DNA from: Lactobacillaceae bacterium
GTDB taxonomy: Bacteria > Bacillota > Bacilli > Lactobacillales > Lactobacillaceae
DNA length: 40,443 nt
Direction: 5' to 3'
Assembly: GCA_031289015.1 (NCBI GenBank)
Contig: JAITQG010000073.1
Coordinates: 1 to 40,443 of the forward strand
Shown here: one piece after another, positions 1 to 40,443 of the stretch
Layout of the letters: each line of letters opens with the position of its first letter
How positions within the stretch are numbered: position 1 is the stretch's first letter
Notes under the pieces: generated by a model
Told to the model about the DNA's origin: nothing
The model's input: only the letters and a program-made list of their open reading frames with translations
Database searches by the model: none
Made by a program: the position numbers and the translations under genes

Positions 1-152
1 TTTGCGCCACCCGTTTCCCACAAATTTATCTTTGCCGGAGAGCCCCAGCCGGCCCAAATTTCACAACACTGTTGCCCCCAAGAGGGGCAACCGGCAGCCA
101 CCACACAAAAGAAAACCACCTACGAAAAAACGTAAGTGGCCTATCCTTATAT
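1..152. other. Left-edge non-coding stretch
   Basis: No gene is supported here. The stretch lies downstream of the Fur-family gene. It holds two GC-rich inverted repeats: GTTGCCCC/GGGGCAAC around 71-92, and a GCCGG/CCGGC pair around 34-54. Neither is followed by a clear T-tract on the minus strand, so I do not call a terminator. A short plus-strand frame is open, but its composition is not gene-like. Confidence 0.4.
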
Positions 153-605
153 TCATTTCAAGCCTAGTAATTCCTGACACTCAGGACAAACCCCATGCAC
201 TTCGACGTGATATGAACTAGGTAAATACCCAGTAGCCGCCTGCGCCAATTGCGGTAAATCTTGCGTCTCAAAATTAAACGCATCCACAATCTTCCCGCAA
301 TTCGTACAAACTACATGATAATGCGGCACCCCAAACCAATCATAATGCCGCTTGCCATCCGTTTTATTATCAATCGCTAACAACAACTTGGATTGGACCA
401 ACAATTCTAACGTATTATACACTGTCGCCAAACTCACATTCGGATGTTGCGCCTTTAAATCAGTATAGATCATCTCCGCCGTTGGATGTGTGGGCTCAAT
501 CCGGTTCTTCAACAAATATCGGACGATGAATTCACGCTGCTCAGTCAACCGAAAGCCCGCCTCACGTAATTGCTTAAAGGCCGCTTGAATCTTTGCTTCC
601 ATCAT
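153..605 (-). CDS. Fur/PerR-family metalloregulator
   Basis: A 150-residue protein of typical Fur-family length. The N-terminal half is a winged helix, with the recognition-helix stretch VSLATVYNTLELL around residues 57-69. The C-terminal half carries a His-rich metal site (HYDW, PHYHVVC) and two CxxC pairs (CTNC, CPEC) of the structural zinc site seen in PerR/Fur/Zur. PerR-type peroxide or metal sensing is my preference because a PerR-box-like operator precedes the neighbouring VIT1 genes, but the subfamily cannot be fixed by eye. Its ATG overlaps the stop of the upstream VIT1 gene (TAATG), so it is the last gene of a three-gene operon and may control it. A second ATG follows immediately. 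Confidence 0.85.
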   Translation of the reverse strand: MMEAKIQAAFKQLREAGFRLTEQREFIVRYLLKNRIEPTHPTAEMIYTDLKAQHPNVSLATVYNTLELLVQSKLLLAIDNKTDGKRHYDWFGVPHYHVVCTNCGKIVDAFNFETQDLPQLAQAATGYLPSSYHVEVHGVCPECQELLGLK

Positions 606-1297
606 TAGAACAACCGTCCAATCCCGTAGTGAATCGCGATGGTTAACATCCCGATAATGACGTTTCTGATAATCGCTGTTTTAGGGAAACCATGGCCCAA
701 TACCGCACTTGCATACCCGGTCAAAGAGACTGCTACGGCTGTGGCGGCAATTGTCGCTTGAAATTGCCATTGGACTGGTGCCAAAACCATGGCCAACAAC
801 GGGAAGGCGCCTCCTATAGCCGCACAGATTAACGAAGATATTGCCGCACTCCACGGACTTACATAATGGCCGAGTTGGACATCGTATTTGACGGCCACAA
901 TGGTCTTAAGCGGTTGTTTAACCATTAATTCATGCGCAATTTCATCGGCGGTTTGTACCGTCACCCCTTTATCGACATAAAATGCCCGGATATCGGCTTG
1001 TACGCCAGATGGATTCACCAATAAGCGTTGTGTTTCTTGATCGACCACGACTTTTTCGGCGTCGGCTTGGGAACTCACTGATGCATATTCACCTGAGGCC
1101 ATTGATAGCGCACACGCCATTAAATCAGCAATGCCGGCGATGATGATTGTAAATTGATTGTTGGTGGCGGCTCCGACTGAGAACAACACCCCAACAACCG
1201 TCAAAATCCCATCATTGGAACCAAGCACACCAGCTCGAATCTCATTGAGTTGCTCTTCCATGGTTTGCGCAACTTTTTGCTTTTTATTCATTAACAT
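605..1297 (-). CDS. VIT1/CCC1-family metal transporter (copy 2)
   Basis: A 230-residue integral membrane protein of the VIT1/CCC1 family, which moves Fe2+ or Mn2+ out of the cytoplasm. The N-terminus has the family signature GxxDGxxxxxG (GSNDGILTVVG). Hydrophobic helices follow near residues 30-50, 150-175, 180-200 and 210-228, with a cytoplasmic metal-binding helical segment between. It is a paralogue of the gene immediately upstream: both share the ANDGIL-like start and a Met-rich acidic ASGEYASVSSQ/MGEYVSVHSQ stretch. The start at 1297 has the Shine-Dalgarno GGGAGG about 8 nt upstream. Seven bases separate it from the upstream stop, and it overlaps the Fur-family gene downstream by one base. 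The metal specificity is inferred. Confidence 0.85.
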   Translation of the reverse strand: MLMNKKQKVAQTMEEQLNEIRAGVLGSNDGILTVVGVLFSVGAATNNQFTIIIAGIADLMACALSMASGEYASVSSQADAEKVVVDQETQRLLVNPSGVQADIRAFYVDKGVTVQTADEIAHELMVKQPLKTIVAVKYDVQLGHYVSPWSAAISSLICAAIGGAFPLLAMVLAPVQWQFQATIAATAVAVSLTGYASAVLGHGFPKTAIIRNVIIGMLTIAIHYGIGRLF

Positions 1298-1303
1298 CTG
1301 CGC

Positions 1304-1981
1304 TTACCTCCCAATGAACTTTCCGATTGAATAGGTAATCAACATTGTGAAGATTCCTGCAATCACATTGCGCATGGTTGAACGCACCGTATTCGCACCT
1401 GACAAACGGGCTGCAAAAAAGCCAGTGATTGCCAAGGCAACGAGTACGGCTCCCATGGTTGCAATGATGCGGATGGGTTGTGGCATGCAAGTGATCGCCA
1501 CCATGGGCAATAACGACCCAATTGGAAATGAAATCATTGAGGCCACAGCCGCTGACATTGCACTCACTTCATGGTGCAATGTGAAGCCGTAACGTTCACG
1601 AACCGTCGTCCCCAATGCGTCATTGGCCATCATTTCATGCGTGGCTTTTTGCGCTAAGGCCGGTGAAATACCCACTTGCATATACTTATGCTGCACAAAT
1701 TCAACTTCACTTGCATAATTAGTTTCCAAGGCCGTCTTTTGCTCAATTTCAGCGCGTTTTTGCGCGTCATTTTGTGAATGCACCGAGACATACTCCCCCA
1801 TTGCCATCGATACAGTCCCGGCTAATGCACCTGCAAAGCCCGCGATAAAAATTGCAAAGGTGTTGTTTGTTGCACCTGCGACCCCAATCACAATTCCTGA
1901 AACAGATAGGATGCCGTCATTGGCCCCCATCACTGAGGCTCGGATAATATTATTACGCTGAGCCAGATTTAATTCTGCCAT
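1304..1981 (-). CDS. VIT1/CCC1-family metal transporter (copy 1)
   Basis: A 225-residue membrane protein of the VIT1/CCC1 family and first gene of the operon. The signature GANDGILSVSG is at residues 19-29. The GEYVSVHSQND segment near residue 63 and four or five hydrophobic helices match the family. An AGAGGG Shine-Dalgarno lies 8 nt before the ATG. It probably exports or sequesters Fe2+/Mn2+. The paired paralogues may form a heteromer or differ in metal preference, which the sequence does not show. A 15-bp PerR/Fur-box-like palindrome lies 17 bp upstream, so metal- or peroxide-responsive control by the Fur-family gene of the same operon is likely. Confidence 0.87.
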   Translation of the reverse strand: MAELNLAQRNNIIRASVMGANDGILSVSGIVIGVAGATNNTFAIFIAGFAGALAGTVSMAMGEYVSVHSQNDAQKRAEIEQKTALETNYASEVEFVQHKYMQVGISPALAQKATHEMMANDALGTTVRERYGFTLHHEVSAMSAAVASMISFPIGSLLPMVAITCMPQPIRIIATMGAVLVALAITGFFAARLSGANTVRSTMRNVIAGIFTMLITYSIGKFIGR

Positions 1982-1997
1982 TTTAATTCCCTCTTAT

Positions 1998-2012
1998 TTA
2001 GAATGGTTCTAA
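1998..2012 (-). promoter_or_regulatory. PerR/Fur-box-like operator
   Basis: The 15-mer TTAGAACCATTCTAA (minus strand) is a 7-1-7 inverted repeat with one mismatched pair. It closely resembles the PerR box TTATAATNATTATAA. It sits between a likely -10 (about 2025-2035) and the start of the first VIT1 gene, where a repressor would block transcription. The operon encodes its own Fur-family regulator. Confidence 0.7.
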
Positions 2013-2077
2013 CTTACGAAGTTAATTTTATCATACTTCACTGGCATATAGTGCATTTTTTCACAAATAATTTCAAA

Positions 2078-2110
2078 AAAAAAGAGACCCTAAATTCACG
2101 GTCTCTTTCG
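2078..2110 (-). terminator. Rho-independent terminator after pgmB
   Basis: On the minus strand the stem AAAGAGACC / GGGTCTCTTT encloses a 9-nt loop and is followed by at least eight Ts. It ends the MFS-mapA-pgmB transcript. Confidence 0.85.
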
Positions 2111-2128
2111 TCATTGAAAATTCAATTG

Positions 2129-2800
2129 TTATTGCATCAATGCAGCAATTTTTTCCAATGTTACATCACTTGTATTGGCAAAGTTCAAATCAGCTTTGTG
2201 CAATACTGTTGCATCACCGATGGCTAATGAAGTTTCACCAGCACCGTTAATTGCATCTACGCCAGCTGCAGCGTCTTCCAACCCGATCACTGCTTCACCT
2301 GGCAAGTGCAAAATTTCAGCCGCGCGGACAAAAATTTCTGGGTCGGGCTTACCAGCATGTAGCGTCGCAGGATCAACAATCCCGTCAAAGTACTCGCTCA
2401 AGCCCAAGTTTTCCAAAATCATTGGCGCATTTTTTGATGCTGATGCCACTGACAAGTGATAACCATGGTCAACTGCATCTTTGATAAAGTCGCGCATGCC
2501 TGGCAAAATATCAGCCTCAGTCAAAGTCGAAATCAATTGTTGATAATTAACATTCTTCTTATCAGCCAACGCAATCTTCTCGGCTTCTGTGTAGTCATTT
2601 TCATGGCCCCCAGCAATCAAAATCATCTCAAGCGATTCCATCCGTGAAATCCCCTTCAACCCTTCAGCGAGCGTGGGCGTCCATTCAGTGCCCACTTCAT
2701 CGGCTGTTTGATGCCAAGCTTGCCCGTGGAAGCGTGCTGTATCAGCAATCACGCCATCCATGTCAAAGGCAAAACCTTTAATTTGCTCAAATTTAGTCAT
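2129..2800 (-). CDS. pgmB: Beta-phosphoglucomutase
   Basis: A 223-residue HAD-superfamily protein. The nucleophile loop FDMDGVIADT (residues 12-21) has the DxD of phosphoglucomutases. SASKNAP supplies the motif II Ser, HAGKPDPEIF the motif III Lys, and GLEDAAAGV the acidic motif IV, in the order of family members. It converts beta-glucose 1-phosphate, released by maltose phosphorylase, to glucose 6-phosphate in the cytoplasm. It follows mapA by 14 bp with its own GAGG site and ends at a strong terminator, so the two are co-transcribed. mapA-pgmB pairing is classical in lactic acid bacteria. Confidence 0.95.
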   Translation of the reverse strand: MTKFEQIKGFAFDMDGVIADTARFHGQAWHQTADEVGTEWTPTLAEGLKGISRMESLEMILIAGGHENDYTEAEKIALADKKNVNYQQLISTLTEADILPGMRDFIKDAVDHGYHLSVASASKNAPMILENLGLSEYFDGIVDPATLHAGKPDPEIFVRAAEILHLPGEAVIGLEDAAAGVDAINGAGETSLAIGDATVLHKADLNFANTSDVTLEKIAALMQ

Positions 2801-2814
2801 TCGCTTTTCCTCGA

Positions 2815-5070
2815 TTAATTCAATTCGATGTCTTGACCGCTCAAATTGATTGTGAGGGCATCCCCATCAATCAACTTAACATTAGCGCCATTAGCATCCA
2901 TACCCACTTCTAACACGTGGCCACGGAATACCAAACGGAAGGCATAACTTGTCCACTTCTTTGGCAAGAATGGCTTCAAGTATAGCTTACCTTCACGGAC
3001 GCGCATGCCGGCAAAGCCTTGCACGATGGCCAACCATGAACCGGTCATAGCTGTAATGTGCAGTCCATCATTAGTGTCGTTGTTGTAGTTGTCCAAATCA
3101 AGCCGGGCAGCCCGTTCATACATTTCAACGGCCTTGTCTTCCATATCCAAATCAGCGGCCAAAATGGCGTGAACTGATGGTGACAATGAGCTTTCATGCA
3201 CTGTCAATGGCTCGTAGAAGTTGAAGTTGTTACGCTTCTCTTCTTCAGTAAAGGCATCTGGGAAATAGAACATCGCATGCAATGCATCAGATTGCTTGAT
3301 GTATGGTGAGCGCAAGATTCGATCCCATGACCAGTGTTGGTTAATTGGGCGAACTTCATCAGGCAATTGATCGGCTGGTGTCAAATCCTTGTCCAAGAAT
3401 GTATCGTGTTGGACAAAGATATGCTTAGTTTCGCCATTAATTTCGACGTCTGCTTCAGGCAAATACATCTTATCAACGATATCTTGCCACTTAGCAAATT
3501 CAGCATCGGTCAAGGCCAACTTCGCCTTTTGGTCAGCATCAATTTCAGCATAGTGTTCCAATGAATATTGAATTACCCACTTGGCCATCCAATTTGTGTA
3601 GAAATTGTTGCTTACGTTGTTTTCGTACTCGTTTGGTCCAGTTACGCCATGAATCATGTACTTGTCATTGCGTGCTGAGTAATGGACCCGATCAGCCCAG
3701 AAGCGCGCGATATTGTACAAAACTTGGGCACCCTCACCGTCTAACCAACTATGGTCGCCGGTGATGTTTGTGTAGTTGTAAATCGCATACGCAATGGTTG
3801 AATTACGGTGAATTTCTTCAAAGGTAATTTCCCATTCGTTGTGTGATTCGATACCATCAAAGGTCACCATTGGGTACAAAGCCCCAGCCAAGTCTTGTTG
3901 CTTAGCGTTATGGAAGGCCCCATCTAATTGGTCAAAGCGGTATTGCAACAAGGCTTGGGTAACTGATGGATCAGCCACACCCAGGTAAACTGGAATAGCA
4001 AACGCTTCAGTATCCCAATACGTTGCCCCACCATACTTTTCACCAGTAAAGCCTTTTGGTCCGATGTTCAAACGTGGGTCGTTTCCATAATAAGTTGAGA
4101 ACAAATGGAACAAGTTGAAGCGAATCCCTTGTTGGGCTGCATCATCACCTGTGATTTGTACGTCAGCTTTGCTCCAACGGTTCGTCCATTCATTGGCGTG
4201 CGCCGTATAAATAGTGTCATAAGCTTGGCTGGCAACTTGGTCAGTCAAAGTTGCCCCAGCAGCGATGATGGCTGCCAAATCAGCATAATCACGTGAAGTT
4301 GTCACGATGACGCGCTTTTCAAACGTTACTTCACCAGTCGCTGGTACGGCAATTTCAAACGTATCAGTGACTTCTTCGTCGGCCTTAGTTGCCGCAACCT
4401 GTTGGCCACCCACAAAGCTTTGACGGGCAACAACCGTAAATTGGTCAACCCCAAAATCATTTGGGGTGGTTTGAGTTGCAATAAATGATGTGGCACGCTC
4501 ATTACCAGCATCAAGCACTTGCCAGAACTTTTCGTCATAATTTGAATCTTCATTCACAACATCGGCATCGATGCTTGCCGCATACTTGATTGTGTGGGCC
4601 TGACCATCGGCTGAGCTAAATGTGTAATGCAAGACAGCTAATTCTTTGGTAGCAGCTGAAATCAAGCGGGTCACGTTAAACTTAACGCCAAAGACGGTAA
4701 ATGCACGATTCAAGACACCATGTTGCATATCTAATGTTACTTCAAAATCACTAACGGCATTCTTAGCCAAATCAACTTGTTGATCATCAACATAGATATC
4801 AGCCTTTACAAAGTTAAGCGCATTAATTGCCTTACCAAAGTAATATGGATATCCATTCTTCCACCAACCAACACGCGTCTTATCGGGATACCACACACCA
4901 CCAACGTAGATTCCTTGGTGGGTGTCGCCTGAATAAACTTCTTCAAACATCCCGCGCATGCCCATGTACTCGTTACCTAAACTCGTCATTGACTCTTGCA
5001 AACGCTTGTCATCAGGGTTCAAATCATGCGACGTAACTGTCCATGGGTTAACTTCAAAAATTCGTTTCAT
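2815..5070 (-). CDS. mapA: Maltose phosphorylase (GH65)
   Basis: About 751 residues, the usual length for GH65 maltose phosphorylase. It shows the N-terminal beta-sandwich, the (alpha/alpha)6 barrel signature (GPKGFTGEKYGGATYWDTEAF split around residues 340-360), the general-acid region with HNEWEITFEE, and the conserved GVTGPNEYENN and HESSLSPSVHA segments. It splits maltose with phosphate into beta-glucose 1-phosphate and glucose. I use the ATG at 5070 rather than the TTG one codon upstream because GAGG lies 9 nt before it. It sits between the sugar MFS gene and pgmB on one strand, with short gaps. Confidence 0.95.
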   Translation of the reverse strand: MKRIFEVNPWTVTSHDLNPDDKRLQESMTSLGNEYMGMRGMFEEVYSGDTHQGIYVGGVWYPDKTRVGWWKNGYPYYFGKAINALNFVKADIYVDDQQVDLAKNAVSDFEVTLDMQHGVLNRAFTVFGVKFNVTRLISAATKELAVLHYTFSSADGQAHTIKYAASIDADVVNEDSNYDEKFWQVLDAGNERATSFIATQTTPNDFGVDQFTVVARQSFVGGQQVAATKADEEVTDTFEIAVPATGEVTFEKRVIVTTSRDYADLAAIIAAGATLTDQVASQAYDTIYTAHANEWTNRWSKADVQITGDDAAQQGIRFNLFHLFSTYYGNDPRLNIGPKGFTGEKYGGATYWDTEAFAIPVYLGVADPSVTQALLQYRFDQLDGAFHNAKQQDLAGALYPMVTFDGIESHNEWEITFEEIHRNSTIAYAIYNYTNITGDHSWLDGEGAQVLYNIARFWADRVHYSARNDKYMIHGVTGPNEYENNVSNNFYTNWMAKWVIQYSLEHYAEIDADQKAKLALTDAEFAKWQDIVDKMYLPEADVEINGETKHIFVQHDTFLDKDLTPADQLPDEVRPINQHWSWDRILRSPYIKQSDALHAMFYFPDAFTEEEKRNNFNFYEPLTVHESSLSPSVHAILAADLDMEDKAVEMYERAARLDLDNYNNDTNDGLHITAMTGSWLAIVQGFAGMRVREGKLYLKPFLPKKWTSYAFRLVFRGHVLEVGMDANGANVKLIDGDALTINLSGQDIELN

Positions 5071-5111
5071 CAAAAATTACCTCGTTTAATTAATGTGTTA
5101 GTTTGCATTAT

Positions 5112-6461
5112 TTATTCAGCGGCAGGTGCTGGGGCTTCTTTAATCAAGCCAACACTAAGTGCGCCGATAAACATCAAGATACCTGAAACCAAAATCATGG
5201 CTGGGAAATGTGAACCCAACGCTGGGAAAAGGGCAAAACTGGCAACTGAGGCTACAATTTGTGGCAAGCAAATTGAACCGTTAAACAAGCCCAAATATGT
5301 TCCCATGTGATCACCATCTAAGGCGTTTGTAACCATAATGAATGGGTATGCCATCATGGCTGCCCAAGAAATACCAATTAAAATAAATGAAATGATCAAA
5401 CCGTATTGTGCATGTACAAAGAATACTGACATGAAGCCAATTGCTCCAAGTACTAATGAAATGGCATAGCCCAACTTGTTAAATTGTGCTGGCAACTTTG
5501 ACAACAAGAGTGACCAAACAACTGCGGCAATGGCATAAACGGCTGACAAAATTCCAAACCAATTTCCACCATTTTGGAAGCCTTGTGTCGTTGGATCTGA
5601 AGCATGGAAGACGTTGGCTGCCACTGCTCCGGTACCGTATGTCCACAAGTATTGGAAGGCCATCCAGCAGAAGAATTGCGTGATTACAACCATCCAAAAT
5701 GTCTTTGGTGCATGCTTAAGCAAAGTGAGGAAGCCACCATTGCCATCATCTGGCGTGTTTAATGGGCGACCATGATATAACTCGTATGTTGCGTCATCAT
5801 ATTCACGAACGTTGAAGACGGCAATCAATGAGAAGACTACCAAGACTGCTGCGCCAACGTAGAATGACCAAACAACTGAGGCTGGGACTTCACCCTTGCC
5901 AGCGGTGTTCGCAACCCCCAAGAATGTTAGCAAGAATGGGAAGACAGTTGCTAAGACTGAACCCGTGTTTGACAAGAAACTTTGAATTGAATATGCATAT
6001 GACTTTTGTTCTTGGTTAACCATGTCTCCAACAACCATCTTGAACGGTTGCATGGCGACATTTGAACTCAAATCCATAAACAAAATCGTAATTGCGCCAA
6101 ACCAAAGCGCCATTGTTGTTGAGAAGCCAAAACTACCCGCATTTGGCAACAAGAACATTACGATAACTGAAACGATTGCCCCAACCAACAGATATGGCAT
6201 CCGCCGGCCGAATCGCTTTGTCCACGTACGATCTGAGTAGTACCCAACTAGTGGTTGAACTACCAACCCTGCCAAAGGTGGCAAGATGAAGAAGAACCCA
6301 AGTTTAGTTGGATCAGCTCCCAAGGTTTGGAATATCCGCCCCATTTGTGAGCTTTGTAGTGAGAAAGCCATTTGAACCCCTAAAAATCCAAAGCTAAGCA
6401 TCCAAATGGTGCTTAATGGCAAGTTTGGCAAGCCATTGGTCTTCGTAGTAGTATGTGTCAT
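5112..6461 (-). CDS. MFS sugar transporter (SLC45/GPH-like, probable maltose permease)
   Basis: About 449 residues with twelve predicted membrane helices. The loop after helix 2 (GYYSDRTWTKRFGRRMPY) is typical of sugar:cation symporters of the MFS/SLC45 group. The start at 6461 is chosen because AGGAG lies about 9 nt upstream; the longer open frame runs into the promoter and operator. It heads the MFS-mapA-pgmB transcript, so maltose or a related disaccharide is the probable substrate, giving a second route beside the ABC importer. The substrate is inferred from context only. Confidence 0.82.
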   Translation of the reverse strand: MTHTTTKTNGLPNLPLSTIWMLSFGFLGVQMAFSLQSSQMGRIFQTLGADPTKLGFFFILPPLAGLVVQPLVGYYSDRTWTKRFGRRMPYLLVGAIVSVIVMFLLPNAGSFGFSTTMALWFGAITILFMDLSSNVAMQPFKMVVGDMVNQEQKSYAYSIQSFLSNTGSVLATVFPFLLTFLGVANTAGKGEVPASVVWSFYVGAAVLVVFSLIAVFNVREYDDATYELYHGRPLNTPDDGNGGFLTLLKHAPKTFWMVVITQFFCWMAFQYLWTYGTGAVAANVFHASDPTTQGFQNGGNWFGILSAVYAIAAVVWSLLLSKLPAQFNKLGYAISLVLGAIGFMSVFFVHAQYGLIISFILIGISWAAMMAYPFIMVTNALDGDHMGTYLGLFNGSICLPQIVASVASFALFPALGSHFPAMILVSGILMFIGALSVGLIKEAPAPAAE

Positions 6462-6495
6462 TATCCGATATCTCCTATCATAACTATGTGCGTAT

Positions 6496-6558
6496 ATGTA
6501 ATCGCTTACATAAGCTATGATACCGCTATCGTAAAATTTGTGCAACCGCTTGCACAAA
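6496..6558 (-). promoter_or_regulatory. Promoter with MalR-type operator and cre for the MFS-mapA-pgmB operon
   Basis: Minus-strand elements: -35 TTGCAC (6540-6545), a 17-bp spacer and -10 TATCAT (6517-6522). A near-perfect 22-bp palindrome at 6537-6558 (arms TTTGTGCAA/TTGCACAAA around a CG centre) covers the -35 and looks like a LacI-family (MalR) operator. A second palindrome at 6497-6510 (TGTAAGCGATTACA) fits the CcpA cre consensus TGWAANCGNTNWCA at every position and lies just downstream of the -10. Together they suggest maltose induction plus glucose repression. Confidence 0.8.
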
Positions 6559-6577
6559 ACCTTTACAATGTCTGAAA

Positions 6578-7561
6578 TTAGGGAATGATTGGTAGCTGAT
6601 AGGGCACAACCACAACAGTGGAGCGGGTTCGCTCGGATTCTTCGAGTAAATCATTGAAAAGCAGGCGCACCGCTTCTTCGCCTAAAACCCGGGGCAAAAC
6701 GTCAACTGAGTGGAAGTGCTTGCCCCCAATTTCAGCATATTCAGAATTGTTAAAGCCCATCGTGGGTAACTTGGGATGCGTCGCCAAATGCGCTTCAGCC
6801 TGACTTTGGGCCATAAATCCCAATTTGTCATCACTGGCCACAATCCCATCAACATCTTGGTGCGCTTCAAAGAATTTCTCTAATTGCAGCTTTTGTTCGG
6901 CATATGTGGCTCCCAAGCGCAGTTCCAAACCGTGCGGGCAGGCCTGACGAAAGCCCATTTCACGATTGACTTCATAGCGCCAATCCTCATCAGTCCGAAT
7001 GAAGACCGGCATTTTCAAGCCATAATGTTTCACCAACATATCGGTTGCTTCACTACCAGCTTGCATATTGTAGTTATCAACGTACAACGTCTCCCCTTTC
7101 GCTTGGGGTTCGCCAATCATCACTTCTTTGGCTTCATTTTCAAACAATAACTGTGAAATCGGATCATTTTCCACGGTATATAACAGAATAAACCGCCGAA
7201 TGCGTCCAGCTTCGACCATCATCTTAACGTCATCATAGACTTCTGACCACGAATCACCTGTGGCCATCGCCAACAAATATTGGCGGTGCTTGAGTTGCTT
7301 GTTAATCCCAAATAAAGTTTGTAGGGCAAAATCATTGCCGTTCACATTGGCACTTTTGGGTGGAAAGACAACGCCGACAATGTTACTTTCCACGCGATTT
7401 AGATTTTGCGCCGAAAAATTTGGGGTATAGCCCAGTTCTTTAGCACTTTTTTGGATCCGTTCTCGCGTTTTTTGACTGATTTTAGTCGAACCACTCAGCG
7501 CGCGTGACACAGTTGAAATGCTGACACCAGTTTTGTCCGCAATATCTTGGATTGTTACCAT
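6578..7561 (-). CDS. malR: LacI-family transcriptional regulator (MalR-like)
   Basis: A 327-residue LacI/GalR protein. The N-terminal helix-turn-helix is TIQDIADKTGVSISTVSRALSG (split at residues 3-24), followed by the hinge-helix region SAQNLNR. The rest is a periplasmic-binding-protein-like sensor domain with the conserved VDGIVASDD near residue 230. It lies between malG and the MFS-mapA-pgmB operon, and LacI-type palindromes stand in front of both mal transcription units, so it most likely represses maltose genes until a maltose-derived inducer binds. A GGAGG site lies 6 nt before the ATG. A hairpin separates it from malG, so its dose may be lower than that of the transporter. Confidence 0.88.
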   Translation of the reverse strand: MVTIQDIADKTGVSISTVSRALSGSTKISQKTRERIQKSAKELGYTPNFSAQNLNRVESNIVGVVFPPKSANVNGNDFALQTLFGINKQLKHRQYLLAMATGDSWSEVYDDVKMMVEAGRIRRFILLYTVENDPISQLLFENEAKEVMIGEPQAKGETLYVDNYNMQAGSEATDMLVKHYGLKMPVFIRTDEDWRYEVNREMGFRQACPHGLELRLGATYAEQKLQLEKFFEAHQDVDGIVASDDKLGFMAQSQAEAHLATHPKLPTMGFNNSEYAEIGGKHFHSVDVLPRVLGEEAVRLLFNDLLEESERTRSTVVVVPYQLPIIP

Positions 7562-7585
7562 CTAACCACCTCCTATCATTTAATC

Positions 7586-7621
7586 AAAAGGGGAATTGAA
7601 GCTCCCTCCAATCCCCCAAAA
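7586..7621 (-). terminator. Hairpin between malG and malR
   Basis: On the minus strand GGGGGATTG pairs with CAATTCCCC and is followed by TTTT. It may be a partial terminator that lowers malR expression relative to malEFG. Confidence 0.6.
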
Positions 7622-7626
7622 GCATA

Positions 7627-8475
7627 TTAACCCTTGACCGAACCACTTGTTACGCCAGACACGTAGAAACGTTGTAAGACGATGAACAAAATCGTAATCG
7701 GTACGGCAATAATCACTGATCCGGCCGCGAAACTCATAAACAATGAGTTCGCAGTTTCCTTAGTCATCATTGAGTACAACCCAATGGCAACCGTGTAATT
7801 TTGGACATTATCCCCCATGATAACTTGGGCAAAGATGAAATCCATCCATGGTCCAATAAAAGCAGTCAAGGCGGTAAACACGATGATTGGCTTTGACAAT
7901 GGCAAGGTAATCTTCGTAAAGATTTCCCACTTAGTTGCCCCATCAAGCATCGCGCTTTCATCCAATGAATATGGAATTGTATCAAAGAAGCCCTTTTGGA
8001 TATAGAACCCCAGGCCGGCCCCTGAAATATAAACCAAAATTAACGCCAGCAGACTTTGGGTCAAGTCCGCAGCTTTCAAGATATAATAAATCGCAAACAT
8101 GGCCATGAAGCCAGGGAACATGTTCAAGACCAAGGCAACCTTTAAGAAAGGCCCTTTCAACTTGAACTTCAACCGGCTCAATGAGTACGCCATTGAAAGC
8201 ACGAATAATGTTGAAACCACGCCTGAAATAACAGATACGAACAACGTGTTCAAGAACCAGCGGCCAAATGGATATTGGCTATTGGTAAATAGTTGGACAT
8301 AATTGTGCAAAGTGTAGTGCTTCGGCCAAAAATAATTGACGAACGCGCCACCCTCGGCCCGAAAACTGGTCAGGATAATCCAAACGATCGGAATCACCCA
8401 GACAAAGGCCATGACTGACAAAATGATATAAAGTAAAATTGTATTGCGCTTTTTAACGCCTTTTAAACTTTTCAT
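7627..8475 (-). CDS. malG: Maltodextrin ABC transporter permease MalG
   Basis: A 282-residue permease with six predicted helices. It carries the EAA loop for ATPase docking around residues 175-195 (DESAMLDGATKWEIFTKI, then LPLSKP), as in MalG-type permeases, and the usual C-terminal FYVSGVTSGSVKG. With MalF it forms the membrane channel of the MalEFGK importer. Its ATG overlaps the malF stop (TGATG), a sign of translational coupling. Confidence 0.93.
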   Translation of the reverse strand: MKSLKGVKKRNTILLYIILSVMAFVWVIPIVWIILTSFRAEGGAFVNYFWPKHYTLHNYVQLFTNSQYPFGRWFLNTLFVSVISGVVSTLFVLSMAYSLSRLKFKLKGPFLKVALVLNMFPGFMAMFAIYYILKAADLTQSLLALILVYISGAGLGFYIQKGFFDTIPYSLDESAMLDGATKWEIFTKITLPLSKPIIVFTALTAFIGPWMDFIFAQVIMGDNVQNYTVAIGLYSMMTKETANSLFMSFAAGSVIIAVPITILFIVLQRFYVSGVTSGSVKG

Positions 8476-9839
8476 CAGAGGGCCTCCATTCCAGAATTTG
8501 AAACCTTCTTATAGGCTACCAATGAGAAGAGTGCCGATAAGATAAAGATTAAGATACCGATAACAGATGCTAAGTTGTAATCAGCCGTGTTCAACGTCAA
8601 ATTGTACAACCAAGTGATCAGCAAATCAGTTGAACCAGCGCCATAGTAATTAGAATTGGCCGGTCCACCACCTGTTAACAGGTAAATAACGTTGAAGTTG
8701 TTGACGTTTCCGATAAATTGTTGAATCAAGCTTGGTGCCATGACAAAGACAATTTGGGGGAACGTAATTGATTTGAAAATTTGGAACTTATTAGCACCAT
8801 CAATTTCGGCCGCTTCAACTTGGTCTTGCGATTGATTTTGCAAAATTCCAGTGGTAACCAACATTGTCGCTGGGATTCCAATCCACAAATTAACCACGAT
8901 AATCGTAATCTTAGCTAACGTTGGATTCGTAAAGAACGGAATTGATTGATGCGTCAACCCAGAATTCATCAACAAAGTGTTGACCAGCCCACCATCGGCG
9001 AACATGTTATTCATAATCAACAATGAAATAATGGCTGGAATGGCCATGGTCAGAATAAAAATCGTCCGGAAAATTTTCTTACCCTTGATACCCTTAGCGT
9101 TGATCATCATCGCCAGGATAACCCCAAAGAAGAATGAACTAACCGTCGCAATAACTGCCCAAATCAAGGTCCATGCCAAGACTGGGAAGAAGGTTGACGC
9201 CATGTCACCTGAAATCACATTACTAAAGTTTTGGAACCCCACCCAACCAAACAAGTTTTTGGGTGGCAAATGATTGTGATCATATGACGTAAAGGCAATT
9301 GCAATCATGTAAATCAATGGCAAAACCGTAAAGAACAAAACCCCTGTCAATGGGATTGCCATCAACGTAATATGCATCTTTTCATTTAACAGAGAAGCAA
9401 AATCTTGGCGAAGCGTGGGTAGCTTTTCACCCGCTTGTTTCAATTCCCAAATCTTACGTGCTGATTGGAGATTGATCCGATAGAGCAAAATAAACAAAAC
9501 TGTAATAATTACTGCTAACATCCCCCACAGCAACAATAACATTGAATTATCGCCTGGCTTCAACACTTCAATGCCCAGTTTAGGATCCATCACCAACCGT
9601 TGCGCGTGGGTTCCCAGGGTAATCATGTTGTGATAGGCACTAATGCCCATCGTTATCAGCCAAGCAATCCAACCAATTTCCAAGCCCAAGAAAACTATCC
9701 CTTTGAGATATTGTTTATTGGCCAAATTGGCCGCGCCCATTACCACATACGAGGCTTTGGTAGCACCATCCGCTTGGCCAAAGAGCTTGGTGAGCTTAAT
9801 ATGCTCTTCAAATGTCGAATGTTTCTTTTTCTTGAACAT
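8475..9839 (-). CDS. malF: Maltodextrin ABC transporter permease MalF
   Basis: A 454-residue permease. An N-terminal extension of about 160 residues carries two extra membrane segments (residues 42-66 and 100-122), as in Firmicute MalF proteins. The core has six helices and the EAA loop with AAEIDGANKFQIFKSITFPQ (residues about 345-364). It pairs with MalG; the ATPase subunit MalK is encoded divergently at 11.6 kb. A GGGATGG ribosome-binding site lies just upstream. It is separated from malE by about 180 bp holding a long hairpin. Confidence 0.93.
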   Translation of the reverse strand: MFKKKKHSTFEEHIKLTKLFGQADGATKASYVVMGAANLANKQYLKGIVFLGLEIGWIAWLITMGISAYHNMITLGTHAQRLVMDPKLGIEVLKPGDNSMLLLLWGMLAVIITVLFILLYRINLQSARKIWELKQAGEKLPTLRQDFASLLNEKMHITLMAIPLTGVLFFTVLPLIYMIAIAFTSYDHNHLPPKNLFGWVGFQNFSNVISGDMASTFFPVLAWTLIWAVIATVSSFFFGVILAMMINAKGIKGKKIFRTIFILTMAIPAIISLLIMNNMFADGGLVNTLLMNSGLTHQSIPFFTNPTLAKITIIVVNLWIGIPATMLVTTGILQNQSQDQVEAAEIDGANKFQIFKSITFPQIVFVMAPSLIQQFIGNVNNFNVIYLLTGGGPANSNYYGAGSTDLLITWLYNLTLNTADYNLASVIGILIFILSALFSLVAYKKVSNSGMEAL

Positions 9840-9932
9840 TTTCCATCCCTACTTTCATATTTATGTAGTGAGGCGGAAACAAACCGCGTTAAGCCGCCTA
9901 TTTTGCACTCGCATAAATTTGTTCATTAAACA

Positions 9933-9996
9933 TTGTTCTAACGCTCTTTTGTAATTTGAGCCCACGAGCACAAATTGCAAAACAGCGTTAGAACAA
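9933..9996 (-). promoter_or_regulatory. Long imperfect hairpin in the malE-malF intergenic space
   Basis: Arms beginning TTGTTCTAACGCT and ending AGCGTTAGAACAA pair over about 25 bp with a few mismatches and a loop of about 10 nt. No T-tract follows, so it is not a standard terminator. The position resembles the malE-malF palindromes of enterobacteria, which stabilise malE mRNA and raise binding-protein output over permease. That role is inferred here. Confidence 0.6.
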
Positions 9997-10022
9997 ACCG
10001 CTGTTTATTACATTTAAATCGC

Positions 10023-11258
10023 TTACTTAACTGACTTTGCTGCTTGCTTAACCATCTTTGTCAACTTTGGCAACATTTGCTTGTCTGAAATCTTGCCCTT
10101 GTATGTGTCGTTAAAGATTGCGTCAGCTGATGCCCAGAAGTTCGCCATCGCTGGTGACTTTGGCATTGGTGTTGAGTAGCCAGTTTGTGACATTTCAACC
10201 ACGGCCTTTGCCAAAGCGTCATTTTGGATTTCGGTTGACTTTTGAACAGCCTTTGAAGTTGGAATGTAGTGTGAGTTCTCAAAGCCTAACTTTTGAACCG
10301 CATCACTAGTCAAATAGTTAGCTAACTTCATAGCTGCCAATGGATACTTAGTGTCTTGCTTAACCCCAAACAACTTGATCCCTGAGAAGGCTTGCATTTG
10401 CTTTTCACCCTTGCCCAAATCAACTGTTGGATAAGGAGCAATGCCAAGCTTGTCACCCAAGGCCTTGCTGTAGTCATTGTATGACCATGGACCTGACAAA
10501 GTCGCTGAAATCTTACCTGATTGCAACAAGTTCAATGTATCAGCACTTGTTTGCACGAAGCCAGCGTTGTTCTTTTGGGCCTTAATCCACTTCAAGACTG
10601 AAACACCCTTCTTGTTGTCGATGTTAGTTCCCTTAGCCTTTTCACCGTTCTTACCATAGAGAGTATCGCCGGCTGTATAGAACAATGGTCCATAGATGTA
10701 GTTGGCTCCAGCAGCCCCAAGGTTAGATCCCATCTTGCCCTTAGTGGTGATGCTTGTCCATGACTTGATATCATTAGTCGTCAATTGCGTCTTGTTATAG
10801 TACAAAACTTGGGTTTCGATACCATATGGATAGCCGTATGTCTTACCCTTGTATGAAGCACCCTTCATCGCACTAGCAATTTGTGACTTCTTCAATGTCT
10901 TTGCGTACTTGGTGTTTTGATACAACAATCCTTGGGCAGCCAATGAACCGATTTGATCATGCGGGAACATGAATACGTCGGCGGCAGCAGCTGGATCCTT
11001 TTGTAAATTCTTCAAAGCGTCCGTTGAATTAGTGTACTTAATCGTAACCTTAATCTTTGGATTGGCCTTTTCAAAATTAGCAATGGCTGCAGTATACGTA
11101 GGCTTGGTATCAGTATCGACCCATAACTTCAATTTTTGAACCTTGCTTGCGGCATTTGCAGTTGGTGTATTGATCGTAACCGTCATCAAGCTTGCGGCTG
11201 TTGATGCCAACATAACCGTGGTCATTGCCAATACATTTGCCTTCATAACACTCTTCAT
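10023..11258 (-). CDS. malE: Maltodextrin-binding protein MalE (no lipobox)
   Basis: About 411 residues, solute-binding protein family 1. A signal peptide (Lys, hydrophobic core, then PTANAAS) fits signal peptidase I cleavage after ANA. The mature part shows the family pattern LKLWVDTDTK, FEKANPKIKV and an ADVFMFPHDQIG segment. It captures maltodextrins outside the cell for MalFGK. The start at 11258 is chosen because GGAGGAG lies 6 nt upstream, better placed than the GAG-rich upstream alternative. Oddly, the whole protein contains no cysteine, so it cannot be a lipoprotein as most Gram-positive binding proteins are. How it stays at the cell surface is not visible. Confidence 0.92.
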   Translation of the reverse strand: MKSVMKANVLAMTTVMLASTAASLMTVTINTPTANAASKVQKLKLWVDTDTKPTYTAAIANFEKANPKIKVTIKYTNSTDALKNLQKDPAAAADVFMFPHDQIGSLAAQGLLYQNTKYAKTLKKSQIASAMKGASYKGKTYGYPYGIETQVLYYNKTQLTTNDIKSWTSITTKGKMGSNLGAAGANYIYGPLFYTAGDTLYGKNGEKAKGTNIDNKKGVSVLKWIKAQKNNAGFVQTSADTLNLLQSGKISATLSGPWSYNDYSKALGDKLGIAPYPTVDLGKGEKQMQAFSGIKLFGVKQDTKYPLAAMKLANYLTSDAVQKLGFENSHYIPTSKAVQKSTEIQNDALAKAVVEMSQTGYSTPMPKSPAMANFWASADAIFNDTYKGKISDKQMLPKLTKMVKQAAKSVK

Positions 11259-11320
11259 ATCTAACTCCTCCATATTGTGTTCTGGATATGTTTACAAAAA
11301 ATAATTTTTCGTACAACAAA

Positions 11321-11359
11321 GTTATAACATGTTTGCCCTGATTAATGCAAGCGCTTTCA
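11321..11359 (-). promoter_or_regulatory. malE promoter with cre/MalR-like operator
   Basis: Minus strand: -35 TTGCAT (11345-11350), an 18-bp spacer and -10 TATAAC (11321-11326). The palindrome TGCAAGCGCTTTCA (plus strand, 11346-11359) overlaps the -35 and matches cre with one deviation. CcpA and/or MalR binding here would block malEFG transcription. Confidence 0.7.
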
Positions 11360-11502
11360 TTTAACATTTTTTTAATTCATGAGGGGGCTGCGTCTGCATA
11401 TAAAACCACAGCATCCTTTACTATCACTATATGCACTCCAAAACCCACCCTTTATTTAAGTAAAATTTAAATCCGAATTTTACTAATTTTAAATAATTCA
11501 AC

Positions 11503-11559
11503 TGCAATCGCTTGCATGAAAAACAAAATTAGGTAAAATAGAAAGTGTAAGCGCTATCA
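11503..11559 (+). promoter_or_regulatory. malK promoter with two LacI/CcpA-type operators
   Basis: -35 TTGCAT (11512-11517), a 16-bp spacer and -10 TAAAAT (11534-11539). The palindrome TGCAATCGCTTGCA (11503-11516) overlaps the -35 and fits a MalR operator. TGTAAGCGCTATCA (11546-11559) fits the cre consensus exactly and lies just downstream of the -10. The AT-rich space between this and the malE promoter (11360-11502) holds no gene. Confidence 0.75.
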
Positions 11560-11607
11560 TTTTGATTCGATAGCATTCATTATCATTGTCATATAGAGGA
11601 GCTCAAC

Positions 11608-12711
11608 ATGGCTGAAATTCGTTTAGAACACATTAATAAAACTTATCCACATATGGATACCCCATCGGTGGCTGATTATAATTTAGAAATCCACGACAAA
11701 GAATTCATTGTCTTTGTCGGACCTTCAGGATCTGGTAAATCAACCGTTTTGCGGATGATTGCTGGGTTGGAAGAAATTTCTGGTGGTGAATTTATCATTG
11801 ATGGCAAGGTCATGAACGACGTGTCACCAAAGGATCGTGATATTGCCATGGTTTTCCAAAACTATGCCCTCTACCCCCACATGACCGTGTTTGATAACAT
11901 CGGCTTTGGTTTGAAGTTACGTAAGATGCCAAAGGATGAAATCGACACTCGGGTGCATGATGCAGCGAAGATTTTGGGCATTGAAGAATACTTGGATCGT
12001 AAGCCTGCTGACCTATCTGGTGGACAACGGCAACGTGTGGCCATGGGCCGGGCAATTGTGCGAAACGCCAAAATTTTGTTGATGGACGAACCACTATCTA
12101 ACTTGGATGCCAAGTTGCGTGTTGAAATCCGTGCCGAAATTACTAAGATTCACAAGCGAATCGGCGCAACAACCATCTATGTTACCCACGATCAAACTGA
12201 AGCGATGACGTTGGCTGATCGGATTGTCATCATTGATAAGGGTGATATCCAACAAGTTGGAACCCCTCAAGAGCTCTACAATGAACCCGTGAATATTTTC
12301 GTGGCCACCTTCATTGGGATGCCATCAATGAATATGATTAAGGGTAAGTACAACGAGGACAGCTTTATCACTGATGATGGCATCAAGTTGCAAGTCCCTG
12401 GTGGAATGGCCAAGACATTGACGAGCAATGGTTACGCTGGCAAGGAAGTCATCTTTGGTATTCGTCCTGAAGATGTTTTGTCAGAACAAGTTGCCTTGGA
12501 CACGTATCCAAAAAGTACTTTGACGGCCACAGTTACCATTGCTGAATTGATGGGAGCTGATTCAATGCTTTACACAAAGGTTGGTGAACATGAATTGATC
12601 GCCCGTGTCAATGCCCGTGACTATCACAAACCTGGCGAAGATGTGCAATTGGCGATTAACATGAATAAGGGGCATTTCTTTGACCCTGAGACGACTAATC
12701 GGATTAACTAA
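11608..12711 (+). CDS. malK: ABC transporter ATPase MalK/MsmX-like
   Basis: A 367-residue ATPase. Walker A GPSGSGKST is near residues 38-46, the signature LSGGQRQRVAMGRA near 135-148, and Walker B ILLMDEPLSNLDAKLR near 155-170, with the H-loop TIYVTHDQTEAM. The C-terminal OB-fold (TOBE) domain, from about residue 240, is typical of MalK/MsmX/UgpC ATPases that power sugar importers. It is transcribed divergently from malEFG with shared operators and followed by a terminator-like hairpin before the GH13 genes. It could also serve other sugar importers, as MsmX does in Bacillus. Confidence 0.93.
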   Translation: MAEIRLEHINKTYPHMDTPSVADYNLEIHDKEFIVFVGPSGSGKSTVLRMIAGLEEISGGEFIIDGKVMNDVSPKDRDIAMVFQNYALYPHMTVFDNIGFGLKLRKMPKDEIDTRVHDAAKILGIEEYLDRKPADLSGGQRQRVAMGRAIVRNAKILLMDEPLSNLDAKLRVEIRAEITKIHKRIGATTIYVTHDQTEAMTLADRIVIIDKGDIQQVGTPQELYNEPVNIFVATFIGMPSMNMIKGKYNEDSFITDDGIKLQVPGGMAKTLTSNGYAGKEVIFGIRPEDVLSEQVALDTYPKSTLTATVTIAELMGADSMLYTKVGEHELIARVNARDYHKPGEDVQLAINMNKGHFFDPETTNRIN

Positions 12712-12732
12712 ATATCATATGGCCATGTATCC

Positions 12733-12790
12733 AGTATCAACCAAACGATCAGAGCAATCTTGATTCTTTGATTGATACTTTTTATTTTTG
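12733..12790 (+). terminator. Terminator or attenuator between malK and the GH13 genes
   Basis: The arms AGTATCAACCAAA and TTTGATTGATACT (13 bp, one mismatch) enclose a loop of about 20 nt and are followed by TTTTTATTTTT. The GH13 genes start directly after it with no obvious separate promoter, so readthrough is likely. Confidence 0.75.
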
Positions 12791-12812
12791 AATTTATTTG
12801 GAGGACTTACTA

Positions 12813-14594
12813 ATGCAAAAAGCTGCTATCTATCATCGCCCTGAATCAGAATTTGCCTATCTCTATACTGAGACTGAGCTGCGCATTCGAATTCGGACGG
12901 CTTTAGACGATATCGCAACGATCACCGTGGGATATGGTGATCCGTATGACTGGCAAGATGGCACATGGCAAAAAGAGGCTGACCTCAGCATGCATAAAAC
13001 TTTGGCCACCGATGTGCATCAATACTGGGAAGCTAGTTTGACGGCCCCCCACGCCCGCTTGAATTACGGGTTTATCTTAACGGATACGGCTGGCTATCAA
13101 GTCTTCTTTGGTGATCAAGGTTTTGAAGAATTGACGGTTGATGAAAGTGACACTGATGCTGGCTTGATGGGTGCCAACAACTACTTTAAAATGCCGTTTT
13201 TCCAAGAAATTGACCGCTTTAAGGCGCCTGATTGGGTGAAGCAAACCATCTGGTATCAGATTTTCCCAGAACGCTTTGCCAATGGCGATACGAGCAATGA
13301 TAACCCTGGGACCCTGCCTTGGAATCCTGATGATAACCCTGATCGCGACCATTTCTACGGTGGTGATTTGCGCGGGATCATTGACCATCTCGACCATCTA
13401 GTCGATCTTGGGGTGAATGGTTTGTATCTGACGCCAATTTTTGAAGCGCCGACTGTGCATAAATATGACACGGTTGATTATCTAGAAATCGACCCCCACT
13501 TTGGTACGAAAGCTGATTTCAAAGAACTTGTTGAAGCCGCCCATCAACGTGGGATGCGCGTGATGTTGGATGCGGTGTTTAATCATATCGGTGATCAAAG
13601 TCCCCAATGGCAAGATGTCTTGGCTAATGGTGCGGATTCTAAGTATGCGGATTGGTTCCACGTGCATGAATTCCCAGCCCGGTATACGGCCACTGATGAA
13701 TTCGAATATGCCGTTGATGCAAATTATGATACCTTCGCCTTTACTCCTCATATGCCTAAGCTCAACACGGCTAATCCAGAAGTTCAAGCCCACCTGCTCC
13801 ACATTGCAACGTATTGGGTTGAAGAGTTTGATATTGATGCTTGGCGCTTAGATGTTGCCAATGAAGTCGATCATCATTTCTGGAAACGATTCCATACTGA
13901 ACTCAAAAAATTAAAGCCTGATTTTTATATCTTGGGTGAAATTTGGACCAGTGCCCAAGCTTGGTTGCAAGGCGATGAATATTCAGCAGTCATGAACTAT
14001 GCTTTCACTGGTTCAATCGTTGATTACTTTGCCAAGCAGAGCATTTCCCTTGAAAAAATGGTCAGCAACCTCAACTCGCAATTGATGCTCAACCGCGATC
14101 AAACCAATCAAGTGATGTACAATCTCCTTGATTCACACGATGCCCCCCGGATTTTGACGGTGGCCAAGGATAATAAAGACCTGGTGCGCCAAATGTTGAC
14201 CTTTATGTTCTTGCAACAAGGGACGCCTGACATTTATTACGGTACTGAGTATGCGATGACGGGAGAACAAGACCCTGATAATCGTAAGCCGATGGAATGG
14301 CGGCCTGAGAAACAAGACCATGCGATGTATGCGTTTATGCAACAACTCATTGCCTTACGGAAGACTTATCAGCCAACTTTGTCGGAAGGTAATTTAGTTT
14401 GGGAACTTGATACGGACCAGCAAATCGTGAGTTTCACCCGTGAAATTAACGCGACTAAACTCATTGCCACGTTCAACACTGGTAATGCTCCTTATACCTT
14501 GCCTAACACGCCGGGCACATTGGTTTCAAGTCAATTACTTACTGATAACACCCTCGCCCCATTTGGGTTTGCGGTTTATGCACAAAGCCTGTAA
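12813..14594 (+). CDS. GH13 maltogenic amylase/neopullulanase/cyclomaltodextrinase
   Basis: About 593 residues. An N-terminal beta-sandwich of about 120 residues (CBM34 type) precedes a GH13 catalytic barrel. The four GH13 regions are visible: DAVFNH, WRLDVANE (nucleophile Asp), LGEIW (acid/base Glu) and LLDSHD. The MPKLN motif before region II marks subfamily GH13_20. It cuts maltodextrins or cyclodextrins to maltose and glucose; with no signal peptide it acts in the cytoplasm on imported dextrins. The start at 12813 is chosen because TTGGAGG lies 9 nt upstream. It is 12 bp from the next GH13 gene. Confidence 0.9.
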   Translation: MQKAAIYHRPESEFAYLYTETELRIRIRTALDDIATITVGYGDPYDWQDGTWQKEADLSMHKTLATDVHQYWEASLTAPHARLNYGFILTDTAGYQVFFGDQGFEELTVDESDTDAGLMGANNYFKMPFFQEIDRFKAPDWVKQTIWYQIFPERFANGDTSNDNPGTLPWNPDDNPDRDHFYGGDLRGIIDHLDHLVDLGVNGLYLTPIFEAPTVHKYDTVDYLEIDPHFGTKADFKELVEAAHQRGMRVMLDAVFNHIGDQSPQWQDVLANGADSKYADWFHVHEFPARYTATDEFEYAVDANYDTFAFTPHMPKLNTANPEVQAHLLHIATYWVEEFDIDAWRLDVANEVDHHFWKRFHTELKKLKPDFYILGEIWTSAQAWLQGDEYSAVMNYAFTGSIVDYFAKQSISLEKMVSNLNSQLMLNRDQTNQVMYNLLDSHDAPRILTVAKDNKDLVRQMLTFMFLQQGTPDIYYGTEYAMTGEQDPDNRKPMEWRPEKQDHAMYAFMQQLIALRKTYQPTLSEGNLVWELDTDQQIVSFTREINATKLIATFNTGNAPYTLPNTPGTLVSSQLLTDNTLAPFGFAVYAQSL

Positions 14595-14606
14595 AGGAGG
14601 CATTTT

Positions 14607-16247
14607 ATGAGCATCCCTTGGTGGCAAAGCGCGGTCGGCTATCAAATTTATCCGCGCTCATTTCAAGATTCCAATCATGATGGCATTGGTGATTTACCGG
14701 GTATCACCCAACATATTCCGGATTTAAAAGCTTTGGGCGTTGATTTTTTGTGGTTAAATCCCATTTATCAATCACCCAACGTCGATAACGGCTATGATAT
14801 CGCTGATTTTCAGGCGATTGACCCGGCCTATGGTACTTGGCAGGATTTTGAAACCCTCCTCACCACCGCCCACGCCAATGATTTACGTGTCATTATGGAT
14901 TTGGTGGTCAACCATACTTCGGATCAACATGCATGGTTTCAAGCCGCGCGCCAAAGTAAAACGTCACCCTACCATGACTATTATATTTGGCAGGAAAATA
15001 TCGATGGCACGCCACCCAACGCATGGTTAAATTTCACTGGCGATAACACTTGGGCCTATAACGAAGCCACTGATGAATGGTATTTTCACTTGTTTGCCCC
15101 TGAACAACCAGATTTGAATTGGGAAAATGCCCAACTGCAAACTGAAATCATTGCGATGATTAATTGGTGGGCCGATCAAAAAATTGATGGCTTTAGACTC
15201 GATGCCCTGAGCCATTTGAAAAAAGTACCGTTCAATACGCCGCAACCGGTTGGGGATGAACAATTTAGTATCTTCTCAAATAACCCCGGCATCGAGGTCT
15301 TCTTGCAAAAATTGCACGCAACTTTTCAAGCGCGTGGTTTGATGACCGTTGGTGAAGCTGGTGGTGTCCACGCTGATACTGCAGCTGTTTGGACTGGACC
15401 AAGCGGCTTTATGAATATGATTTTTGAATTAGAACATCAATCCCGCGCCAGTGAATTCCCACCTAAGGCCGATCTTGCACACTTGTTTAACAGTTTCACG
15501 GAATGGCAAGAAGCCCTGAATCAACAGGGTTGGCTGGGGCTTTACTTGGAAAATCATGATCAACCACGCTCAATCACCGTGTATGGTGATGATCAACCTT
15601 TGGCCGCCAAAGCCTTGGCCACGCTGTTATTGACCTTGCGTGGCACACCATTTATCTTCCAGGGTGAAGAATTAGGCATGACCAATGTGGCCTTTACGGA
15701 GCCCGAGCAAATCGATGACCCACCAGTGCGGGCCGCTTATGAGCACTTAGTCGCCACGGGGGTCAACCCAACCGAGGCTTTAAACCAAGCCACTAGCTGG
15801 TCACGCGATAATTCACGGACCCCATATCAATGGACAACAAACGGCTTTGGCAACAGTGCTGCTGAACGTGATACGTCTTGGTTATTAACCAACCCCAACA
15901 CGACCAGCTTAAATCATGCCAACCAACTGCAGGAGCCATCTTCAGTTTTGCACTATTATCAAAAGTTATTAGCGTACCGTAAACATGATTTAACGCTGCA
16001 AACCGGTCGTTTCAAGCGTATCACGACCAATCACGACTTGGTCTTTGCCTTTCTGCGCTACACTGATGAAGCCACGCGGTTGATGTTCATTAATTTGTCC
16101 GATCAACCCGCCAAAATCAAATTGCCAAACGACATTGCAACTAACAGTGCTTGGGTGCCGGCAATCAGTAACACCGAGGCATTACCACCTATCACAGCTA
16201 CTTTGGAACTAGCGCCATACCAAGCTGGCATTTACGAAAAAGTTTAA
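14607..16247 (+). CDS. GH13 alpha-glucosidase/oligo-1,6-glucosidase
   Basis: A 546-residue GH13_31-type enzyme without signal peptide. It opens WWQSAVGYQIYPRSFQDSN, typical of oligo-1,6-glucosidases and glucan alpha-1,6-glucosidases (MalL/DexB group). The catalytic regions are DLVVNHTS, GFRLDALSH (nucleophile), TVGEAGG (acid/base) and LENHDQPR. It removes glucose from isomalto- or maltooligosaccharides in the cytoplasm. Val after the nucleophile-region glycine is usually used to separate alpha-1,4 from alpha-1,6 preference; the linkage specificity is not decided here. AAAGGAGG lies 7 nt before the ATG. It is the last gene of the malK-side unit. Confidence 0.9.
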   Translation: MSIPWWQSAVGYQIYPRSFQDSNHDGIGDLPGITQHIPDLKALGVDFLWLNPIYQSPNVDNGYDIADFQAIDPAYGTWQDFETLLTTAHANDLRVIMDLVVNHTSDQHAWFQAARQSKTSPYHDYYIWQENIDGTPPNAWLNFTGDNTWAYNEATDEWYFHLFAPEQPDLNWENAQLQTEIIAMINWWADQKIDGFRLDALSHLKKVPFNTPQPVGDEQFSIFSNNPGIEVFLQKLHATFQARGLMTVGEAGGVHADTAAVWTGPSGFMNMIFELEHQSRASEFPPKADLAHLFNSFTEWQEALNQQGWLGLYLENHDQPRSITVYGDDQPLAAKALATLLLTLRGTPFIFQGEELGMTNVAFTEPEQIDDPPVRAAYEHLVATGVNPTEALNQATSWSRDNSRTPYQWTTNGFGNSAAERDTSWLLTNPNTTSLNHANQLQEPSSVLHYYQKLLAYRKHDLTLQTGRFKRITTNHDLVFAFLRYTDEATRLMFINLSDQPAKIKLPNDIATNSAWVPAISNTEALPPITATLELAPYQAGIYEKV

Positions 16248-16258
16248 GCTGCCAAAAG

Positions 16259-16287
16259 AAAAACCACCGTCATTGGTGGTTTTTTTG
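16259..16287. terminator. Bidirectional terminator between the mal and dlt units
   Basis: AAAAACCACC / GGTGGTTTTTTT with a 6-nt loop. It has A- and T-tracts on both sides and serves the convergent GH13 gene and dltD. Confidence 0.9.
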
Positions 16288-16300
16288 GTCCTTATTATGA

Positions 16301-17587
16301 TCAGTTACCAAGTTGCAAATACTCACTAAAATCATCATCGGTTGGGTTGAACTGATTCCATCGTTCCTTCAAGAATTTATTATTAATTGCATACTGTGGT
16401 TTTACGTACTTAGCTTGTAAAAATGGCGCCACCTTTTCATCAAAGGCAATCCAGCCCCGCCAGCCCATATGAATCGTATCTTGCATGAAATACGCTTTAT
16501 TGCCGTCTTGTGAAAAATCAGCAATATTGTTAAAGCCTTGCGCATGTAATTGATATTTGATTTTTTCAACCGTTTTATTATACATCCCCAAATTCATATT
16601 AGTATATGCTTCCCACTTTTCATTAACCGGCGGAATCACAAACATAACCGATGTTTTGGTTTGAGCCATTTGCGTCAACGCTAATTGTAAATCCGCATAT
16701 TCTGGTGATTGCAGATAATTAAAATCAACTTGACTATTGCTTAAGGCCGGCAATTGCGGTCTAACGCGGGTATTATAAAAGCCATTCTCAATTCCAAAGT
16801 CATTATTACCCGTGGCCCGCGCACCTAGTTTGTCAGCAATCGCTTGTAATTTAGATACATTATAAGTCTTGGGTAATTGCTTGGTTTTGGGCAAAATGCG
16901 GGTGGTGTAATTATTACCGATTTGGAAATTGGCGAATAAATTATCTTCACTTTCCATCATTTTACCCAAAATATGCAAGGTCAGGCGATCAGATTTCGAC
17001 AAAAGTTGACCCTTGGCAATTTTTTTCATCATTTTGCCAAAGGTACTTGAAGGCACCATCTGCAAATACCGTTTAGCTGCATATTGATCAGCTTTAGTTT
17101 CCGTTTGGTTGCTTAAAAACCGAATAATTTGATCAGTACCTAAATAGTATGTAAAGGCGCCGACATCTTCACCTTGAGGCATAAACCATTGCGGCGAGAT
17201 AAAATACACGGCCTGTTTATTTTTCATCTGCTTGACCGTCTGTTGCATCCCATAAAATTGGGTCAACGACTGTGCACCACGCTCACCCAATAAAAACGGC
17301 CGATAATTACGGTGATACTTTTCAGCTAAGGTAAACGGGTGAAAGGCATCCATCCGATTCCATTCACTTGAACCAAAAAATGGCACAAAGCGATGTTTCT
17401 TATCCGATAGCGCTGCCCGTTTTAATTTTGCGTTTTTAAACACCGTCGCCGTCAATGCCGTGGCTGCCCGTTTTTCGACCGCTTCACTATGCGAATGCGT
17501 GTGCGTTGGGGCAATCAATAACAAACCAACAAGTAAGCCCCCAGCGACTAAGACGGGCCCAAAAATCAGCCAAAGTCGTTTAAACAT
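16301..17587 (-). CDS. dltD: D-alanyl-lipoteichoic acid biosynthesis protein DltD
   Basis: A 428-residue protein with one N-terminal membrane anchor (residues 7-27) and an extracellular SGNH-like domain. The catalytic Ser lies in [11 protein letters not shown] (about residues 70-80) and the Asp/His pair in DTIHMGWRG near the C-terminus. It takes part in the last step of D-alanine transfer to teichoic acid on the cell surface. Its start overlaps the dltC end by 8 bp. Confidence 0.93.
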
Positions 17588-17819
17588 TTTGTAGTTCCTT
17601 TACCCCTTGAATGATTTTGTTGGCAGTGTTCCAGTCATCACGCCCCATTTCAGAAACTGGAATCTTGATCCCAAATGCATCTTCTAAGGCCAAAACTAAT
17701 TCAACCGTCCCCATTGAGTCCATGATGCCCGCATCAAATAAATCATCATCTAAAATATCGCTCACATCTTCTAAAAACAAATCTTCAATAATTTCTAGTA
17801 CTTTTGCATCAACAGTCAT
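17580..17819 (-). CDS. dltC: D-alanyl carrier protein DltC
   Basis: A 79-residue acyl-carrier-type protein. The phosphopantetheine Ser is in [12 protein letters not shown]. DltA loads D-alanine onto it as a thioester, and it delivers the residue to DltB. It lies 22 bp downstream of dltB. Confidence 0.95.
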
Positions 17820-17841
17820 TTTATTTCCCTCTTTTTATGTG

Positions 17842-19113
17842 TTATTTAATAAATCTGTGCATGTGCCCATGTTGGAACCATAAGATGTTTAAGAAGCCAG
17901 AAAAGATCAATAAACTAAACATGACAACATTAAACGTAACAAAGATTCCCAGTGCAGCCGTCAAACGATTATTTAGCAGAGGTGCTTTCCCCTGCTTTTT
18001 ACGTGTTAAGTTAACTTTTTTCTTTTTCCGGCCCCACCAGTCATTGATTACCAACCCACAACCATGAAACAGGCCATACGTGATGTAATACCACGTCACG
18101 CCATGCCAGAGCCCCATAATTAACATGTTTAAAATATAGGCCACCCCGGAAGTCACGTTGCGATTCTTAAAGACTTTATTTTTCATCAAAACAAAGACCA
18201 TCCGCATAAACACATAGTCGCGGAACCAAAAACTCAACGACATGTGCCAGCGATTCCAAAAATCCTTTAAATCGCGTGATAAGAACGGCTTGTTGAAATT
18301 CATCGGCGTGTTGATTCCCATAAAGTAAGAAATCGACACCGCAAACAATGAATACCCAGCAAAATCAAAGAATAAATTAAAGCCATAACAATACATCACA
18401 CCCACGGTCGGCAAATTAAAGATGCCACCCCGATGCATGGCCATATGTTTTAACCCAGGCAACAATAAATCGCCTAAGAAATATGACATAACAAATTTAT
18501 AAAAGCAGCCGAGCATGAGATACCAGACGGCTTTTTCCAGCATATCCAGATATGCTTGGCGCGTTGGCACTTGCGTATAATCGGCTTGAAATCTCCGGAA
18601 ACGATCAATGGGGCCTGACGAAATCGTGGGCATAAACGTCATAAAGCGGATAAATTGCCACACCGTAAAGTCAGACAACACATTGTCACGAATTTCCATC
18701 AGCATGGCCACCGCGCGAAAAGTTAGATATGAAATCCCTAAAAAGCCAATTAAGGAATTATTACCATCACTGATTGCGGGCGTGATTTTCACCAACGCAA
18801 TCGGCAAAATTGCTAAGCCGACGATGCCATAAAATAAATACTTATTATCATGCTTGACATGGTAGTTGCGATAACCAAACACCAAGAGCATCTGCCAGAC
18901 TAAAAAGCCCAATAACGCGATTAATTGATGCCAACTAGTCCCGGCATACATGAGGACAATAAAGGCAAATGAGATGAGCGTTTCATAGATTTTAAAGCGT
19001 CGCCCAAACAATAGTCCAATGATGACTGGTAGCAACAAGACCAGCAAATAACCTAGATATTGTGGATCCCCATACGGTTGCCAATTCGGCAAACCTTGTA
19101 ACCAAGCGATCAT
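17842..19113 (-). CDS. dltB: D-alanyl transfer protein DltB (MBOAT)
   Basis: A 423-residue polytopic membrane protein of the MBOAT family. Conserved [17 protein letters not shown] and [14 protein letters not shown] carry the two family histidines; the second is the catalytic one of the acyltransferase tunnel. It moves D-alanine from DltC across the membrane. Its start overlaps the dltA stop by 4 bp (ATGA), giving translational coupling. Confidence 0.95.
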
Positions 19114-20651
19114 TTGTTATTCACCTCGGCAATCAATGTTTTAATATCGACCTTCCCATTTGGGGTAATAGGTAAGGCATCGACATAAATAAACTTGGAT
19201 GGCATCATGTAATCCATCATCTCGTTTTGTAATTCTTGTTTGATGGCCATGGTTAATTGCAACGCCTTATCAAACTCGGTTTTAGCCGCTGGTTTGGCCA
19301 CAACATACGCCAATAATTGCTGGACTTTGTGATCCGCATTGTAACGCGGTACAGCCACGGCATTATCAATATATTTTGATAGCTTCAAGACAAAAGCCAC
19401 TTCTTCTAGTTCAATCCGAAAACCGTTAAATTTGATTTGAAAATCCATCCGGCCGCCATAATACAACATGCCATCCGCATCCATATGCCCAACATCACCG
19501 GTGTGGTACGCTGGTAAACCATTGATTTGGAAAAAAGCTTGCTTAGTTTTGTCGGGATTGTTCAGATATCCCTTAGACACCGCTGGCCCCGTCACGATAA
19601 TTTCGCCTTGGGTACCCCGTGGTACTTCAAGGCCATTTTCATCAACAATATACGTTGGTGAATCAGCTTTGATGTGCCCAATTGGCAAGCGCTCGCCACT
19701 TGCAAGCATGGCAGGCGTCACTGCAACTGCTGAAAATGCCACCGTTGCTTCGGTGGGTCCAAATGAATTGACAATGCGTGCATTAGGGAAGCGTTCATGC
19801 AACTTGGCGGCCGTGCTGACCGTTAATTCTTCACCACAGAAATAAAAATGCGAAATAGTTGGCATATTAACCGCATTGAACTCGTCATTCAACATGGCCA
19901 TTTCCACAAATGACGGCGTCGAAGTCCAAACTTGAATGGTTAAGCGAGGCAAAAACTCGAATAGCGTTTTCAAATTAGCGCTTTGAGCCTTAGCCAGTGG
20001 ATATAATGTTCCACCCGCAGCTAATGTGGGTGCCCAATACATAACTGATAAATCAAATGAGTATGGTGGTTGGGCCAACATTTGTGGTTGATTAGGTAAC
20101 GCAAAAGCCGGATCCGTAAGCACCCAATTTACAAATGAAAGTAAATTATTATGTGAGATCTGCACGCCTTTTGGTTGCCCAGTGGTCCCTGAAGTAAAGA
20201 TTATGTAATATGTTTCATCATCAGCAACGGCATGCGTCAGTGCATATGGAGTCGCCTTGTGCATGGCTAGTTTGAGCGTTTTTTCGGCGATAACGCGGAC
20301 GGTCGTCAATTCCAATGGTAGGTCATGAATCGCAATCACTGCTGCCGGTTGCGCAATTTCAATAATTGACAGCAACCGTTCATTAGCTGAATTGGCATCG
20401 ACTGGAATGTAAGCATGGCCAGCTTTGGTTAACCCAATAAAGGTCGCCAACATCTCATATTCTTGGCCACCAAAGACGACGATTGGGGCCTTTGGTGTGA
20501 GGTTCAAACTATCAATGTAGGCCGCAATGGCATCGGAATCGCGTTTCAAGTCAGCGTATGTATGCTTGATAAACAAATCGTCATACACGATGTTCTTCCC
20601 TTGTGCAGTAGCGAATTGTTCTAACGTGGTCAGCATGTTATTGATGTGCAT
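19110..20651 (-). CDS. dltA: D-alanine--D-alanyl carrier protein ligase DltA
   Basis: A 513-residue adenylate-forming enzyme. Core motif A3 is [14 protein letters not shown]. Further motifs are [23 protein letters not shown] and a C-terminal catalytic Lys in PNGKVD. It activates D-alanine with ATP and loads it onto DltC. A GGGGG site precedes the ATG. It follows dltX and overlaps dltB. Confidence 0.95.
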
Positions 20652-20680
20652 AATAAAAATCCCCCAAATTTTTAATCATT

Positions 20681-20839
20681 TTAAAATTCATTGTAAATAA
20701 AGCCACCTTGACCATGGCCTGAGTAACCAAACAGATATAATAGCATTAATAAAATGATAAAATATATCAGCGTTTGGAGCCCAAACTTGATCACGACCTG
20801 CGCATTGGCTGGTAGGCGTTGCTTAAGTTGAAATAACAT
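20681..20839 (-). CDS. dltX: DltX, small membrane protein of the dlt operon
   Basis: A 52-residue protein with one membrane helix (residues about 20-42) and the conserved C-terminus FIYNEF that marks DltX. In DltX-bearing operons this C-terminal motif is thought to take part in D-alanyl transfer with DltB and DltD. The start has GGGGAGG 7 nt upstream and overlaps the stop of the preceding hydrolase gene by 1-2 bp. It is the first canonical dlt gene. Confidence 0.93.
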   Translation of the reverse strand: MLFQLKQRLPANAQVVIKFGLQTLIYFIILLMLLYLFGYSGHGQGGFIYNEF

Positions 20840-20840
20840 T

Positions 20841-21662
20841 TTATGTTCCTCCCCAAATAAAACATCCCGGCAAGACTGGGTAATCAGCTTGCGAAAATAT
20901 TTTGCTCTTAATGACCTCGATCACATCATCATTGGTCACTAATTCCGAATGTGCCGCTGTTTTAGAACTAACCGTCATAAAAGTATACTTAGCGACCACT
21001 GATTGGAAAATATATTTCCCAAGGACCACCGAAGTAACTGGCACGACATCGTCATTGTTATAGTTAACCGTCCCTGCAATCGAAAAAACCTGCATTTGGT
21101 GCGGTAATTTAGCGCGTTGTTTTATCAGACTCGTCAACAACTTGGTCCGGTGATGCACATCGTTTTGCGTGGCATTATAGGGCGTCCCAATTGTTAGCAA
21201 CGTTTTTATTTTGGGCGTGGTCAACGTCCGTTTGGCTTCTAGATAGCGCACCCAAATCAACCCCCCGTTGGAATGGCCAAGCGCATTATATTGCGTGAAG
21301 CGATATTTTTTATGTATTGTTAACATGGTTGACTTAAGCCACTTAGCTTGTTTGTTTATGTTGGCAGTCCCACCGCCGTTTTCAGCAAAGGCAATCACAA
21401 TATATGGACGTTTGTCACTGGCTTTGATGGTCCCACTAGTTTGCAGGCTGCCATCCTTTTGGACCGTTATTTTCAGGACCGAATGTTTATCGCTGGTATT
21501 GTTTAATTTAGCAAGCAAGCCATTAAATCGATTTTGCGTGGCCGTGGAACCCGGTACGAGAATAGTCGGTACCGATTCCATCGTCCGCTGATGCACGACT
21601 TGTACGATAACAAGTCCTAAGATAACGATCCCAATTAAAATTCGAATGCTTATTTTTTTCAT
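20841..21662 (-). CDS. Alpha/beta hydrolase, DUF915-type, at the head of the dlt operon
   Basis: About 273 residues. An N-terminal membrane segment or signal (MKKISIRILIGIVILGLVI) precedes an extracytoplasmic alpha/beta hydrolase fold with nucleophile elbow GHSNGG. Likely acid and His residues lie in NNDDVVP and AAHSEL. DUF915 hydrolases are common surface proteins of lactobacilli whose substrate is usually unknown. The ATG at 21662 is chosen because the signal segment starts there; the upstream GTG at 21716 adds 18 polar residues. The gene overlaps dltX, so it belongs to the dlt transcript; a role at teichoic acid is possible but inferred. Confidence 0.8.
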   Translation of the reverse strand: MKKISIRILIGIVILGLVIVQVVHQRTMESVPTILVPGSTATQNRFNGLLAKLNNTSDKHSVLKITVQKDGSLQTSGTIKASDKRPYIVIAFAENGGGTANINKQAKWLKSTMLTIHKKYRFTQYNALGHSNGGLIWVRYLEAKRTLTTPKIKTLLTIGTPYNATQNDVHHRTKLLTSLIKQRAKLPHQMQVFSIAGTVNYNNDDVVPVTSVVLGKYIFQSVVAKYTFMTVSSKTAAHSELVTNDDVIEVIKSKIFSQADYPVLPGCFIWGGT

Positions 21663-21863
21663 ATCCTCATTATCTGCTAAATAACCAACTTGATTATTTC
21701 CCCAATCTTTTGGCACTTACTTTTTAGTATTAACTACCAAGCTACATTAAACCACAAACTATCCTAAAAATCTATATTTTTTGAAGATTTATTGAATATA
21801 AATCAACTACATTATCCTATATTATGGACTGGTGTTAGTAAACTCATTTCGTGCAAACCACAC

Positions 21864-21910
21864 AAAAATAGCGCCCCGTCAACGAATCATTGACTTGGCG
21901 CTATTTTTTT
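21864..21910. terminator. Terminator between the hydrolase/dlt unit and the secreted protein
   Basis: AAAATAGCGCC and GGCGCTATTTTTTT pair around a loop of about 20 nt that itself contains GTCAA/TTGAC. It ends whatever enters from the left; the AAAAATA side could also act on the minus strand. The rest of 21663-21978 holds only the dlt promoter region, in which I cannot fix a clear -35/-10. Confidence 0.75.
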
Positions 21911-21978
21911 AATTTGTGAAGATTTTCTGATATAACGGAATTTAATTATACCCAGCTAAACAATTAGCGTTCAGGATT

Positions 21979-22548
21979 TTAACGATGCTCAATGTGCAAA
22001 ACAATTTGCGCATCATGGGCCAAACCAGTATCAGCCTTATGGAACGTTACAACGACATCCTGATTATCCGGTACTGCGATATTCTTCAGGTTGAATTCCC
22101 AAGAGTTGCTATTTCCACTTGCTTGAACCAGTTCAACATGGGCTGTATCAATAGATGCACCCGCCACACTGACTGTAGCCTTCGCTGCGACAGTTTTGAA
22201 ATGATCAACGGCTGCTTCATGATCTGTAATTGTGCCAGCAAAAATATCCTTGCCAGCTTCTTGATGGCGCACCAGCAACTGTACTGAATACAGCTCATTG
22301 CCAGTAACTGTAATGGTTTTTGTAGTTGGATTAACAGCTGGAGATGCTGCAGTAGGGTTACTACTTTCAGCTGCTCCACCAATCAAAAAGTAGTCTACAT
22401 CAACCGCGGGCGTCAAAAAGTCGAGCACACTAGTTTTTGTATCTGCATAATCAACTTGTTCACCATTCAGCGTGTTATCAACGACTACACCGATACCAAC
22501 GGCTACCAAAATAGATGCTACAATTTTAATAATTTTTTTTACCTGCAT
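21979..22548 (-). CDS. Secreted protein of unknown family (paralogue A)
   Basis: About 189 residues. An N-terminal signal or anchor (residues 5-24, VKKIIKIVASILVAVGIGVV) precedes an acidic extracytoplasmic part. I recognise no family. It is clearly a paralogue of the gene at 24519-25070: both have II/KI plus VLVAVGIGV, an ITVTGN/ITMTGN strand, a DIFAG motif, and a C-terminus KADTGLxxDxQ ending HIxH. It may be a small beta-sandwich. Two ATGs follow the GGAGG; I use the second (22548), 10 nt away, because the same arrangement holds in the paralogue. A strong promoter lies upstream. Confidence 0.75.
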   Translation of the reverse strand: MQVKKIIKIVASILVAVGIGVVVDNTLNGEQVDYADTKTSVLDFLTPAVDVDYFLIGGAAESSNPTAASPAVNPTTKTITVTGNELYSVQLLVRHQEAGKDIFAGTITDHEAAVDHFKTVAAKATVSVAGASIDTAHVELVQASGNSNSWEFNLKNIAVPDNQDVVVTFHKADTGLAHDAQIVLHIEHR

Positions 22549-22609
22549 ATGTGTCATACCTCCGTAAGTATGGGCTAGTTGCATTATTATGTTCGATCTC
22601 TCTTATTTA

Positions 22610-22638
22610 ATTATAGCTAAATTAGAGAATGATTACAA
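22610..22638 (-). promoter_or_regulatory. Promoter of secreted paralogue A
   Basis: Minus strand: -35 TTGTAA (22633-22638), exactly 17 bp, -10 TATAAT (22610-22615), followed by TAAA. It has the same -35, spacing and -10 as the promoter of paralogue B, with matching CATT and TAATT blocks in the spacer. Confidence 0.8.
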
Positions 22639-22691
22639 TTATTACAACTCACGGACATCTTCGCAATTATTGATGCTCAGGGTAATCAACC

Positions 22692-23324
22692 TCAATCACG
22701 GTACGCCTTATGCAAATCTGCTAGCGCACGCCAGCCTAAATAAATGGCTAGCGGTAGCAACGATACCACCAAAATTACCAAACTATAGTATTGATGGACA
22801 AACTTAAGCTGCCCAAAAAAGTAGCCCAACAAGGAAATACTGACGATCCACACAACGTTACCAATTAGGCTGATTTTGAAAAAGCGCTGCCAAGGCAACT
22901 TTTCTCGCCCCGCCAGGATCGGCAATAATAGGCCCACCACGGGAATGAAGTGGCTAAAGATCAAACTTGTCGTCTCATGATTTCGCAAATAACTAACCGC
23001 CTCATCCAAACGATTTGATTTCACTGGCTTTAACCGATGACCACTCCAATACTTGAAGCTTGTCCCTGCCTGACTCAACACAATGTAGCCCAGCAATAAA
23101 ATGAAAATATTAATCCCGTGCCCCTGTTGAGCTGCCACACTACCCGAAATAAATAGTAATGCTTGCATCGGCAGCCAGCTCATCCACAAGAATGTCGCTT
23201 CCAAAAACATCACCACAAATAGCACTAGATACGTATAATGTGCATACGAAAAAGCTAGGGGCACAATATGCTCTAGTGGGTGCATTAAGAAATTCAAGAT
23301 GTAGTTAATAATCGTTTCTGTCAT
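22692..23324 (-). CDS. DedA-family membrane protein
   Basis: A 210-residue polytopic protein of the DedA/SNARE-associated (VTT) family. The conserved FSHFIPVVGLLLPILAG (residues about 122-138) matches the family F-x-R-(F/H)-x-P-x-x-R-x-x-x-P-x-x-A-G pattern, although the first arginine is replaced. Helices occur near residues 27-50, 70-95, 140-165 and 178-198. DedA proteins include lipid-carrier flippases such as UptA and are needed for envelope stability. It lies alone between the PfkB gene terminator and paralogue A, and no strong Shine-Dalgarno is seen. Confidence 0.85.
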   Translation of the reverse strand: MTETIINYILNFLMHPLEHIVPLAFSYAHYTYLVLFVVMFLEATFLWMSWLPMQALLFISGSVAAQQGHGINIFILLLGYIVLSQAGTSFKYWSGHRLKPVKSNRLDEAVSYLRNHETTSLIFSHFIPVVGLLLPILAGREKLPWQRFFKISLIGNVVWIVSISLLGYFFGQLKFVHQYYSLVILVVSLLPLAIYLGWRALADLHKAYRD

Positions 23325-23360
23325 AGTGTTTTTAGTATACCAAATAGGTTTGAAGAATCT

Positions 23361-23389
23361 AAAAACGGTCCTGTAAGAACTGGACCGCT
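23361..23389 (-). terminator. Terminator after the PfkB kinase gene
   Basis: Minus strand: GCGGTCC, a loop of about 10 nt, GGACCGTTTTTAG. Confidence 0.85.
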
Positions 23390-23399
23390 TAGTTAATGA

Positions 23400-24386
23400 T
23401 TAATTTGTTTGGCTAGCCATGATGGTCGCAAAAGGTTCAATCGCCCCACTCGCATCACTACTTGCCAAACTATATGCCGCCACGATGACCGCGGCTTGCA
23501 TGGCTTTGGCTAAGGGCCATGCATTGTAAGCGCCATACAGAATCGTGGTCGCAAACGCATCCCCAGCCCCAACCGCTGAAACCACAACTGGTGCTGGTTT
23601 GACAGCTTCAGTATGCAAAGTCTGAGTCAGTACATCATAGCCCATCGCCATTTCGGGAGTATGAATCACAATCCAGCGCCCAACCCCAAGCTCAGCCAAG
23701 CGCTTGAGACACGGTTCAAAATTATCCATCAACAATTGACCATCAGCATCGCGCAACAACATTTCAGTACAATGCCCGGCTTCGATTTCATTGACGATAC
23801 AATAATCCGTGTACGCCAGGGCGGGGACTACCACACTGGCAAACCGCACTGATGCAGCACTGACCACATCAATCGAAGTCGCAATGCCATGCGCTTTGGC
23901 GTCAGCAAGCACGCGACACAAACCGGTCGGATAGTCTGCATCAGGCTCATCCAAATCACCTAAAATCAGCAGATAACCAATATGTAAAATATCACACTCA
24001 AGTTGGTCAAAATCAAAGTGGCTCGGCGCAAAATACGTCGCATCGCCAGGATCACCAATAAACGTGCGCTCACCATTATTAGTCGTCATGACGAGCGTAT
24101 ACGCCGTGGTTTGTTCACGCCAAATATGGCTAGTATCAATTGATGGATATTTAGCTAATTCAGCCAGTGCATAGGCGCCAAATTCATCCTCACCAAGATA
24201 ACCAAGCGCTTTGACAGGCATGGTCGAATCCAATTTGGCCAAATCAATGGCACAATTACTAACCAACCCGCCCATCGATTGGGTCTCACTATTGATTTTG
24301 GTATAAGTCCCAGGCTGTGGCCAAGTATCAATACAAAGCAGCTTATCCACAAGCAAAGTACCCGCAAAGGCAATCCCTTTTTTCAT
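23400..24386 (-). CDS. PfkB-family carbohydrate kinase
   Basis: About 328 residues of ribokinase/PfkB fold. The N-terminal di-glycine substrate motif is MGGLVSNCA (residues about 36-44). The C-terminal ATP/anion-hole motif VSAVGAGDAFATT holds the catalytic Asp near residue 285. It phosphorylates a sugar or nucleoside; the substrate is not readable from sequence and there is no pathway neighbour. An ATG three codons upstream (24395) is also possible, but the GGAAGG site is too close to it. The gene is monocistronic, between two terminators. Confidence 0.85.
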   Translation of the reverse strand: MKKGIAFAGTLLVDKLLCIDTWPQPGTYTKINSETQSMGGLVSNCAIDLAKLDSTMPVKALGYLGEDEFGAYALAELAKYPSIDTSHIWREQTTAYTLVMTTNNGERTFIGDPGDATYFAPSHFDFDQLECDILHIGYLLILGDLDEPDADYPTGLCRVLADAKAHGIATSIDVVSAASVRFASVVVPALAYTDYCIVNEIEAGHCTEMLLRDADGQLLMDNFEPCLKRLAELGVGRWIVIHTPEMAMGYDVLTQTLHTEAVKPAPVVVSAVGAGDAFATTILYGAYNAWPLAKAMQAAVIVAAYSLASSDASGAIEPFATIMASQTN

Positions 24387-24440
24387 AATCCACATACCTT
24401 CCTACCCAATATAATGACATGCACAATATTTAGAAGCAAG

Positions 24441-24480
24441 CAAAAACCTCGAGCCCATTGCTTGTAAATGGCTCGAGGTG
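24441..24480 (-). terminator. Terminator after secreted paralogue B
   Basis: Minus strand: CCTCGAGCCATT, an 8-nt loop, AATGGGCTCGAGG, then TTTTT. A 12-13 bp GC-rich stem. Confidence 0.9.
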
Positions 24481-24518
24481 ATTTTGCTATTCAATTGTCG
24501 CTTACTAGCCGTTACAAG

Positions 24519-25070
24519 TTATTGATGAACAATATGCACAGTCATTTGGATATCGTCACTCAATCCTGTATCGGCCTTCAAGAATGTGACTGTGATATCC
24601 TTGCTTGCAGTAACGTTGATGTTCTTCACATTAACGTACCAGAAATATGTCCGATCAAAAGTCAACTCAATATCTGACCCATCGACATAAGCACCATCGA
24701 CATTCACAATTGCTTTCGGTGCAATTTCACGCGCCGCTTCAAGTGATGCGGTTAGATTATCCGCCCCAGCAAAGATATCGCGTCCATTTGCTGCCTTATA
24801 ATGAAAACTCAATTGCAATGAATCGAGATGGTTCCCTGTCATGGTAATCGTATTTTGTTGTGAATTAAGCGAGATGTTGTCATTATCACCAGACGTGTTG
24901 GCAGGATCACCAACCCAATCTGTAATAAACGCGTTAACAGTCACCGGTGCAACTTGCATTGTCTCAGCATAATCAGTTTGCTCAACTGGAGCCGAATTTT
25001 CAATCGCAACACCGATACCCACCGCGACTAAAACAACCGCCATAATCTTGATAATATGATGTGTCTTCAT
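24519..25070 (-). CDS. Secreted protein of unknown family (paralogue B)
   Basis: About 183 residues with the same plan as the protein at 21979-22548. The signal or anchor HHIIKIMAVVLVAVGIGVA is followed by an acidic extracytoplasmic part with ITMTGN, GRDIFAGADNLT, VNVDGAYVDGSDIEL, VKNINV and a C-terminal KADTGLSDDIQ ending HIVHQ. No cysteine, lipobox or LPxTG motif is present. The function is unknown. The start at 25070 lies 10 nt after GGAGG. It is monocistronic, with its own promoter and terminator. Confidence 0.75.
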   Translation of the reverse strand: MKTHHIIKIMAVVLVAVGIGVAIENSAPVEQTDYAETMQVAPVTVNAFITDWVGDPANTSGDNDNISLNSQQNTITMTGNHLDSLQLSFHYKAANGRDIFAGADNLTASLEAAREIAPKAIVNVDGAYVDGSDIELTFDRTYFWYVNVKNINVTASKDITVTFLKADTGLSDDIQMTVHIVHQ

Positions 25071-25136
25071 AAGTGCCATACCTCCACTTGTATGAATGTA
25101 GTACTAAATCTATGTATTTAACTCTTCTCTCCTTTA

Positions 25137-25165
25137 ATTATAACGTGAATTACTAATGTTTACAA
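25137..25165 (-). promoter_or_regulatory. Promoter of secreted paralogue B
   Basis: Minus strand: -35 TTGTAA (25160-25165), 17 bp, -10 TATAAT (25137-25142) followed by TAAA. It is near-identical in layout to the promoter of paralogue A. Confidence 0.8.
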
Positions 25166-25302
25166 TTTTTATACATAACGATTTCGAACATTACTAATAA
25201 TAAACATATATGTATCAATAATTGATAATAGTTATATTAAAACACTCCTGACAACCGGACTATCAAACCTTTTATTATGCAGTTGCATATTTTAGGGCTT
25301 AA

Positions 25303-25947
25303 TTACTCAGTTTGTGTGACTGAGTATTTTAGATCAAGATTAATACCGTTAAGGAAATCATCACTGAAATTCGTGCCTAAGTCCGTGTCTTTGTAATCAG
25401 TGTCTTCGTATTCATAAGCCCACCGCCAGTTAATGGTGACCTTACCATTGTTATGTTCACCAATCGGGTTGCCATCAGCATCAAATTTCATCGGTTTAGA
25501 ATAGTAAATAAAATGCTTGAGAGCTGTCCCATTGTTCCAACCGGTCGGCTCAGCGGTACCAAATTCCAAATTATATTGCAGTGGCACGTTTTGATTATCA
25601 ATTACCACCATCTCATTGAGTTTGACTTGATAACCGACTTCAGTTTTATTCAATTTGTCTAAGTCATTGAAATCAATTGTCTTGCTACCAGATGTACCCG
25701 GCGCAATCAGGTTATCGGAATTGTGCGATTTAACAGTCACATTTTCCCCGTCCGCATCAGTGTACTCATTGCTGAATAAATTCATATTGATTTCTGCATT
25801 ATCAATCTGCCACTTAGCAATCCGTGCTTGGTCGCTGCCATTCCCACCGGTAGTGTACTTAGCATTTGTGTCTTGAGCCAGATAAACACCGGCGCTAACA
25901 ACTGCAATCGTTAGCGGGATTATGGCGATTTTAAATTTTGTTTTCAT
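25303..25947 (-). CDS. Exported TasA/camelysin-like protein (tentative)
   Basis: About 214 residues. The signal sequence KTKFKIAIIPLTIAVVSAGVYLA is followed by AKYTTGGNGSDQARIAKW. This pattern of (A/R)Y-(T/E)-x-x-x-GSGxDxARVAKW just after the signal is typical of SipW-dependent TasA/CalY-like exported proteins. IAPGTSGSKTIDF and GYQVKLNEM fit the jelly-roll core of that fold. Such proteins can form surface fibres or be small adhesins. No dedicated signal peptidase gene is seen nearby. The start at 25947 is supported by AGGACGG upstream. The family assignment rests on short motifs only. The 275 bp upstream hold AT-rich promoter DNA and an imperfect palindrome near 26080-26100. Confidence 0.55.
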   Translation of the reverse strand: MKTKFKIAIIPLTIAVVSAGVYLAQDTNAKYTTGGNGSDQARIAKWQIDNAEINMNLFSNEYTDADGENVTVKSHNSDNLIAPGTSGSKTIDFNDLDKLNKTEVGYQVKLNEMVVIDNQNVPLQYNLEFGTAEPTGWNNGTALKHFIYYSKPMKFDADGNPIGEHNNGKVTINWRWAYEYEDTDYKDTDLGTNFSDDFLNGINLDLKYSVTQTE

Positions 25948-26222
25948 AGTAATTTCCGTCCTAAAAGGTTTGTATTGGCATTCCATTACCGAATAAATGA
26001 CTTGCTACTCTCACTAGTATGCGCTCAAAGTATTTTGGAGACGGGGCTGAGGGTCGATTAATTCACTATATAACATGGTTAATTTCATGAATTTAATGAC
26101 CGTTCTATTATAAGGTTTGTGTGGTTTTCAGGATAATGAACGCTCGTTATTGCGAAATTTATTTACTTTCCGGACTTTTACCATTAACGTGCCATATTTT
26201 CTTCATAATTACTGCTCGACAG

Positions 26223-26252
26223 AAAAAAAGCCGAATCTAAATTCGACTTTTG
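26223..26252 (-). terminator. Terminator after pepF
   Basis: Minus strand: AAAAGTCGAAT, TTAG, ATTCGGCTTTTTTT. Confidence 0.88.
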
Positions 26253-26263
26253 TTAGGTAAAAA

Positions 26264-27976
26264 TTATAAATCAACCTCAGCAATATTTGATAGATACGCA
26301 TCAATTTTAGCGATACTATCTTGTAAGGCTCCAGCCACTAACGGATTTTGCAAATGCGTCTGCTCAATGATTTCCAAGAAACTTTGCGTGCCCCCGGCTT
26401 TGGCGGCAGTCAGGTAATCCGCCCATGCCGCTGCCTTGTCACCTTCAATTTCAAAGCGTTGCCAGAATTGGAACGCGACCACTTGGGCCAATGTGTAGTC
26501 GATGTAATAGAATGGCACGTCAAAGATATGGCCTTGACGATACCAGAAGCCACCGCGCTCAAGCAAGGGGGCATCCTCACCATATTGCTTGTGTGGCAAA
26601 TACATCTGTTCAAGCTCACGCCACGTGGCTTTTCGTTTAGCTGGCGTCATTGTGGGATTCTCATAGACCACTTGTTGGAAATGATCAACCAAGACACCAT
26701 ATGGCAAGAACTGCAAGGCGTGTAACAGATGCGCATACTTATACTTGGCCGTCGCATCCCCAAAGAATTGCTCCATCCAAGGCCACGCGATGAATTCCAT
26801 ACTCATCGAGAAAATCTCAGCCGCTTCAATCGTTGGCCACACAATCGTTGGTGCTTTAATGGACTTCATTGACTCATATGCTTGGAACGCATGGCCTGCT
26901 TCGTGCGTCAACACATCAACATCGCCACTCGTACCATTGTAGTTAGCAAAAATAAACGGACTCAGTTCATTCAAAATCACCGTCGCATAGCCACCAGATT
27001 GCTTTCCCTTGTGACTATCCAAGTTCAATAAATCATGTTCGACCATGAAATCAAAGAACTCCCCCGTCTCCGGGCTTAATTCACGATACATTTGTTGACC
27101 CAGCGCAACTTTTTCTGCCGTGCTCCCCTTGGGCTTAGGATTGCCATCCAAAAACTCTAACGGCCAATCATAATAATGCATTGTGTCATAGCCAAGGCGG
27201 GTTTGTTGGCGTTGATAGAACTTAGTCGCCACTGGCACGACGTATTTGAGCACTTGGGCGCGATAAGTTTCCACATCCGTGCGGTCATACCCAATCCGTT
27301 GGCGCCGATCATAACTAAGTTCAACATAATCCTTGTAACCCAACGCCAAAGCTTGAGCATGGCGATTTTGGACCATTTGATCATAGATCGCATCAAATGT
27401 CGCTTCATGTTTAGTGTACCAATTCGTCACGGCACTGCTAGCCGCCTGGCGCACAGTTCGGTCCGCATCAGACACAAACTTATTAATCTGTGGCAACGTC
27501 AAAGTTTCCCCATTAAAGGGGATTTGTGCTGAACCAATCAGTTCATTATATTGCGTTGATAATTTATTTTCTGCTTGTGCCAACTCGATGATTGACTCAT
27601 CAAAAGTCTTCACCGCTTGTTCAGCCAACTTGAAAAATGTCGCTGGGTAAAAGGCCTGCAACTCAGCCTTCAAAGGCGAATTCGTCAGCGCTTTGTTGAA
27701 CTGGTTGTCTAGCTCAGCAAACTTAGGACCAGCTTCATTCCAATAATCATCTTCGGCTTTGTAAAACGGATCGTCCATGTTGAGCGAAAAGCGAATTGAA
27801 TACAAATTAAATTGGCTATCAAATAACGCTTGTTGCTCAATCAGTGCATCGAGCGCCGTTTTGGCCTCAGCCACCGTGCTGGCAGTGTTAAAGGCCGACA
27901 AGTTTTGGTCAAATGCAAGCTTAAAGGCGTCAAAATCAACGCGTTCATATTGATAATCTGCTAGTTTTTTAATCAT
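26264..27976 (-). CDS. M3 family oligoendopeptidase (PepF-like)
   Basis: A 570-residue zinc metallopeptidase of family M3. The HExxH site is LTHEAGHAF (about residues 357-365), followed after about 25 residues by the third-ligand region IEAAEIFSMSMEF. The substrate-binding Tyr/His region near the C-terminus is YRQGHIFDVPFYYIDY. The length is close to M3B oligoendopeptidases. It hydrolyses short peptides in the cytoplasm. GGAG precedes the ATG; it is a single gene between terminators. Confidence 0.92.
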   Translation of the reverse strand: MIKKLADYQYERVDFDAFKLAFDQNLSAFNTASTVAEAKTALDALIEQQALFDSQFNLYSIRFSLNMDDPFYKAEDDYWNEAGPKFAELDNQFNKALTNSPLKAELQAFYPATFFKLAEQAVKTFDESIIELAQAENKLSTQYNELIGSAQIPFNGETLTLPQINKFVSDADRTVRQAASSAVTNWYTKHEATFDAIYDQMVQNRHAQALALGYKDYVELSYDRRQRIGYDRTDVETYRAQVLKYVVPVATKFYQRQQTRLGYDTMHYYDWPLEFLDGNPKPKGSTAEKVALGQQMYRELSPETGEFFDFMVEHDLLNLDSHKGKQSGGYATVILNELSPFIFANYNGTSGDVDVLTHEAGHAFQAYESMKSIKAPTIVWPTIEAAEIFSMSMEFIAWPWMEQFFGDATAKYKYAHLLHALQFLPYGVLVDHFQQVVYENPTMTPAKRKATWRELEQMYLPHKQYGEDAPLLERGGFWYRQGHIFDVPFYYIDYTLAQVVAFQFWQRFEIEGDKAAAWADYLTAAKAGGTQSFLEIIEQTHLQNPLVAGALQDSIAKIDAYLSNIAEVDL

Positions 27977-28013
27977 ATTTTACTCCGAATGTGGGGTGAT
28001 GTTGGCAAATAAA

Positions 28014-28058
28014 AAATAAAGGCGCTTAAGCAACAATTGTCGTTAATCGCCTTTATTT
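28014..28058. terminator. Terminator at the end of the decayed toxin-antitoxin block
   Basis: AATAAAGGCG and CGCCTTTATT form a 10-bp stem around a loop of about 24 nt. On the minus strand it is followed by TTTTTT, so it ends transcription coming from 28.1-28.6 kb. Confidence 0.75.
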
Positions 28059-28120
28059 GATTTTACTATAGATTGGGCTTTAATTAACACAATGCCACCT
28101 TGTTTTAGCGTGGACTTCAT
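28043..28120 (-). pseudogene. Short ORF, possible PemK/MazF toxin remnant
   Basis: 25 codons, starting ATG overlapped with the upstream stop (ATGA). The opening KSTLKQGGIVLI resembles the first strand of PemK/MazF toxins (KQGDIVWI), but the frame ends at a terminator after 25 residues. It could be a truncated toxin or an unrelated peptide. Evidence is limited to this short match and to the antitoxin-like pseudogene upstream. Confidence 0.3.
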
Positions 28121-28233
28121 AATTCATCCCCAACTAACTTCATATCGTCCCATTCATCTTCTGGATTGTAAAAACCAAGCCAATTTCTAAAAACTTCATC
28201 TAAAGTTTTAATATCGCTAGTTGTTATTAACAT
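28117..28233 (-). CDS. Small acidic protein of unknown function
   Basis: 38 residues with a good ribosome-binding site (GAGGTG, 5-6 nt before the ATG). It opens LITTSDIKTLDEVF and continues with many acidic and aromatic residues (EDEWDD). Its stop overlaps the next ATG. The layout suggests the end or remnant of a small addiction module, but I do not recognise a family. Confidence 0.4.
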   Translation of the reverse strand: MLITTSDIKTLDEVFRNWLGFYNPEDEWDDMKLVGDEL

Positions 28234-28290
28234 AATTGCACCTCATTTGTATCAACAAACATTTCCGTCCCTTTTTAATACCCCATATAT

Positions 28291-28319
28291 AAAAAAAGGC
28301 ACAAAAATACTGCCTTTTA
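28291..28319 (-). terminator. Terminator after the MazE-like pseudogene
   Basis: Minus strand: AAAAGGCA, an 8-10 nt loop, TGCCTTTTTTT. The AT-rich space 28234-28408 holds no other convincing gene. Confidence 0.75.
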
Positions 28320-28408
28320 CATCATTTCTGCTCAAGAATTGCTTACAAACGTCGAAAACAGTCTGCTTTGCTTGCGAACAATCGCTTCTGACAAATTAAT
28401 TGGCGAAT

Positions 28409-28620
28409 TTAGCCATCAATTACATCCTCCACCATTATTTCTTTTTCATCAATAAAAGTATTTTTAGCCAGCCCGTCAAAAGGGTTTTCCATCTTAGGAA
28501 CGAAAATTAATGAATTATTTTTTTAATGGCCTGGAATTCTTGTCCGACGTTAACTTCTAATGCTGCAGGCAAAGTAATCACGACTGAATTACCTTGCTTC
28601 CGTGCCTTGACAATTGTCAT
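28409..28620 (-). pseudogene. AbrB/MazE-type antitoxin with a frameshift
   Basis: The first 37 codons read TIVKARKQGNSVVITLPAAL and on to GQEFQAIKK, the swapped-hairpin DNA-binding domain of AbrB/MazE antitoxins, and start after GGAGG. At an A7 run (28518-28524) the frame goes to an early TAA. In the adjacent frame the protein resumes as NSLIFVPKMENPFDGL and ends with VEDVIDG at 28409, which is the normal C-terminal part. One missing base explains this. No intact toxin follows, so the module is dead or in decay. Neighbours downstream are very short ORFs. Confidence 0.7.
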
Positions 28621-28813
28621 GTGACTTACCTCCTTAGATAACTTGATTATACGTAGATACCTAAAATATAATCAAGGTACTTGCGTGAAACAGTGTGAAG
28701 TTAGACAATCATAATTACTATGTGAACATCACCCCCGTGTCCTGCAGTAAACACTTCACCCACCCAAGAAATGTTGCATACGCACTTGTGCTATTCAAGA
28801 AAGAAGGAATCTC

Positions 28814-29203
28814 ATGCCACTTTTACGTTTTGATCTGTACAAAGGTTGGGAAAAGCCTAAAATTAAGCAACTCCTCGATATTACCTATGAAGTGATGCTG
28901 GACGCTTTTGGTGCCCCAGTCGGTGACCGTTACCAAATCGTGACCCAACACGAGCCAGAAGAATTCATCATGGAAGATACTGGCTTAGGCTTTACGCGCA
29001 CGGAAAAGTTTGTCTTATTATCCGTTCGCACACGTCCCCGCACCCAGAGTCAAAAGCAACAGTTCTACGCCACGCTGGCTGTTCGCTTGAAAGAAGAACT
29101 AGGCATTCAAGGTAATGATTTAATGATTAACTTGATGACTAATTCTGATGAAGATTGGAGTTTTGGCAACGGGGAAGCCCAGTTTTTGACTGGTGATTTA
29201 TAA
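28814..29203 (+). CDS. Tautomerase-superfamily protein
   Basis: A 129-residue protein starting M-P-L-L-R-F-D, so Pro becomes N-terminal after Met removal. This is the catalytic base of the tautomerase/4-OT/MSAD superfamily. The length (about 130) fits the MSAD-like or cis-CaaD-like group, where two beta-alpha-beta units are fused. The chemistry on its physiological substrate is unknown. GAAGGA lies 6 nt upstream. It is monocistronic, with a strong terminator. Confidence 0.85.
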   Translation: MPLLRFDLYKGWEKPKIKQLLDITYEVMLDAFGAPVGDRYQIVTQHEPEEFIMEDTGLGFTRTEKFVLLSVRTRPRTQSQKQQFYATLAVRLKEELGIQGNDLMINLMTNSDEDWSFGNGEAQFLTGDL

Positions 29204-29212
29204 TAGGCACAT

Positions 29213-29257
29213 CAAAAAAGAAGCTCTCCTGGGTTCAGTTCAGAGCTTCTTTTTTTG
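29213..29257. terminator. Bidirectional terminator
   Basis: AAAAAAGAAGCTCT and AGAGCTTCTTTTTTT with a loop of about 15 nt. It serves the tautomerase gene (plus) and the convergent glycosyltransferase gene (minus). Confidence 0.92.
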
Positions 29258-29262
29258 TGCAG

Positions 29263-30501
29263 TTAATCAACCTGGGCGACGGCATCCATGAAACTCCGCT
29301 CAAACAAGCGCTTATCAAGTTGTTGCTGGACGTGCACCAATTGATAGTCGCGCTGATAGAGCTTGGTTTGATAACAATCTAATAACAACGCTGTCAAATC
29401 TGCTAACGAATAGGTGAATTTCTCTTCAATCCCCATATAACTGGCGACTTCCACCTGTGGCAAATTAGGCACGATGGTATAAACGCCTAATAGCGCGGCC
29501 TCCAATGGTGTAATTGCCAGGGTTTCATAGCGCGAGGTACAGACAAAAATTGCTCGCTGCTTCATCAAAGCAAACAACGAGTACAGCTCATCTTTGGGCA
29601 GGCGCTCGCAGATTAAGAAATCCGCTTGGAATTCAGCGGGAATGCGCTTCAACAACTCGTGCCGGTTAACTTCATTTTCCAGTGCATCCCCCGCAATAAT
29701 TACTTTGACTGGTAATTGTTGTTGCCGCAATGCCACAGCAGCCTCAACCAATAAATCCAAGTTCTTAAAATAATCTAAGCGGGCCACCGTTGAAATCAAA
29801 AACAAGGTGGCTGGGTCAGCTTCTGCAAAATCTGCAATCTCAGCTCGTACTTTGGGCGTTTCAACGCTTGGCACGATAATCGGTGGCACCATTTTGAAGA
29901 TCCGACTAGCAGCTAACCCATATTCGATCAGACAATCTTTTTGCAAGCGTGAATGTTGGAGCACATACGCATTTTGTTGGGCCTTCAGCGAGACCAATCC
30001 CTCGGCTTGACTAGTCATCAAATGCTCAACTTTTGCTTTGGATCCATACGCCTTAACCGCCCCAGTCAATGAATAATGTTCGATAAAGTCCCGCGCAAAT
30101 GGGCCGTGATGCGTGATGAAGCTTGGGATTTGGGTCGGATGATACTTTAATAGCGTGTCAGTTTGATAATACACAATCGGGTCAAGCGTCAATTGTTGTT
30201 TTGACTTAATGGTTTGAACCGCAGATAAAATTGCCGTTTGAACCGCAGCATGCTCCATCCCAAAATTAAAATGCAAAATTAAAACCGGACAATTGGCACT
30301 GGGACGTGCCTCAATTGTCGGCGTTTGAATGGTTTCATCCCGTTTGTATAGAATGATCCCGCCAAGTGTTTGATACTTTTGCAGACAATCAATGATATTT
30401 AATGTGAATGATGACGCACCCACGACATTAGCGACATTATTTGAATCCGGAAAATACTTGTAATTCAAACAGATGATACACGCTCGATTTTTTGTTTCCA
30501 T
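29263..30501 (-). CDS. GT4-family glycosyltransferase
   Basis: About 412 residues, GT-B fold. The N-terminal domain has an acceptor-side FITHHGPFARDF. The C-terminal donor domain holds LISTVARLDYFKNLDLLVEA, VKVIIAGDA and the E-x7-E motif in RYETLAITPLEAALLG (residues about 350-365), characteristic of GT4 retaining transferases. It probably acts on a cell-surface glycan. The start at 30501 is chosen because GGAGGG lies 5-6 nt before it; the upstream extension is not protein-like. It is a single gene. Confidence 0.83.
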   Translation of the reverse strand: METKNRACIICLNYKYFPDSNNVANVVGASSFTLNIIDCLQKYQTLGGIILYKRDETIQTPTIEARPSANCPVLILHFNFGMEHAAVQTAILSAVQTIKSKQQLTLDPIVYYQTDTLLKYHPTQIPSFITHHGPFARDFIEHYSLTGAVKAYGSKAKVEHLMTSQAEGLVSLKAQQNAYVLQHSRLQKDCLIEYGLAASRIFKMVPPIIVPSVETPKVRAEIADFAEADPATLFLISTVARLDYFKNLDLLVEAAVALRQQQLPVKVIIAGDALENEVNRHELLKRIPAEFQADFLICERLPKDELYSLFALMKQRAIFVCTSRYETLAITPLEAALLGVYTIVPNLPQVEVASYMGIEEKFTYSLADLTALLLDCYQTKLYQRDYQLVHVQQQLDKRLFERSFMDAVAQVD

Positions 30502-30624
30502 ACGCACCCTCCATCGTGGCTGAGCATACGGTTTGGCTCCACGATTGCCATTATTATTACAACAAATGTAACATACTCTAATGGCATCCCACAATGCGTA
30601 ACTCGCTTTTTAAGCAGTGCGCGA

Positions 30625-30882
30625 TTAAATGATATTAATTAATAAAGTAAGTAATGTTATGAAAAGAGTTATAAATCCTAATGTGAACCCACACCAAACT
30701 TTGGTGTGGCGTTCTGATGTCTCAATATGCGTCTGTAAGTTCTCGACTTTAATGGTTAACCCTGTGACATCTTTACGAATATCCTTCATGTCATGTTGAA
30801 TTCCCACGATATCCTCGCGTAACCCCTTAAACATCTCAATCAAGAGCGTCATTTGATTTTGTGTTGTGATATTTTCCTCCAT
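30625..30882 (-). CDS. XhlA-like hemolysin/coiled-coil membrane protein
   Basis: 85 residues. An amphipathic coiled-coil stretch (residues 10-55, with repeated DI/DM spacing) precedes a short loop and a C-terminal membrane helix (residues about 63-84). This is the plan of XhlA-type hemolysin proteins that work with phage holins. GGGGAGG lies before the ATG. No holin or lysin lies beside it, so it may be a stray phage gene or a host membrane protein. Confidence 0.6.
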   Translation of the reverse strand: MEENITTQNQMTLLIEMFKGLREDIVGIQHDMKDIRKDVTGLTIKVENLQTHIETSERHTKVWCGFTLGFITLFITLLTLLINII

Positions 30883-30932
30883 TTGCGTACCTCCCCTAAA
30901 TACTCAATACCGTTAACTAACTACTTGAACGT

Positions 30933-30965
30933 AAAAAGGAACAGCATCGCGGCTGCTCCCTTTCT
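30933..30965 (-). terminator. Hairpin with T-tract upstream of the XhlA-like gene
   Basis: Minus strand: AAAGGGAGCAGC, a 6-nt loop, GCTGTTCCTTTTT. It follows a TATAAT (minus, about 30971-30976) and precedes the XhlA-like ribosome-binding site, so it may attenuate that gene. The remainder of 30883-31272 is AT-rich and shows no other gene. Confidence 0.6.
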
Positions 30966-31272
30966 AGATAGCTATATTATAACTTGAATATACAAGTTTG
31001 AACACATCCACTTTCATGATTTTGCATGTATTTTGTTGTCGCTTACTATCAAATAACATTTCGAATATAACCACAAACCGGAAGCTATTGATAGTAGTTT
31101 ATGCAATATCAGTCATTAACCAATGTTCTGGCATCAATTTCGAAATAATCAGCCAAATTTATAATTGCGTACCGTATACTTACCTTGTTCCCGAGCTATA
31201 TTCAACGTTGGGACATAATTATTGCATAACAAGATACCCATCTTGTTTCATATCTGTTGGAGGATATATATC

Positions 31273-32265
31273 GTGAAGATGCAAAACGTTTTGAAGACCG
31301 TCGCAATTGCTGCGGTGGCCGTTAGTTTGAGCCCTGTTTTGACAAGCGCAACTGTTTTTGCCGATGTTACACCAGGCGTCCAATGTATAGCAACCACAAC
31401 CACTTTACCTGGCAACCAAAAGTTCACGAAAGATGTGACCATCAAAACTGGTACTACCTTGATTATTGGAAATGACTTGCGCATTGAAAAGGGCATCAAG
31501 GTTACCGTTGAAGCTGGTGCGAGCCTTGTAGTTAAGGGGCAATTGTTTGCAGTAGATAATGACGTAATTAATAATTATGGTACGATCAATGCACGAACAA
31601 TCGAATTGGAAACACAATCAGTTATTAATAACTACAGCTTGGTCGAAGCTTGGTTTATTTCTGTACATGAACCAGGTATTGCTTTAGATGGTCAGTTAAA
31701 CAATTTGTTGGGTGGAATTACTCGCCCACGCAAGTCAAATCCTACAATTGATTTTGTGCGGCATTCGATTATCGTAAATGGGGACGCAGCTAATTTGCCA
31801 GACTTTAAGTTTGAAGAATTTGGCACTGGTAAGGTTACCCAAATGATGGATGATTCTGGTCGTATCAAGTTATTGAATAATCCAGAATTATTTGGTAAAA
31901 AAGGTTGGCTATATCAAATTGATGGTCTAGGAAGGTCTCAAAATGCAGAAGGAGTCAAAGAATGGATTGAAATTCCAGCTCGTAATGATAAGCGTTTTGC
32001 AGATACGGATGCCTTAGGTGCAATCAAGGTGAATAACAATACCATTACTGGCCTTAAGGGTGGTAATTACTCATATGAATTAACAGCCTATAAGGCAATT
32101 ACTGATAGCTTGCATGATAGTGACCCGCTGTTCTCACTTGACCTACCAACTAATGCTAAGACTTTTAAAGTTCCAACGGCCGGCTTTTATGAATTAACAG
32201 CCAGTTATACTGATGATTATGGCACAGTGTTATTCCCTGATGCATTTACTTTTACAGTTAAATAA
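31273..32265 (+). CDS. Secreted protein with N-terminal beta-solenoid-like region, unknown function
   Basis: About 330 residues. GTG start at 31273 with GGAGG 9 nt upstream; the in-frame ATG two codons later is too far from it. The signal peptide is VLKTVAIAAVAVSLSPVLTS, with cleavage probably after VFA. Residues about 40-130 repeat short hydrophobic/Asn patterns (TTLIIGNDLRIEKGIKVTV, VINNYGTINARTIEL) like a right-handed beta-helix. The C-terminal half ends in an Ig-like strand pattern. There is no LPxTG motif or transmembrane tail, so release or non-covalent attachment is likely. I do not recognise a family. Confidence 0.7.
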   Translation: MKMQNVLKTVAIAAVAVSLSPVLTSATVFADVTPGVQCIATTTTLPGNQKFTKDVTIKTGTTLIIGNDLRIEKGIKVTVEAGASLVVKGQLFAVDNDVINNYGTINARTIELETQSVINNYSLVEAWFISVHEPGIALDGQLNNLLGGITRPRKSNPTIDFVRHSIIVNGDAANLPDFKFEEFGTGKVTQMMDDSGRIKLLNNPELFGKKGWLYQIDGLGRSQNAEGVKEWIEIPARNDKRFADTDALGAIKVNNNTITGLKGGNYSYELTAYKAITDSLHDSDPLFSLDLPTNAKTFKVPTAGFYELTASYTDDYGTVLFPDAFTFTVK

Positions 32266-32319
32266 TTAGTAGGTCAGCCCATTGTCCAAAGCATGAACAA
32301 TAGAATTATATTTGCATTG

Positions 32320-32352
32320 AATCCTGTGATATTTTTATCACGGGATTTTTTT
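32320..32352 (+). terminator. Terminator after the secreted protein
   Basis: AATCCTGTGATA, TTTT, TATCACGGGATTTTTTT. Confidence 0.9.
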
Positions 32353-32404
32353 AAAAAAGCAACCATTGTAATAATGGTCGCAATATTTCTTAATTAATCA
32401 TTCA

Positions 32405-32437
32405 GCGTATATAGTACACGTTATCACCAACGACACC
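32405..32437 (-). repeat. R0: diverged copy of the 36-bp repeat
   Basis: The minus-strand reading starts GGTGTCGTTGGTGATAACG. It matches R7 (39691-39726) over about 30 positions with five substitutions and a 2-bp gap. It is in the same orientation as the seven full copies and sits at the left border of the accessory block, just before the restriction-modification genes. Confidence 0.65.
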
Positions 32438-32513
32438 GGAATTATTAATATTTTGAATCACGAATCGCTAATCAAACAAAACCAAGGATGAATTTTTTGT
32501 CTTATGCAAATAA

Positions 32514-33398
32514 TCATATCAAGGTTGAAAGATATTTATCAATCAATGATTTTTCTTTATCAGAAATTCCACCAAGTTCCACCCACGTTTTTAAAACTTC
32601 TCCCGTTTGGAAAATAATTGGAAAAATATATTTAACTACATCGGCATTACCAAACAATTTTAATCTTTTGTGTTCGGATAGGCTTTGAAACTTTGCTATG
32701 ACTTTATGTGAGTGATCTTCAAAATTCAAATCAGGAATACCACCAGTTCGTTGTCGCCATTCAATCATGATTTTAATTAAATTGTCATATAAATTAGATA
32801 ATTTATTTTGGGTTTGTTCAGGAAAAGCATCTTTTATTTCGCCAGCACCAACAACTGTCGCTAAATTAGGCAACTGCTTCTCAACTTCTTTTTTAACTTT
32901 TTTCTGGTTTTTTCTTTCATCAGGGGAAATATACCAAAAAATACCATACGTTGTTATATCTGTCTGCTGAGCATTTAAATTTTTAATTTTTTCAATAAAG
33001 GCGTCTTGATCAACACGATATTTATTACTATCGTGATTATCCTTTATCTTTAATTCAAGCATGACATGCGTTTTTTCATCAATTGCAAAATGTTCATCTA
33101 ACTCTTGTTTTTCCTTATTACCGTCATTTGTTTCAAATTGGGTAGAGAACTTTTCCAAATGAGTCACCCCATTTTCCGTAAGTAATTCGCGGATGACCGC
33201 TTCAATCCCATACCCTAACTTAATACCATTTGATGTCAACAAAGTACCCAATAAAATCATTTCATAAGATTCTGTTTTAAACAACGTCACTATCGTCTTG
33301 GGTTTTTCAATTAAATTGTCAATAATTTTAGGAATATAAACATCTTTAGTGTTGGGCACTTTCTTATTCAATATTTCTACATTTTTTTTAATATTCAT
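32514..33398 (-). CDS. Type II restriction endonuclease (candidate HinfI-like partner)
   Basis: About 294 residues. I recognise no close family by eye, but a PD-(D/E)xK-like site is visible: D107, then LELK with E115 and K117, followed by a Lys-rich stretch. It directly follows a HinfI-like methyltransferase gene and is read in the same direction, the usual order of a type II system. I choose the ATG at 33398 because GAGGG lies about 8 nt upstream inside the methyltransferase end; the TTG at 33413 has no such site. Cutting at GANTC is inferred from the methylase only. Confidence 0.7.
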   Translation of the reverse strand: MNIKKNVEILNKKVPNTKDVYIPKIIDNLIEKPKTIVTLFKTESYEMILLGTLLTSNGIKLGYGIEAVIRELLTENGVTHLEKFSTQFETNDGNKEKQELDEHFAIDEKTHVMLELKIKDNHDSNKYRVDQDAFIEKIKNLNAQQTDITTYGIFWYISPDERKNQKKVKKEVEKQLPNLATVVGAGEIKDAFPEQTQNKLSNLYDNLIKIMIEWRQRTGGIPDLNFEDHSHKVIAKFQSLSEHKRLKLFGNADVVKYIFPIIFQTGEVLKTWVELGGISDKEKSLIDKYLSTLI

Positions 33399-33402
33399 TA
33401 TG

Positions 33403-34521
33403 CTATCCCTCAAACCCTAACACATTTATTCGATAAGCATCTCTTATTTGTGAAATTGGAACCTTTTTATTGTCACGAATAACAAACCAAACATCCCAAC
33501 CATTTGCATTAACGGAGCTTCCGCTTAAAATACCCCCTAATTTGGATATTCCATAGTCATCTCCGTCAAAGTACAATTCTTTAACATTTGAAATTGTCGC
33601 TGTAATGTCAGATGTTCTAAAATATAATTTTTCTTGTTGATTAATATAATTACTATCAACCAAATCATGAAATTTAACTTTAGGTGGCTTTATGTCAAAT
33701 TTTGCTTGTGTAAATTCATCCAACTGTGGAATTTCTTTATTAACTCGTATCATGGCGTACTTATGATATTTTTCATCACGTTCAATTCCATAAAAATTTC
33801 GGCCTACCCTTTTTGCAATTGCTCCTGTGGTGCCAGAGCCCATGAACGGGTCTACAATTAAATCATTAATTTTAGTTGATGAAATAATTACGTTATACAA
33901 TAATTTATCAGGCTTTTGTGTTGGATGTAATTTTTCCCCACCATCATCTTTAACCCGTTCATTACCAGATGAAACTGGAATATCCCAAACACTAGTCATT
34001 TGTTTTCCACCATTGAGTTCTTTCATAGTTTTGTAATTAAACTGATATTTAGTGTTTTTAGTTGGTGTAGCCCACAATAACGTCTCTTGACGATTGGTAA
34101 ATTTAGTACCTAAAAAATTTGGCGTGGGATTCGTTTTTGACCAAACGATGTCATTAATAATCCAAAATCCCAATTCTTGAAGGACATCTCCGACAACATA
34201 AATATTCTGAAAGGATCCAATAACCCATAGGGATGATTTATCTTTTTTTAATACACGCTGAGCTTCTTTCAACCAAGTTCGCGTGAATTCCTTATAACTA
34301 GTTAAACTTTCAAACTCATCCCAATCATTACCTTCTACACCTTTAAAGTTACTACCATTAGTCCGCTTTAAAGTTCCCTCAACTTGCATGTTATATGGCG
34401 GATCAGCAAAAAGCATATCAACGGATGAATCTGGTAGTTTTTTAAGTGACTCTATGGTGTCGCCTAAGGTTATTGTGTTGAGTAGTTCTTGTGGAAATTT
34501 ATTGTTAATTTGACGCTTCAT
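33403..34521 (-). CDS. HinfI-like adenine DNA methyltransferase (probable GANTC)
   Basis: 372 residues. Motif IV DPPY is at residues 40-43 and motif I DPFMGSG at 224-230, the beta-class order. Long stretches agree with my recollection of M.HinfI: RTNG...GV...W, WVIGSFQNIY, NDIVWSKTNPTPNF and HPTQKPDKLLY. The extra C-terminal region (from about residue 270) corresponds to that of HinfI/CcrM enzymes and contains NGWDVWFVIRDNKKV. It should methylate adenine in GANTC. AAAGAGGTGG precedes the ATG; the stop of a phase-variable leader frame abuts the ATG (TAAATG). It overlaps the endonuclease gene. Confidence 0.9.
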   Translation of the reverse strand: MKRQINNKFPQELLNTITLGDTIESLKKLPDSSVDMLFADPPYNMQVEGTLKRTNGSNFKGVEGNDWDEFESLTSYKEFTRTWLKEAQRVLKKDKSSLWVIGSFQNIYVVGDVLQELGFWIINDIVWSKTNPTPNFLGTKFTNRQETLLWATPTKNTKYQFNYKTMKELNGGKQMTSVWDIPVSSGNERVKDDGGEKLHPTQKPDKLLYNVIISSTKINDLIVDPFMGSGTTGAIAKRVGRNFYGIERDEKYHKYAMIRVNKEIPQLDEFTQAKFDIKPPKVKFHDLVDSNYINQQEKLYFRTSDITATISNVKELYFDGDDYGISKLGGILSGSSVNANGWDVWFVIRDNKKVPISQIRDAYRINVLGFEG

Positions 34522-34547
34522 TTATGCCACCTCTTTCAAGGCAACAT

Positions 34548-34594
34548 AAAAGGCGCTCTTATTCACTTCATCAAGTGAAAAGAACGCCTTTTTT
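34548..34594. terminator. Hairpin before the methyltransferase gene (possible attenuator)
   Basis: An inverted repeat of about 19 bp with two or three mismatches: minus strand AAAGGCGTTCTTTTCACTT, TGATG, AAGTGAATAAGAGCGCCTTT. It is followed by TTTTATG on the minus strand and by TTTTTT on the plus strand. It lies inside the leader ORF region, so ribosomes reading the leader would prevent it from folding. Confidence 0.65.
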
Positions 34595-34616
34595 GATTCG
34601 ACAAATAAACCAGCGT

Positions 34617-34688
34617 TTAAATAATTACGTTGGTTGGTTGGTTGGTTGGTTGGTTGGTTGGTTGGTTGGTTGGTTGGTTGGTTAACAT
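34617..34688 (-). CDS. Leader ORF containing the tetranucleotide repeat (currently out of frame)
   Basis: The ATG at 34688 has an excellent site (GAGGAG, 6-nt gap) and lies 20 nt after the hepT stop. The frame runs M-L-T-N-Q-P-T-N-Q-P through the repeat, then V-I-I-stop: 23 codons. If the repeat gained one 4-bp unit or lost two, the frame after it would be open for 35 more codons (opening RNYLNAGLFVESKKAF, ending ALKEVA) and stop exactly at the methyltransferase ATG. A third register stops at once. The ORF therefore behaves as a phase-variable leader. No known domain is recognised in it. Confidence 0.6.
   Translation of the reverse strand: MLTNQPTNQPTNQPTNQPTNVII
34629..34683. repeat. Tetranucleotide simple repeat (GTTG)13.75
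   Basis: 55 bases of uninterrupted GTTG units (AACC on the coding minus strand), just downstream of a start codon with a strong ribosome-binding site. Long perfect tetranucleotide tracts are typical of slipped-strand phase variation, as in Haemophilus and Neisseria restriction-modification genes. Confidence 0.95.
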
Positions 34689-34707
34689 ACCACTCTCCTC
34701 TTTCTTT

Positions 34708-35154
34708 TTAAATGCTTGGCTCATCAATTTCTGGATCATATTGTTGAACATCTTCAAACAATCCATCTGTTTCAAAAACATCAGGTACAGGCAATGTTTT
34801 ACTCAAATTCACGGTGCTTTCAATATAGTCAATTAACTGTGGGAAATCCTGATTAACTGTAGTAAACACAAGGTCCCAGTTTGTTCGACCGTAATTGTGT
34901 GATATCAAATTTCGCATGTTTTTCATTTGCTGCCACGGCATGGCTGGAAATTCATGTTTAAAGCCTGCCGACAAATGACCAACATTTTCGCCTACCTCTT
35001 CAATACGGCGCGCCACTGCATCTTGGGCGTCTATGTTTTTTAACAAGTCCAGGCCACTATTAATGTTGACTCTTTCAAACCCATTAATGGCCCTTTTTGC
35101 AAAAATAAGCACATTGTCCAACGCTTCTATTTCTCGTTTGGTTAAATCATACAA
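34708..35154 (-). CDS. hepT: HepT-like HEPN ribonuclease toxin
   Basis: About 148 residues, HEPN fold. The motif RNLISHNY (R81, H86, Y88 from the TTG start) is exactly the Rx4HxY of HepT toxins; the Tyr is the residue the partner AMPylates. It cleaves RNA unless modified. I prefer the TTG at 35154, since GAGG lies 9 nt upstream; the ATG at 35169 (five codons longer) has no site. It overlaps mntA, so the two are coupled. The phase-variable leader of the restriction-modification genes begins 20 nt after its stop, so one transcript probably covers all five frames. Confidence 0.9.
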   Translation of the reverse strand: MYDLTKREIEALDNVLIFAKRAINGFERVNINSGLDLLKNIDAQDAVARRIEEVGENVGHLSAGFKHEFPAMPWQQMKNMRNLISHNYGRTNWDLVFTTVNQDFPQLIDYIESTVNLSKTLPVPDVFETDGLFEDVQQYDPEIDEPSI

Positions 35155-35650
35155 AGCGCAGCACCTCATTTTTGATACTTGTCAAAAACTTTCGGGTTTC
35201 AAGCGTTGTAATAAATTTTTTCAAATCATATAGATCAATAAGCTGCACATCTTTATTTAGCGTCTTTTGAGCATACTCCATAATCCGACTCTTCTCTTGC
35301 AAAGACAGCTGCGTCGATCCTTGATTTTTAGCAATAATCAGATCAACATCGCTTTCTTCAGTCGCCAAGCCAGTTGCATAACTACCAAATAATAATACAT
35401 CTGATAAAGCAAAGTTGCTTGCAATATCATGCGCAAAATCATTCAAAGTAGCTAAAGATAGTAACTCACTGACTTGCATCACAGCTTGTTGATAGGCTTG
35501 GATGTTTTTTAAGGTAGGATTGCCAATGTTGTTTTCTATCCTATTAACCTGAACACGAGAAATGCCAGCAATTTTAGCAATGGCTTCTTGCGAAAATTTA
35601 CTTTTTACGCGTTTTTGAATAGTTTCATTCAATAAATCTTTAACTAACAT
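35147..35650 (-). CDS. mntA: MntA-like nucleotidyltransferase antitoxin with HTH domain
   Basis: About 167 residues. The N-terminal XRE-type helix-turn-helix (residues 19-45: SQEAIAKIAGISRVQVNRIE) is fused to a minimal nucleotidyltransferase. Its motif GSYATGLATEESDVD (residues 89-103) is the GSx10DxD of MntA. It silences HepT by AMPylating its tyrosine (type VII toxin-antitoxin). The DNA-binding domain is not part of the minimal MntA and suggests autoregulation at the palindrome upstream. The ATG at 35650 is 9 nt from GGAGG; a TTG two codons upstream is less likely. Confidence 0.9.
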   Translation of the reverse strand: MLVKDLLNETIQKRVKSKFSQEAIAKIAGISRVQVNRIENNIGNPTLKNIQAYQQAVMQVSELLSLATLNDFAHDIASNFALSDVLLFGSYATGLATEESDVDLIIAKNQGSTQLSLQEKSRIMEYAQKTLNKDVQLIDLYDLKKFITTLETRKFLTSIKNEVLRFV

Positions 35651-35671
35651 AATCAAGCACCTCCCAAAACT

Positions 35672-35690
35672 ATTGTAACATACATGTTAC
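35672..35690 (-). promoter_or_regulatory. mntA-hepT -10 and palindromic operator
   Basis: A perfect palindrome GTAACAT-AC-ATGTTAC (35675-35690) overlaps a -10-like TACAAT (minus, 35672-35677). It is the likely binding site of the helix-turn-helix of MntA. The -35 is weak. Confidence 0.7.
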
Positions 35691-35728
35691 TGGAAGTTGT
35701 GTGATTTTTTAGCGTTCGCTGCCTCTTT

Positions 35729-35764
35729 GGTGTAGACATACCACCCGTTATCGTCAGCTACACC
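35729..35764 (-). repeat. R1: 36-bp repeat
   Basis: A full-length copy with GGTGTAG/CTACACC ends. On the minus strand it reads G-V-A-D-D-N-G-W-Y-V-Y-T and continues in frame for KEAANAKKSHNFQ before a stop. Directly on its right is ATG preceded by AAGGAAAGC, so the repeat interrupts something just after a start codon. Confidence 0.9.
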
Positions 35765-35877
35765 ATCTGCTTTCCTTCAAACTAAAAGCACCATGCGGTT
35801 GCACAGTGCTTCGTTGTTAAATCAATTCTATTTTTTCAAAATCAGAAAGCAGATACGAATACAGCCGTATTCCCACC

Positions 35878-36513
35878 TTATTTTTCAGCAAATACAATCG
35901 CGCTTACTACTTCTTCACTAACAGGAACCAAGTCCCAAGCATCCAATTCTACATGAATTTATTTGGGCTGATTTAGGTTATATTTTTCTCGGGTATGTGT
36001 ATGCCCACATAGTAACCATTCCCCTGTATTCACGGGAGCGCGCGAATCTTCGTAAGGGTAATGGGCAAGCAACAGTTTTATATCGCGTATCTGTATTTCA
36101 TCAGATTCCTTGACGGTGTTAAAAACGGGTAAATATTCTTCCTCAGCATTAGAATCATGATTCCCCTTGCTGAGGTATCGATTCTTGCATGCTATTTTAA
36201 AAACCCATGCTCGCATACTTTCTTTTGTGATTTTCTTCGAGACATCACCCAACACGTATAATTCATCGTCAGCACCTACAGACTGATTGATATTTTCGAC
36301 GATTTTTGCATTATGTGCATCCACATCGCCAATTTTTTTGAAGCTGATATGCTCCTCTTGTGCGTAATCAGTAAGATTTTGTTGCGCCTGTGCATAGCCG
36401 AATACTTCTACATCCCGCTCGAATTTTTCCATGAGAATTTCATCTTTAATAAACCCACGAAACGCAGCGACCATTGGATGACCAAAATGCAAATCTGCAG
36501 TAAAGTATTTCAA
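35878..36513 (-). pseudogene. Calcineurin-like phosphoesterase with an internal stop
   Basis: A metallophosphatase of the small phage-associated group. Metal-binding motifs are FTADLHFGH (residues 4-12), GDVS, GNHD, a lone His in LAHYPY and GHTHT. The TTG at 36513 is chosen as start (AAAGGAAG 8 nt upstream; protein starts KYFTADLHFG). An in-frame TAA at 35959-35961 ends the frame after NLNQPK. The frame then goes on with IHVELDAWDLVPVSEEVV and a natural stop at 35878. LDAWD-x-PVS is the normal C-terminus of this family, so about 26 residues are cut off by a nonsense change. All catalytic motifs precede it, so activity may remain. Confidence 0.75.
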
Positions 36514-36620
36514 ATCGTCACTTCCTTTCGAATAATTACCTTGGAATAGCAAATATGCTGATATTCAATTATCACCTTCGTTATAGCTGATTGTCGATTT
36601 AGCGCAAGAATTGTATATCA

Positions 36621-36648
36621 AAAATAAAAAGCCTATGGACATAGACTT
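36621..36648 (-). terminator. Terminator upstream of the phosphoesterase
   Basis: Minus strand: AAGTCTATG, TC, CATAGGCTTTTTATTTTT. It isolates the phosphoesterase from genes to the right. The surrounding space 36514-36734 contains a 61-codon frame running through this hairpin; I see no support that it is a gene. Confidence 0.7.
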
Positions 36649-36734
36649 CCAATACGGCTTGTATACAGAGGTGACAAATGCGCCATCTCCCAATTCATTT
36701 GCTGAATTATAACGCTGAAAAGTCACTTGATAAA

Positions 36735-36770
36735 GGTGTAGACATAACACGCATTATCACTGGCTACACG
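36735..36770 (-). repeat. R2: 36-bp repeat
   Basis: A full-length copy. The last base of the right end is changed (CTACACG). The minus frame reads V-A-S-D-N-A-C-Y-V-Y-T and then stops after three codons. Confidence 0.9.
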
Positions 36771-36789
36771 TCTTTTGCCATGCCAGCTC

Positions 36790-37050
36790 CTAATCATCAT
36801 ATTTTACAATCGACTTGATCTCGTCTTGAGTAATTTCAATTGCACTAGTTGTGATACCTGGTTTTTGAATATCTACACTGTATAACTCGTCATTAACAAA
36901 ATCATCAGTTTCTTCGTTATAAGTTTCATGATCAATTGAATTATTAAAACCTATTAATTTACCAACGTACGTCTTACCGTCATCAGCTAAAATAGCTACC
37001 ATCTGGCCTTTTAATTCTTGGTAAAGTTGATAACATTCTTTTTCATTCAT
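36790..37050 (-). CDS. Small acidic protein, possibly LSM-like (phage/immunity type)
   Basis: 86 residues. The start at 37050 has AAGGAG 7-8 nt upstream; further upstream the frame runs into repeat R3. The pattern VAILADDGKTYVGKLIGF, an acidic middle (NEETDDF), then SAIEITQDEIKSIV resembles the protein at 39761-39967 (VRVTLIDEVHVPPFVGYM, then ITWSHIKDIEVV). Both look like a small Sm-like barrel. In phages such proteins often follow the minor head/toxin gene. An immunity role is possible but inferred. It forms the only gene between R2 and R3. Confidence 0.55.
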   Translation of the reverse strand: MNEKECYQLYQELKGQMVAILADDGKTYVGKLIGFNNSIDHETYNEETDDFVNDELYSVDIQKPGITTSAIEITQDEIKSIVKYDD

Positions 37051-37091
37051 CTCAATCTCCTTCATTGATCGGGTAAACATGGACTCCTTTT

Positions 37092-37127
37092 TGTGCAGAC
37101 ACAACAAACATTATCACTAGCTACACC
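37092..37127 (-). repeat. R3: 36-bp repeat
   Basis: The most changed of the seven full copies at its left end (TGTGCAG for GGTGTAG). The right end directly abuts the stop codon of the YoeB-like toxin gene. Confidence 0.88.
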
Positions 37128-37445
37128 TTAATTGTCATTATAGTGTCCAAAAGCTGACCAAATCCAGACTGTCTTTATTGTCTTATCAACTGTAAATACA
37201 ACCCGCTGTTTACCATTAATTCGCATTGATCGTGCTTTTTTCATACCCTTGTAATTCTGCAGTTGTTCATTATTTCGAACATGGGCAAACGGATTACGAC
37301 GCAACAGTTCTTTGATTTCATTATAATCATCCAGCAAATCAAGTTTATGCAGCTCAGGTAAATCTTTTTTGGCCACTGTTCGATGTTCTTTGATAATATA
37401 GACAATTTCCTGATTTAAAATATCAGTCTTGTTTTCAAATATCAT
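37128..37445 (-). CDS. RelE/YoeB-superfamily toxin
   Basis: 105 residues. The C-terminal core RSMRINGKQRVVFTVDKTIKTVW, split by strands and ending WSAFGHYND, has the Arg-rich strand and terminal HY of YoeB/Txe mRNA interferases that cleave mRNA at the ribosome. The N-terminal half is longer than classical YoeB. It follows the antitoxin gene by 3 bp, with GAGG 8 nt before the ATG. Its stop lies immediately next to R3, so either the repeat marks the cassette boundary or the last residues were altered by the junction. Confidence 0.75.
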   Translation of the reverse strand: MIFENKTDILNQEIVYIIKEHRTVAKKDLPELHKLDLLDDYNEIKELLRRNPFAHVRNNEQLQNYKGMKKARSMRINGKQRVVFTVDKTIKTVWIWSAFGHYNDN

Positions 37446-37448
37446 GGA

Positions 37449-37694
37449 TTACACCTCAACAAAGTCATCATCGGTTGCATCTTTCATACGATTTATGACC
37501 TCATCAAGCACTCCGTTTTCTTGTAGGTACGCAGTTTCAATCAATGAACGATATTCTGATTTTGTCATTATTACGATACTTTCATCTTCATCGTCAGTTC
37601 CAATTTGCATCGGCTCCTGGTTTTCTTTCACAGCCCTTAAAACACTAAAAAAATTTTTACGTGCTGACGTTGGCGTTAATACATTCATATCCAT
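37449..37694 (-). CDS. Phd/YefM-family antitoxin
   Basis: About 81 residues. The N-terminal TPTSARKNFFSVLRAVKENQEPMQI is the Phd/YefM DNA-binding and dimer domain. IVIMTKSEYRSLIETAYL and the acidic tail MKDATDDDF form the toxin-binding part. The start at 37694 follows AAGGTGG by a short gap; the ATG two codons later is also possible. It represses its own operon through the palindrome upstream and neutralises the YoeB-like toxin. Confidence 0.85.
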   Translation of the reverse strand: MDMNVLTPTSARKNFFSVLRAVKENQEPMQIGTDDEDESIVIMTKSEYRSLIETAYLQENGVLDEVINRMKDATDDDFVEV

Positions 37695-37711
37695 AACCAC
37701 CTTTTAAATAT

Positions 37712-37750
37712 TTATATGTACATTATAACGTACATATAACGTGTTGTCTA
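37712..37750 (-). promoter_or_regulatory. Toxin-antitoxin promoter with palindromic operator
   Basis: Minus strand: -35 TAGACA (37745-37750), 17 bp, -10 TATAAT (37722-37727). The perfect palindrome TTATATGTAC-N8-GTACATATAA (37712-37739) covers the -10, a typical Phd/YefM operator arrangement. Confidence 0.85.
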
Positions 37751-37760
37751 TAATCTCAAG

Positions 37761-37823
37761 TTAGCCTTTGTCGTTAACTAAAAAAATTATTTCAGTTGCT
37801 GCTACTTGCATGTTTAATACCTT
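37761..37823 (-). pseudogene. C-terminal gene fragment fused to repeat R4
   Basis: The reading frame of R4 (V-A-S-D-N-A-W-Y-V-Y-S) continues for 20 residues, KVLNMQVAATEIIFLVNDKG, and then stops. It has no start codon of its own except an internal ATG. It looks like the tail of a gene cut at the repeat; I do not recognise it. Confidence 0.4.
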
Positions 37824-37859
37824 GCTGTAGACATACCACGCATTATCACTAGCTACACC
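37824..37859 (-). repeat. R4: 36-bp repeat
   Basis: A full-length copy with left end GCTGTAG. To its right lie a hairpin terminator and a ribosome-binding site/start block at 37886-37911, which match 25 of 26 positions of the right flank of R1. Confidence 0.9.
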
Positions 37860-37978
37860 TAAACGCTTACCACTTGCTTTCCTTCATCTGCTTTCCTCCA
37901 AACTAAAAGCAGTCACCATATGGATAACTGCTTAGTATTATGAATTGTTTACATTGGAATACGAATTTTCTCAGTCAC

Positions 37979-38185
37979 TTAATATTCAATGTCCGGGTAC
38001 CGATCTAAATTATCTAATATATCTTGATAATAATCTGGGATCAATCTTGGGATATACTTCCACCGATCAACAGTTAGGTTAATCCACATAGTGACAAATC
38101 CACGTGGGGCATCAGGTTTTGGTAAGTAAAAGCCTCGACTATCTTCAAAATATGATCGTTCTTTTTCTGTTAACGGCTGCTCCAT
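37979..38185 (-). CDS. Small protein of unknown function (probable phage origin)
   Basis: 68 residues, rich in Tyr, Trp and Pro (PRGFVTMWINLTVDRWKYI). GGGAGG lies 5 nt before the ATG. It starts 3 bp after the stop of a truncated frame and is followed by a terminator hairpin (about 37899-37925) and then R4. No family is recognised. Position and style suggest a phage structural-region gene. Confidence 0.5.
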   Translation of the reverse strand: MEQPLTEKERSYFEDSRGFYLPKPDAPRGFVTMWINLTVDRWKYIPRLIPDYYQDILDNLDRYPDIEY

Positions 38186-38187
38186 AA

Positions 38188-38244
38188 CTACCTCCCACGT
38201 ATCCGTTTTAATACTCTAGCTGCTACTTGTCCTAATTCATCATT
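38188..38244 (-). pseudogene. C-terminal gene fragment cut at repeat R5
   Basis: 18 codons, NDELGQVAARVLKRIRGR, then TAG. The frame has no start and begins at the left end of R5. The last bases hold the ribosome-binding site of the next gene (GGGAGG), as in a tightly packed phage operon. It is the tail of an unidentified gene whose front is missing. Confidence 0.5.
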
Positions 38245-38245
38245 A

Positions 38246-38281
38246 GGTGTAGCCATAACAAACATTATCACCAGCTACACC
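38246..38281 (-). repeat. R5: 36-bp repeat
   Basis: Identical in all 36 positions to R6. It is in frame with the tape measure fragment on its right (V-A-G-D-N-V-C-Y-G-Y-T, then stop). Confidence 0.95.
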
Positions 38282-38634
38282 CCCAACTTCAGCGGCATTA
38301 AACTTGGTTGACTTTCCCCAATCTAACGCCATATCGCTTAATGACTTTAATTCCTTTTTTGGTGCGCCAGTCGCTTGTCCGACTAAGTTCATAGTCTGTT
38401 CGAAATCTCCAGCTGATTTCACCGAACTAACCGCAAATGCACCAACAGCTGCACCAGCAACAGCCATACCTTTGACTAGTACTCCTGCCGATTGTTGGCC
38501 GGCTTGACCAAATGATTTGGCTAACCCAGTGGCCGCTGCTTCTCCTTCGTTCGCAGTTTCTTTCATTGCTTTTTTGCGTCTGAGTTATCTACTTTAATGA
38601 CAGCCCATAGCGCAAATAATTCTGCTGCACTCAT
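38282..38634 (-). pseudogene. Phage tape measure protein, N-terminal fragment with frameshift
   Basis: It starts SAAELFALWAVIKVDNSDA after AAAGGAGG. At an A6 run (38570-38575) the frame goes to a stop. One extra A would restore KKAMKETANEGEAAATG, which continues as the alanine-rich coil ending STKFNAAEVGG. This is the standard N-terminus of Siphoviridae tape measure proteins. Full-length proteins are usually much longer; here only about 118 codons remain, then R5. So the gene is broken twice: by a one-base deletion and by truncation at the repeat. Confidence 0.8.
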
Positions 38635-38712
38635 AAGTGTTCCTCCTTTCCTTTCGAGGTTACTCAGTGATATAATATATTTACTAAAAATAAGACGAGA
38701 GGTATTCGACAA

Positions 38713-38826
38713 ATGGCAGCATTTCTAGTTTATACATTTATTTTTCTGTTTATCGTTATGCCCTTAGTACTTGGTCCGATTATGTTTATCGGCCGACTGA
38801 TATACTTAACCACTAGAAAAAAGTAA
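38713..38826 (+). CDS. 37-residue hydrophobic peptide, candidate type I toxin
   Basis: The only plus-strand gene in the repeat region. It has a TATAAT (38671-38676), AGAGG 10 nt before the ATG, one membrane helix over most of its length with a PLVLGP turn, and a basic TTRKK end. A hairpin terminator follows. Size and plan resemble Fst/Ldr-type membrane toxins controlled by antisense RNA. It is inserted between the tail chaperone and tape measure genes, which are normally adjacent. An antisense RNA is not demonstrated; the function is inferred. Confidence 0.45.
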   Translation: MAAFLVYTFIFLFIVMPLVLGPIMFIGRLIYLTTRKK

Positions 38827-38858
38827 AAAGTGATCACATTCATTGTGGTCGCTTTTTT
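38825..38858 (+). terminator. Terminator after the small hydrophobic peptide
   Basis: AAAAAGTGATCACA, TTCA, TTGTGGTCGCTTTTTT, a stem with several G-U pairs. The stop codon of the convergent chaperone frame (38840) lies inside it. Confidence 0.7.
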
Positions 38859-39402
38859 GGTTTCACCAATTTACTTGCGAAGGCCAATTGTTCAGCCACC
38901 ACTTCGTCATCATTGCCTCGAATAGTCTTAGTTCTAATGTGAACAGCATTATCTTTCTTAAAGTCACCAAAGCTTTGTTCAACATCTTTGGCCAACCATA
39001 CTTCCCACAATTGTTCTTCGTTCTCTTGCTCAAAAAGATAAAAAATAAAATCCGCTAAATTACGCATCGAAAATGTCGAGAGTAGTTTTAGCGGATTTCC
39101 ATATCTTTTGAATAACATGTCTTTAATTTTATACTCGCCATCACTTACTTCAGTAACGAGGCGATAGACTTGAAAAAATCAGCCAACTCCGGCTTCTTGA
39201 AGAATGCAACAATAAGCGCGGTGTAATCGACCAATGACATGTCTTGAATTTCTTGAACTGGCTTCCCTGTCACACTTGCCAATAGATCATTGATTTCAAT
39301 TTTCACGACTGCCAAATTTGAAATAACTCCTTGAAGCAATCCAGCAATCAGTTTCATCCCACGCTCTTGAACTGCTTGTTCATCATTCGGGTCAAACTTA
39401 TC
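38840..39402 (-). pseudogene. Phage tail assembly chaperone pair (5'-truncated) with -1 frameshift site
   Basis: Zero frame: from R6 (39403) into DKFDPNDEQAVQERGMKLI and on to FFKSIASLLK, stop 39145. The -1 frame enters at the slippery heptamer T-TTT-TTC (39172-39178) and reads QVYRLVTEVSDGEYKIKDML and on to KPKKRPQ, stop 38840. A short chaperone plus a -1 frameshift product just before the tape measure gene is the gpG/gpGT arrangement of siphophages. There is no start codon before the first ATG at 39357, and the frame runs back into R6, so the N-terminus is missing. Confidence 0.8.
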
Positions 39403-39438
39403 GGTGTAGCCATAACAAACATTATCACCAGCTACACC
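39403..39438 (-). repeat. R6: 36-bp repeat
   Basis: Identical to R5. It continues in frame into the truncated tail chaperone on its left. Confidence 0.95.
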
Positions 39439-39447
39439 ACATAGTGC

Positions 39448-39603
39448 TCAAACTAATGCTTTTGCTCTTAAAGCCTCAAGTTCAGCTTGTGTAATCGGTT
39501 TTATATTTTTAAATCGCGGATTGTTTGGGTCAATTTCAGGGTGTCGTTCTAAAAATGTTTTATCTGAAATTTCCCAAGGCATACGATCATCAATCATTAC
39601 CAT
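39448..39603 (-). CDS. Small phage protein of unknown function
   Basis: 51 residues (VMIDDRMPWEISDKTFLERH at the start, ELEALRAKALV at the end). GGGGTGATGAG precedes the ATG. Its start overlaps the end of the truncated frame upstream. It is charged, soluble and probably helical. Its place before the tail chaperone suggests a minor tail-region protein; no family is recognised. Confidence 0.5.
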   Translation of the reverse strand: MVMIDDRMPWEISDKTFLERHPEIDPNNPRFKNIKPITQAELEALRAKALV

Positions 39604-39690
39604 CTCATCACCCCATAATTCCAACCAAGATTTTCAGCAAGTATCATCGCCAAATCATCTACCTGTTGCGTATTTTCAGCTTCGTGTATT
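39597..39690 (-). pseudogene. C-terminal phage gene fragment cut at R7
   Basis: The frame IHEAENTQQVDDLAMILAEN ends LGWNYGVMRW and a stop. It has no start and begins directly at the left end of R7. The acidic helical tail fits a phage tail-region protein; its identity is unknown. Confidence 0.5.
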
Positions 39691-39726
39691 GGCGTAGACA
39701 TAATACACATTATCACCAGCTACACC
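39691..39726 (-). repeat. R7: 36-bp repeat
   Basis: A full-length copy, four differences from R5/R6. Coding frames are cut on both sides: a start-proximal fragment on the right, a C-terminal fragment on the left. Confidence 0.92.
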
Positions 39727-39764
39727 TCATATTGCACATTAAAATAATCGTCTTTAGCCATCAT
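39720..39764 (-). pseudogene. N-terminal fragment of a YjcQ-like phage gene
   Basis: The ATG at 39764 overlaps the stop of the preceding gene (ATGA). The 14 codons MMAKDDYFNVQYEV match the start of YjcQ-type phage proteins (MAKDDYF...), then the frame meets TAG inside R7. The remaining part of the gene is absent. Confidence 0.5.
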
Positions 39765-39967
39765 TCCACCACTTCAATATCTTTAATATGGCTCCATGTA
39801 ATAAAACGACCATCAACGACGATCGCGTCTTCAATCCCATCTGGCGTGTCGCCAGCATTAGAATATTCAGACATATAACCCACAAACGGCGGCACATGTA
39901 CTTCGTCAATCAGGGTCACACGCACGGTCTTTCGCCACATATTAAAAACTTCCATTTCAGTCTTCAT
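39761..39967 (-). CDS. Small LSM-like phage protein, candidate immunity protein
   Basis: 68 residues. The plan is a strand-rich VRVTLIDEVHVPPFVGYMSE, an acidic loop with DTPDGIEDAIVVDG, then ITWSHIKDIEVVE. AGAGG lies about 9 nt before the ATG. It begins 14 bp after the stop of the toxin-like minor head gene, where immunity genes of MuF-associated toxins usually sit. It resembles the protein at 36790-37050. The function is inferred from position. Confidence 0.55.
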   Translation of the reverse strand: MKTEMEVFNMWRKTVRVTLIDEVHVPPFVGYMSEYSNAGDTPDGIEDAIVVDGRFITWSHIKDIEVVE

Positions 39968-39981
39968 AAATAGATTAACCT

Positions 39982-40443
39982 CTATTCTTTACAATATGGA
40001 ACTATATGGGTTTTGCCTGCTGAATAGTGAATTTTAATTCCGGTTGCAGCAACTGTTTTTCCGTTTTTCAAAACAACAGTGCCTTCGATATCAGGAATGG
40101 GGTTAACTATTTCTATATTAGACCAATTTTTCCCGCTGTCTGTCCTGTCTAATGTACCAGTACCGGAATATTTATCAATTAAAGCTTGGGCGTTGATGTC
40201 ATCTGGAAAAAAACTACTTTTCAAGCCTTTTTTAGTAGCAACCGTTGTGCTCAGATGATGCGCTTGTTCCGGTGGATAAATCTTCCCCGTCCAAGTTCCG
40301 TTATTCAACTTTCGGATCGTGTGCGCCCGGCCTTTAATCAAACTCATCTCAGTTGGATTGTTTCGTGCGGAGCGCCATTGTTCATACGTCGGCGCCTTGC
40401 TTCCCATATCTTTCTTAAATCTATTATACGTCGGAATTATGCT
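39982..40443 (-). CDS. Phage minor head protein C-terminus with polymorphic-toxin-like domain (partial)
   Basis: The frame is open to the right edge, so the start is outside the window. The visible part begins YNRFKKDMGSKAPTYEQWRS, the usual linker at the end of MuF-type minor head proteins. About 90 further residues end GIKIHYSAGKTHIVPYCKE. The IHYS...HIVPY ending matches what I know of Ntox50-type toxin domains (predicted RNases) attached to phage head proteins. The domain assignment is from short motifs. A small protein gene follows directly, consistent with toxin and immunity. Confidence 0.6.
   Translation of the reverse strand, partial: SIIPTYNRFKKDMGSKAPTYEQWRSARNNPTEMSLIKGRAHTIRKLNNGTWTGKIYPPEQAHHLSTTVATKKGLKSSFFPDDINAQALIDKYSGTGTLDRTDSGKNWSNIEIVNPIPDIEGTVVLKNGKTVAATGIKIHYSAGKTHIVPYCKE

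Follow-up and report, generated by a model that had tools for sequence, protein, structure and literature searches.

Repeats and segments of the window

The window, a 40,443-nt contig (C24) from a Lactobacillaceae bacterium (genome G000), carries seven 36-bp repeats that stand in register and in a single orientation, at spacings of 1006, 357, 732, 422, 1157 and 288 bp. We counted the repeats from the cas1 end of the array, which lies with R1 – R3 on another contig (C55); the window copies, all on the minus strand, are R4 (39691..39726), R5 (39403..39438), R6 (38246..38281), R7 (37824..37859), R8 (37092..37127), R9 (36735..36770) and R10 (35729..35764). The minus-strand consensus matched these copies at 31 – 34 of 36 positions, compared to a best score of 24/36 (mean of maxima 21.6) in 50 shuffled windows, and the eight 36-mers of the window (the seven copies and a decayed one) aligned without gaps. 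The alignment and the shuffle control bear out an earlier note, made from the sequence, that had described seven full copies with a common orientation. The diverged copy that it placed at 32405-32437 was also recovered, with its start better set at 32402 (R11, 32402..32437, minus strand). R11 lies on the correct strand at the far end of the array, and its 24/36 match to the consensus is no better than the best of the 50 shuffles; a weight matrix from the ten other copies gave it a score of 18.8, while the next site of the window scored 4.2. The GGTGTAG/CTACACC arms, said to occur in each copy, were found in most of them. RNA folding of three repeats gave z values of -2.07 (R1), -4.50 (R5/R6) and -1.60 (the repeat of a second genome, G009, described below). 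One reading frame runs open through the 36-mer, yet its flanks differ by reading, and we rejected it as a coding motif.

Nine of the ten segments between the repeats were seen in full and measure 252 – 3291 bp, and S3 is at least 854 bp long. The window part of S3 (39727..40443, minus strand, as are all the segments that follow) is cut at R4. A phage minor-head-like gene is represented there by its 3’ part and another gene by its first 12 codons, alongside a 68-aa gene; one match supporting the phage assignment is weak (E 0.001). By its reading frames, S4 (39439..39690, 252 bp) contains the tail of one small ORF and a 51-aa ORF, for which the family search gave nothing above the cut-off. S5 (38282..39402, 1121 bp) is a phage tail region with a start-less tail-region gene (the phrog_1021 match begins at position 72 of 142), another small gene of that region (phrog_1294) and a tape-measure fragment (matched up to position 296 of 1688) that is cut at R6. 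S6 (37860..38245, 386 bp) has a 68-aa ORF with no family match, and S7 (37128..37823, 696 bp) pairs a Phd/YefM antitoxin gene (37449-37700) with a YoeB-like toxin gene (37128-37445), the latter a weak match below the Pfam cut-off. A 94-aa ORF of S8 (36771..37091, 321 bp) weakly matched phrog_1865, as in S3, and the segment ends in a gene start by reading. S9 (35765..36734, 970 bp) encodes a calcineurin-like phosphoesterase (35959-36552), and S10 (32438..35728, 3291 bp) encodes two pairs, one nucleotidyltransferase/HepT-like and the other a type II methyltransferase with a restriction enzyme. By reading, nine of the ten segments are co-oriented.

Gene fragments truncated at the repeats make up at least three of the ten segments, and S3 and S5 begin or end inside phage genes. 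The repeats are segment boundaries, as the earlier note had it. The insert ends shared no motif by eye, a point that we count against the array reading proposed below.

We attempted to identify donors of the inserts. Positions 31000-40443 of the window gave no match at near identity in phage and plasmid collections, and as DNA they matched 15 of 150 related genomes (the source genome included), the outside matches being 38 – 218 bp long and many of them a GGTT tract. S5 matched seven phage records over 15 – 22% of the query at 70 – 72.5% identity, and its tape-measure fragment had one relative in IMG/VR, over 41 residues; S7 and S10 matched no plasmid in distant mode. Overall, the DNA search with the segments of the window yielded no whole donor at the nucleotide level, and short partial matches of 66 – 72.5% in S5 and elsewhere, which also counts against the array reading.

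Leader, cas1 and cas2 on a second contig

A genome-wide search with an IUPAC pattern of the repeat (up to 3 mismatches) gave ten matches, seven in the window and three mutually identical ones on C55 (R1 – R3, at 138-173, 632-667 and 1181-1216); the same pattern matched nothing on the opposite strand of the genome, nor did a reversed control pattern. We infer that C24 continues into C55, with the remainder of S3 at C55 1-137. The array ends on C55 with a 149-bp leader followed by cas1, which starts 149 bp past R1, and cas2. The Cas1 is type II by family profile (TIGR03639, 236.3 bits, cut-off 120), and E147, H203 and E218, which we take to be the catalytic residues, are invariant in a four-row alignment. 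The Cas2 match (TIGR01573) is barely above its cut-off (25.0 against 24.5 bits), which counts against the array reading. The locus has no Cas9 neighbour; the sole Cas9 match of the genome is on C27 beside a different cas1, in an ordinary locus with two repeats 66 bp apart, and by reading the C27 repeat is unlike that of C55 and the window. A promoter-like site directed at the array was found in G000, where shuffles averaged 0.6 sites; the same kind of search found none in G009, a further point against the array reading.

With Cas1-Cas2 and the leader adjacent to the repeats and all 11 repeats in one orientation, the locus has the direct repeats (20 – 50 bp, one orientation) and the neighbours of a CRISPR array. 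It does not have the short spacers of similar length, since the segments range from 252 to 3291 bp.

S1, on C55, is the interior of a Mga-like regulator gene, an open frame of about 500 aa that is cut at the repeats, and a 71% identical copy lies on C59. This segment largely contradicts the reading that a 36-bp MITE-like repeat was inserted repeatedly into an old prophage remnant, which the phage genes of several segments would suggest. The flanks are not continuous across R1 and R2, as judged from the C59 copy, nor across R3 and R6 by reading, and no target duplications were seen by eye. We consider this origin highly improbable.

The earlier note had loosely compared the repeats to integron attC sites, inferred cassette-like recombination and suggested looking for a linked recombinase beyond the right edge of the window. 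An integrase pair does stand beside the array on C55, which lies beyond that edge provided that the inferred C24-C55 join is right, and the cassette proposal holds in its outline; this pair is Cas1-Cas2, however, and among the segments are arbitrary fragments in place of integron cassettes. The attC comparison found no support. Integrons have an IntI integrase beside the array and attC sites behind complete single-gene cassettes, neither of which was found here. The co-oriented segments and the promoter-like leader of G000 resemble a chromosomal integron, or an integron-like platform with an unlinked tyrosine recombinase. However, the four tyrosine-recombinase matches of the genome fall on C2, C49 and, twice, C20, with none on C24 or C55, the 36-bp repeats are not attC, and the inserts include gene fragments rather than cassettes, leaving this explanation with very little probability.

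Repeat decay and a second locus

From R2 to R11, the repeats differ from R1 at 0, 0, 1, 5, 5, 7, 8, 7, 8 and 12 positions, R5 and R6 being the same sequence, and the differences increase with distance from cas1 (Spearman 0.96). Mantel tests gave p values of 0.0015 for all 11 repeats, about 1e-4 for R1 – R10 and 0.013 when one of the identical R1 – R3 was kept. R4 shares its base at position 34 with R1 – R3 only, and the best-preserved half of R11 is the cas1 side. The repeat order points to acquisition step by step, and it fits growth from the cas1 end with the oldest repeats far from it.

A second locus was found in a related genome (G009, a MAG), with a solo Cas1 that is 68% identical. Its repeat is homologous (24 – 28/36 to R1 – R10 and 19/36 to R11) and also lies 149 bp from cas1. 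G009 has one certain repeat, which counts against the array reading; a candidate second copy (L051 13922) matches at 23/36, where the control reached 22, with the first 12 bases exact. The leaders of the two species are 50% identical at register 0, compared to 21 – 38% at 12 other registers. The cas1 genes differ at 89, 31 and 177 first, second and third codon positions, a pattern of purifying selection on cas1; no dS-based ratio is given because dS is saturated. We regard it as very unlikely that homologous exchange at an ancient repeat led to an unrelated accumulation of segments, Cas1-Cas2 being a chance neighbour. Just two genomes are known, which would allow for coincidence, but the fixed distance, the conserved leader and the purifying selection on cas1 argue against it.

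G000 and G009 were the only two solo Cas1 loci found, which also counts against the array reading. Among 150 relatives, 59 (including the source genome) had Cas1 matches at E 0.001, and only G000 and G009 exceeded 37% identity. No further solo Cas1 came from the 12 of 397 family genomes matched at E 1e-45 or the 2 of 395 order genomes at E 1e-52; the three genome sets overlap, and the collections hold one genome per species. A scan of a genome collection, of low sensitivity because just two peptide patterns were used, recovered one solo Cas1 relative, which is the G009 genome. The solo Cas1 matched 33 plasmid records, each below 60% identity, and four phage records at 25.6 – 30.8%; IMG/VR held no relatives of it and no match to the repeat patterns of either species. 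For the Cas1 tree, 39 proteins were taken and 38 used after L047 was removed by a length filter. Among the plasmid matches, that of a Limosilactobacillus fermentum plasmid was considered as a further case and rejected, as it sits between type III-A csm genes and a cas2.

Likeness to dif and the proposed capture of long DNA

All 11 repeats matched the dif of the genome at 16 – 20 of 28 positions in one register. The tested repeat consensus scored 20/28, which none of 200,000 shuffles reached; the best shuffle scored 19, equal to R1 – R3. G009 has the same dif as the source genome, which also has two XerC/XerD-like genes. The resemblance of the repeat to the chromosomal dif speaks for a possible Xer role and counts against the array reading. 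In pdif modules, XerC/XerD are proposed to integrate circular DNA carrying a dif-like site, partner sites must share the 6-bp centre, and the sites alternate in orientation around complete modules. The dif match, the shared dif and the two Xer-like genes would be accounted for if the repeats were dif-like sites at which XerC/XerD integrate circles, with Cas1-Cas2 a neighbour or passenger, and the array shares with pdif modules the placing of dif-like sites about genes such as toxin-antitoxin pairs. However, the 6-bp centre is among the most variable stretches of the repeat, all 11 sites have a single orientation, and the fragments are cut inside genes at both ends, unlike natural circles. The linkage to Cas1-Cas2 is a further difference from pdif modules. 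Xer integration would also leave unexplained why both species have the repeat at a fixed 149 bp from cas1, and why there is a decay gradient, and we consider it unlikely.

A combination of two machines, in which Cas1-Cas2 captures DNA and XerC/XerD remove or reshuffle inserts at the dif-like repeats, draws on the findings behind both models. By reading, the centres are identical within R1 – R3, within R5/R6/R8 and within R7/R9, and exchange would therefore be possible within each group. No rearranged strain was seen among collections with one genome per species, and the XerD-side arm is badly preserved in the G009 repeat by reading; we find this combination rather improbable.

We propose, as the probable explanation, that the locus is an array of the CRISPR type whose gene-sized inserts were made by a solo type II Cas1-Cas2. 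The features seen in the sequence that underlie the proposal are the repeats, the leader, cas1-cas2, the decay order, the gene cuts at the repeats and the second locus in another species. Cas1-Cas2, with no Cas9 neighbour, would capture double-stranded DNA fragments of about 0.25 – 3.3 kb from phages and other DNA regardless of gene borders, the inserts presumably being long on entry, and would join both fragment ends to the first repeat beside the leader. Each insertion would duplicate that repeat, so that the array would grow from the cas1 end while old repeats decay. Type II Cas1-Cas2 is reported to insert at the repeat on the leader side, with duplication of that repeat (PMC6895254). Transcription of the inserts from the leader may in turn explain the persistence of useful modules (toxin-antitoxin, restriction-modification).

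The Cas1/Cas2 families, the leader, the 36-bp repeats in one orientation, the repeat order as if grown from the leader end and the decayed terminal repeat are those of a CRISPR array with a type II adaptation module. Known CRISPR spacers are about 30 bp long, compared to 252 – 3291 bp here at a locus without Cas9, and this counts against the array reading. Cas1 relatives include casposases that move kilobase DNA, and insertion of DNA of that length by an enzyme of the Cas1 family would be common to casposons and this locus. In casposons, by definition, cas1 is flanked by terminal inverted repeats and accompanied by PolB. The Cas1 here differs in being of type II and in its position outside the inserted units. 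An integron is similar in its mostly co-oriented acquired genes, the integrase at one end and, in G000, the promoter-like leader. Among the titles and abstracts listed from open-licence literature, none described gene-sized spacers or dif-like CRISPR repeats.

A more speculative possibility, which we hold only tentatively, is that a CRISPR adaptation pair left immunity and became an integron-like gene-capture platform storing kilobase DNA in arrival order behind a promoter, with a repeat descended from the chromosomal dif so that XerC/XerD, too, may act on the stored genes, excising them or changing their order. Cas1-Cas2 is regarded as a maker of ~30-bp records; an array that keeps whole genes, if real, would add to integrons and transposons another way of capturing genes, might find use as a recorder of long DNA, and would bear on how Cas1 can alter its length rule, a question that two small proteins and a single leader-repeat target would suffice to test directly. 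In favour of the array reading, of 11 other Cas1 loci, seven had at least nine repeats, nearly all 65 – 74 bp apart, three had short runs with a period of 66 or 75 bp, and one showed masked bases only.

Repeats and the adjoining cas1-cas2 pair

The dispersed repeats reported in the earlier note were confirmed, with seven 36-bp copies and one decayed copy on the minus strand of the window (32402-39726). The seven stood far above chance when compared with shuffled windows. The decayed copy (R11) matched at 24/36 by identity, likewise the score of the best of 50 shuffles, but stood out by weight matrix (18.8 versus 4.2 for the next site in the window). Searching the whole host genome (2.08 Mb, 73 contigs, the window being the entire contig C24) gave ten matches in a single orientation, seven in the window and three identical copies on C55, a contig of 7092 bp. 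On C55, R3, R2, R1, a 149-bp leader, cas1 (1366-2244) and cas2 (2245-2520) follow in order away from the window. Cas1 scored 236 bits with the type II family profile (cut-off 120), Cas2 barely exceeded the cut-off of its family profile (25.0 vs 24.5), and PADLOC profiles agreed. The sole Cas9 match of the genome was on contig C27, where a further cas1 also lies; this type II CRISPR-Cas9 locus (about 29848-36210) has just two repeats, of the ordinary kind and spaced 66 bp from each other.

We infer that C24 and C55 adjoin in the genome, because both contig ends resemble phage head genes in the same orientation. At C55 1-137 the similarity is to a minor head family, from its position 307 of 564 onward; at the right end of the window it is to the C-terminal portion of a gene of 405 aa in Streptococcus phage LF1 (30.5%). 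The two pieces are likely parts of one phage head gene; the phage records matched differ between them (the best 15 of 26 for the window end, 13 of 13 for the other). The 68-aa gene that comes next in S3, the segment split between the contigs, matched the following gene in LF1 weakly (E 0.001). The earlier note suggested looking for a linked recombinase beyond the right edge of the window: an integrase-type pair does adjoin the repeats on C55, but the pair is Cas1-Cas2 and its position beyond that edge depends on the putative join.

R2 to R11 differ from R1 at 0, 0, 1, 5, 5, 7, 8, 7, 8 and 12 positions, respectively (Spearman 0.96). R4, in the window, is one base off R1-R3, and a G at position 34 is common to R1-R4 only. 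The likeness between neighbouring repeats exceeded expectation, with a Mantel p of 0.0015 over the full set of 11, of about 0.0001 over R1-R10, and of 0.013 over R4-R10 with one of the identical R1-R3. The gradient fits the trace expected if each insertion copies the cas1-side repeat.

Contents of the segments

The segments between the repeats had been described as cassette-like, but they do not form a neat set of cassettes. S7, S9 and S10 carry apparently whole genes: an antitoxin with a YoeB-like toxin (a weak match), a phosphoesterase, and a nucleotidyltransferase/HepT-like pair with a methyltransferase and a restriction enzyme, respectively. S1, S3 and S5 are instead gene fragments cut at the repeats. 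S1 (C55 668-1180, 513 bp) is one frame open from end to end, without its own start or stop, and corresponds to the interior of an Mga-like regulator gene on contig C59 (open frame about 500 aa; residues 2-170 of 170 align at 71% amino-acid identity); the local DNA alignment spans bases 9-502 of 513. S5 starts inside a tail-region gene, at family position 72 of 142 with 15 further residues before the repeat is reached, and breaks off within a tape-measure gene. By homology S3 starts inside the minor head gene, and by reading it ends 12 codons into another gene; five cut ends were thus assigned by homology and one by reading. The main genes, by reading, point away from cas1 in nine of the ten segments (one-sided p 0.011), the exception being S2, whose call rests on a short truncated start. 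Neither a common motif nor a target duplication was seen by eye at the insert ends, and searches of phage, plasmid and relative-genome DNA with window 31000-40443 or single segments from it found no whole donor at the nucleotide level.

By reading, the S5 tape-measure fragment (window 38282-38640) starts in one frame and continues in another, as in decaying captured DNA. S9 and S6 have in common a 27-bp stretch (96%) near their far ends (35764-35790 and 37885-37911), which suggests related donors. A GGTT tetranucleotide tract at about 34629-34685 lies upstream of the S10 methyltransferase gene, which may be phase-variable through it; matching tracts occur in six other genomes of the genus and on contig C4 of the same genome.

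Probable insertion by Cas1-Cas2 and the likeness to dif

In published type II adaptation, new DNA enters at the leader-side repeat, which is duplicated in the process (PMC6895254); leader-end motifs are described in PMC5382924. The array layout fits this scheme, from which it differs in insert length. We consider it probable that a solo type II Cas1-Cas2, one lacking a neighbouring Cas9, inserts gene-sized DNA at the leader-end repeat and duplicates the repeat; in the simplest account, Cas1-Cas2 would attach a long fragment at both its ends to the two borders of the repeat. The leader contains a promoter-like site, TTGGAA-17-TATAAT, directed into the array (shuffles average 0.6 sites), and the inserts may be transcribed from it. 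Neither gene-sized spacers nor dif-like CRISPR repeats appeared in the titles or abstracts of the matches listed in the open-licence literature.

The main rival, Xer recombination at dif-like repeats, draws on the match of all 11 repeats to the genome's dif at 16-20/28 in one register. The tested repeat consensus scored 20/28, which 0 of 200,000 shuffles reached, although the best shuffle (19/28) equalled the score of R1-R3. The likely chromosome dif is at C29 42583-42610. Across the genus, 25 of 28 genomes carry a dif match with at most three mismatches. The variable repeat centre, the one orientation of all repeats, the genes cut at repeats and the fixed linkage to cas1 argue against a pure Xer model, which we regard as unlikely. 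The boldest reading, a mixed model in which Cas1-Cas2 captures DNA while XerC/XerD act on the dif-like repeats, is possible but has a low probability.

The solo layout in a second genome

The solo layout was found in two genomes, the second, of another species, being the MAG Lactobacillaceae bacterium Po218_bin95 (G009), whose Cas1, among 150 relatives, is 68% identical to the solo Cas1. A tree of 38 Cas1 proteins groups both solo ones in a clade of their own (support 100/100, branch 1.15). Between the two cas1 genes there are 89 first-, 31 second- and 177 third-position differences, with synonymous change saturated, and this pattern indicates purifying selection. The one clear G009 repeat is 149 bp from cas1, the same distance as in the first genome, and matches R1-R10 at 24-28 of 36 positions (lowest R8) and R11 at 19. 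A candidate second repeat, decayed and 1247 bp further along, is exact over the first 12 bases but scored only 23/36 overall, versus 22 in the control. Register 0 gives the best alignment of the two leaders (50%, versus 21-38% at 12 other registers); the promoter scan found no site on the array-directed strand of the G009 leader, though TATAAT sits at the same place. Among eleven further Cas1 loci retrieved, seven carry nine or more repeats at spacings mostly of 65-74 bp, another three carry brief runs spaced at 66 or 75 bp, and the last shows only masked bases.

The dif sequence is identical in G009. The G009 solo cas1-cas2 is followed on the opposite strand by a coiA-like competence gene (16540-17457 of the cas1-cas2 contig), which may hint at the source of captured DNA. 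The same contig has a perfect 44-bp direct repeat at 75-118 and 14113-14156, with 14 kb between the copies.
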